The notes below the pieces were generated by a model, which was given only the letters and a program-made list of their open reading frames with translations, was not told where the DNA came from and made no database searches. The position numbers and the translations under genes are program-made. DNA of 37,880 bases from Candidatus Crickella caballi (GTDB lineage Bacteria > Bacillota > Clostridia > Peptostreptococcales > Anaerovoracaceae): assembly GCA_018064665.1 (NCBI GenBank), contig JAGHUV010000001.1, positions 1 through 37,880 on the forward strand, given 5' to 3'. Each line of letters starts with the position of its first letter. Position 1 is the first letter of the stretch. Below, piece after piece: positions 1 to 37,880 of this stretch.

Positions 1-674
1 CGACGCTGAACAGCGAGCTCGACAAGCTGCGCGAGCAGGCGCATGACGAACTCGACGCACACCAACACGAGCATCATCACCACAATCATCACGATGACGA
101 CGATGACGATGAATGCTCCTGCGGATGCGGCCATCACCATCACCACCACGATCACGACGATGATGAGCACGAGCACGAATGCTGCCACCACAATCATGAC
201 GATGATGAGCACGAGCACGAAAGCTGCCATCACCACGATCATGACGATGATGAGCACGATCATGAAAGCTGCCACCATCACGATCATGACCACGACGATG
301 ATGAGCACGAGCACGAACATCACCACCATCATCACGATCATGACGATGACGACGAAGAATGCTCCTGCGGATGCGGTCACCACCATCACCACCACGGACA
401 CGATGCAGATGAAGTGTTCGAGGAATTTGGAACCAAGACAAGCAACAAGTATGAGCTTGCCGAGATTCAGGAAATCGTGGACAGCATCGATGAGTGCGGC
501 GAGGTGCTTAGAGCTAAGGGCATCGTAGAGTGCAGCGACGGAAGCTGGCTCGAATTTGACTACGTGCCGGGTGAAGGCGAGATTCGTATGACGGACGCTG
601 AAGCAACAGGCATGATCGTTGTTATCGGAACAAGGATCAACAGAGAAAAGATTAAGGAAATGTTCAAATTATAA
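1..674 (+). CDS. COG0523 (CobW-family) GTPase / metallochaperone with His-rich loop, 5'-truncated
   Basis: C-terminal part of a gene that begins before the window; the reading frame starts at base 3 and stops at 672-674. Seen: a short helical lead-in, then about 110 residues almost wholly His, Asp, Glu and Cys, bounded by two near-identical blocks (ECSCGCGHHHHHH), then a CobW C-terminal domain of about 85 residues with the family pattern LRAKGIVECSDGSWLEFDYVPGEGEIR and a VVVIGTRI strand. In this family the His-rich loop between the GTPase and CobW_C domains binds Zn or other metals, and members deliver metal or act in zinc-limitation responses. The N-terminal GTPase domain lies outside the window. 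The GAC/CAC-rich loop has unusual base composition, and a Thr/Met-rich ORF in another frame is a by-product of it. The next gene is a second COG0523-type GTPase, so a metal-homeostasis operon is likely. The family is clear; the metal is not known. Confidence 0.9.
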   Translation, partial: TLNSELDKLREQAHDELDAHQHEHHHHNHHDDDDDDECSCGCGHHHHHHDHDDDEHEHECCHHNHDDDEHEHESCHHHDHDDDEHDHESCHHHDHDHDDDEHEHEHHHHHHDHDDDDEECSCGCGHHHHHHGHDADEVFEEFGTKTSNKYELAEIQEIVDSIDECGEVLRAKGIVECSDGSWLEFDYVPGEGEIRMTDAEATGMIVVIGTRINREKIKEMFKL

Positions 675-683
675 TGTGGAGGT

Positions 684-735
684 AAAGGACTGTCCCCTTG
701 TACACAAAAATACCAAAAGGACCGTCCCCCTAAAA
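684..735. repeat. REP-like mini-repeat with two GGAC(T/C)GTCCCC units
   Basis: Two direct copies of a nearly palindromic unit, GGACTGTCCCC and GGACCGTCCCC, each preceded by A-rich sequence, fill the gap between the first GTPase gene and the next start codon. Similar GGGGAC(A/G)GTCC-type units are known from many clostridial genomes as REP-like repeats associated with RAYT (Y1) transposases; that link is from memory. The block lies between a good Shine-Dalgarno (GGAGG at 678-682) and the ATG at 739, which looks like insertion into a translation-initiation region. Confidence 0.55.
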
Positions 736-738
736 AAA

Positions 739-1680
739 ATGAGAGAAAAACCGGTATATCTGTTCACAGGCTTTCTGGGATCAGGCAAAACTACATTTAT
801 TAAAGAAACTTTAGAAAATCACGAATTCGGAGATGATGGCCGCACTTTGCTGCTCATCTGCGAAGAGGGTGATACCGAATATGAACCGGACAAGTTCGTC
901 GGGCAGCCGGTTCGTGTTGAGGTGCTGAATTCTGAAGAGGAGCTTAACGAGCCTAATCTTATGAGACTGGCAGCTCCTGATGATTTTGACCGCGTGGTTG
1001 TTGAGTACAATGGCATGTGGGAAAACCAGCGTCTGTTCGAATGCATGCCAAGAGGCTGGGTCATCGCACAGGAAATGGCGCTTTTCGATACAACGACCTT
1101 CGAAATGTACAATCGCAACATGCGCCAGCTTTGCTTTAACAAGATGCAGACGGCAGACCTTGTTGTATTCAATCGTTGCGAAAAGGGTCTGGACAAGATG
1201 CCTCTTCACAAGGAGGTTCGTATTGCCAACCGTAAGAATATGATCGTATACGAGTACGGCCCTAATGATATCGAGCCTGATGACATTGAAGATCCGCTGC
1301 CATACGATCTTAAGGCAAACAGAATCGAAATCGACGATGACTGGTATGCTGAATGGTATCGCGATCTTAACGAGAACGAAGACAAATACGACGGCAAGAC
1401 CTTCATCATCAAAGGAAGAGTTGCGCTTTCGGAGGAGCTTCCGGATGGACAGTTTGCTTTTGGCCGCCACGTAATGACATGCTGCGAAGCGGACATCCAG
1501 TTTGCGGGACTTCTTTCGTATTACTCGGGTCAGCAGAAACTCGGTACAGGCGACTGGGTCAGGATTACAGCCAAAGTGCGCGTTGAATATGCTGAGGCTT
1601 ATCAGGAAAAGGGCCCCGTGCTTTACATAAAGAGCCTCGAAAGCTGCGAGCCTTGCGACCCTGAGGTTGCGACCTTCTGA
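739..1680 (+). CDS. CobW-type P-loop GTPase fused to a TIGR03943/DUF1980-like C-terminal domain
   Basis: Predicted 313 residues. The N-terminus carries the canonical COG0523 Walker A (TGFLGSGKTT, residues 10-19). The rest of the G domain is divergent: no CxCC metal motif follows, the usual ETSG-like region reads VVVEYNGMW, and the NKxD position reads FNRCEKG. From about residue 210 there is a second domain, YDGKTFIIKGRV through FGRHVMTCCEADIQFAGLL, resembling the C-terminal half of TIGR03943/YcgQ (DUF1980) permease subunits with their paired Cys and GLL motif. The ATG at 739 is chosen because it directly precedes the conserved strand; it lacks an adjacent Shine-Dalgarno, the nearest GGAGG being 57 bases upstream. 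An in-frame GTG at 676 is a less likely alternative. It follows a COG0523 gene, suggesting a shared role in metal trafficking, but GTPase activity is uncertain given the altered motifs. Confidence 0.8.
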   Translation: MREKPVYLFTGFLGSGKTTFIKETLENHEFGDDGRTLLLICEEGDTEYEPDKFVGQPVRVEVLNSEEELNEPNLMRLAAPDDFDRVVVEYNGMWENQRLFECMPRGWVIAQEMALFDTTTFEMYNRNMRQLCFNKMQTADLVVFNRCEKGLDKMPLHKEVRIANRKNMIVYEYGPNDIEPDDIEDPLPYDLKANRIEIDDDWYAEWYRDLNENEDKYDGKTFIIKGRVALSEELPDGQFAFGRHVMTCCEADIQFAGLLSYYSGQQKLGTGDWVRITAKVRVEYAEAYQEKGPVLYIKSLESCEPCDPEVATF

Positions 1681-1733
1681 TGTGGCAGGCAAGCAATACA
1701 GATCCTGAGAAAGGCATTCCCGGAAGGAGATAT

Positions 1734-3818
1734 ATGAATAAAGGAATAAACATGAAATCAACAATAATGGTGCTTGTGCTTACGGTAATAATGGTAACGT
1801 GCGCAGTGACAGAGCGTGCATATGCGTTTGCGACATTTACGGGCAAATCTCCATACAGCGGAGTAGGGTACAGTGCGTATTATCACAACAGGGACAAATT
1901 CGACGGCGATGTTATTCTGAATGGTGTTGACGTGTCGGTGTACCAGAACGGATCGAAGTCGAGCTGGACCAAGGCCAGAGATAACGGAGTCGATTTTGCA
2001 ATACTTCGTGTTACAGCAACGGGATATGGCAAAGAAGGAAACAAATTTACCGACTCGGAGTTCGAAAAGCACTACAAGAATGCCAAAGCGGCAGGCCTGA
2101 TGGTCGGAGTCTATGTGTTCTCGCAGGCTATCACAGAAGCTGAAGCAAAGGCGGAGGTGGACTATGCAGTCAAGAGACTCAAAGCTCTCGGCATAGAACC
2201 TGAGGATCTGGACCTTCCACTATATATGGACTATGAATTTGCAGGAAGCAGCAGCTCGGGAAGAATGCACATTGCCCAAAGCAAGGGTGAGTTCAGTAAA
2301 GCCAAGGCAACAAGCTGTGCAAAGGCGTTTTGCGAAAGGGTTAAGTACTACGGCTATGAGCCGGGCATCTATGCCAACAAGAGCTTCCTGACCGGTACCA
2401 TCGACGGAGCAACTCTCGGCAAGAGCTACAGGATATGGACAGCGCAGTACTATAACAAGGCAGAATTCACCGGAGCGTATGATGCGTGGCAGTACTCAAG
2501 TGCAGCCAAGATTGACGGAATAGTAAATGCGGAAGGGAAAAAGATTTCGACAGACGTTAACTTCTGGTACCTGAATCCTAACAGAAAAGCTACTGCTTCA
2601 AATGATCTTGCCAACAGCACAGTTTCAGGAGCGGCTGATGTTCTCTACACAGGAAATCCGGTGAAGCCTAAGCTCACCGTACAGATGGGAGAGAATACGC
2701 TCACAGAGGGCAAGGACTACCGCGTCGGATATGCGCGTAATATAAAGAAGGGTACGGCATATGCATATGTCAAGGGACTCGGAGCATATTCGGGGTACAA
2801 GCTCGTTAAATTCAAAATTCTGGACAAGCTGCCTGACCCTCAGGATGCCGAAGGAGAGCCTGTTGAAAATCTGGGCATTGCAAATTTCGTAAAACCTGCA
2901 GAAGCAATAGAAGGAACTGATAATGATGCAGAAGACGGGTCAGAGGAAACGTCCGAGGAATTGACAGACGAAACAGCGGAAGGATCAATAGAAAAGCCGG
3001 AAGACGAAACAGCAGAAGAATTCATACCGCTCATCAGTCTGACGACGGATGCGGATGCGGCAGGATATCTGATGAGTGATCAAGAACTCAGTGGAGTGAT
3101 TAAGGGAACGACGGCGGCAGCTGTTAAGCAGGCTGTTAAACTTGATGAAAGCTGCAGCGAATACAGTGTACATGTCATTTCAAGAATCGGAGAGGAGCTT
3201 GATGATAATCTGATCCTCAAGACCGGGAGCCTTGTGGACATTCAGGACAGTGAAGGACAGAGAGTGGCTTCGCTTAGAATAGTGGTGAATGGAACTGCTG
3301 CGATAACGCTTTCGAGTGCATCTTATACATACAATGGCAAGGTAAAGAAGCCGAGTGTAACGGTTAAGTTCGGAAAGCTGACGGCAGCGCAAGGTGCGAC
3401 GACCGGCAACAGCTATATCAGCGTATCATATCCAAGCGGCTGCAAGGTGCCGGGCACATATAAAATCACCGTCAAGGGTAAGGGTTGCTTTGCAGGAACC
3501 TTTACCAAGAGCTACAACATCGTGGTTGCAGGGACCTCGCTTAAGAAACTGGAAAGAGCCGGCAAGGGCAATTTCAAAGCCGGCTGGAAGAAGAAAGACA
3601 GCACTTATGTTACCGGATATCAGCTGCAATACAGTCGGCATAGCGATATGAGCCTTGACCTCAAGAAAACCATAAAGTCATACAAGACGGGTTCTGTAAA
3701 GATCACAAAGAGGCACAGAGGACATAAATACTATGTCAGAGTGAGAACTTACAAGACAATTAACGGCAAAAAGTATTATTCGGCTTGGAGTGCCAAGAAA
3801 ACGATAAAAGTAAAGTAG
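1734..3818 (+). CDS. secreted GH25 family lysozyme with Ig-like and Fn3-like C-terminal modules
   Basis: Predicted 694 residues. The ATG at 1734 is preceded by GGAAGGAG and starts a signal peptide (hydrophobic VLVLTVIMVTCAV, likely cleavage after AYA). Residues about 62-285 are a GH25 muramidase: GVDVSVYQ with D66, and LYMDYE with D166 and E168 as catalytic acids, plus the WQYSS and DVNFWY strands typical of the fold. GH25 enzymes cleave the MurNAc-GlcNAc bond of peptidoglycan. Next comes a YTGNPVKPKLTV Ig-like repeat, a strongly acidic Glu/Asp/Thr linker (about 370-440), a second Ig-like repeat (SYTYNGKVKKPSVTV), and a basic C-terminal Fn3-like module with YYVRVRTYK and SAWSAKKTIKVK. The same C-terminal pair recurs in the large surface protein at 27548-31672. 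It probably acts outside the membrane in wall remodelling or killing of competitors. The next gene starts 8 bases after the stop. Confidence 0.9.
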   Translation: MNKGINMKSTIMVLVLTVIMVTCAVTERAYAFATFTGKSPYSGVGYSAYYHNRDKFDGDVILNGVDVSVYQNGSKSSWTKARDNGVDFAILRVTATGYGKEGNKFTDSEFEKHYKNAKAAGLMVGVYVFSQAITEAEAKAEVDYAVKRLKALGIEPEDLDLPLYMDYEFAGSSSSGRMHIAQSKGEFSKAKATSCAKAFCERVKYYGYEPGIYANKSFLTGTIDGATLGKSYRIWTAQYYNKAEFTGAYDAWQYSSAAKIDGIVNAEGKKISTDVNFWYLNPNRKATASNDLANSTVSGAADVLYTGNPVKPKLTVQMGENTLTEGKDYRVGYARNIKKGTAYAYVKGLGAYSGYKLVKFKILDKLPDPQDAEGEPVENLGIANFVKPAEAIEGTDNDAEDGSEETSEELTDETAEGSIEKPEDETAEEFIPLISLTTDADAAGYLMSDQELSGVIKGTTAAAVKQAVKLDESCSEYSVHVISRIGEELDDNLILKTGSLVDIQDSEGQRVASLRIVVNGTAAITLSSASYTYNGKVKKPSVTVKFGKLTAAQGATTGNSYISVSYPSGCKVPGTYKITVKGKGCFAGTFTKSYNIVVAGTSLKKLERAGKGNFKAGWKKKDSTYVTGYQLQYSRHSDMSLDLKKTIKSYKTGSVKITKRHRGHKYYVRVRTYKTINGKKYYSAWSAKKTIKVK

Positions 3819-3826
3819 GTGGGTTC

Positions 3827-4255
3827 ATGAAGAAGCTGATTGCACTTATTTTAATAATTTCGGTAGTGATGTGTTTATCGTCGGCGGTATGCTGGGCGGC
3901 GGACAATCATGGTGCTGATGCACAGTCGGAATCAATGTCTGCAGAATCGGGCGAAGCTCCTATTCCGGACGCGAATGTCACCCAAGAGGCCGGTGGCGAA
4001 GAAGTGATAGATGCCGAGCCTGCGGATGACAGCGAAGAGCCTCTGACGGAGGATCAAGAGGATGGAAATCAGGTAGACGAAGAGGCGGCAAATAACAACA
4101 CAGAGAAAAATGTGAAACCGGCTCTGACAGAACGGCTCCTGCATGCAAATCCGAAGTGCTATGTTGTAGGCGGAGCGGTATTGATCGTGCTGATAGCGGT
4201 AATTGCGCTTGCGGCCGGCAAGAAACGCAGGAACACTTATCATTCCAAACATTGA
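3827..4255 (+). CDS. small acidic membrane-anchored exported protein of unknown function
   Basis: Predicted 142 residues; not recognised as a named family. The start is placed at 3827 (MKKLIALILIISVVMCLSS), 8 bases after the lysozyme stop and preceded by GGTGGG. Seen: a signal peptide ending near CWA, a low-complexity middle of about 75 residues rich in Glu, Asp, Ala and Gly, then one C-terminal hydrophobic segment (YVVGGAVLIVLIAVIALAAG) followed by KKRRN, as in a stop-transfer anchor. Topology would leave the acidic region outside the cell. No LPXTG motif is present. It is followed by a strong terminator and is likely co-transcribed with the GH25 gene, so it may tether or modulate the lysozyme; that role is inference. 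Confidence 0.75.
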   Translation: MKKLIALILIISVVMCLSSAVCWAADNHGADAQSESMSAESGEAPIPDANVTQEAGGEEVIDAEPADDSEEPLTEDQEDGNQVDEEAANNNTEKNVKPALTERLLHANPKCYVVGGAVLIVLIAVIALAAGKKRRNTYHSKH

Positions 4256-4270
4256 CATAATTATAGAAAA

Positions 4271-4319
4271 TAAAACGACTGAGTGATCAAGCAAGGTTTT
4301 CGATCACTCAGTCGTTTTA
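4271..4319. terminator. bidirectional Rho-independent terminator after the lysozyme operon
   Basis: Perfect 18-bp inverted repeat: TAAAACGACTGAGTGATC at 4271-4288 pairs with 4302-4319 around a 13-base loop, with A/T-runs on both flanks. It ends the GH25 / acidic-protein transcript. Confidence 0.92.
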
Positions 4320-4381
4320 AAATACACTTAAGATTGGTTGGATATGTTCAGGGTGGAAGAAGTAGAATCAACCACTCCCGG

Positions 4382-4441
4382 GTGTTGTAATTTGCAAACC
4401 TACGCAATAGCGTTGAACTGACAGCCTGCTGTTTGCAACAC
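4382..4441. promoter_or_regulatory. dyad-symmetric element upstream of the AraC gene
   Basis: GTGTTG followed by TTTGCAAAC (within 4382-4399) and GTTTGCAACAC (4431-4441) form an interrupted inverted repeat about 55-115 bases upstream of the AraC-family start. It could be an operator, possibly for the AraC protein itself. There is no experimental support, and no LexA-type (CGAAC..GTTCG) box was seen here. Confidence 0.4.
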
Positions 4442-4483
4442 TTATTAACTGATTAAATTGTAGTATCCGGTGATTTGTAATGC

Positions 4484-4489
4484 TATAAT
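4484..4489 (+). promoter_or_regulatory. -10 box (TATAAT) just upstream of the AraC start codon
   Basis: A consensus TATAAT ends 6 bases before the ATG at 4496. The matching -35 is poor (TTGTAG at 4458 would give a 20-bp spacer), consistent with an activator-dependent promoter. Transcription would start at about the A of the ATG, making the mRNA leaderless; no Shine-Dalgarno is present. Confidence 0.5.
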
Positions 4490-4495
4490 AATATT

Positions 4496-5233
4496 ATGAA
4501 TAATATAAAAATATTAAGCAAAGTGAATGACGTCCTTGACAGAAGCCGCGAGCAGAGCAGCTATACCTCTTATGAAGATAAGAGGGCGTATTATGATGCG
4601 ATAGCTTCGGGCAATGCGGATGCAATAAATGAGCTTTGTACAGCTAATTATGAATATCCGACCAGGGTCTTTGAAAGAAGCGGGTCCTACAGCGGTGCCG
4701 TTGAGGCTTACCGTTACGAAGCGATTTGTGCCGCCTCGGAATTCTGCCTGCTGTCGATACAGAACGGTGTTCCGGATATGGTTGCTTATGACATACGCGA
4801 CAGATACATCTCTGATATAGGTAAAGCCGTTGCGCTTCCCGACATTTTCTACCTGCTTCATGGCATGGCGTATGACCTTGCGAGAAGAGTTCGTTTTACA
4901 AGGGTTGATGTAAGCATCTCACCCAAGGTGAGGAAGATGATGTCATTCATTGAGGACAATCTGACAAAACCGATCAGCCTGCAGGATGTTGCTGATGCAG
5001 CCGGGTTGAGTCGCACCTACGCTTCGACACTGTTCAGTGAGAAGCTGGGAGTTTCGATGAACGAATTTATATTGAATGAACGCATTGGAGAGGCGAAAAG
5101 GCTCCTTAGAGCTGACGACTATACGATCTCTGAAATTGCAGAGAAATTGCAGTTCTGTTCACCGAGCTATTTCTCCAAATGCTTCCGGGATAAAGAGGGA
5201 TTGTCCCCTCAAAAATACCGAACGGATGTTTGA
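4496..5233 (+). CDS. AraC-family transcriptional regulator
   Basis: Predicted 245 residues. The last 100 residues are a classic AraC/XylS double helix-turn-helix: FIEDNLTKPISLQDVADAAGLSRTYASTLFSEKLGVSMNEFILNERIGEAKRLL, then YTISEIAEKLQFCSPSYFSKCFRDKEGLSPQKYR. The N-terminal 145 residues are predicted helical and match no ligand-binding cupin that I recognise. The start at 4496 has no ribosome-binding site but lies just downstream of a TATAAT, so a leaderless transcript is plausible. The next gene, a Y-family DNA polymerase, begins 25 bases downstream on the same strand, so this protein may control the translesion operon, an unusual pairing since such operons are normally LexA-controlled. Regulator family is certain; target is inference. 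Confidence 0.9.
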   Translation: MNNIKILSKVNDVLDRSREQSSYTSYEDKRAYYDAIASGNADAINELCTANYEYPTRVFERSGSYSGAVEAYRYEAICAASEFCLLSIQNGVPDMVAYDIRDRYISDIGKAVALPDIFYLLHGMAYDLARRVRFTRVDVSISPKVRKMMSFIEDNLTKPISLQDVADAAGLSRTYASTLFSEKLGVSMNEFILNERIGEAKRLLRADDYTISEIAEKLQFCSPSYFSKCFRDKEGLSPQKYRTDV

Positions 5234-5258
5234 TTTTTGAATGAGGGAATGATAAACT

Positions 5259-6659
5259 ATGAACACTATGACATACAAGGAAGCAATTGAAGAGGCGAAT
5301 AGGAGAGCCGCGGGCGAGCCGGAACGGGTCTATCTTTGCATAGACCTGAAGTCTTTCTATGCTTCCGTTGAATGTGTCGAAAGAGGGCTTGATCCGATGA
5401 CAACAGATCTGGTTGTGGCGGATCCGACAAGAACGGACAAGACCATCTGCCTTGCTGTGTCGCCGTCGCTCAAGGCTCAGGGCGTGCCCGGCAGACCCAG
5501 AGTTTTCGAGATTCCCAAACATCTCAAGTATATAATGGCCACTCCGAGAATGGGTCTTTATGTCAAATATGCGGCTGACATCTACGGCGTGTATCTTGAT
5601 TACATATCCCCTGACGATATGCACGTTTATTCTATAGATGAAGTTTTCATAGACGTAACACGTTACCTGGGAATGTACGGCCTTACTCCTCGTGAGATGG
5701 CGGTTTTCCTGATGAACGAAGTATATGAGCGCGTTGGAGTGCGTGCAACTGCCGGCATCGGAACTAATATGTATCTTGCGAAGATCGCTTTGGATATAAC
5801 GGCCAAGCACTCACCGGATTTCATAGGGTATCTCGACCAACAGACATATATCAATACACTTTGGGAACACAAGCCTTTGCGGGATTTCTGGATGATTGGC
5901 CCGGGCATCAGCCGCAAGCTTGAGCGAATTGGCATAGATACTATGCGAGGAATTGCCAAAGCGGACGAGGATCTGCTTTACAGGATGTTTGGCGTCAATG
6001 CCGAGCTGCTTATAGACCATGCGTGGGGCATCGAACCGACCGAGATGAAGGACATCAAGGGCTACAGGACCAAGTCGAATTCGCTGTCGCATGGACAGGT
6101 GCTGATGAGGGACTACAGCAACCAGGAGGGCGAGCTGATCCTCAAGGAGATGGTAGAGCAGCTGTGCCTTGAGATGACAGAAGCACATAAGATGACAAAG
6201 AACGTTTCGATAGCTGTAGGCTATTCCAATGCACTGAAGCTGCCTCTTGTTACGGGAAGTGCTTCATTTAATGTGCTGACCAATGCACTTGGGGTAATAA
6301 TGCCTGCTATGGTTGATGTATACAGGCGCATCACCGATTCGAGCTATCCGGTCAGAAGGATGTTTGTTAATTTCAATGATATTAAGGATGATGACTCGGA
6401 CAGACAGCTTACGATCTTTGATATCAACAGGAATGAAATGAACGAGGTGGGCGTTGCTCGCGGAATACAGCGCGAAGAATCTCTCAGCAACCCTTACACG
6501 TCTTCGCAGGCCGAGATGGAGAGAGATACTGCTTTGCAGGATGCGGTCAATGCAATAAAGAAAAAGTATGGCAAGGACGCAATGTTCAGAGGCATGGACC
6601 TTGAAGAGGGAGCGACGACCCGTGAGCGCAATCACCAGAGGGGCGGACATAAGGAGTAG
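5259..6659 (+). CDS. Y-family (UmuC/DinB/UvrX-like) DNA polymerase
   Basis: Predicted 466 residues. Palm-domain motifs are intact: YLCIDLKSFYASVEC with D29, and YSIDEVFIDVT with D127 and E128, the metal-binding acids of error-prone lesion-bypass polymerases. The segment around IGPGISRKLERIGI is the helix-hairpin-helix thumb/little-finger entry. Near the C-terminus, QLTIFD (Q383 onward) fits the QLxLF beta-clamp-binding consensus. Length and layout match Bacillota UvrX/YqjW-type proteins that are paired with YolD-like partners, and a YolD-like gene follows after 12 bases. A GAGGGA lies 10 bases upstream of the ATG at 5259. Expected role is translesion synthesis and mutagenesis after DNA damage. 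No LexA box was seen; the gene seems to be co-transcribed with the AraC regulator. Confidence 0.93.
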   Translation: MNTMTYKEAIEEANRRAAGEPERVYLCIDLKSFYASVECVERGLDPMTTDLVVADPTRTDKTICLAVSPSLKAQGVPGRPRVFEIPKHLKYIMATPRMGLYVKYAADIYGVYLDYISPDDMHVYSIDEVFIDVTRYLGMYGLTPREMAVFLMNEVYERVGVRATAGIGTNMYLAKIALDITAKHSPDFIGYLDQQTYINTLWEHKPLRDFWMIGPGISRKLERIGIDTMRGIAKADEDLLYRMFGVNAELLIDHAWGIEPTEMKDIKGYRTKSNSLSHGQVLMRDYSNQEGELILKEMVEQLCLEMTEAHKMTKNVSIAVGYSNALKLPLVTGSASFNVLTNALGVIMPAMVDVYRRITDSSYPVRRMFVNFNDIKDDDSDRQLTIFDINRNEMNEVGVARGIQREESLSNPYTSSQAEMERDTALQDAVNAIKKKYGKDAMFRGMDLEEGATTRERNHQRGGHKE

Positions 6660-6671
6660 ACAGGAAGAGAA

Positions 6672-6863
6672 ATGAAGCCAAGAACCAGGATGTCAAGAGA
6701 ACAGAGAGCCAAGCAGTTCGCTCCGTTTAAATCGGTAGGCGGGCTGGACGAAATTCTTCGCAGGAAGGAAGAAGAGCACCGTGCCGGATACGAGAAAGTC
6801 GTACATGTTTCAGTGGAAGAATCCGAGATCAACGCAGTGTCTGAAGAGGCAGAAAACGCTTGA
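6672..6863 (+). CDS. YolD-like protein
   Basis: Predicted 63 residues. MSREQRAKQFAPFKSVGGLDEILRRKEEE matches the clostridial form of the YolD-like family (R..RAKQF.PF....G), small proteins encoded next to UvrX/UmuC-type polymerases and proposed to be functional counterparts of UmuD. AGGAAGAG precedes the start. It is the last gene of the AraC-polymerase-YolD cluster; the rplM promoter overlaps its stop codon. Confidence 0.85.
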   Translation: MKPRTRMSREQRAKQFAPFKSVGGLDEILRRKEEEHRAGYEKVVHVSVEESEINAVSEEAENA

Positions 6864-6888
6864 CTTGATGGCTTTACGAGAATATACT
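6860..6888 (+). promoter_or_regulatory. sigma-A promoter of the rplM-rpsI operon
   Basis: TTGACT at 6860-6865, a 17-bp spacer and TATACT at 6883-6888. The -35 overlaps the TGA stop (6861-6863) of the YolD-like gene. Expected transcription start is near 6895, leaving a leader of about 190 bases. Confidence 0.8.
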
Positions 6889-6894
6889 TATTCA

Positions 6895-7087
6895 GCGTGT
6901 GATTTCAGCACGCAGGAGCAGGTCATGCAGTTGACCATTGAGGCGACTGACTGAAGAGCCGGTAGCTCCGACACTAATAATTTATTACTAGTTATGCCGA
7001 AAGCAATTGCCCGGACCCGATTTTTCGGACAATCAAGTAGGCAGACCGAAAAAGTTTTCGAACTGAGTAGGTAGAAAGGAAACAAAG
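6895..7087 (+). promoter_or_regulatory. long structured 5' leader of rplM-rpsI
   Basis: About 190 noncoding bases between the promoter and rplM. Visible elements are a GCGTG..CACGC hairpin (about 6895-6915), a GAGC..GCTC pairing near 6955-6970, an ACTA..TAGT pairing around a TAATAAT/TTATTA stem (about 6973-6992), and CCGA-TTTT-TCGG (about 7018-7029). Bacillota rplM operons often carry an L13-leader RNA for autogenous control; whether this belongs to that Rfam family was not checked. Confidence 0.5.
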
Positions 7088-7516
7088 ATGAAGTCTTACA
7101 TCGCTAAGCCATCTGATATCGAGCGTAAGTGGTACGTTATCGATGCAGAGGGAAAGACTCTCGGAAAGCTCGCAGTAGAGGCAGCTATGATCCTGAGAGG
7201 AAAGAAGAAGCCAACTTACACACCACACATCGACACAGGTGACTACGTAGTAGTTATCAACGCTGAGAAGGTTGCTGTAACAGGCAAGAAGGAAAACGAA
7301 AAGATCTACAAGAGACACAGCGGTTATCCAGGTGGTCTCAAGGAAACAACTCTCGGCGAGATGAGAGCTAAGAAGCCTGAGGATATTATCCTCCACGCAG
7401 TTAAAGGCATGATGCCTAAGGGCAAGCTCGGACGTCAGATGTTTAAGAAGTTAAAGGTTTACGCAGGACCTGAGCATCCACATGCAGCTCTGAAGCCTGA
7501 AGTATGGACATGGTAA
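7088..7516 (+). CDS. rplM: 50S ribosomal protein L13
   Basis: Predicted 142 residues, the normal length. Diagnostic L13 segments include [61 protein letters not shown] and [25 protein letters not shown]. It is a large-subunit protein that binds 23S rRNA early in assembly. GAAAGGAAAC precedes the ATG. rpsI follows 17 bases downstream in the standard rplM-rpsI operon. Codon use is strongly biased, as for a highly expressed gene. Confidence 0.98.
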
Positions 7517-7533
7517 GGAAGGAGGATTAGAAA

Positions 7534-7932
7534 ATGGCTAAGACAATGTATCAGGCAACAGGCAGAAGAAAATCCTCTGTAGCAAGAGTTAGATTAGTAC
7601 CTGGCTCAGGCAACATTATCATCAACAAGAGAGATCTTGACACATACTTCGGCGAGAAGGATATCGTTAAGAACGAGGTTAAGAGACCTCTCGAGCTTAC
7701 AGAGACTGCTGGAAAGTTTGACGTTATCGCAACAGTTAACGGCGGCGGATTCACAGGACAGGCCGGAGCACTGAGACACGGTATCTCAAGAGCTCTTTGC
7801 GAAGTTGATGCAGAAGCTTACAGAGCAACACTGAAGGCAGCTGGATTCCTCACTAGAGACCCTAGAATGAAGGAAAGAAAGAAGCCTGGTCTGAAGAAGG
7901 CTAGAAGAGCATCACAGTTCTCAAAGAGATAG
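7534..7932 (+). CDS. rpsI: 30S ribosomal protein S9
   Basis: Predicted 132 residues, full length, with the conserved [16 protein letters not shown] start, the [19 protein letters not shown] core and the basic tail [18 protein letters not shown], whose final KR reaches the ribosomal P site. A strong AAGGAGG precedes the ATG. The 3' end of rpsI is a known integration site for mobile elements in Bacillota, and here the accessory island begins right after it; the gene itself is intact. Confidence 0.98.
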
Positions 7933-8020
7933 TCTCAAGGGCATTTCAAAACGCTGGAAACCTTGTTGTTACAGTGTTTTGGAGGTTATGGAAGTTGCAG
8001 CAAAGTCAGGATTTTATATC
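7933..8020. other. noncoding left flank of the island
   Basis: No gene is supported between the rpsI stop and the ACTTGCAAC repeats. A 69-codon ORF running through here crosses a terminator hairpin and lacks family features. The last 18 bases of rpsI (7915-7932, CAGTTCTCAAAGAGATAG) match 14 of 18 bases at 25917-25934, near the other end of the island. Confidence 0.4.
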
Positions 8021-8042
8021 CACTTGCAACGTACTTGCAACA
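8021..8042 (+). repeat. 22-bp direct repeat, left copy (tandem ACTTGCAAC)
   Basis: Two ACTTGCAAC units separated by two bases. The same block is found at 25861-25882, differing only in the two separating bases (GT here, AC there), 20 of 22 identical. It could be arm-type integrase sites or a duplicated end of an integrated element. Confidence 0.6.
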
Positions 8043-8066
8043 ACCAATTAAAAAAGATAATTTTTT

Positions 8067-8103
8067 AGAGGTGCATCCCGAACAAGGGAAGCACCTCTTT
8101 TTT
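8067..8103 (+). terminator. Rho-independent terminator upstream of the fic operon
   Basis: AGAGGTGC (8067-8074) pairs with GCACCTCT (8091-8098); an inner CCC..GGG extends the stem; a T-run follows. It may now terminate rplM-rpsI and insulate the island operon. Confidence 0.8.
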
Positions 8104-8214
8104 CGTCCTCTTAGATGTATCACTCAAGGCAGATGCACAAACGCAGTTGATGAATTGATAATGAAGTTCTGAAAATAGAATAATGAATATATTTTAATTC
8201 CGTCAAAAGAAATT

Positions 8215-8269
8215 CAATTCAGTCATTTGTTCGTAAATGACTGAATTGACATTGATAATGACTGAATTG
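8215..8269. promoter_or_regulatory. three operator-like AATGACTGAATTG sites at the fic promoter
   Basis: CAATTCAGTCATTT (8215-8228) and AAATGACTGAATTG (8235-8248) form a perfect 14-bp inverted repeat with a 6-base spacer. A third copy, AATGACTGAATTG (8257-8269), lies 22 bp after the second in the same orientation and falls within the -35/-10 spacer. This layout suits a repressor, perhaps the Fic protein with its C-terminal winged helix. Confidence 0.75.
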
Positions 8270-8280
8270 TTTTGTATAAT
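8252..8280 (+). promoter_or_regulatory. promoter of the fic-hsd operon
   Basis: TTGATA at 8252-8257, a 17-bp spacer and TATAAT at 8275-8280. The spacer contains the third operator-like copy, so a bound protein would block polymerase. Confidence 0.8.
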
Positions 8281-8310
8281 GCTATTAGAAACAAGAAGAA
8301 TGGAGAAAGT

Positions 8311-9366
8311 ATGCGTAATTATAATTTTGAAAAATGGGAAGACCTATTTACGAAAAATATAATATCGATGCTCACGCAGATTCATGAGTACAAGGGTGAA
8401 CAGAATTTGTTCATAGAGGCAAACCCTGATGCGCTCATTGAGCTGGTTGAGATTGCAAAAATTCAAAGTACCAAGGCATCAAATAGAATCGAAGGTATCT
8501 ACACAACAGACGATAGACTGCGTAAGATTGTTATGGACAAGACCATGCCTAAGACTAGAAGCGAGGAAGAAATTGCAGGCTACAGGGATGTGCTTAATAC
8601 TGTGCATGAAAACTTTGAGCATATTCCGATCATGTCATCTATTATTCTACAGCTTCATCGTGATTTGTATAAGTTTAACGGCGGAGAGACAGGTGGAAGA
8701 TTTAAGACAGCGGATAACATCATTGAAGAAACTGATGCTGAAGGAAATAAGGTGGTTAGATTCAGACCAGTGCCAGCCTGGGAAACTTCAGAATCATTAA
8801 ATGAACTTTGTGATGCATATGAGAGGACAATCAATGAACAGAAGGTAGACCCTCTTCTGATTATTCCAGTGTTCGTTCTTGACTTCTTATGCATACATCC
8901 ATTCAATGATGGCAACGGAAGAATGAGCAGATTGCTGACTCTGTTGCTGCTATATAAGGCAGGCTACATTGTAGGTAAATATATCAGCTTGGAGAAGATA
9001 ATAGAGAAGACGAAAGATACTTACTATGATGCTCTTCGGGAAAGTTCGCTGAACTGGCATGAAGGAACAAATGATTATAAGCCGTTTGTTGAATATACTT
9101 TAGGAATTATCCTTAATGCATATAGAGAATTCTCCGAAAGAGTTAATGTGCTGATTACAAAAAATCTTTCCAAGCCTGATCGCATAAGAGAGGTGATCAA
9201 GAGTAGGCTCGGAAAGATAACTAAACAAGAGATTCTCGAAGTGTGTCCGGATGTAAGTAAGACGACAATTGAAAGAACGCTTGTCAGATTACAGAAATCA
9301 AATGAAATAATTAAACTGGGCGGCGGACGTTATACTTCATACATTTGGAATAGAGAGGACGAATAA
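8311..9366 (+). CDS. Fic-domain protein with C-terminal winged helix
   Basis: Predicted 351 residues. The Fic active-site motif HPFNDGNGRMSR (residues 196-207) is complete, with catalytic H196; Fic enzymes usually transfer AMP from ATP to a protein hydroxyl. The N-terminal SNRIEG (57-62) fits the [S/T]xxxE[G/N] inhibitory helix of class II Fic proteins, with E61 as the inhibitory Glu. The C-terminus (about 300-345) is a winged-helix-like segment, TKQEILEVCPDVSKTTIERTLVRLQKSNEIIKLGGGRYT. An upstream in-frame ATG lies inside the -10 box, so the start is placed at 8311 after GGAGAAAG. The stop codon abuts the hsdM start, so it heads the type I RM operon. It may autoregulate via the three upstream repeats; target and role in defence are unknown. 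Confidence 0.9.
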   Translation: MRNYNFEKWEDLFTKNIISMLTQIHEYKGEQNLFIEANPDALIELVEIAKIQSTKASNRIEGIYTTDDRLRKIVMDKTMPKTRSEEEIAGYRDVLNTVHENFEHIPIMSSIILQLHRDLYKFNGGETGGRFKTADNIIEETDAEGNKVVRFRPVPAWETSESLNELCDAYERTINEQKVDPLLIIPVFVLDFLCIHPFNDGNGRMSRLLTLLLLYKAGYIVGKYISLEKIIEKTKDTYYDALRESSLNWHEGTNDYKPFVEYTLGIILNAYREFSERVNVLITKNLSKPDRIREVIKSRLGKITKQEILEVCPDVSKTTIERTLVRLQKSNEIIKLGGGRYTSYIWNREDE

Positions 9367-10869
9367 ATGATTACTGGAGAGCTTAAAAACAGAATTGATG
9401 GACTTTGGGATACATTTGCAGCGGGCGGACTGACAAATCCGCTGGAAGTAATTGAACAGATTACATACTTGATGTTTATCCACGACCTGGATGATGCTGA
9501 TAACACAAGAGCTAAAGAAAGTGCAATGCTAGGTCTGCCGTATAAAAGCATTTTCTCAGGTGAAGTTGAAATCGGAGAAAGAACTATAGACGGCAATCAG
9601 CTGAAGTGGTCAGTATTTCACGATATGCCAGCAGCTAAAATGTATTCTATCATGCAGGAGTGGGTATTCCCGTTTATCAAAGAACTGCATGGAAATAAAG
9701 AAAGTGCTTACTCAAAGTATATGGGCGATGCTATCTTCAAGCTTCCAACTCCACTTGTGCTTTCTAAGGTTGTGGATAGCCTTGATGAAATCTACAAATC
9801 AATGAGAGATGCGAAGGAGATGGATATCAGAGGTGATGTCTATGAATACCTTCTTTCAAAGATTGCATCTGCAGGTAGAAACGGTCAGTTCAGAACGCCT
9901 CGTCACATAATCAGAATGATGGTAGAACTTATGGATCCTGAAGCTGATGATGTTATATGTGATCCTGCCTGCGGAACATCAGGATTCCTGGTATCTGCAG
10001 CAGAGTATCTCAAGGAAACAAAGAAAGATGAAATATTCTACAACAAGGCCAAGAAAGAACACTACATGAATGGAATGTTCCATGGTTATGATATGGACAG
10101 AACAATGCTTCGCATTGGTGCAATGAATATGATGACTCATGGAATTGATAATCCGTTCATTGAATACAGAGATAGCTTGTCAGATCAGAATACCGACAGA
10201 GAGAAGTATTCGCTTATTCTTGCAAATCCACCATTCAAGGGTAGCCTTGATTATGATTCAGTAACACCGGATCTTCTTAAGATGTGTAAGACTAAGAAGA
10301 CAGAACTGCTCTTCCTGGCATTGTTCATTAAGATGCTTAAGGTTGGCGGAAGATGTGCGTGCATTGTTCCTGATGGAGTTCTGTTCGGTTCGTCAACAGC
10401 ACATAAGGCAATCAGAAAGCAGATCGTAGAAGAAAACAGACTTGAAGCTGTAATCTCAATGCCATCGGGTGTGTTTAAACCATATGCCGGAGTATCAACT
10501 GCGATTCTTATCTTCACAAAGACAGGACACGGCGGAACTGACAACGTATGGTTCTATGATATGCAGGCAGATGGTCTCAGCCTGGATGATAAGAGATCAC
10601 CAGTTAATGAAAATGACATTCCAGATATCATCGAAAGATTCCGGAATAGAGATAAAGAATTAGAAAGAGCACGTACTGAGAAATCATTCTTTGTAAAGAA
10701 AGATGAAATCAAGGACAATGACTATGACCTTTCAATCAACAAGTACAAGGAAGTTGAGTATGTGCCGGTAGAGTACCCATCAACACTTGAAATTATGACT
10801 GACATTCGTGAACTCGAGATGAAAATCGGTCAGGAGATGGACGAATTAGAAAAGTTATTGCAGTTATAA
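9367..10869 (+). CDS. hsdM: type I restriction-modification system DNA methyltransferase subunit M
   Basis: Predicted 500 residues, the usual HsdM size. It has an N-terminal helical HsdM_N region and an N6-adenine methyltransferase core with the SAM-binding motif DPACGTSGF (from D199) and catalytic NPPF (287-290). HsdM with HsdS methylates adenine at the target and forms the core of the HsdR2M2S1 complex. Its ATG immediately follows the fic stop, implying translational coupling. hsdS begins 24 bases after the stop, and the intervening leader is the first copy of a 25-bp repeat also found in front of the second hsdS. Confidence 0.96.
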   Translation: MITGELKNRIDGLWDTFAAGGLTNPLEVIEQITYLMFIHDLDDADNTRAKESAMLGLPYKSIFSGEVEIGERTIDGNQLKWSVFHDMPAAKMYSIMQEWVFPFIKELHGNKESAYSKYMGDAIFKLPTPLVLSKVVDSLDEIYKSMRDAKEMDIRGDVYEYLLSKIASAGRNGQFRTPRHIIRMMVELMDPEADDVICDPACGTSGFLVSAAEYLKETKKDEIFYNKAKKEHYMNGMFHGYDMDRTMLRIGAMNMMTHGIDNPFIEYRDSLSDQNTDREKYSLILANPPFKGSLDYDSVTPDLLKMCKTKKTELLFLALFIKMLKVGGRCACIVPDGVLFGSSTAHKAIRKQIVEENRLEAVISMPSGVFKPYAGVSTAILIFTKTGHGGTDNVWFYDMQADGLSLDDKRSPVNENDIPDIIERFRNRDKELERARTEKSFFVKKDEIKDNDYDLSINKYKEVEYVPVEYPSTLEIMTDIRELEMKIGQEMDELEKLLQL

Positions 10870-10892
10870 ATTCGGATTTGTAGGGATGATGA
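10868..10892 (+). repeat. hsdS leader repeat (site A), copy 1
   Basis: 25 bp identical to 13076-13100, with the core CGGATTTGTAGGGATGATGA. It spans the Shine-Dalgarno in front of hsdS and overlaps the end of hsdM. The GATTTGT(A/C)G(A/G)GATG portion resembles the central hsdS repeat. Confidence 0.85.
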
Positions 10893-10893
10893 G

Positions 10894-12048
10894 ATGGCAA
10901 AACTGATAGATATTACAGGCAAGGCTCTTGCGGGAGAATGGGGTTCTGATGATGAGACTGGTAACGGAGTACCAGTACTAAGAACAACCAATTTTACTAA
11001 TACGGGCGTTGTAGATTATAACAATGTGGTTACAAGAACCATCACAAAAAAGAAAATTGAAGAAAAGTACCTTCGTAAAGGGGACATTATCATTGAAAAA
11101 TCTGGCGGTAGTGATAAACAGCCAGTAGGCCGAGTGATTTATTTTGATGGACCAGATAATACCTATTTATTCAATAACTTCACAGGATTACTGAGGGTTA
11201 AAAATCAAGAGATATGGTATCCGCGGTATGTGTTTTATTCTCTCTTTTCAAACTATCGAAGAGGTGGAACAAGACCATATGAGAACAAAACCACAGGCCT
11301 TCATAATTTGAAAACAGATGATTATGTTTCTAGATATGAGGTGTCAGAAACTGATATGGCTACACAGATACAAATCTGTGACCGGCTTGATAGAATGTAT
11401 GGCATTATCAAAATGCGTCAGCAAGAGCTTCAAAAACTCGACGAGCTCATCAAAGCCCGATTTGTCGAGATGTTTGATGGAAAATATCCCGAGGATACAT
11501 TACTGCATCTATGTAATATTATTGATTATCGAGGTAAGACACCTGAAAAGGTTGAAAGTGGACTTCCGTTTATAACGGCTAAGAATGTCAAAATGCATTA
11601 TATGACATTGGAACCACGAGAGTACATATCCAAGGAGACATACGATAAGGTAATGGTAAGAGGCTTTCCAAAAGAGGGAGATGTTGTTTTCACAACAGAG
11701 GCACCGCTTGGAAATGTATGCAGAATTCCTCACTTTGATACGGAATTCTATATTGGTCAACGTATTGTAACTATGCAAACGGAAGCACTCAATCCGATCT
11801 ATTTGGAATATGCATTGTCCGATGATGAGTTCGTAAGAAAGTATATGAGTAAGTCATCTGGAAGTACAGTTACAGGAATTAGAGTGAGATTGCTGGAACA
11901 ACTAACAATTCCTGTGCCGCCAAGGGCTCTTCAGGATGAGTTCGCTTCATTTGTCAAACAAGTCGACAAATCTAAAGTTGTAGTGCAAAAGGCATTAGAC
12001 GAAACACAGTTGTTGTTTGATAGCTTAATGCAAGAGTATTTCGGATAG
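10894..12048 (+). CDS. hsdS: type I restriction-modification specificity subunit S (expressed copy)
   Basis: Predicted 384 residues with two target-recognition domains. TRD1 (about 1-165) is followed by a helix, MRQQELQKLDELIKARFVEMF; TRD2 (about 195-350) is followed by the C-terminal helix FVKQVDKSKVVVQKALDETQLLFDSLM. The two conserved helices set the TRD spacing and bind HsdM. It recognises a bipartite DNA target. The DNA encoding LIKARFVEMF and KQVDKSK is identical, including synonymous positions, to the second hsdS, while the TRDs differ, as expected when modules are exchanged by recombination. This is the likely expressed copy because it has both conserved helices and follows hsdM. Confidence 0.93.
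   Translation: MAKLIDITGKALAGEWGSDDETGNGVPVLRTTNFTNTGVVDYNNVVTRTITKKKIEEKYLRKGDIIIEKSGGSDKQPVGRVIYFDGPDNTYLFNNFTGLLRVKNQEIWYPRYVFYSLFSNYRRGGTRPYENKTTGLHNLKTDDYVSRYEVSETDMATQIQICDRLDRMYGIIKMRQQELQKLDELIKARFVEMFDGKYPEDTLLHLCNIIDYRGKTPEKVESGLPFITAKNVKMHYMTLEPREYISKETYDKVMVRGFPKEGDVVFTTEAPLGNVCRIPHFDTEFYIGQRIVTMQTEALNPIYLEYALSDDEFVRKYMSKSSGSTVTGIRVRLLEQLTIPVPPRALQDEFASFVKQVDKSKVVVQKALDETQLLFDSLMQEYFG
11446..11476 (+). repeat. hsdS central repeat (site B), copy 1
   Basis: 31 bp identical to 13617-13647, encoding LIKARFVEMF between TRD1 and TRD2. Its core GATTTGTCGAGATGTTTG (from 11459) is matched at 16 of 18 positions by the reverse complement of the 3' repeat at 11955-11972, so sites B and C are inverted relatives flanking TRD2. 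Confidence 0.88.
11955..11976 (-). repeat. hsdS 3' repeat (site C, inverted core), copy 1
   Basis: 22 bp identical to 14147-14168, encoding KQVDKSK. On the minus strand it reads GATTTGTCGACTTGTTTG, nearly the same as the central repeat core, so it probably is another recombinase target in opposite orientation. Confidence 0.85.
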
Positions 12049-12070
12049 TAAGGCGTAGCCGGTGTAGGAT

Positions 12071-12100
12071 GTCGGTATATTTTGAAAGGAGTGTACCGAT
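12071..12100 (+). promoter_or_regulatory. hairpin around the recombinase ribosome-binding site
   Basis: TCGGTA (12072-12077) pairs with TACCGA (12094-12099), placing the AAAGGAG Shine-Dalgarno in the loop and the ATG directly after the stem. This may limit translation of the recombinase. Confidence 0.45.
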
Positions 12101-13069
12101 ATGGATAATAAACTGGTTAACATACTGAATGAAATGGCTGAGTATCTTTCGATTCCTCAGATGAAAGTATTGCAAGAAACTTTGATTAAATATTTGTGCT
12201 ACGATGATGCGAAAAAGCAATCAATAGATAATTACGAATATCTCCAAATGTTTCTTGATGCCAAGCGAATTGAAGGTTGCTCTGAGAGAACAATAAAATA
12301 CTATGAAGATACAATCCGCCATTTCTTATCAAGGCAAGATGATACGATTCGCACTGTTACCACAGAGGAAATCAGATCATATCTTTCCTTGTACCAAGGG
12401 ATAAATAATTGCAGCAAGGTAACGGTAGACAATGTCAGACGAAATCTTTCGAGCTTTTTCTCCTGGCTTGAAGAAGAGGATCATATATTGAAGAGTCCTA
12501 TGCGGCGGATTCATAAAATCAAAACTAAGAAGCAGGTTAAAGATGTTATATCTGACGAGGAGATTGAGAAAATCAGAGATTGTTGTGACTCTAGCCGAGA
12601 TTTAGCAATGATAGATCTGCTGTACTCCACAGGTATGAGAGTTGGAGAACTGGTAAATCTAGATATAAGCGATGTGGACTTCGATGCAAGAGAATGTGTG
12701 GTTGCAGGCAAGGGAGATAAGGAACGAAAAGTTTACTTCGATGCCAAAACCAAACTTCATTTACAAACTTACTTGGATGAAAGAAAAGACTGCAATTCTG
12801 CGTTGTTTGTTTCTCTGAATGCTCCATATAACCGGTTGAAGATAAGCGGTGTAGAAATCAGAATTAGATCACTTGGCAAAGCTGCGAAATTAAGCAGAAT
12901 ACATCCGCATAAATTCAGAAGAACCATGGCAACAAGAGCAATAGACAAAGGAATGCCCATAGAACAAGTTCAGAAAATACTAGGGCATTCACAAATAGAT
13001 ACTACATTGCAGTATGCCATTGTAAATCAGAACAATGTGAAACTAGCGCATCAAAAGTTTATCTCCTAA
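12101..13069 (+). CDS. tyrosine recombinase of the hsdS locus (XerC-like specificity switch)
   Basis: Predicted 322 residues. An N-terminal SAM-like core-binding domain (about 45-130) precedes the catalytic domain, which holds the full set of tyrosine-recombinase residues: R180 (TGMRVGEL), the beta-hairpin Lys (GKGDKER), H270 and R273 (HPHKFRRT), H296 (LGHSQ) and the nucleophile Y305 (LQYA). Recombinases of this size and type are known beside hsdS in phase-variable type I systems, where they exchange TRDs between hsdS copies. Here it sits between two hsdS genes that point the same way. AAAGGAG precedes the start. Its function in hsdS switching is inferred from position and from the shared repeats; the alternative, an integrase of the whole island, is less likely. 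Confidence 0.93.
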   Translation: MDNKLVNILNEMAEYLSIPQMKVLQETLIKYLCYDDAKKQSIDNYEYLQMFLDAKRIEGCSERTIKYYEDTIRHFLSRQDDTIRTVTTEEIRSYLSLYQGINNCSKVTVDNVRRNLSSFFSWLEEEDHILKSPMRRIHKIKTKKQVKDVISDEEIEKIRDCCDSSRDLAMIDLLYSTGMRVGELVNLDISDVDFDARECVVAGKGDKERKVYFDAKTKLHLQTYLDERKDCNSALFVSLNAPYNRLKISGVEIRIRSLGKAAKLSRIHPHKFRRTMATRAIDKGMPIEQVQKILGHSQIDTTLQYAIVNQNNVKLAHQKFIS

Positions 13070-13075
13070 ATCTGC

Positions 13076-13100
13076 AAATTCGGATTTGTAGGGATGATGA
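13076..13100 (+). repeat. hsdS leader repeat (site A), copy 2
   Basis: 25 bp identical to 10868-10892; starts 6 bases after the recombinase stop and carries the ribosome-binding region of the second hsdS. Confidence 0.85.
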
Positions 13101-13103
13101 TGT

Positions 13104-14189
13104 ATGAAATTAAATGAGATATGTGAAGTGTATTCTGGTTATGCTCTTAAATCATTTAATGATGTTAAAGATGGGCTACCGGTTGTAAAGATCGGAAATA
13201 TACATACAGACGGAACACTTAATCTTGAAGAGTGCCAATATACAAGTGATGTTGTAAGTGAAAAGTATTATTCTCAAAAAGACGATATTTATATTGCTCT
13301 TTCAGGTGCAACAACTGGAAAAATAGGAAAAATGGACACTGCCGAAAGGTATGTAATAAATCAGCGAGTTGGAATTGTTAGGAAAAAATCTGATAATGTT
13401 CCACAAGAGTATATTAAATATTTTCTATTAAGACAGACTAATAGAATACTTCAAGATGCTGCAGGATGTGCACAACCTAATATCAGTCCAAAGCAAATTG
13501 CAGAGTATATAGTTCCAGATACTTCAGAAGAGAAGATGGTGGAAATCTGCAAGATTCTAGAAAAAACAAAGAATATTATTGATAGCCGCAAAGCTGAACT
13601 TATAGCATTAGATGAACTCATCAAAGCCCGATTTGTCGAGATGTTTGGTGACCAGAGAACAAATCCTTTTGAGATAACAAAGGGTACCTTAAAGGATGTT
13701 GCAGATATATATCTGGGATTAACACATACGCCAGAATATGTTGATTCGGGAAAACCTTTTCTTTCTGTTCGTGATATCAGTTCAGGCGTAATAGATTTTT
13801 CAAATTGTCATTATATTACAGAAGATGAGTTTTATTCTCTGCCCAAAGGAGCCCGTCCAAGGGAACATGATTTACTGTTTTGTAGGGTTGGAACTATCGG
13901 AAAACCAGTGATAATCCCCGAAGGAACTCCTGAATTTGGCACTTTTGTAAGTGTTGGTTTTCTACGCAAGAAAGATAACGTGCTTAACACGTACCTGAAG
14001 GCGTGGATGGAAAATGATTGCTTTATGGAGCAAGTTTATCAAAATGTCAAAGGGGCATCACAGGTTAATTTAAATACAGGATGGTTAAAAGAATTTGAAA
14101 TACTGATGCCATCAATGGAGATGCAAATTGAGTTTGATAACTTCTGCAAACAAGTCGACAAATCTAAATTTATCAATTACATTGCGTAA
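13104..14189 (+). CDS. hsdS: second type I specificity subunit S, C-terminally shortened donor copy
   Basis: Predicted 361 residues, with two TRDs (about 1-155 and 190-340) different from those of the first copy, and the same central helix LIKARFVEMFG. The protein ends soon after KQVDKSK with FINYIA, so it lacks the distal helix (VVVQKALDETQLLFDSLM in the first copy) that normally closes the HsdS ring. Homology stops exactly at site C, which suggests a cassette whose 3' end was defined by recombination. It has its own ATG and a copy of the leader repeat, so it might be translated, but it probably serves mostly as a TRD reservoir. hsdR starts 60 bases downstream. Confidence 0.9.
   Translation: MKLNEICEVYSGYALKSFNDVKDGLPVVKIGNIHTDGTLNLEECQYTSDVVSEKYYSQKDDIYIALSGATTGKIGKMDTAERYVINQRVGIVRKKSDNVPQEYIKYFLLRQTNRILQDAAGCAQPNISPKQIAEYIVPDTSEEKMVEICKILEKTKNIIDSRKAELIALDELIKARFVEMFGDQRTNPFEITKGTLKDVADIYLGLTHTPEYVDSGKPFLSVRDISSGVIDFSNCHYITEDEFYSLPKGARPREHDLLFCRVGTIGKPVIIPEGTPEFGTFVSVGFLRKKDNVLNTYLKAWMENDCFMEQVYQNVKGASQVNLNTGWLKEFEILMPSMEMQIEFDNFCKQVDKSKFINYIA
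13617..13647 (+). repeat. hsdS central repeat (site B), copy 2
   Basis: 31 bp identical to 11446-11476 at the TRD1/TRD2 border of the second hsdS. Confidence 0.88.
14147..14168 (-). repeat. hsdS 3' repeat (site C, inverted core), copy 2
   Basis: 22 bp identical to 11955-11976. Sequence similarity to the first hsdS ends here, and the reading frame stops seven codons later. Confidence 0.85.
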
Positions 14190-14249
14190 GCAGTTACAAT
14201 ATAAAACATTTATTAAATGGCCTATTTAGGCAAACACGAGGAATCAGAA

Positions 14250-17200
14250 ATGAGTAATTTTGACTTCTTAACAAATGAAAAACAGTTCGAAGCATTTGCA
14301 GGTGTGGCAATATCTGCAGAGAAGATTATCAGCATTGATACCGAGGCTAGTGCAATTAATTGCAGAAGGGCAATGGAGTTTGCAATTAAGTGGATGTATT
14401 CGGTAGATGCTTCTCTTGAGATGCCATATCAGGACAATCTTGTAAGTCTTATGAATAGCGAGGACTTTAGAGAAATAGTCGGTATAGATATTTGGAGGAG
14501 ACTCGATCTCATAAGACGAATTGGCAATAATGCTGCGCATACGAACAAGAAGATAACTTATGATCAGGCAGAGCTGTGCCTTAAGAATCTGCATATCTTC
14601 CTTGATTTTGTTGCGTACTGCTATGCAGATAACTACATTGAAACAGAATTCAATGAGAACCTTCTTGGGGCATCAGAACATGCAAAGTCTGATGCAACTG
14701 CACAGCTTGAACTTGATTTAAAGAAGCTGATTGCTGAGAATAAGTCACTTAAGGATGAACTGACTAGCAAGAGAGAAAAGCAGCAGGAAACATATAATCC
14801 TAAGCCACTTGACTTATCCGAGTACAAGACCAGAAAGATATATATCGACACTATGCTTCAGGATGCAGGGTGGCAGGAAGGAAACACATGGCTTAATGAA
14901 GTTGAACTTCCTGGAATGCCTAATAAGTCTGAAGTAGGTTTTGCAGACTATGTCCTATATGATGATTCGCATAAACCACTTGCGGTAATCGAAGCTAAGA
15001 GAACTTGCGTGGATGTTGCAAAGGGAAGACAACAGGCAAAGCTGTATGCAGATATAATTGAAAAGCAGTGTGGAAGAAGGCCGGTAGTATTTTTAACTAA
15101 TGGTTTTGAAACACGAATTATAGACAACCAGTATCCAGAGAGAAGAGTTTCAGCAATCTATTCGAAGAGGGATTTAGAGAAACTATTCAACCTTCAGTCA
15201 ACAAAAAGCAGTCTGGCTTTTATTGAGGTTAAAAAGGATATCGCAGGCAGATATTATCAGGAAGCTGCAATCAGAGCTGTATGCGAGAACTTTGATAAGA
15301 AGAACCGCAGGAAAGCTCTGCTTGTAATGGCAACTGGATCTGGAAAGACCAGAACGGTAATCGCATTAACTGATGTTCTGCTTAATGCTGGCTGGATTAA
15401 AAATGTTCTCTTCCTTGCGGATAGAAATTCACTGGTAACACAGGCAAAGAGAAGCTTTGCAAATCTGCTACCAGATTTGTCGGTAACTAATCTTTGCGAG
15501 GAAAAAGACAACTACAATGCTCATTGTGTTTTCTCAACGTACCAGACAATGATGAACTGCATTGATTCAGTTCAGGATGAACAGGGCAAGTTGTTTACCT
15601 GTGGACATTTTGACTTGATTATCTGTGACGAAGCCCACAGATCCATATACAACAAATACAAAGATATCTTCAATTACTTTGATGCTCCGCTTGTTGGATT
15701 AACAGCGACACCGAAGGATGAGATTGACAAGAATACCTATGAGGTGTTTGAGCTTGAAAATGGCGTGCCTACCTATGGTTACGAACTGGCACAAGCGGTT
15801 AAGGATGGATACCTCGTTGACTATCTGTCAGTGGAAACTAAGTTGAAATTCATAGAGCAGGGTATTGCCTATGAAGATCTGACGGAGGAAGAGAAAGAAG
15901 AATACGAGAACACTTTTGAAGATGAGGATGGAAAGCTTCCGGAAAGAATTGAGTCATCTGCACTTAACACCTGGATTTTCAATGTGGATACAATTAAACA
16001 TGTTCTCCACATTCTGATGACAGAAGGTATTCGTATCAATTATGGTGAGCGAGTAGGTAAGACAATTATTTTTGCAAAGAACCATGATCACGCGGAGAAG
16101 ATTCTTGAAGTATTCAACAAAGAGTATCCACATCTTCCTGGTTTTGCAAAGGTTATAGATAACTACATGACCTATGCTCAGAGTGCAATTGATGAGTTCT
16201 CAGATCCAAATAAACTGCCTCAGATAGCCATCTCAGTTGATATGCTGGATACAGGAATTGATGTTCCGGAAGTAGTCAACCTTGTATTCTTCAAGAAGGT
16301 TATGAGTAAAGCTAAATTCTGGCAGATGATTGGGCGTGGAACAAGACTTTGCGAAGGACTGATTGACGAAGTTGATAAGGACAAGTTCTATATCTTTGAT
16401 TTCTGCGGAAACTTCGAGTTCTTCAGAATGAACAAAGGCAAAGCAACTGCCAATATGATTGCCCTTCAGGGGGCGATATTCAACCTGAGGTTCCAGATGG
16501 CATATAAGTTGCAGGATATAAACTATCAGACTGATTATCTGATTTCATATAGAAAAGACTTGGTAGACATTCTTGTTGAAAATGTAAGCAGACTTAATAG
16601 AGAAAACTTCGCAGTAAGGCAGCATCTTAAATATGTGGATCAGTATTCGCATAATGCTAATTATGATGCATTGACTTATGAAGATACATTGATGGTGAGA
16701 GAGGAACTTGCACCATTGATTCTTCCGGAAGAAGATGAGATTTCAGCTGTAAGATTCGACGCACTTGTATATGCAATAGAACTTGCGTATCTGGCTGGAC
16801 AGAAGAATAATCGTGCGAGAAAAGACCTGTTAAAGCGAGTTAATGCTGTTGCAGGCGTGGCAAACATACCGGAAATTCAGGCAAAGACAGACCTTATAAA
16901 GAAGGTTGCAGAAACAGATTACGTTGATAATGCTGATATAAATGATTTTGAGCATATTAGAACAGAGCTTCGCCATCTGATGAAGTACATTCCAAAGGGC
17001 CCAAAGATCATTTATGACACCCACTTTGATGATGACATCCTTTCTATTGATTGGAAAGAATCTGAACTAGAAAATGATGAACTTAAGAACTACAAGGCAA
17101 AGGCTGAGTTCTATGTTAGACAGCACCAGGATCATCTGGTAATAGCTAAGTTAAAGACAAATAAGCCGCTTACAGCAGTAGATGTCAAGACGCTTGAAAG

Positions 17201-17543
17201 TATTTTGTGGAGTGAAGTTGGTTCAAAGGAAGACTATGAAAAGGAATACGGAGAGAAGCCGCTTGGCGAATTCGTTCGTGAGATTGTTGGACTTGATATG
17301 AATGCAGCTAAGGAAGCCTTTGCAGAATTCCTTAATGAGTCAAATCTTGATAGTAGACAGATTTATTTCGTTAATCAAATAGTAGAATACATCGTTCACA
17401 ACGGAATGATGAAAGACCTGTCAGTGCTTCAGGAATCACCATTCACAGATAAGGGCAGCGTAGTAGAATTATTCCAGGATTTGAATGTCTGGATGGGAAT
17501 ACGTAAGGTAATAGATCAGATAAACGCTAATGCAGTAGCGTAG
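14250..17543 (+). CDS. hsdR: type I restriction-modification restriction subunit R with N-terminal DUF4145-like domain
   Basis: Predicted 1097 residues. Residues 1-125 are a DUF4145/HEPN-like helical domain (FEAFAGVAISAEKIISIDTEASAINCRRAMEFAIKWMY ... RRIGNNAAH). A PD-(D/E)xK nuclease follows, with D233 (GFADYVLYDD) and E248-x-K250 (VIEAKRT). Then comes an SF2 translocase: Walker A ATGSGKT (361-367), DEAH (460-463), GLTATP, and WQMIGRGTRL. The C-terminal 350 residues resemble the EcoEI R C-terminal domain. HsdR translocates DNA and cuts unmodified DNA far from the target. The start at 14250 follows GAGG; an in-frame ATG at 14217 lacks one. Full length and motif-complete, so apparently active. 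Confidence 0.95.
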   Translation: MSNFDFLTNEKQFEAFAGVAISAEKIISIDTEASAINCRRAMEFAIKWMYSVDASLEMPYQDNLVSLMNSEDFREIVGIDIWRRLDLIRRIGNNAAHTNKKITYDQAELCLKNLHIFLDFVAYCYADNYIETEFNENLLGASEHAKSDATAQLELDLKKLIAENKSLKDELTSKREKQQETYNPKPLDLSEYKTRKIYIDTMLQDAGWQEGNTWLNEVELPGMPNKSEVGFADYVLYDDSHKPLAVIEAKRTCVDVAKGRQQAKLYADIIEKQCGRRPVVFLTNGFETRIIDNQYPERRVSAIYSKRDLEKLFNLQSTKSSLAFIEVKKDIAGRYYQEAAIRAVCENFDKKNRRKALLVMATGSGKTRTVIALTDVLLNAGWIKNVLFLADRNSLVTQAKRSFANLLPDLSVTNLCEEKDNYNAHCVFSTYQTMMNCIDSVQDEQGKLFTCGHFDLIICDEAHRSIYNKYKDIFNYFDAPLVGLTATPKDEIDKNTYEVFELENGVPTYGYELAQAVKDGYLVDYLSVETKLKFIEQGIAYEDLTEEEKEEYENTFEDEDGKLPERIESSALNTWIFNVDTIKHVLHILMTEGIRINYGERVGKTIIFAKNHDHAEKILEVFNKEYPHLPGFAKVIDNYMTYAQSAIDEFSDPNKLPQIAISVDMLDTGIDVPEVVNLVFFKKVMSKAKFWQMIGRGTRLCEGLIDEVDKDKFYIFDFCGNFEFFRMNKGKATANMIALQGAIFNLRFQMAYKLQDINYQTDYLISYRKDLVDILVENVSRLNRENFAVRQHLKYVDQYSHNANYDALTYEDTLMVREELAPLILPEEDEISAVRFDALVYAIELAYLAGQKNNRARKDLLKRVNAVAGVANIPEIQAKTDLIKKVAETDYVDNADINDFEHIRTELRHLMKYIPKGPKIIYDTHFDDDILSIDWKESELENDELKNYKAKAEFYVRQHQDHLVIAKLKTNKPLTAVDVKTLESILWSEVGSKEDYEKEYGEKPLGEFVREIVGLDMNAAKEAFAEFLNESNLDSRQIYFVNQIVEYIVHNGMMKDLSVLQESPFTDKGSVVELFQDLNVWMGIRKVIDQINANAVA

Positions 17544-17557
17544 AGGGGAGAGAATAT

Positions 17558-19336
17558 ATGCAAACCAACGATAGAAACTTGACGGACTTAATGGCATCTG
17601 TGCATTCAGCAAAAGCACAACTTCCGGATTTTCAAAGAGGTTGGGTTTGGGATGATGATAGAATAAAGGCATTAATAGCAAGTATAACAAGTAATTATCC
17701 TGTCGGAGCAGCTATGTTCCTGGCTTATGGAAATGAAGATATTCGTTTTAAGTATAGAACAATAGAAAATGTTCAGGCAACGAATGTTGTTCCTGATGAA
17801 CTTATTCTTGATGGCCAGCAACGACTAACTTCGATTTATTCATCTCTATACAGCAAGTTGCCTGTACGAACACATACAGAAAAGAATAAGAACAAGGATA
17901 TCTATAGATATTATTATATTGATATAGCAAAGGCGATTGACCCGGATGTTGATAGAACTGATGCTATTATTTCCATTTCTTCTGACCGAGTAATTACATC
18001 AGATTTTGGTAGAGTAGTTGAGATGGACTTATCTACTCGAGAAGCGGAATTCAAGAATAAAATGTTCCCGTTAAATATAATTCTCGATTTTGTGGAATGC
18101 CAAAAGTGGCAAAATGAATACTATGCATTCCACGAATATGATTCTACCGTTATCCAAGAGTTTACAAAGTTTAATAATGAAATCGTGATGGTCACATATC
18201 AATACAAGATGCCAGTTATCCTATTGGATAAAGATACACCAAAGGAAGCCGTGTGTCAGGTGTTTGAGAATGTGAATACGGGAGGAGTTTCCCTCACTGT
18301 TTTTGAACTTGTAACAGCAATATTTGCCATGGACGACTTCGAGTTAAGAAAGGATTGGGAGGAAAAGAAAGAAAACTATTTCAGTGGAGATATTCTTGAT
18401 ATTGTTGAGGCTACAGATTTCTTAACTGCTTGTACTCTGTATTCACAATATATATCTGGAGTAACATTAAGTTGCAAGAAGAGGGATATACTGGATCTTA
18501 AACTTACGGATTATAAGAAGTATGCAGATGTGATTGTAAAAGGTTTTGTTGAGGCGGAATCAATTCTTCAGGAGGAAAGAATCTTTTCAAGCAGAGATTT
18601 GCCTTATAGCACTCAACTCATACCAATGGCTACATTGTGCGCGCTGCTTTTGGACAACAATAAGATAAAGTCTACCAATGTCAAGAAGGCAATAAAGCAG
18701 TGGTACTGGTGTGGTGTAATGGGTGAATTATACGGAGGTGCAAATAACAGCAGATATGCAAACGATGTCAAAGGCGTAATGGACTGGGTGAAGAACTCAA
18801 ATGATTTGCCTAAAACAATACTTGATGCATATTTTAGCCCAATGAGATTGCTTGGCCTTCAATCAAGGCAAAGTGCTGCATATAAAGGTATCATGGCGCT
18901 CATATTACAGAACCATCCAAAGGATTTCATTTCTGGTAAAGAAATGGATTTTGCAGTATATAAAAGCGAGTATGTTGATATTCATCATGTTTTCCCTAAA
19001 GACTATTGTGAAAAGCAGAATTACCCGAAGAAAAAGTGGAATTCTGTTGTGAACAAAACGCCGATTACATATTCAACAAATCGAGAAATCGGTGGGGTTG
19101 CACCAAGCGCATACCTATCTAAGATTGAGAACAAAAAGCAAGTGAACACAGATGATTTGAATGCGTATTTGGATTCGCATTTCATTGATCATGATATGGC
19201 AAGGAAGAATCAGTTTAATGAATACTTTTTAAATCGTGCAAAAGCACTCTTGGACTTAATTGAAAATGTCATGGGGAAACCTATCTCTGGAAGAGATAGC
19301 GAAGACGTTACATCATCATTTGGAGGAACGCTATAA
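17558..19336 (+). CDS. DUF262 + HNH (GmrSD/BrxU-like) restriction-type protein
   Basis: Predicted 592 residues. The N-terminus is a DUF262 (ParB/GmrS-like) nucleotide-binding domain: LPDFQRGWVWDDDRIKALIASI and LILDGQQRLTSIY with D85-G-Q-Q-R89. The C-terminus carries an HNH-like site, DIHHVFPKDYCEK (474 onward), followed by NKTPITYSTNREIGG, as in DUF1524/GmrD-type nucleases. Such fusions include type IV enzymes that restrict modified phage DNA (GmrSD, BrxU). It starts 14 bases after hsdR behind GAGGGGAGAG, so it belongs to the same operon and would complement the type I system by attacking DNA that carries modified bases. The exact substrate is unknown. Confidence 0.88.
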   Translation: MQTNDRNLTDLMASVHSAKAQLPDFQRGWVWDDDRIKALIASITSNYPVGAAMFLAYGNEDIRFKYRTIENVQATNVVPDELILDGQQRLTSIYSSLYSKLPVRTHTEKNKNKDIYRYYYIDIAKAIDPDVDRTDAIISISSDRVITSDFGRVVEMDLSTREAEFKNKMFPLNIILDFVECQKWQNEYYAFHEYDSTVIQEFTKFNNEIVMVTYQYKMPVILLDKDTPKEAVCQVFENVNTGGVSLTVFELVTAIFAMDDFELRKDWEEKKENYFSGDILDIVEATDFLTACTLYSQYISGVTLSCKKRDILDLKLTDYKKYADVIVKGFVEAESILQEERIFSSRDLPYSTQLIPMATLCALLLDNNKIKSTNVKKAIKQWYWCGVMGELYGGANNSRYANDVKGVMDWVKNSNDLPKTILDAYFSPMRLLGLQSRQSAAYKGIMALILQNHPKDFISGKEMDFAVYKSEYVDIHHVFPKDYCEKQNYPKKKWNSVVNKTPITYSTNREIGGVAPSAYLSKIENKKQVNTDDLNAYLDSHFIDHDMARKNQFNEYFLNRAKALLDLIENVMGKPISGRDSEDVTSSFGGTL

Positions 19337-19341
19337 ATTAA

Positions 19342-20659
19342 TGTTTAATAAAGACTTTCCAGGAAACGCAGCTAAGAGATGTGAAGAAAATGACAGCTTC
19401 CTCCTGAAACTCTTCGTAATCTTGAGAATCAGGATGTTACCTCTTTTGTTATTGATGATAAAACTATAATTACAGTACATGTAAAAGAAGCGGCGGAAAA
19501 CATGAAACCGATATATATCGGGGGAAAGATTGAAAATTCATGGATTAGAACTGGTGACGGAGACAGGAAGGCGACTACCGAAGAATTAGCAGCACTAATG
19601 CGAAACGCACAACCTAATCAAGACAGCTTGCCTTTGGATAATTACTCTTTTGAGGATTTAGATGATGACTCCGTTCTTTCATATAAGGAGCGTGTAAATA
19701 AACGCTTTCCTAAAAAGAAGTATCTTGAGATGTCAAATGAAGCCTTCCTTGTAGAGATAGGAGCATGCGTTAAAGATAGAAATACAAACGAGATTAAGAT
19801 AAAAAAGAGGAGCATTGTTGTTCTTCGGAAAATGTAATTCTATCAAAGAAATATATCCTCATTACCATGTAGACTTTTTCAATAGACGAGGCACAAATGT
19901 GCGTTGGATAGATAGAGTAACTGATGATGAGCCAAGTGATTACGAAATGAATCTCTTCAACTTCTATACAATTGTTATTGAGAAGATGAAAACTCTGCTA
20001 AAAGAGTCCTTTGCGCTTGACGAAGCTCAGATAAGATTACCTTTATCAGATTTGATGAAACACTAAGAGAGTGTCTGGTGAATTGTCTTGCCTATGCTGA
20101 TTATACGCAGGGATATCCATCGACAAAAATAGATGCCTATGACGGATGGTTCGATTTTGTAAATCCAGGCAAAATGCTAGTATCTAAACAACAATTCTTA
20201 CTTGGTGGCGATTCTAGACCAAGAAATGAAATAATAATGAAATTGTTTAGATTGTTGGGCGCTTCTGAAAGGCAGGGGGGTGGTGGCCCGTTAATTATCA
20301 AAACGGCTATTAATAACGATTTGAGAAGGCCGGAGATAATAACCGATCTTGAACATACTGAGATAAAAGTCTGGAATATTGACTTAGCAGAATCGTATCC
20401 TGAACTTAATGGCGACGAAAGAAATGTGTTTAGATTGCTGGTTAAGGATGGCAAACCTCTGTCTGTTAATTCAATAAAAAACACTTTAAGAATGACCGAA
20501 TATAAAGTTAGGAAAGCGGTGCAAGTATTAGAAGAAAAGAAAATGATTGTTAAAATAGGCAATGGTGCTGGAACAAAATATTCTATTGTTCTTGAAAGTA
20601 CCGAGTTTTTAACTAAATTACAAATGGCTATGGAGGTTTTGAAAAAACATATTCAGTAA
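19342..20659 (+). pseudogene. broken AlbA_2 / HATPase_c_4-type ATP-binding regulator
   Basis: Three consecutive pieces in different frames reconstruct the C-terminal two-thirds of a Schlafen-AlbA_2-type protein. Piece one (to 19837) has KPIYIGGKIENSWIRTGDGDRKATTEE; piece two (frame shifted near 19805, in an A-rich run) has GALLFFGKCNSIKEIYPHYHVDFF; piece three (frame shifted near 20040) has LRECLVNCLAYADY, FVNPGKML, a GGGGPLI stretch and a C-terminal winged helix (about 20400-20580). The N-terminal AlbA_2 core is mostly missing: only about 150 bases separate the DUF262 stop from the first conserved piece, and that stretch contains an in-frame stop. It is therefore a decayed gene, unless sequencing errors account for the two shifts. 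It sat at the end of the defence operon. Confidence 0.75.
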
Positions 20660-20660
20660 T

Positions 20661-20781
20661 TATCTCGTGAAATTCTTAAGATGATGTGCGCTAAAGGCAT
20701 CAATAGCTATAGTTTTCAAGGGATAGCCGATCTGTTTTATCTCGTGAATATCTCGTGAAATCAAGATAATTTCACGAGATA
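20661..20781. promoter_or_regulatory. four TATCTCGTGAA sites including a hairpin
   Basis: TATCTCGTGAAAT or a close form occurs at 20661, 20738 and 20749 (the last two spaced 11 bp, one helical turn) and inverted at 20769-20781. Copies 20749-20761 and 20769-20781 form a perfect 13-bp inverted repeat with a 7-base loop. They lie between the broken regulator and the ATPase gene, so they may be operator sites for one of them; the hairpin could also act as a terminator, but no T-run follows. Confidence 0.6.
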
Positions 20782-20941
20782 CGAAAATATGTGTGCTTAA
20801 AGGATGAGAAAAATAATCAAATGGTTCAAAGTGTTCAATGACAAACTGTTAGATTGAATGAAGTCAATGGGTTTCACAACGATGTAAAAGTAAATCAAAA
20901 AGATGGAACAAGATAAGAAGCCTCAAAAAGGGATGAAGAAA

Positions 20942-23170
20942 ATGGATGAATTAAAATTACAACTAAAGAACTGTTATGGAATACAAGAGATGGAAACACA
21001 GCTTGATTTCTCTAATAATAACGTTGCTATTATATATGCCCCAAATGGCACAATGAAATCCTCTTTGGCTAAGACGTTTGCTTCATTAAGAGACCATGTT
21101 CCTGTTGAGGAGAAGGTCTTTGGTTTTAAAAGTGAATGTAGCATCACGGACGAGCAGGGATTGGATATTTCTGAAAAAGAAATTATTGTAATTAATCCAT
21201 TTGATGAGAACGGATTTGAAGAGCAAGGTTTGCTTATGGCAAATGACATTTTGCGTAGGAAGTATTTGAATATTCATAAAACGATAGAAGAAAAGAAGGA
21301 AGCGCTGTATGCTCAGATAAAAGAGGCATTAGGATATTCTTCTCGTAGTAATTTTGAAGTTAAGAAAACCATGCTGAGAGATTGGAATAAAAACACTAAC
21401 GAAGAATATTCTTGTTTGGTAGAAATAAAGAGCTTATTGAAATCTTCACACATGACATGTTCCCTAAAAGAGTGTGAGATAGATTATAATGTGTTGTTTA
21501 ACGATAAAGTAGTTGCTTTGTTAAAGGCTGGCAACACTTCTGATTTAATTGCAGAGTATGAAGAAAAATATAGTGAATTGGTTAATAAATCACTTTATAT
21601 GCGGCAAGGAGTTATAGACCATAACAATTATGGAAACATAAGTGATTCATTAAGTAATAATGGATTTTTTGCTGCTGATAATGAAGTGATATTAAAGGCA
21701 AAAGATGGCAGTGATAGAATAATTGTGAAAGGACAGAGTCAGTTAGATGATTTAATTAAGAAAGAGAAAGAAAAGGTATTAAATACAAAAGAAATAAAAG
21801 ACTTATTTGAAAAAATTAACAAAGCGTTTGCAAAGAATAAAGATACCCAAGCATTTAATGCGTTTTTACAAGACCATCAGGAAATTGTTCCAGAATATAA
21901 GAACCTAGAGCAATTTAAGAAAAAAGTATGGATTAAAGTTTTTAAGGAACGTGAGCAATTACTAATAGATCTTCTGAAAGAATACGACAAAGCACAGTTT
22001 GATTTGAAGATGATTAGAGATGCTGCTAAAAATGAAGTTACTGATTGGATGAAAGCATTAGAATTGTTTAAGGAACGATTTTATGTTCCGTTTATGATAG
22101 AAACGTCAAATCAAGATGATGTTATTCTAAATATGGATTTACCAAGTTTTAAGTATACTTTTTCTGATGATAGAGGTGATAAAGAAGTTACAAAAGAAAG
22201 CCTACTGAATGTGTTAAGTACAGGCGAGAGACGTGCATATTATATTTTGAATATGATTTTTCAGATATTAGTCGCGAAAAAGAACGGTCAAGAAAGTCTA
22301 CTCGTTTTAGACGATATATCTGAATCGTTTGATTATAAAAACAAATATGCGATAATTGAATATATTAAAGATATATCAGAATACACAGATGCCAATGACG
22401 AAAAGATTTTTAAGATTTTATTGTTAACACACAATTTTGATTTTTATAGAACTGTTGCATCACGAATAACAAAGAGGGGGAATTCGTATATTGCTTTTTC
22501 TGATTGCGGAACAATAAAACTTGAAAGAGGGCATTATACTAAAAACCTTTTTAGCAATTATAAAGACAGATTGCTTAAAGACTACACCGATAAAATTATG
22601 CTTGCATCTATACCATTCGTTAGAAATTTGATTGAGTACACAGAAGGAAGTGAACATCCGGATTATTTATTACTAACAAATGTTTTGCATTATAAACCGG
22701 ACACGAGAACAATTACCTTGGAACAGATTCAAAAGATTTTTAATGATCATTGGTTTAGAAATGAAAAGTTGAAATTTGCGTTGGGAAGAGAAAATGAAAG
22801 AGTTTACGATGTTATTATGTCGGAAAGTGAACGTATAGATAATGTTGAAAAAATAGAAATAGAAAGCAAGTTAATCCTCTCGATGGCAATAAGACTAAAG
22901 GCGGAACTGTATATGAAGAACAAGATAGTATCTAATTTGCCAGACGGGAATAATATTATTCGCGAAATATACTCCAAGAAAAGTCAAAGCGGAAGAATGC
23001 TAGCAACGTATAAAGCCCATATAAATGATAGTTCAATGAATACTTTAGAACTTGTTGCTATGATGACACCAGAAAACATTCACATAAATTCTTTTATGTT
23101 TGAACCAATTTTGGATATGTCACTAAAACATCTATATGATTTATATCAAGATGTAAAGAATTTAGCATGA
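20942..23170 (+). CDS. solitary ABC-type ATPase, RM-associated phage-defence type
   Basis: Predicted 742 residues; no named gene recognised. An N-terminal P-loop of the form APNGTMKSS (A33 to S41) follows LDFSNNNVAIIY. A long helical middle (about 90-400) separates it from an ABC signature LSTGER (425-430) and Walker B LLVLDDISESFD with D457 and D458; a D-loop/H-loop-like LLLTHNFDF follows. This split architecture is that of SMC/Rad50-like and RloC/PrrC-like ATPases, and proteins with a YAPNG.MK(T/S)S P-loop are often next to type I RM genes. No anticodon-nuclease motif was recognised in the C-terminal 200 residues. The start at 20942 is chosen for AAGGGA 8 bases upstream; 20903 is possible but lacks one. 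The gene is clearly more AT-rich than its neighbours, suggesting separate acquisition. Confidence 0.8.
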   Translation: MDELKLQLKNCYGIQEMETQLDFSNNNVAIIYAPNGTMKSSLAKTFASLRDHVPVEEKVFGFKSECSITDEQGLDISEKEIIVINPFDENGFEEQGLLMANDILRRKYLNIHKTIEEKKEALYAQIKEALGYSSRSNFEVKKTMLRDWNKNTNEEYSCLVEIKSLLKSSHMTCSLKECEIDYNVLFNDKVVALLKAGNTSDLIAEYEEKYSELVNKSLYMRQGVIDHNNYGNISDSLSNNGFFAADNEVILKAKDGSDRIIVKGQSQLDDLIKKEKEKVLNTKEIKDLFEKINKAFAKNKDTQAFNAFLQDHQEIVPEYKNLEQFKKKVWIKVFKEREQLLIDLLKEYDKAQFDLKMIRDAAKNEVTDWMKALELFKERFYVPFMIETSNQDDVILNMDLPSFKYTFSDDRGDKEVTKESLLNVLSTGERRAYYILNMIFQILVAKKNGQESLLVLDDISESFDYKNKYAIIEYIKDISEYTDANDEKIFKILLLTHNFDFYRTVASRITKRGNSYIAFSDCGTIKLERGHYTKNLFSNYKDRLLKDYTDKIMLASIPFVRNLIEYTEGSEHPDYLLLTNVLHYKPDTRTITLEQIQKIFNDHWFRNEKLKFALGRENERVYDVIMSESERIDNVEKIEIESKLILSMAIRLKAELYMKNKIVSNLPDGNNIIREIYSKKSQSGRMLATYKAHINDSSMNTLELVAMMTPENIHINSFMFEPILDMSLKHLYDLYQDVKNLA

Positions 23171-23421
23171 AATATCTACCAAAGAAATAATACAATTTAT
23201 TATATTTGCTGATTTACAAAGGTGGTACAGAATGAATCATAGAAAGGGTGATTAATAAATTGCGGATGGTATTGATATGCTGTATTGTTCCTGACACATG
23301 TTTGACGTATCGAGGCTGTAAATGTTAATGTAATAGTTGACCACAGTGACAACGAAAAAGTTTACCACTAGCGTAGTTCCTTGTAAGATGGATTCACATC
23401 TGTCGAACAAGGAGGAATGGT

Positions 23422-24896
23422 ATGGTAATAGGTATGGAGATTTACTCAGAAATCCGCAGAGCCTATCTTTCAGGTGAATCACAGCGGTCTATCGCCAATA
23501 GACTTGGCGTATCTAGACAGACGGTCAAGAAATATTGCGAGGGGGAAACTGTTCCCGGTGAACGCAAAGAATATTTACGAGAACCGACTGTCGTTACTGA
23601 CGAAGTTAAATCATTTATTAAAGATTGCCTGGAATACGACCAGCAATCACATTTGAAAAAGCAGCAGCACACAGCTAAGAGAATCTATGATCGTCTGGTT
23701 GATGAGCTCGGATTCGAAGGTTCGTATAGCATTATTCGTCTTGCAGTACGAGAGCTAAAGAATCAATATGTTCCGGCTCAAGCTGATGTGCCTCTTGAAT
23801 TTGACCCTGGTGATGCAATTCAGATCGACTGGGGCGAAGTTCAAATTTATCTCAACAACAAGCGCATTACAGCAAATATCTTTTGTGGCAGACTTTGCTA
23901 CAGTTGCGACATATTCGTCATGGCCTGCTTCAGTCAGAACGCTGAGAGCTTTCTTGAAGCACAGCAGCGCATGAGTATTTCGGTGGTGTCCCTAGAAGGC
24001 TCATCTTTGACAATGCCAAGGTTGCAGTCAAGGAAGGCTTTGGGTCACATGCGCAGCCACAAACAGATTACAAGAACTTTGCTGCTCATTATGTATTCAA
24101 TACAGATTTCTGTAATCCGGCCAGCGGTAACGAGAAAGGCCTGGTAGAAAACCTGGTTGGTTATGCCAGAAGAAATTTCTTCGTGCCTCTGCCGAAAGTT
24201 TCATCTATGGATGAACTTAATGAGCAACTCATAAATAAATGCCTAAATTACAGAGCGAAACATAAAGTTGAAAGCAGATCTGCAACTGTTAGCGTTCTCT
24301 ATGAACAGGAAAAGGCATACCTGCATAAGATCGCACCATACAAGTACGACACTGCAAAAATAACTACACCTACAGTCGGCGATTTCTCAACAGTTAAATT
24401 CGACAGAAACAGTTACTCCGTACCAATCAAATATCTGAGAAAGACCGTCACTGTAAAAGGTTATGCAAATTCAATCAACATAATCTGTGATGACCACACT
24501 GTTGTCACTCATGAACGCCTGCAGGGCCAAGGAAATACCTCCTACAAGCTAGAACACTATCTCGATCTTCTTGAAAGAAAACCTAGAAGTGTTTTCCAGG
24601 CTAAACCTGTCAGACATAACGTTCGCCAAGAACTACTGAACTGGGGACAGAAGCTCCCTGGTGGTAACAAGGAAATGGTTCGCTTGTTACGTCTATGTGT
24701 AGACTATGGCGAGACTACGATCCTTGACATACTGAACTCTCTCCCTGGAGGAGTCACCCCATCTGTAGACCTTGTTCGAAGTTATCTGGTAAACAGTCAA
24801 GAACGTTCATTACAAGAACGATTCGTTGATGAGATACCGGTTAATGCCATTGATCTAACTTACTACGACAAGAAATGCGGGGTGGTAGCAGTATGA
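23422..24896 (+). pseudogene. istA: IS21 transposase istA, frameshifted
   Basis: Starts with AAGGAGG and an ATG at 23422. The N-terminal half has the IS21 HTH (SGESQRSIANRLGVSRQTVKKYCEG) and the beginning of the DDE core (FDPGDAIQIDWGE). At about 23973 the frame changes: the continuation (EYFGGVPRRLIFDNAKVAVKEGFG, then GNEKGLVENLVGYARRNF with the DDE Glu) lies in another frame, consistent with loss of one G. The second part runs to 24896 and overlaps istB by ATGA. As written no full transposase is made, so the copy should be inactive unless the shift is a sequencing error. Confidence 0.9.
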
Positions 24897-25651
24897 ACGA
24901 AGCAAATAAGCAACTTATCTCTATGTATGCTAAGCAGCTGAGAACACCTACCTTCAATCAATTTGAAGATGTAGCCAGACAGCTGTCAAGTAATCAAGGT
25001 TATGAGGATTTCCTAATAGCTCTAATGAGAGCTGAACTGGAAAACCGCCAGGAACGTAACAGGCAACGCAAGATCAAACAGGCTAAATTTCCATATGTCA
25101 AAACAATCGAGGAATTTGACTGTAATAGACTTGAGCATGTATCTGGAGCTCAAATCAAAGAACTGGCATCTTGCGACTTCGTTGCCAACAAACAAAACAT
25201 AGTAATGATTGGCAATCCGGGAACCGGCAAAACACACCTTTCTGTTGCACTGGGAATGAATGCTTGCAATCAAGGAATGAATGTACGGTTCTACACAGCA
25301 GCTAATCTATCTAATGAGTTAATAGAAGCCTTGGACACACACCGACTTCTAAAGCTAGAAAAGCAGATAGCAAGCTGTGACCTGCTGATCATAGATGAGA
25401 TGAGCTACCTAACATTCAACAGACATCAATCTGAATTATTGTTCAAGGTAATCGCTGATCGAAGTGAACGCAAGAGCATCATCACATCCACGAACCTCCC
25501 ATTCTCAGAATGGATGACTATGTTCGAAAATCCAACTATGGTTGCGGCCATGATCGACCGCTTGACCTATAGAAGCTATGTCCTCAATATGAACTCAGAT
25601 AATCCATACCGAGCAGAATATGCTGCCAAGTATGAGAGTTCAGAGGACTAG
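24893..25651 (+). CDS. istB: IS21 helper ATPase IstB
   Basis: Predicted 252 residues, normal for IstB. It has a DnaC-like AAA+ core with Walker A GNPGTGKTH, Walker B LLIIDEMSYL, and the SERKSIITSTNLPFSEW sensor-type segment. Its ATG overlaps the istA stop (ATGA), indicating translational coupling. IstB assembles on target DNA and directs IstA. It is intact, but its partner is frameshifted. Confidence 0.95.
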   Translation: MNEANKQLISMYAKQLRTPTFNQFEDVARQLSSNQGYEDFLIALMRAELENRQERNRQRKIKQAKFPYVKTIEEFDCNRLEHVSGAQIKELASCDFVANKQNIVMIGNPGTGKTHLSVALGMNACNQGMNVRFYTAANLSNELIEALDTHRLLKLEKQIASCDLLIIDEMSYLTFNRHQSELLFKVIADRSERKSIITSTNLPFSEWMTMFENPTMVAAMIDRLTYRSYVLNMNSDNPYRAEYAAKYESSED

Positions 25652-25752
25652 TGGTAAACTAATTCATTGTCAAAGTTTACGTAATGGTAAACTTTTTGAT
25701 TGTCAATGGTGGTAAACAAATTCGTTGTCACTGGTAAAGAAATTCATTGCAA
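25651..25752. repeat. four tandem terminal repeats at the right end of the IS21 element
   Basis: Units starting at 25651, 25684, 25709 and 25731 follow the pattern (G/A/C)TGGTAAA then ATTCATTGTCA-like. IS21-type elements carry several such transposase-binding repeats per end; four here against one clear copy at the left (23338-23368) is asymmetric. Confidence 0.8.
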
Positions 25753-25801
25753 TTTACAATCGAGGCTTAAGAACTGAAATCAAACAGGCTAATCATTGAC
25801 G

Positions 25802-25815
25802 TTGAACATGTTCAA
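25802..25815. other. 14-bp perfect palindrome TTGAACATGTTCAA
   Basis: A perfect palindrome in the noncoding stretch between the IS and the right-hand 22-bp repeat. It could be a regulator site or a remnant of the island end; no gene lies directly downstream. Confidence 0.35.
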
Positions 25816-25860
25816 AAAAGAAGAGATTTGAGATGAAACAAGTAGTATCAAAGACCGGCG

Positions 25861-25882
25861 CACTTGCAACACACTTGCAACA
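25861..25882 (+). repeat. 22-bp direct repeat, right copy (tandem ACTTGCAAC)
   Basis: 20 of 22 bases match 8021-8042. It lies 35 bases before a stretch (25917-25934) that matches 14 of 18 bases of the rpsI 3' end. Together these suggest the right junction of an integrated island of about 18 kb. Confidence 0.6.
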
Positions 25883-25965
25883 TTGAAAACAGAAAACCAG
25901 TAATTTCAAGGACTTTCAACTCTCAAAGCGTTAGGGAGACCTATCCCAATTTGCGAAAGCAAATC

Positions 25966-25993
25966 AAAACCTCCGACTTGTGTCGGAGGTTTT
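25966..25993. terminator. bidirectional terminator at the island / DUF2812 gene border
   Basis: Perfect 12-bp stem AAAACCTCCGAC (25966-25977) with GTCGGAGGTTTT (25982-25993), loop TTGT. It serves the minus-strand gene ending at 26005, and may once have ended rplM-rpsI before the island arrived. Confidence 0.9.
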
Positions 25994-26004
25994 ATTCTAT
26001 AGAT

Positions 26005-27255
26005 CTATTTCAGTTTCTGTACGAAAACGGCCAGTTCGTCTTTTAGATTTTTATCTCCCGTGTAATATATTTCCATTACTTTTTTTCCGTTCCTTAAATA
26101 CAGGATCTGGTTTCCGCCATAATTGAGCTTCTTCGGCTCTGAATAATATCCGACATAATCAATATCAGCACAGTCCACCGAAATGTCATCCGGTTTCAAT
26201 TCTGTGGCAGAATCATCATCCCAGGTCGAATCGTATGCTATATCTTCTTCGAGGAACATCTCTGCAGCTTTATCATTTATAAATCTGGAGTATCCACAAC
26301 TATAGTATGCGATTGTATCCGTCGCAGTTGAGCTCTCATCCTCGGGATCCTGAATTTCCCTGTCAATTGTGTAGCTTTCATGTGCCCATTCTCTGATCAG
26401 CGTAGTTTCTGAATTAATGAAATAGTCTGTAACATATTCTCCGGTTTCGTCTTCCCGCTTACCCGTTACCAGATCATAATAATCATCCCAGGTTTTCTCA
26501 TCGAACTCGCTGAATCGAACCAGATCGGGGTTATCATATGCTAACGATTCATTCAGGTTCAGCAAACCGCCGTTAAATGCATTGACTGCATAAACTGCAC
26601 CGAAGATCAGCGATATTGCCAGTAATATGTAAGCGATCCTGCAACGCATAATGACTTTGTCATAAGGGAGGCCGTGTTCTATGACGCCCTTCTTTCTGAT
26701 CTTTGCATAGCTTCTGATACCGGACACTGATCCGAGAACGATTGTTGTTACTGCGGCTGCGGCAAGAGACAGAATAGTCACAAAGCCGACAATGCTTATA
26801 TCAAGTGCATGCATGCTGCCGAAGCCATATGCATTAAGAGAGGCGCTATCTATATAAAAACTCACTGATAACAGTACAAGAAGCGCTATCGAGAGAATAG
26901 CATTTGTACGCAAGGCCCTTTGTGTGCGCCTGTTGTACAGGTAATCATTTTCGCACAACTCACACAACTCACTTGCGTTCGGATCGTCATTGTAGAAAAT
27001 AGATATTTCTATCGAAGCGGGAATATGTATCCAGCCGGCTTCTTTATATGATTTGCATTCCTCGGTCGGGAGCTTCTTATATTTAACGGGTATTATTCTG
27101 TATTTTCCGTATGAAGGGGCTCCTTCTTCAAATTCGCTTGTAAATAAGTTCTGTCGTTTCAGAAGAAGTCCTTTGCCGGCCATATCCTCCAGCCAGCTCT
27201 CCATATAATTAAAGTCGCAGACCCCGAAATAATTAAGCTTCTTTACAGTGCTCAT
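26005..27255 (-). CDS. DUF2812 domain membrane protein
   Basis: Predicted 416 residues. The N-terminal 100 residues match DUF2812 (LNYFGVCDFNYMESWLEDMAGKGLLLKRQNLFTSEFEEG, KYRIIPVK, EAGWIH). At least three hydrophobic segments follow (NAILSIALLVLLSVSFYI; IVGFVTILSLAAAAVTTIVLG; RIAYILLAISLIFGAVYAV), then an acidic extracytoplasmic-looking C-terminal domain of about 190 residues. DUF2812 proteins are often encoded with a PadR regulator, but none is adjacent here. The start is placed at 27255 (MSTVKK), since the upstream in-frame ATG at 27270 overlaps the GAGAGG ribosome-binding site. Function unknown. Confidence 0.85.
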   Translation of the reverse strand: MSTVKKLNYFGVCDFNYMESWLEDMAGKGLLLKRQNLFTSEFEEGAPSYGKYRIIPVKYKKLPTEECKSYKEAGWIHIPASIEISIFYNDDPNASELCELCENDYLYNRRTQRALRTNAILSIALLVLLSVSFYIDSASLNAYGFGSMHALDISIVGFVTILSLAAAAVTTIVLGSVSGIRSYAKIRKKGVIEHGLPYDKVIMRCRIAYILLAISLIFGAVYAVNAFNGGLLNLNESLAYDNPDLVRFSEFDEKTWDDYYDLVTGKREDETGEYVTDYFINSETTLIREWAHESYTIDREIQDPEDESSTATDTIAYYSCGYSRFINDKAAEMFLEEDIAYDSTWDDDSATELKPDDISVDCADIDYVGYYSEPKKLNYGGNQILYLRNGKKVMEIYYTGDKNLKDELAVFVQKLK

Positions 27256-27336
27256 TTGAATACCTCTCATATAGCATTGATGTACTGCTGATATTATATC
27301 ATATACTGCCTATGCCGTTAGCTTAGATAATCTTTT

Positions 27337-27364
27337 GCTCCGGTAAATATTTGCCGGAGCTTTT
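27337..27364 (+). terminator. orphan terminator-like hairpin between divergent genes
   Basis: GCTCCGGTAAA (27337-27347) pairs with TTTGCCGGAGC (27350-27360, one G-T pair), followed by TTTT on the plus strand. The genes on both sides diverge from this region, so no plus-strand transcript is known to need it. It may mark a small RNA, or a remnant. Confidence 0.6.
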
Positions 27365-27437
27365 CCATATAGTATAATCACCCTTTGGTGATGGAAGTAA
27401 GAAAGTATCTTCCGGTAACGACCAACGCAGAAACGAC

Positions 27438-27466
27438 TTAACATAATGTCGAATGTGTAATATAAT
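27438..27466 (+). promoter_or_regulatory. promoter of the surface protein-serpin operon
   Basis: TTAACA at 27438-27443, a 17-bp spacer and TATAAT at 27461-27466, giving a leader of about 75 bases before the start at 27548. Confidence 0.75.
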
Positions 27467-27547
27467 AATCATCAATATTTTTGCAACTGGTGATGAAACA
27501 AAAAAGCATAATAATGCAGATGTTTAATAAATATGGAGAGAAAACAC

Positions 27548-30500
27548 ATGAAGAAAAAGAGTCTACTTAGCATAATGCTCAGTCTGACTATGTGCATAAG
27601 CATGATGCCTATGGCAGTGATTGAGTCCTTTGCAATCAGTGACGAGGATCTGCTGCAGGATAATACAGCTTCGGCGTCCAATGAAACTTTGGTGGAAAAT
27701 GATGCGGGACAGCCTTGTGATAATGACGCTTCAGATTCCGATGAAGCAATGGGAGACAGCGACACGGAACAGGTGCAGAAAAATGCAGAAGCTGTTTCTG
27801 ATGCAACATTGGCAGACGACAACGCTATGCTGCTTCAGGACAATGCAGCTGCAGTTTCCTATATTTATTATACAGTGGATGGAAACACTGCCATCAAGCA
27901 TACTGACGGCAGCTGCGAGAACTACACAACAGTGACAGGTTCAACTATGTCATTTAGCGACGGCCAATGGTATGTGGTTTCAGAGAGTGTCTATATTGGC
28001 AGTCGTATAACAGTGAACGGCGAAGCGAATCTCATCCTTTGTGATGGCGTAAAACTGGATACTGAATACGGAATAACTGTAAACGCAGGCAATACTCTGA
28101 ATATATATGCACAGTCTGAAGGAACAGAGAAAGCAGGACGCTTTTCTTCGGGGAAGGGCATTTTCAATGGTGCGTGTATTGGCGGCAATCGCGGCGAAAG
28201 CTGCGGCAGCATAAATATTCATGGAGGAGTAATAGAGGCTGTTTCAGATCGCTCTGGATCAGGAATAGGCACCGGCGATGGCGGCATCGGCGGCAGCATT
28301 AATATTTTTGACGGCAATATTACAGCTGAAAGTGATGGCGGTTACCGTGCCGGAATCGGCGGCGGTACCGGCGGCAGAGTTGACAGTATTACTATCTACG
28401 GAGGAAATGTTAACGCAAAGCAGTTAAGCACGGCAGCTGCTGCAATCGGAGGCGGAAACGGCAGAGATAGCGGCGATATCACTATCAATGGTGGAACAGT
28501 TACAGCGTATAGCTGTGGCGCCGGAATCGGTGGTGGTGAAAATGGTAATGGCGGCAATATTACCATCAACGGCGGAACAGTAAATGCAACTGGACAAAAT
28601 TCTAGCGCCGGAATCGGTGGCGGCAGATATGGTAATGGCGGCAATATTACCATCAATGGCGGCAGCGTTACTGCCAGCGGATATCACGGTGTTGGTGCAG
28701 GCCAGAACGGTACTGACGGCACGCTCACACTTGGAGAAAATGTGACCTTCAAAGCAGGTGCAGACAAAAATAACATCTGGGTGAGCGGAGACAATGATAA
28801 CGTTTCAGAGGCTTTTGGCAAGAAGTATTTTGAATCAACAGACGTGTTAGTGCCTGTAGAATATGTTTACTACACAGCAGACGGAAACACTGCTGTAAAA
28901 CACGAAGACGGAAGCTGTCCGGACTACAAAAAAGTAAAAAGCACAACAACAGCTTTTGAAGACGGCAAGTGGTACATTGTTAAAGGTGATGTTGAACTTG
29001 GTGACCGACTGACTGTTGCCGGCACAGCTAACCTTATTCTTATGGATGGTGCAACACTGACGGCTTCAAAGGGAATTGCTGTTTCAGATGGCAATACTCT
29101 GAACATCTACGGCCAGTCAGAAGGCACAGGATCCCTTGTTGCACAGACCGGCGGTGAGAGCGGTGTTGCTGCTATTGGAGGCAATTACTATAATGACGGC
29201 GGAACCACTAGCATTCATGGTGGAACGATTACTGCAAAAGGAACCGATCAGGGTGCCGGGATCGGTGGCGGAGGACAAAGCGGCGGAGGCAGCCTCACTA
29301 TATTTGATGGAGAAGTAAATGCTGTCGGCGGTGAGTATTCTGCTGCGATCGGCGGCGGTCGAAGTGGTGCCGGCGGAAATATATCGATCTATGGCGGTAC
29401 TGTCAACGCAACTACTGATGGCCACGCATGTGGGATCGGTGGAGGTTATACCGGATACTCAGGTAATATCACTATCAACGGCGGTACAGTAAATGCAGCC
29501 GGCGGAGATGTCGGCATTGGCGGGACCCACGACCGGAACGGCAGTGTTACCATTAACGGCGGCACAGTTACAGCAGAAGGTGTCTTTGGTGCGATCAATT
29601 ACTGCGATTTTACTCTCGGAGAAGCTGAGAATTTTGAAGCGGGAGCTAGCAAGAACGATATCACTATTACCGGCGATATTGACAATGCATCGGATGCGGT
29701 TGGACCAAAATATGTCAGAACAACAGATGTATTGAGTCCGGTTTCATATGTCTATTACACAGTTGATGGAGACAAGGCTGTTAAGCACGAGGACGGAAAC
29801 TGTGAGGACTATATCAAAGTAAGAAATGCACTTACATCATTCGAAGATGGCAAGTGGTATGTTGTATCTAAAAATGTAACTATTGATGAGCTTGTTGGCG
29901 TTAACGGCACCGCCAATATCATCCTGTGTGACGGTGCGAAACTGACATGCGCACGGGGCACAAATGTCTCAGAAGGAAGTACTCTTAATATTTTCGCACA
30001 GAAGCAAGGCACAGGCACTTTTGAATCAACGTCAAAAACATATGCCGTTGCCGGGATCGGCGGAGACGCAGATCAGAATTGCGGATCAATAAATATTCAC
30101 GGCGGTGTTATTTCTGCAGCGAACAGAGACCGTGGTGCTGCGATCGGTGGCGGTGGAAATGGCAATGGCGGCAGCATAACAATTTTTGACGGTGATGTAA
30201 CTGCTAAGGGCAACAGTTATGCAGCAGCGATCGGCGGCGGCTATAGCGGCGATGGCGGCAACTTTACAGTATATGGCGGAAAGGTTACTGCCATAACATC
30301 CTCTAGTACTGCAGCAATCGGCGGCGGTGAGAATGGCAGCGCAGGCACAATTACGATCAACGGCGGCAGCGTCACTGCAGAAGGCGATGTAGGTATCGGA
30401 GTAAGTAAATCCGGTACAGGCGGAAGTATCACGATCAACGGCGGCGATGTAACTGCGACCGGCGGCTGGAATGGCGCCGGAATCGGAAGCGGTGTGGAAG

Positions 30501-31672
30501 CTGCGGGAGCTGATATCGTCATAAACGGCGGGACAGTCACTGCAAAAGGTTTTAAATACGGTGCAGGACTCGGTATAGGAAAAGATGCGAAGAGCGGCGG
30601 TTCGATCATCATTAACGGCGGAACAGTCATTGCAACTGGCGGCGAGAACAGCTGGAGCGTCGATGCCGGTACAGATGGAAGCTTCATCCTTGGAGATGGT
30701 GTTACTTTCGACGCAGGAAGCGATAGAGACACCATCACTGTAACAGGTGATAAGAATAATGCGTCGGATGCACTTGGAAATAAATACTTTACATCTCCAC
30801 ATACACATGCCTTTGATCAGGAAGTTGTTTCGGACGAATATCTGAAAACCCCGGCGACTTGCACTGAAGCAGCAGTATACTGCAAGAGCTGCAAGTGTGG
30901 CCTTGCAAGTGAGACAGACACCTTCTCAAGCGGAGATGCGCTCGTGCATGAATTCCCTGAGACATGGGAGCAGGCGGACGAAAAGCAGCATAAGCATGTC
31001 TGCGAACGTTGTGATACAGCTGAGTATGCGGACCATGCATGGGATGAACGTAAAGTTGTCAATCCGGCAACAATAACGTCAGATGGAAGCTACTATAATG
31101 TTCAGACCTGCAAGGGCTGTGGATATGAGCTGAAATCCGAATCGGTGACGATCCCTAAGATATATGCAGTAACATTAAGCTCTGCACAATACACATACAA
31201 TGGAAAGGTGAAGACTCCATCGGTTACCGTAAAGGATGCACAAGGCACAGTTCTTGTTAAGAACACAGACTACACAGTTTCATATTCAAGCGGAAGGAAG
31301 AATGTAGGAGCTTATTCTGTAAAAATTGCTTTTAAGGGGAATTATGCAGGAACCAAAACTCTGACGTTTAAGATCAACCCGAAGAAGGCTACAATTAAGA
31401 AGCCGTCAAGATCCAAGACATATGTCACTGTAAAATGGGCAAGACAGTCATCTAAGATGTCAACGAAGAGAATAACCGGATATCAGGTTCAGATCGCCAA
31501 GAATAAATCCTTCACTTCGGGCGTTAAATCATACAAGGTTAAAGGCTATAAAAAGACATCCAAGAAAATAAAAAAGCTTAAAAGAAAAACCACATACTAT
31601 GTAAGAGTAAGAACTTATATGGGAAGCTATTATTCAGGCTGGAGTACGGTGAAGGCGGTCAAGACAAAATAA
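27548..31672 (+). CDS. large secreted glycine-rich repeat protein (beta-helix-like) with Ig-like and Fn3-like C-terminus
   Basis: Predicted 1374 residues. The start at 27548 (MKKKSLLSIMLSLTM, cleavage after SFA) follows GGAGAG. Three large modules begin near residues 105, 439 and 735, each opening with YVYYT.DG..A.KH.DG.C and then tens of short repeats of the type GAGIGGG..GNGGNITINGGTVTA, the pattern of a right-handed beta-solenoid. A Cys/His-rich segment follows (about 1080-1205; CTEAAVYCKSCKCG, CERCDTAEYADHAW, CKGCGYEL), then an Ig-like repeat (AQYTYNGKVKTPSVTV), and a basic Fn3-like module (YYVRVRTYMGSYYSGWS) that is shared with the GH25 lysozyme. It is probably an extracellular adhesin or glycan-binding protein; no LPXTG or SLH anchor was seen. 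The serpin gene follows by 41 bases. Confidence 0.85.
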   Translation: MKKKSLLSIMLSLTMCISMMPMAVIESFAISDEDLLQDNTASASNETLVENDAGQPCDNDASDSDEAMGDSDTEQVQKNAEAVSDATLADDNAMLLQDNAAAVSYIYYTVDGNTAIKHTDGSCENYTTVTGSTMSFSDGQWYVVSESVYIGSRITVNGEANLILCDGVKLDTEYGITVNAGNTLNIYAQSEGTEKAGRFSSGKGIFNGACIGGNRGESCGSINIHGGVIEAVSDRSGSGIGTGDGGIGGSINIFDGNITAESDGGYRAGIGGGTGGRVDSITIYGGNVNAKQLSTAAAAIGGGNGRDSGDITINGGTVTAYSCGAGIGGGENGNGGNITINGGTVNATGQNSSAGIGGGRYGNGGNITINGGSVTASGYHGVGAGQNGTDGTLTLGENVTFKAGADKNNIWVSGDNDNVSEAFGKKYFESTDVLVPVEYVYYTADGNTAVKHEDGSCPDYKKVKSTTTAFEDGKWYIVKGDVELGDRLTVAGTANLILMDGATLTASKGIAVSDGNTLNIYGQSEGTGSLVAQTGGESGVAAIGGNYYNDGGTTSIHGGTITAKGTDQGAGIGGGGQSGGGSLTIFDGEVNAVGGEYSAAIGGGRSGAGGNISIYGGTVNATTDGHACGIGGGYTGYSGNITINGGTVNAAGGDVGIGGTHDRNGSVTINGGTVTAEGVFGAINYCDFTLGEAENFEAGASKNDITITGDIDNASDAVGPKYVRTTDVLSPVSYVYYTVDGDKAVKHEDGNCEDYIKVRNALTSFEDGKWYVVSKNVTIDELVGVNGTANIILCDGAKLTCARGTNVSEGSTLNIFAQKQGTGTFESTSKTYAVAGIGGDADQNCGSINIHGGVISAANRDRGAAIGGGGNGNGGSITIFDGDVTAKGNSYAAAIGGGYSGDGGNFTVYGGKVTAITSSSTAAIGGGENGSAGTITINGGSVTAEGDVGIGVSKSGTGGSITINGGDVTATGGWNGAGIGSGVEAAGADIVINGGTVTAKGFKYGAGLGIGKDAKSGGSIIINGGTVIATGGENSWSVDAGTDGSFILGDGVTFDAGSDRDTITVTGDKNNASDALGNKYFTSPHTHAFDQEVVSDEYLKTPATCTEAAVYCKSCKCGLASETDTFSSGDALVHEFPETWEQADEKQHKHVCERCDTAEYADHAWDERKVVNPATITSDGSYYNVQTCKGCGYELKSESVTIPKIYAVTLSSAQYTYNGKVKTPSVTVKDAQGTVLVKNTDYTVSYSSGRKNVGAYSVKIAFKGNYAGTKTLTFKINPKKATIKKPSRSKTYVTVKWARQSSKMSTKRITGYQVQIAKNKSFTSGVKSYKVKGYKKTSKKIKKLKRKTTYYVRVRTYMGSYYSGWSTVKAVKTK

Positions 31673-31713
31673 ATACAATTACTGTATTTGCGTGAAAAGG
31701 AAGTAACAGCAAA

Positions 31714-33036
31714 ATGAAAAAGTACAGGGTTATGATCGTTTCGGGGTTTGTGCTGGCAGCCGGCATAGCATATATGCTTTCGTCCTCTTCCGGAGTAAGT
31801 GCTGTCGAAGCAACTGATACGGAGAAGATATCACCTTCGCTTAGCCTGGAAGAGTATATGGTAAGCGAGGAGCGGGTGAACTGGTCAGATTCATATTGTG
31901 CCAAGGTCGCGAAATCAAAAGGGATTCAGACTGAAATAAGTGAATATGAGTCGGCTTTAATGGAAGAGCTTCTGGTCTCGGATACAGAAAATACGGTGTG
32001 TTCACCGATCAACACCTATTTTGCTCTCGCGTTGCTTGCGGAAGTGACAGGTGGGGAAACAAGGCAGCAGATCCTGGATGTTCTCAATGTCAAGAGTATT
32101 GATGCGCTCAGAAGCAATATTGATGCCTTGTGGAAGAGCAATTGCGTTGATACACCGGCGATCAAGAGTCTGCTCGCCAATTCTGTGTGGCTCAACAATG
32201 CCGTGGACTACAACAGATCGACATTGAACAGAATTGCAGAGAGCTACCATGCATCTTCTTTCGAAGGGACTCCGGGAAGCAAAAGGATGGACCGGGCTCT
32301 GAGAGACTGGACGGATGAGAAAACCGGAGGCCTGCTGAGTGAATACACAAAGGGAATGTCGCTAAATGAGGATATGGTGGTGGAACTCGTATCCACAGTT
32401 TATCTAAAGGCGATATGGCAGGATGCGTTTGCTCCGGAAGCCACATCGAAGGAGGTATTCCATGGAGCGTCCGGCGATACTGCTGTGGATATGATGCACG
32501 CAACCAGGACTGCGCATGTGTACAGAACTGATAATTTTGCTGCGCTTGAGCTTGATCTGACGGATAGTGGTTCGATGTATGTGCTGCTACCTGAAGAAGG
32601 GGTCGATGTAAATGAGCTTGCTGCAGACAGAAGTGTCATGGCAACGATTCTTAAAGAAGGCAGTGAGGATGATCTGAGGCTGGTCAATATGTCGATACCT
32701 AAATTCAAGGTGTCGAGCAAGCTGGACCTGACTGATGCGATAAGGGCTCTTGGCATAACTGATGCGCTGGATCCTGCAGTGTCAGACTACAGCCCGCTTA
32801 CAGATGAGCTTGTGGGTATCTGTCTTGATAAGGCGGAACATGCAGCAATGATCGACGTAGATGAGGATGGCGTGACAGGAGCTGCTTATACAGAACTTGG
32901 TATGAAGGTGACAAGTCTGATGCCTGAATATGAGGAGGTGGACTTTGTCGTTGACAGGCCGTTTATGTTCGTAATAACCGGGGCAGATGGAGCTGTCCTT
33001 TTCTCGGGAATTGAAAGAGATCCTCTCGAGCAATGA
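31714..33036 (+). CDS. secreted serpin-family protease inhibitor
   Basis: Predicted 440 residues. The start follows AAGGAAG. A signal peptide or N-terminal anchor (MIVSGFVLAAGIAYML) precedes a linker, then the serpin fold from about residue 75: SPINTYFALALLAEVTGGETRQQIL, LLANSVWLN, VSTVYLKAIWQDAF, VNMSIPKFKVSS, and FVVDRPFMFVITG..GAVLFSGIERDP. The hinge of the reactive loop, EDGVTGAAYT (384-393), keeps the small P12-P10 residues needed for loop insertion, so inhibition of serine proteases is plausible. The scissile bond should lie near 398-401. Serpins are uncommon in Clostridia and may protect a surface complex or blunt host proteases. Likely co-transcribed with the surface protein. The next gene converges with only 17 bases between stops. 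Confidence 0.93.
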   Translation: MKKYRVMIVSGFVLAAGIAYMLSSSSGVSAVEATDTEKISPSLSLEEYMVSEERVNWSDSYCAKVAKSKGIQTEISEYESALMEELLVSDTENTVCSPINTYFALALLAEVTGGETRQQILDVLNVKSIDALRSNIDALWKSNCVDTPAIKSLLANSVWLNNAVDYNRSTLNRIAESYHASSFEGTPGSKRMDRALRDWTDEKTGGLLSEYTKGMSLNEDMVVELVSTVYLKAIWQDAFAPEATSKEVFHGASGDTAVDMMHATRTAHVYRTDNFAALELDLTDSGSMYVLLPEEGVDVNELAADRSVMATILKEGSEDDLRLVNMSIPKFKVSSKLDLTDAIRALGITDALDPAVSDYSPLTDELVGICLDKAEHAAMIDVDEDGVTGAAYTELGMKVTSLMPEYEEVDFVVDRPFMFVITGADGAVLFSGIERDPLEQ

Positions 33037-33053
33037 TATAATATTGAAGGGGA

Positions 33054-33620
33054 TTATCTCGGACGATGATAATATGCTGTTTCGCAGAGGCTGCTTCTAT
33101 AAAGAGAGCGTGATACGAGAATAGCAACGATAGCACACACGACGACCTGTATGGTGTTGAAGCCTACGCAGGCGAGTGCGCCTATCCACTGACCAAACAG
33201 AATCACTTCAGATATAAAATATCCGAATACTGCAATGATGCACGAAACAATAAGGCCGTAGTATTCCGCATTAGGAATTCCACCGGTCTTTTTGATTTCT
33301 TTCCCGTTCCTATCGCTCTTGATGATATGATCGATGAACGCACCGAATGCCAGAGTCATGATGAGCTTAACAAAGAATGTCCAAGGGGCCCAAAATGCAA
33401 AGCCTCCGATTAGATCGGCAAGACTTGCTCCGACGGCTGCAGCAAAGCAGGCGTTCCTGCGAGGAAGCATCATAGCTCCAAGGAAGATCACTGCATCGCC
33501 AAGGTGGATATAACAGTCGGGACCGCAAGGAATGCGAAGAATAAGGGTACATATCAAGACGAGCGCTGTGATGAGCGCAGTCATTACTAATGTAGTTGTG
33601 TTCCCGTTTCTGTTAGTCAA
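33054..33620 (-). CDS. ECF transporter S component (substrate-binding membrane subunit)
   Basis: Predicted 188 residues with about five to six hydrophobic helices. CYIHLGDAVIFLGAMMLPRRNACFAAAVGASLADLIGG, then WTFFVKLIMTLAFGAFID, is typical of S components, which bind vitamins and dock to shared EcfAAT energising units. The open frame extends upstream, but the start is best placed at a TTG (33618-33620): AGGAGG lies 10 bases upstream of it, and the residues before it do not look like protein. The gene diverges from a MocR-type regulator 120 bases away; such regulators often control vitamin B6 genes, so pyridoxine or a related compound is a candidate substrate (inference). Confidence 0.82.
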   Translation of the reverse strand: MTNRNGNTTTLVMTALITALVLICTLILRIPCGPDCYIHLGDAVIFLGAMMLPRRNACFAAAVGASLADLIGGFAFWAPWTFFVKLIMTLAFGAFIDHIIKSDRNGKEIKKTGGIPNAEYYGLIVSCIIAVFGYFISEVILFGQWIGALACVGFNTIQVVVCAIVAILVSRSLYRSSLCETAYYHRPR

Positions 33621-33673
33621 AGCCTGTGTTCCTCCTGATGGACTTGCCTCAAACGATTTGCAGATATATAATA

Positions 33674-33702
33674 GCACTGCACTGCACTTAATGAAATGTG
33701 CA
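33674..33702. promoter_or_regulatory. candidate operator between the ECF gene and the MocR gene
   Basis: Three tandem GCACT units (33674-33688) overlap an inverted repeat TGCAC (33683-33687) / GTGCA (33698-33702). Short direct repeats are typical of MocR/PdxR sites, which lie between divergent genes as here. Confidence 0.5.
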
Positions 33703-33740
33703 AAATCAAAAAATATTATAAGTACAGATAGGACAGATCT

Positions 33741-35147
33741 ATGAAAAACATCGTACTCGAACTTGATAATGAATCAAAAGAAAAGCTGTATTATCAGATT
33801 TACTCATCACTCAAGAACGACATACTGAGCGGCACACTCGAACAGGGTACCAAGCTGCCGTCACTTCGTAAGCTTGCCGAGGGCAACGGTGTCAGCGTCA
33901 CGACTGTAGAGACTGCATACGAGCAACTGCTTGTTGAAGGATATATCGAGAGCAGACCAAAGTCAGGCTATTACGTTGCGGATGCCGCAAGTGCACGACC
34001 TTATACCACATCAGCAGCAGAGGAACAGGCTGCGCCGGAGATACCTGATGATAAGAGAAGAATCGCATCACAGGAAAGACCGTGCATTTACGATACGGAG
34101 AGCTTTGATTTTGCGAAGTGGAAGAAGTGCATGAACAGAGTTTTCAATGAGTGCGAACACCTGCTGCAGACTGAAGCAGATCCTAAGGGCGAGCCATCGC
34201 TCAGACAGGAGCTTGCAAGATATCTCTACCAGAGCAGAGGGGCAAAGTGCAATGCCGAGCAAATCGTGATCGGGGCGGGCTCACAGCAGCTTACGATGCA
34301 GCTTGCCAAAATTCTTAAGGAGCTTGGCGTCAATAATGCGGCAACTGAGATTCCGGGATATGGCCCGATCAGGAATATACTTGAGGCAGAGGGGTTCCCT
34401 GTGACGGGAGTACCTGTGCAGGAAAACGGTATCGATATCGAGAAGCTTCCGCAAGGCGAAAGGACTTTGGTATATGTGAATCCATCCAATCAGTTCCCTA
34501 GCGGAGCTGTAATGCCGGTCGGAAGGAGATATGAGCTTATAAACTGGGCCGAGACAAACGATGGTTACATACTTGAGGACGATTATGATTCGGAGCTCAG
34601 ATACAGAGGAAAGCCTATTCCTGCAATGCAGGGCCTGGATAATAACGGAAGGGTTATATATCTCGGATCATTTTCGTCGACGCTTTATGCATCCGTAAAG
34701 ATCAGCTATATGGTGCTTCCACCTGAGCTTGCTGAAATTTTCGACAGAAACAAAACCAAATACAGTCAGACCTGTTCCAAGGCTGAGCAGCTATGTCTTG
34801 CATTCTATATGAGCGAGGGCTATTACTACAGGCATATCAAGAAGCTGCGCAGACTCTATGCGTCCAAGCTTGCGGTAGCAATGGACGTTTTCGCACAGAC
34901 AGATGGTGATGTGCTTGAGCCTGTGGATTCAAAGTCGGGAATGGCACTCCTGCTGAAAATCAAATCAGAGAAGACTGTCGGGGAAATCTGCAGAATGGCG
35001 GATTCTCTCGGTATGGATATGAGGCCTGTTTCGGATCTGTGCACAGATTCGACTAAGGTGGTCTACTTCTATTTTTACAGAATACCTGAGGCTTTGCTCA
35101 AGCTTCTCATCAGGCAGTTTGCCGCAAAGCTGAACGGAGGGAGATAA
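33741..35147 (+). CDS. MocR/PdxR-type regulator (GntR helix-turn-helix fused to aminotransferase fold) lacking the PLP lysine
   Basis: Predicted 468 residues. Residues 1-75 are a GntR winged helix (LYYQIYSSLKNDILSGTLEQGTKLPSLRKLAEGNGVSVTTVETAYEQLLVEGYI). The rest is a fold-I aminotransferase domain with VNPSNQFPSG and LEDDYDSELRYRGKPIPAMQ. The expected Schiff-base lysine motif (SFSK.L) reads SFSSTL, with S313 at the lysine position, and the following LRLGY-type motif reads VKISY. It may therefore bind PLP or another ligand only noncovalently, or none. MocR proteins commonly sense PLP. It diverges from an ECF S-component gene and its stop is 3 bases before the SurE-like gene, so the two are probably co-transcribed. 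Confidence 0.9.
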   Translation: MKNIVLELDNESKEKLYYQIYSSLKNDILSGTLEQGTKLPSLRKLAEGNGVSVTTVETAYEQLLVEGYIESRPKSGYYVADAASARPYTTSAAEEQAAPEIPDDKRRIASQERPCIYDTESFDFAKWKKCMNRVFNECEHLLQTEADPKGEPSLRQELARYLYQSRGAKCNAEQIVIGAGSQQLTMQLAKILKELGVNNAATEIPGYGPIRNILEAEGFPVTGVPVQENGIDIEKLPQGERTLVYVNPSNQFPSGAVMPVGRRYELINWAETNDGYILEDDYDSELRYRGKPIPAMQGLDNNGRVIYLGSFSSTLYASVKISYMVLPPELAEIFDRNKTKYSQTCSKAEQLCLAFYMSEGYYYRHIKKLRRLYASKLAVAMDVFAQTDGDVLEPVDSKSGMALLLKIKSEKTVGEICRMADSLGMDMRPVSDLCTDSTKVVYFYFYRIPEALLKLLIRQFAAKLNGGR

Positions 35148-35150
35148 TAA

Positions 35151-36422
35151 ATGTATAACATTCTGGTAACCAATGATGACGGAATAAACTCTCCCGGTCT
35201 GGCGGCTCTCGTCAAAGCGCTGGAGGGAATTGCGACGGTTTACGTTGCTGCGCCGGCTAAGCAGCAAAGTGCAACTTCAAGACACATAACCTTTATCCGT
35301 ACAGTAGCGGTTGAAGAGGTTGAGCTTGATGGAGCGGAGGTGGCTTATGCGGTACATGGCCATCCGGCAGACTGCGTGATGTGGGCGCTTTGCAAGTTTG
35401 ACAGGGTTGTTGACTTTGACTTTGTATTCAGCGGCATAAATATGGGCGAGAACACTTCGACGGCCACATATTATTCTGCAACGGTAGCTGCTGCGCTGGA
35501 GGGGAGCATGCAGGGAATACGTTCGATCGCACTTTCGGTCGAAGGTCATGAAACAGAGAATTTTGAATATATATGCAGCATTATTCCGCAGCTGATAGAG
35601 TTCAGCCTTAAGCTTGATTCGGAAACAGTGCTCAATGTAAATGCGCCGGACCTCACTGCTGACAAGGTCAGGGGCGTAAGGATCGCGGACATCGCTCGCA
35701 AGGACAGAAGCCCACGCTTCCATTATGTTTCTGCGGAGAATGGCGAGTATCAGATGGCGGTCGAGATGCCGTGCGTAGAGCCTTCCATTACCGAAGATTT
35801 TGGATGCCTTAGAGCGGGCTATGTTTCAATAACGCCGCTTGATCAGAGGCTGTCTGCGCCTGAAGCATTAAAGAAGCTCAAAGGGAATCTGGTGGAAGGG
35901 GACCTTCTTGTGATCATGGGTGCTCAGCACAAGCTGCTTGAAGGTCTGCACAAGGGGCTGAGTGTAGAGGAGAATATCTGTATGCTGGCGGACTGTGTGA
36001 GCAGGCTCGGTACGCCTACTGTTCTCACGGAGCTATATGGCGAGGGTGAGCTGCTGCCTGAAGTTACGAGCTTCTGTGACAATGCGGAGAGATTTATCCT
36101 GGCCGAATTCGATGCTCTTCAGAACTCGGAATTCAGCAATTTGGCAGAGTCTATAGCAAGCAGGAAGGTGTTCCTTGCGGGCGCTGAGACTCATATTTCA
36201 GTGCAACAGACAGCCGCGGCATTCCGTAAGCTTGGCTTTGACGTGAGCATCATCGAGGAATGCTGCACTTCATCAAGCAAGGACGAACACAAAGCGGCGA
36301 TAGAGAATATGCGCGCTATGGGCTGTCATATAATAACGATTGAAGCTGCGGCTATGGAGCTTATCGGAAGCAAAACGCATCCTGCATACGGAAGTATAAA
36401 GAATATTCTGAAACAGGATTGA
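35151..36422 (+). CDS. SurE-type nucleotidase fused to an isochorismatase-like pseudoenzyme domain
   Basis: Predicted 423 residues against about 250 for normal SurE. The N-terminal 245 residues have the SurE metal site NDDG (D9, D10), QQSATS, GHPADCV and FSGINMGEN..YYSATVAAALEG, so survival-protein nucleoside 5'-monophosphatase activity is expected. The C-terminal 170 residues have the isochorismatase-hydrolase pattern (VFLAGAETHISVQQTAAAFRKLGFDVSIIEECCTSSS), but the catalytic triad is replaced: Asp by G257 (LLVIMGAQ), Lys by E319 and the nucleophilic Cys by S350 (THISV). This domain may be regulatory or structural. It begins 3 bases after the MocR stop behind GGAGGGAG. A terminator follows. 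Confidence 0.88.
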   Translation: MYNILVTNDDGINSPGLAALVKALEGIATVYVAAPAKQQSATSRHITFIRTVAVEEVELDGAEVAYAVHGHPADCVMWALCKFDRVVDFDFVFSGINMGENTSTATYYSATVAAALEGSMQGIRSIALSVEGHETENFEYICSIIPQLIEFSLKLDSETVLNVNAPDLTADKVRGVRIADIARKDRSPRFHYVSAENGEYQMAVEMPCVEPSITEDFGCLRAGYVSITPLDQRLSAPEALKKLKGNLVEGDLLVIMGAQHKLLEGLHKGLSVEENICMLADCVSRLGTPTVLTELYGEGELLPEVTSFCDNAERFILAEFDALQNSEFSNLAESIASRKVFLAGAETHISVQQTAAAFRKLGFDVSIIEECCTSSSKDEHKAAIENMRAMGCHIITIEAAAMELIGSKTHPAYGSIKNILKQD

Positions 36423-36453
36423 TGAAACAATAGAATAAATTTTGTTATAGAGG

Positions 36454-36482
36454 GGGTCCCGTATATCGGGAGCCCTTTTTGT
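36454..36482 (+). terminator. Rho-independent terminator after the SurE fusion gene
   Basis: GGGTCCCG (36454-36461) pairs with CGGGAGCCC (36467-36475) with one bulge, loop TATAT, then a T-run. Confidence 0.88.
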
Positions 36483-36525
36483 TGTTTTTGGAGAAAAAAG
36501 TCGGTAAAAGCTTGGGAGGTCCATT

Positions 36526-37263
36526 ATGAACATTGCAATTGTAAGTGCAAATGAGATCCAGCAAAGCCGTACGATAGCCATGCTGGAAGAGTATGCATCG
36601 AAGCTGAGTATTGAATTCAGAACGACGTATTTTCTTGCCTCGGAGAATCTTCTTAAGGAGGTTAAGCTTCGAGGCGGATATGACATGTATATACTGGATG
36701 TGCTGATCCCCGATGTGGACGGGATTCTGCTGGGTGAGCGCTTACGTGCAAGAGGCGACAATGGAATTGTTCTGTATATAAACGGAGAACCGAGCAGGGC
36801 GTGGCGAGCCTTTCGCATCAGAGCGGACGACTACCTGCTGAGTCCTGTGCACAAAGAGCTTTTCAGAGAAGCGATGGACCGCGCGGTCAACATGTGCACG
36901 GACTTAAGCTCAATGCATACGATAGAGTTCAGACTCAAGAACGGCATAATGCGGGATGATCTGGGCAAGCTTACATACATAGACAAGAGCAGGCGCACGT
37001 GCTGGTATCATTTCTCCGACGGAAAAGTATATGAAGGGCCGACCGTCCGGGGCGCATTCGAGGAAAGTGTTGAGGAGTATCTCTGCTACAAGGAGCTGTA
37101 TCTCGCAGGCAAAAGCCTGCTGCTCAATCTGAAACATATAAGGCTTATCGATACAAACGGGATCTTACTGAGCAACGGGGAAGTGGTTCATCCGCCTCGC
37201 TCCAGATACGAGAACGTGTATATTGCATGGAAAAAATTCTCTGAAGAAATGAATGAACGGTAA
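36526..37263 (+). CDS. LytTR-type response regulator, orphan
   Basis: Predicted 245 residues. The receiver domain (1-120) has the phospho-acceptor D58 in YILDVLIPDVDG and a late GIVLYINGEP strand. The acidic pair normally found after the first strand is degenerate (IVSANE). The C-terminal 120 residues look like a LytTR DNA-binding domain (RTCWYHFSDGKVYEG, SLLLNLKHIRLIDTNGILLSNGEVVHPPRSRYENVYIAW). GGGAGG precedes the ATG. No histidine kinase or quorum-sensing gene is adjacent, so the partner must be elsewhere. Targets of LytTR regulators are often cell-wall, competence or bacteriocin genes. Confidence 0.85.
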   Translation: MNIAIVSANEIQQSRTIAMLEEYASKLSIEFRTTYFLASENLLKEVKLRGGYDMYILDVLIPDVDGILLGERLRARGDNGIVLYINGEPSRAWRAFRIRADDYLLSPVHKELFREAMDRAVNMCTDLSSMHTIEFRLKNGIMRDDLGKLTYIDKSRRTCWYHFSDGKVYEGPTVRGAFEESVEEYLCYKELYLAGKSLLLNLKHIRLIDTNGILLSNGEVVHPPRSRYENVYIAWKKFSEEMNER

Positions 37264-37287
37264 TTCGGAAAGTCGTTGATCCGCTGA

Positions 37288-37426
37288 CTCGATAATTCGT
37301 AAATTCGAGGGCTTGTTAATTCAGGAGTTCGTTAACTCGGGAGCGATACGTGCGGTACGTCCGGAGGGATACTCCGACGAATTATCGAGTGATACGTCCG
37401 GTACGCGCGGAGGGATACTCCGACGA
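37288..37426. repeat. tandem 36-bp repeats within a 12-bp inverted repeat
   Basis: Two copies (37345-37380 and 37391-37426, period 46, 33 of 36 identical) of a unit that contains GATACGT.CGGTACG and the hairpin CGGAG-GGATA-CTCCG. CTCGATAATTCG (37288-37299) pairs with CGAATTATCGAG (37378-37389). Repeated TTCG/TTAA words continue upstream. No coding capacity was seen, so it may be a structured RNA, a recombination site, or a genome-specific intergenic repeat. Confidence 0.7.
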
Positions 37427-37438
37427 GAAGAATGAAAA

Positions 37439-37474
37439 GCCGGCTCAGATCATTACCTGAGTTCGGCATGTTTT
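37439..37474 (+). terminator. terminator after the response regulator region
   Basis: GCCGGCTCAG (37439-37448) pairs with CTGAGTTCGGC (37457-37467) with a small internal loop, then ATGTTTT. Confidence 0.7.
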
Positions 37475-37560
37475 AGAGCGCATAAATATAAGGTCAGACA
37501 CACTGGCAGAAGCAGGGGACAACAGAGACAATACGGGCACAAGCTTGGAGCACAAAGGTC

Positions 37561-37589
37561 TTGAAATAACGTTATATTTACTATATAAT
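37561..37589 (+). promoter_or_regulatory. promoter of the tRNA-Thr-tuf unit
   Basis: TTGAAA at 37561-37566, a 17-bp spacer and TATAAT at 37584-37589; expected start near 37597, about 40 bases before the tRNA. Confidence 0.75.
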
Positions 37590-37636
37590 TCGTATGTTGT
37601 TTACTCTAAAAGTTTAAGCAACATATAAGCTAATAG

Positions 37637-37712
<76 letters not shown>

Positions 37713-37720
37713 GCGGAAAC

Positions 37721-37748
37721 GCAAGGGGCAAGGGGACGCCCCTGTCCC
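37721..37748. repeat. REP-like GGGGAC mini-repeat between tRNA-Thr and tuf
   Basis: GCAAGGGGCAAGGGGACGCCCCTGTCCCGC-like sequence with GGGGC/GCCCC and GGGAC/GTCCC pairings. It shares GTCCCCTTG (on the opposite strand) with the repeat at 684-735, so both may belong to one REP-like family. Confidence 0.5.
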
Positions 37749-37785
37749 GCTTCTCAAAATAACGTTATTTAATAGGAGGAAAGAA

Positions 37786-37880
37786 ATGGCTAAGCAGAAA
37801 TACGAAAGAACCAAGCCACATATCAACATCGGTACAATCGGCCACGTTGACCACGGCAAGACAACTCTTACAGCAGCTAT
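37786..37880 (+). CDS. tuf: elongation factor Tu, start only
   Basis: The first 31 residues, [30 protein letters not shown], carry the EF-Tu P-loop GHVDHGKT, which binds GTP for delivery of aminoacyl-tRNA to the ribosome. TAGGAGGAAAG precedes the ATG. The gene runs past the window end. Placement right after tRNA-Thr is a common arrangement. Confidence 0.97.

What the first reader, a model, noticed from the sequence alone, without database searches (positions are those of the whole stretch)
10868..14168. Direct-orientation hsdS switching locus with three site classes
Two hsdS genes on the same strand flank a tyrosine recombinase and share repeats only at module borders: leader (A, 25 bp), centre (B, 31 bp) and 3' end (C, 22 bp). 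Known switching loci mostly use inverted hsdS copies. Here A x A, B x B or C x C exchange would excise a 2.2-kb circle with the recombinase and leave one chimeric hsdS; re-insertion at another site would shuffle TRDs, giving up to four TRD pairings.
Basis: partly seen in the sequence, partly recalled or inferred. Interest (0 to 1): 0.85.

Follow-up and report, generated by a model that had tools for sequence, protein, structure and literature searches.

The report
Three-key cassette switch for restriction specificity
This bacterium carries a DNA-shuffling device that probably cuts out and re-inserts parts of a restriction enzyme's targeting gene at three matched kinds of site, so that daughter cells can defend and mark their DNA with different sequence patterns; the same device occurs in dozens of related species.

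Summary
Two same-strand hsdS genes flank a Xer-like recombinase between hsdM and hsdR and share exact repeats at leader (A, 25 bp), centre (B, 31) and 3' end (C, 22). Excision and re-insertion is the likely mechanism, but it is already published for the pneumococcal SpnIV/tvr locus (PMC6265443). What looks new is the design, found in about 60 loci, mostly Lachnospiraceae and other Firmicutes by record title. (1) A, B and C are one site type (half-sites CAA../TTTGT) around a 6-bp spacer that differs between classes (0 of 306 comparisons equal) but matches within a locus: A 39/46, B 51/51, C 54/54. (2) Slot 1 has the conserved HsdS C-terminal helix after C in 53/54 loci, slot 2 in 3/54: slot 2 looks like a store. 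(3) Similar cassettes of different species sit in different slots as often as in the same slot. (4) A covarying hairpin covers the recombinase start codon. (5) In some relatives the predicted circle carries toxin- or TIR-like genes. Like-by-like exchange gives four in-frame TRD pairings in slot 1. Live switching was not observed. New variant of a known kind.

The parts
8272..9366 (+). Fic/DOC-family protein, upstream neighbour; also next to hsdM in many relatives; outside the excisable part
   Evidence: Pfam Fic 1.2e-14; fic-M order in relatives
9367..10869 (+). hsdM, N6-adenine methyltransferase subunit
   Evidence: Pfam N6_Mtase 2.4e-68; PADLOC MTase_I 9.9e-187
10868..10892 (+). site A1 (leader); spacer TTCGGA 10871-10876, arm TTTGT 10877-10881
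   Evidence: exact 25-bp repeat; site model
10894..12048 (+). hsdS1, slot 1 (inferred expression slot), two TRDs plus the conserved C-terminal tail after C1
   Evidence: Pfam Methylase_S 2.9e-16; tail
11446..11476 (+). site B1 (centre); spacer GCCCGA 11455-11460
   Evidence: exact 31-bp repeat
11955..11976 (-). site C1 (3' end), shared core on the opposite strand; spacer (read on -) TTTAGA at 11971-11976
   Evidence: exact 22-bp repeat; core orientation
12069..12102 (+). 15-bp hairpin that takes in the Shine-Dalgarno and the first two bases of the recombinase start codon
   Evidence: -20 kcal/mol, z -3.9; covariation in relatives
12101..13069 (+). tyrosine recombinase (Xer-like), 322 aa
   Evidence: Pfam Phage_integrase 6.8e-37, NCBIfam recomb_XerA_Arch 2e-74, PDB XerA 1.7e-25
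13076..13100 (+). site A2; spacer TTCGGA
   Evidence: exact repeat
13104..14189 (+). hsdS2, slot 2 (inferred store), two TRDs, no conserved tail
   Evidence: Pfam Methylase_S 1.4e-15; tail SKFINYIA
13617..13647 (+). site B2; spacer GCCCGA
   Evidence: exact repeat
14147..14168 (-). site C2; spacer (read on -) TTTAGA
   Evidence: exact repeat
14217..17543 (+). hsdR, type I restriction subunit
   Evidence: Pfam ResIII, EcoEI_R_C, HSDR_N; PADLOC REase_I 8e-159

Best explanation
[quoted passage not shown] The Xer-like recombinase would act on one site type (half-sites CAA../TTTGT around a 6-bp spacer) placed at the leader (A), centre (B) and 3' end (C) of each hsdS. Because spacers match within a class and differ between classes, only AxA, BxB and CxC should go to completion. 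Any of these excises a ~2.2-kb circle with the recombinase and slot 1's tail. Re-insertion at another class swaps the N-terminal TRD, the C-terminal TRD or both between slots, giving four in-frame hsdS alleles in slot 1, which keeps the constant leader and tail. Slot 2 is a tail-less store. While the circle is out, the chromosome has only a tail-less hsdS, perhaps a low-activity state. A hairpin over the recombinase start codon would keep switching rare. Shown by computation: gene content, sites, spacer rule, frames, tails, hairpin, cassette slot differences between species. Inferred: catalysis, circle formation, re-insertion, expression from slot 1 only, reduced activity without tail, throttling.
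For: Spacer identity within a locus (repeated genomes removed): A 39/46, B 51/51, C 54/54, against 14/46, 45/51, 41/54 with the nearest recombinase neighbour; all 8 unusual B and all 12 unusual C spacers are shared by both copies; 0 of 306 cross-class comparisons equal. Partner shuffles (2000) reach at most 16, 43, 42 against 40/47, 52/52, 57/57 (three repeated genomes included). Frames agree 51/51 at B and 54/54 at C; tail motif in slot 1 53/54, slot 2 3/54. Similar cassettes of different loci: N 68 pairs in different and 64 in the same slot, C 41 and 35, N-C 5 of 214. Lachnoanaerobaculum L069 v L076: one N-cassette stretch 97% identical in the opposite slot, one C-cassette stretch 84%, edges at the sites. 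L053: exact 522-bp N-cassette copy from A to B. Same-genus G031: an hsdM-side contig and a tail-less hsdR-side contig overlap by 31 bp that span the B site, no recombinase hit in the bin; G050 has contiguous hsdM, tail-less hsdS, hsdR. Experimental precedent: tvr.
Against: No switching, circle or expression was observed. Seven of 46 A pairs have different spacers (three, L030, L072, L083, look like mis-assigned sites in cut genes). Excess identity right of the TTTGT arm fades only slowly (5-19 points over ten bases in C), which gene conversion could also give. Site-like sequences occur in single hsdS genes without recombinase (L107, L110, L114, L118), and three of these four have the full tail, so sites are not exclusive to switching loci. 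One of 19 B-pattern hits lies outside hsdS (L112). L013 and L057 have the tail in both slots, L078 only in slot 2. L069 and L076 share only one N and one C cassette; the other four have no partner. The recombinase side that holds the window includes three inverted loci, and the fork between the sides is weakly supported (83/93 and 86/50). Contig ends: 15 of 22 hand-listed ends within 125 nt of a site (31% expected, p 3e-4), but only 2 of 22 within 20 nt (p 0.33); two of the 22 (L061, L100) start with the same sequence. The G031 split could be an ordinary assembly fault.
Confidence: 0.8

Rival explanations
1. Static or rarely exchanged duplicate: the second hsdS and the recombinase came in with a mobile element, and identity at B and C reflects conserved protein motifs plus occasional homologous gene conversion.
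For: B and C encode conserved HsdS motifs; site-like sequences occur in single hsdS genes without recombinase; no live rearrangement was seen.
Against: A lies before the start codon yet co-varies within loci most strongly (39/46 v 14/46 with the nearest neighbour); unusual spacer variants in B and C are always shared by both copies (8/8, 12/12); the recombinase is kept between hsdS genes in many genera; cassette differences between species and within L053 have edges at the sites.
Confidence: 0.1
2. Inversion system caught in the direct state: because the shared core of C is opposite to A and B, AxC or BxC exchange inverts modules as in ordinary hsdS inverters.
For: Core orientation; three loci on the window's side of the recombinase tree have an inverted second hsdS (L071, L096, L102); L102 has a palindromic A site with spacer TTCGAA.
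Against: Spacers of A, B and C are never equal inside a locus (0 of 306; A and C can differ by a single base); 61 of 64 labelled loci on this side of the tree are direct; AxC or BxC inversion would put TRDs on the non-coding strand (inference).
Confidence: 0.06
3. Phase switch of activity rather than specificity: excision gives an OFF (tail-less hsdS), re-insertion at the same site gives ON, and slot 2 rarely matters.
For: Every modelled excised chromosome has tail 2; a tail-less hsdM-hsdS-hsdR state exists in G050 and probably in G031.
Against: Three site classes and in-frame store cassettes would not be needed; similar cassettes sit in either slot in different species.
Confidence: 0.04

Closest known systems
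SpnIV / translocating variable restriction (tvr) locus of Streptococcus pneumoniae (Kwun et al. 2018, PMC6265443; seen: abstract, sections 3, 14, 18, part 1 of 21, and found passages)
   Same: All hsd genes on one strand; recombinase between hsdS genes, between hsdM and hsdR; short direct repeats of more than one type sharing a core; loci with four TRD segments alternate between four specificities; in 2+2 loci only the upstream hsdS was active; a hairpin before the recombinase; toxin-antitoxin-like genes beside it (here in relatives, not in the window).
   Different: tvr has two repeat types (midpoint ~18 bp, tail end ~70 bp) and the TRD segment next to hsdM did not move, perhaps for lack of a 5' repeat; here a leader site A would free it. 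All tvr repeats have one orientation; here the core of C is reversed. tvr has a terminator-like attenuator and phd-doc homologs; here the hairpin covers the start codon and the window has no such pair. Whether TvrR and the tvr cores are related by sequence to these was not tested.
Inverting hsdS loci (SpnIII/ivr; Listeria monocytogenes CC8 hsd locus, PMC4783014, found passages; REBASE survey PMC7394358, found passages)
   Same: Recombinase between duplicated hsdS genes, repeats at the 5' end and centre of hsdS, in-frame TRD exchange.
   Different: Those use oppositely oriented hsdS and inverted repeats; here direct. The REBASE survey searched for identical 20-bp tiles in the opposite orientation, so it would miss this type.
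XerC/XerD-dif type sites (recalled, from no call)
   Same: Two inverted half-sites around a 6-bp spacer; Xer-like recombinase.
   Different: Three spacer classes in one locus; no sign of a role in chromosome dimer resolution was looked for.

Membership tests
Type I restriction-modification system | hsdM, hsdS with two TRDs, hsdR in one run | tested here: met
Xer-like tyrosine recombinase | Phage_integrase family and R-K-HxxR-H-Y residues | tested here: met
   residues picked by eye in the XerA alignment (TGMRVGEL, GKGD, HPHKFRRT, LGHS, TTLQY), the motif itself is recalled
tvr-type excision/re-insertion hsdS locus | all hsdS on one strand around a recombinase, between hsdM and hsdR | tested here: met
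tvr-type excision/re-insertion hsdS locus | more than one type of direct repeat with a common core | tested here: met
   the core of C lies on the other strand, unlike tvr
tvr-type excision/re-insertion hsdS locus | recombinase-dependent circular intermediates and shuffled junctions | not testable with these tools
   needs reads or PCR
tvr-type excision/re-insertion hsdS locus | toxin-antitoxin-like pair next to the recombinase | tested here: not met
   absent in the window (hsdS1 ends at 12048, recombinase starts at 12101); other families in that place in relatives
tvr-type excision/re-insertion hsdS locus | recombinase orthologous to TvrR | not tested
   no TvrR sequence was fetched
Inverting hsdS (ivr type) | second hsdS on the opposite strand with inverted repeats | tested here: not met
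   the inverted pairs between hsdS1 and hsdS2 that match the sites are the 18-nt B-C cores (I8, I11)

The most novel reading that the evidence does not exclude
A widespread, apparently undescribed family of hsdS switches in Lachnospiraceae and other Firmicutes. One recombinase uses three mutually incompatible 6-bp spacer keys, one per module border, so that cassettes can be exchanged between a fixed leader-and-tail expression slot and a tail-less store without scrambling module order. The excised circle leaves a tail-less hsdS, works as a temporary low-activity state, and in many species carries toxin-like or TIR effector genes that make its loss costly. Recombinase translation is throttled by a start-codon hairpin.
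Probability: 0.5. Interest if true: 0.82.

Novelty: new variant of a known kind. Interest (0 to 1): 0.72.

Why it matters
If right, direct-repeat hsdS shuffling is not a pneumococcal oddity but a common arrangement in gut-type Firmicutes that an inverted-repeat survey such as PMC7394358 would miss. It gives a natural test of overlap-identity rules in tyrosine recombination (three keys, one enzyme), predicts up to four methylomes per strain from one sequence, and shows how one locus can hold an expression slot and a store. It may also link specificity switching to toxin and TIR cargo on an excisable circle.

Tried and rejected
Reading C as an inversion partner of A and B was considered when the shared core was found, then set aside because spacers are never equal between classes and the products would be non-coding. 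Reading the recombinase-less hsdM-hsdS-hsdR loci as excised states was tested by tail: L162 (= L107, G050) and the hsdR-side contig of G031 are tail-less; L161, L163, L164 (= L110, L114, L118) have the full tail and are probably ordinary single systems. Contig ends as a sign of mixed populations: suggestive only; the 24 ends were picked by hand, the distance for L095 is, and L111 and L121, which were fetched by a B pattern, are left out of the p-values. A DNA operator instead of an RNA hairpin at the recombinase start: G-U pairs are frequent (e.g. 9, 13 and 6 cells at single pairs), which favours RNA, but a dual role is not excluded. The hairpin covariation is not uniform: 'pairs with a change on both sides' was 7 against 5.4 in shuffles (32 of 500 as high), and leaders chimeric between loci still score 7 or more in 34% of cases against 78% for real ones and 10% for shuffled ones. 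No Rfam family matched 10000-15000. Of the 67 loci called direct, L001 is the window itself, L007, L010 and L011 repeat L032, L059 and L058, and L022, L023, L025 are cut loci that fall with the inverted loci in the tree; 60 remain. (gaps), 58 and 63 started from 63 loci, these three included; still holds the three repeated genomes, so its pair counts are slightly inflated. Literature: eight searches listed no title or abstract start that describes a direct three-site hsdS family outside pneumococcus; five papers were opened, in part. PMC6722419 (streptococci) holds the search words but was not opened. The library is open-access only.
Full report
Observation. The window holds fic - hsdM - hsdS1 - recombinase - hsdS2 - hsdR on the + strand. 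The two hsdS share three exact repeats at equivalent positions: A 25 bp (10868, 13076), B 31 bp (11446, 13617), C 22 bp (11955, 14147). The longest shared word in 300 dinucleotide shuffles was 14. The genome is 1.449 Mb in 42 contigs with one strong copy of the recombinase; three other matches are weak (E 3.6e-11 to 5.8e-5). One genome of the same family, G220 (locus L012), agrees in contig length and place with the Mogibacterium kristiansenii locus L071; the window's own name is not known.

One site, three keys. All six sites contain GATTTGT, on + in A and B and on - in C. Position weight matrices on 66 loci (three repeated genomes and three cut loci of the inverted clade included) assigned sites in 109 (A), 113 (B) and 119 (C) of 132 hsdS regions each. 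They show half-sites CAA(A/C) and TTTGT around six bases: A mostly TTGAGA or TTCGGA, B GCCCGA, C (reverse strand) TTTTGA. The left half-site is the looser one; in the window it reads TAAA in A1 and C2. The window's spacers are TTCGGA, GCCCGA and TTTAGA. With repeated genomes removed, the six bases are identical between the two copies in 39 of 46 (A), 51 of 51 (B) and 54 of 54 (C) loci; against the nearest locus by recombinase similarity the figures are 14, 45 and 41. Partner shuffling, with the repeated genomes still in, gave 40/47, 52/52, 57/57 against maxima of 16, 43, 42 in 2000 shuffles. All 8 non-standard B and all 12 non-standard C spacers are shared by both copies, and none of 306 A-B, A-C or B-C comparisons inside a locus is identical, though A and C can differ by one base. 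Seven A pairs differ; three of them (L030, L072, L083) look like mis-assigned sites in cut genes. Identity falls at once left of the spacer in C (49% within, 46% between loci) but more gently on the right, where an excess of 5-19 points persists over ten bases. This is what overlap-dependent tyrosine recombination should leave, and it is hard to get from protein constraint alone, since A lies before the start codon; gene conversion is not excluded.

Expression slot and store. After C, slot 1 continues into the conserved HsdS C-terminal helix (...VAVQKALDETQLLFDSLMQEYFG) in 53 of 54 loci; slot 2 has it in 3 of 54 (L013 and L057 in both slots, L078 only in slot 2). B is in the same frame in both copies in 51 of 51 loci and C in 54 of 54. 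A symbolic model of like-by-like excision and re-insertion has four closed states, all with the tailed slot 1, and four excised chromosomes, all tail-less. In tvr loci of the 2+2 kind only the upstream hsdS was active (PMC6265443, section 21).

Signs of exchange in nature. Among 212 cassettes (101 N, 111 C; three repeated genomes included) 214 pairs are similar over 70% of their length; those between loci lie in different slots as often as in the same slot (N 68 and 64, C 41 and 35), while N-C pairs are 5. Lachnoanaerobaculum orale (L069) and L. sp. OBRC5-5 (L076) have flanks of 86-92% identity, but an N-cassette in slot 2 of the one is in slot 1 of the other (97% over 607 bp), and a C-cassette in slot 1 of the one is in slot 2 of the other (84% over 632 bp), with edges at the sites; their other four cassettes have no partner. 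L053 has a 522-bp exact copy of one N-cassette in both slots, from A to B. In same-genus genome G031 one contig (fic, hsdM, N-part) ends and another (C-part with tail-less end, hsdR) begins inside B; they overlap by 31 bp that span the site, and the bin has no recombinase hit at E 1e-30. G050 has contiguous hsdM, tail-less hsdS, hsdR. These fit BxB or other excision but could also be assembly loss or decay. Contig ends near sites: 15 of 22 hand-listed ends lie within 125 nt of a site, 31% expected, p 3e-4; within 20 nt 2 of 22, p 0.33.

Spread. In a tree of 101 recombinases one side holds 61 direct, 3 inverted and 20 unlabelled loci, the other 14 inverted, 1 direct and 1 unlabelled, besides one long outlier; the fork between them is weakly supported, and sampling was by similarity to the window, so this says nothing on overall frequency. 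Two of the 13 plasmid records with a relative, in Lactococcus and Ligilactobacillus, were opened with annotation and have half hsdS genes on the opposite strand; a third, of Fusobacterium, has no annotated features. The B pattern CAAAGCNCGATTTGTCGA occurs in 12 of 345 family genomes, 19 places (two in the window), 18 of them in hsdS.

Recombinase control and cargo. Before the recombinase a 15-bp hairpin takes in the Shine-Dalgarno and the start codon (-20 kcal/mol, z -3.9). In 61 of 63 loci z is below -2 by mononucleotide shuffles. On an alignment of 60 leaders, 62 cells change on both sides against 23 (sd 3.9) in shuffles, none of 500 as high, and slid versions give 1 to 20; the count of pairs with such a change is less telling (7 against 5.4, 32 of 500 as high), and relatedness inflates the shuffle test. 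No Rfam match. In 38 of 63 loci more than 300 bases separate hsdS1 and the recombinase; three of these are the cut loci of the inverted clade and in L053 hsdR lies there. Genes seen in that place in relatives include DUF3990 proteins with a frequent partner, nucleotidyltransferase pairs, DUF3800, RhuM and CAP12/Pycsar TIR proteins (clusters; ten examples scanned, two). In the window nothing lies there.

Comparison. The mechanism class is known: SpnIV/tvr shuffles hsdS by TvrR-driven excision and re-insertion through circles at direct repeats (PMC6265443; abstract, sections 3, 14, 18, part 1 of 21 and passages seen). Differences here: a third, leader site, so the hsdM-side TRD could move; spacer classes; the tail-less store; reversed core of C; start-codon hairpin. 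Listeria CC8 and the loci of the REBASE survey use inversion (PMC4783014, PMC7394358, passages). A full-text search for hsdS, recombinase, Lachnospiraceae and phase variation gave 0 papers; the search for excision, reintegration, hsdS and circular gave three, all on streptococci, of which two were opened. I therefore file it as a new variant of a known kind, with live switching still to be shown.

Noticed in passing
12069-12102: Covarying hairpin over the Shine-Dalgarno and start codon of the recombinase, also in nearly all direct relatives examined; no Rfam match.
   Followed up: yes
L036:5032-5951, L058:5275-5940, L059:3703-4524, L038:4887-5945; L062:8156-8867: DUF3990 pair, TIR (CAP12/Pycsar), DUF3800 and RhuM genes between hsdS1 and the recombinase in relatives, so on the predicted circle; in L062 a nucleotidyltransferase pair lies after hsdS2, outside it.
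   Followed up: partly
L102:4821-7939: Same side of the recombinase tree but second hsdS inverted; its A site ACAAATTCGAATTTGT is a perfect palindrome with spacer TTCGAA, so it would have no direction.
   Followed up: partly
L053:495-8117: hsdR lies between hsdS1 and the recombinase, so excision would take hsdR along; the two N-cassettes are identical over 522 bp.
   Followed up: partly
L099:6970-9204: Open frame of 745 codons labelled HsdS in slot 2, about twice the normal length; perhaps extra cassettes in a row.
   Followed up: no
17558-19336: GmrSD N-terminal domain protein (Pfam 1.3e-28; PADLOC HEC-05 8.9e-22) right after hsdR.
   Followed up: no
20903-23170: 755-aa protein with a very strong match (760 bits) to the candidate defence family PDC-S46 of PADLOC, no Pfam match at 0.001.
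   Followed up: no
23422-24896: Transposase-like pieces (weak helix-turn-helix matches, Mu transposase C-terminal domain), probably an insertion element.
   Followed up: no
31714-33036: Bacterial serpin (Pfam 2.1e-60), next to a 1379-aa beta-helix/fn3 protein at 27533-31672.
   Followed up: no
35151-36422: SurE and isochorismatase domains in one 423-aa protein.
   Followed up: no
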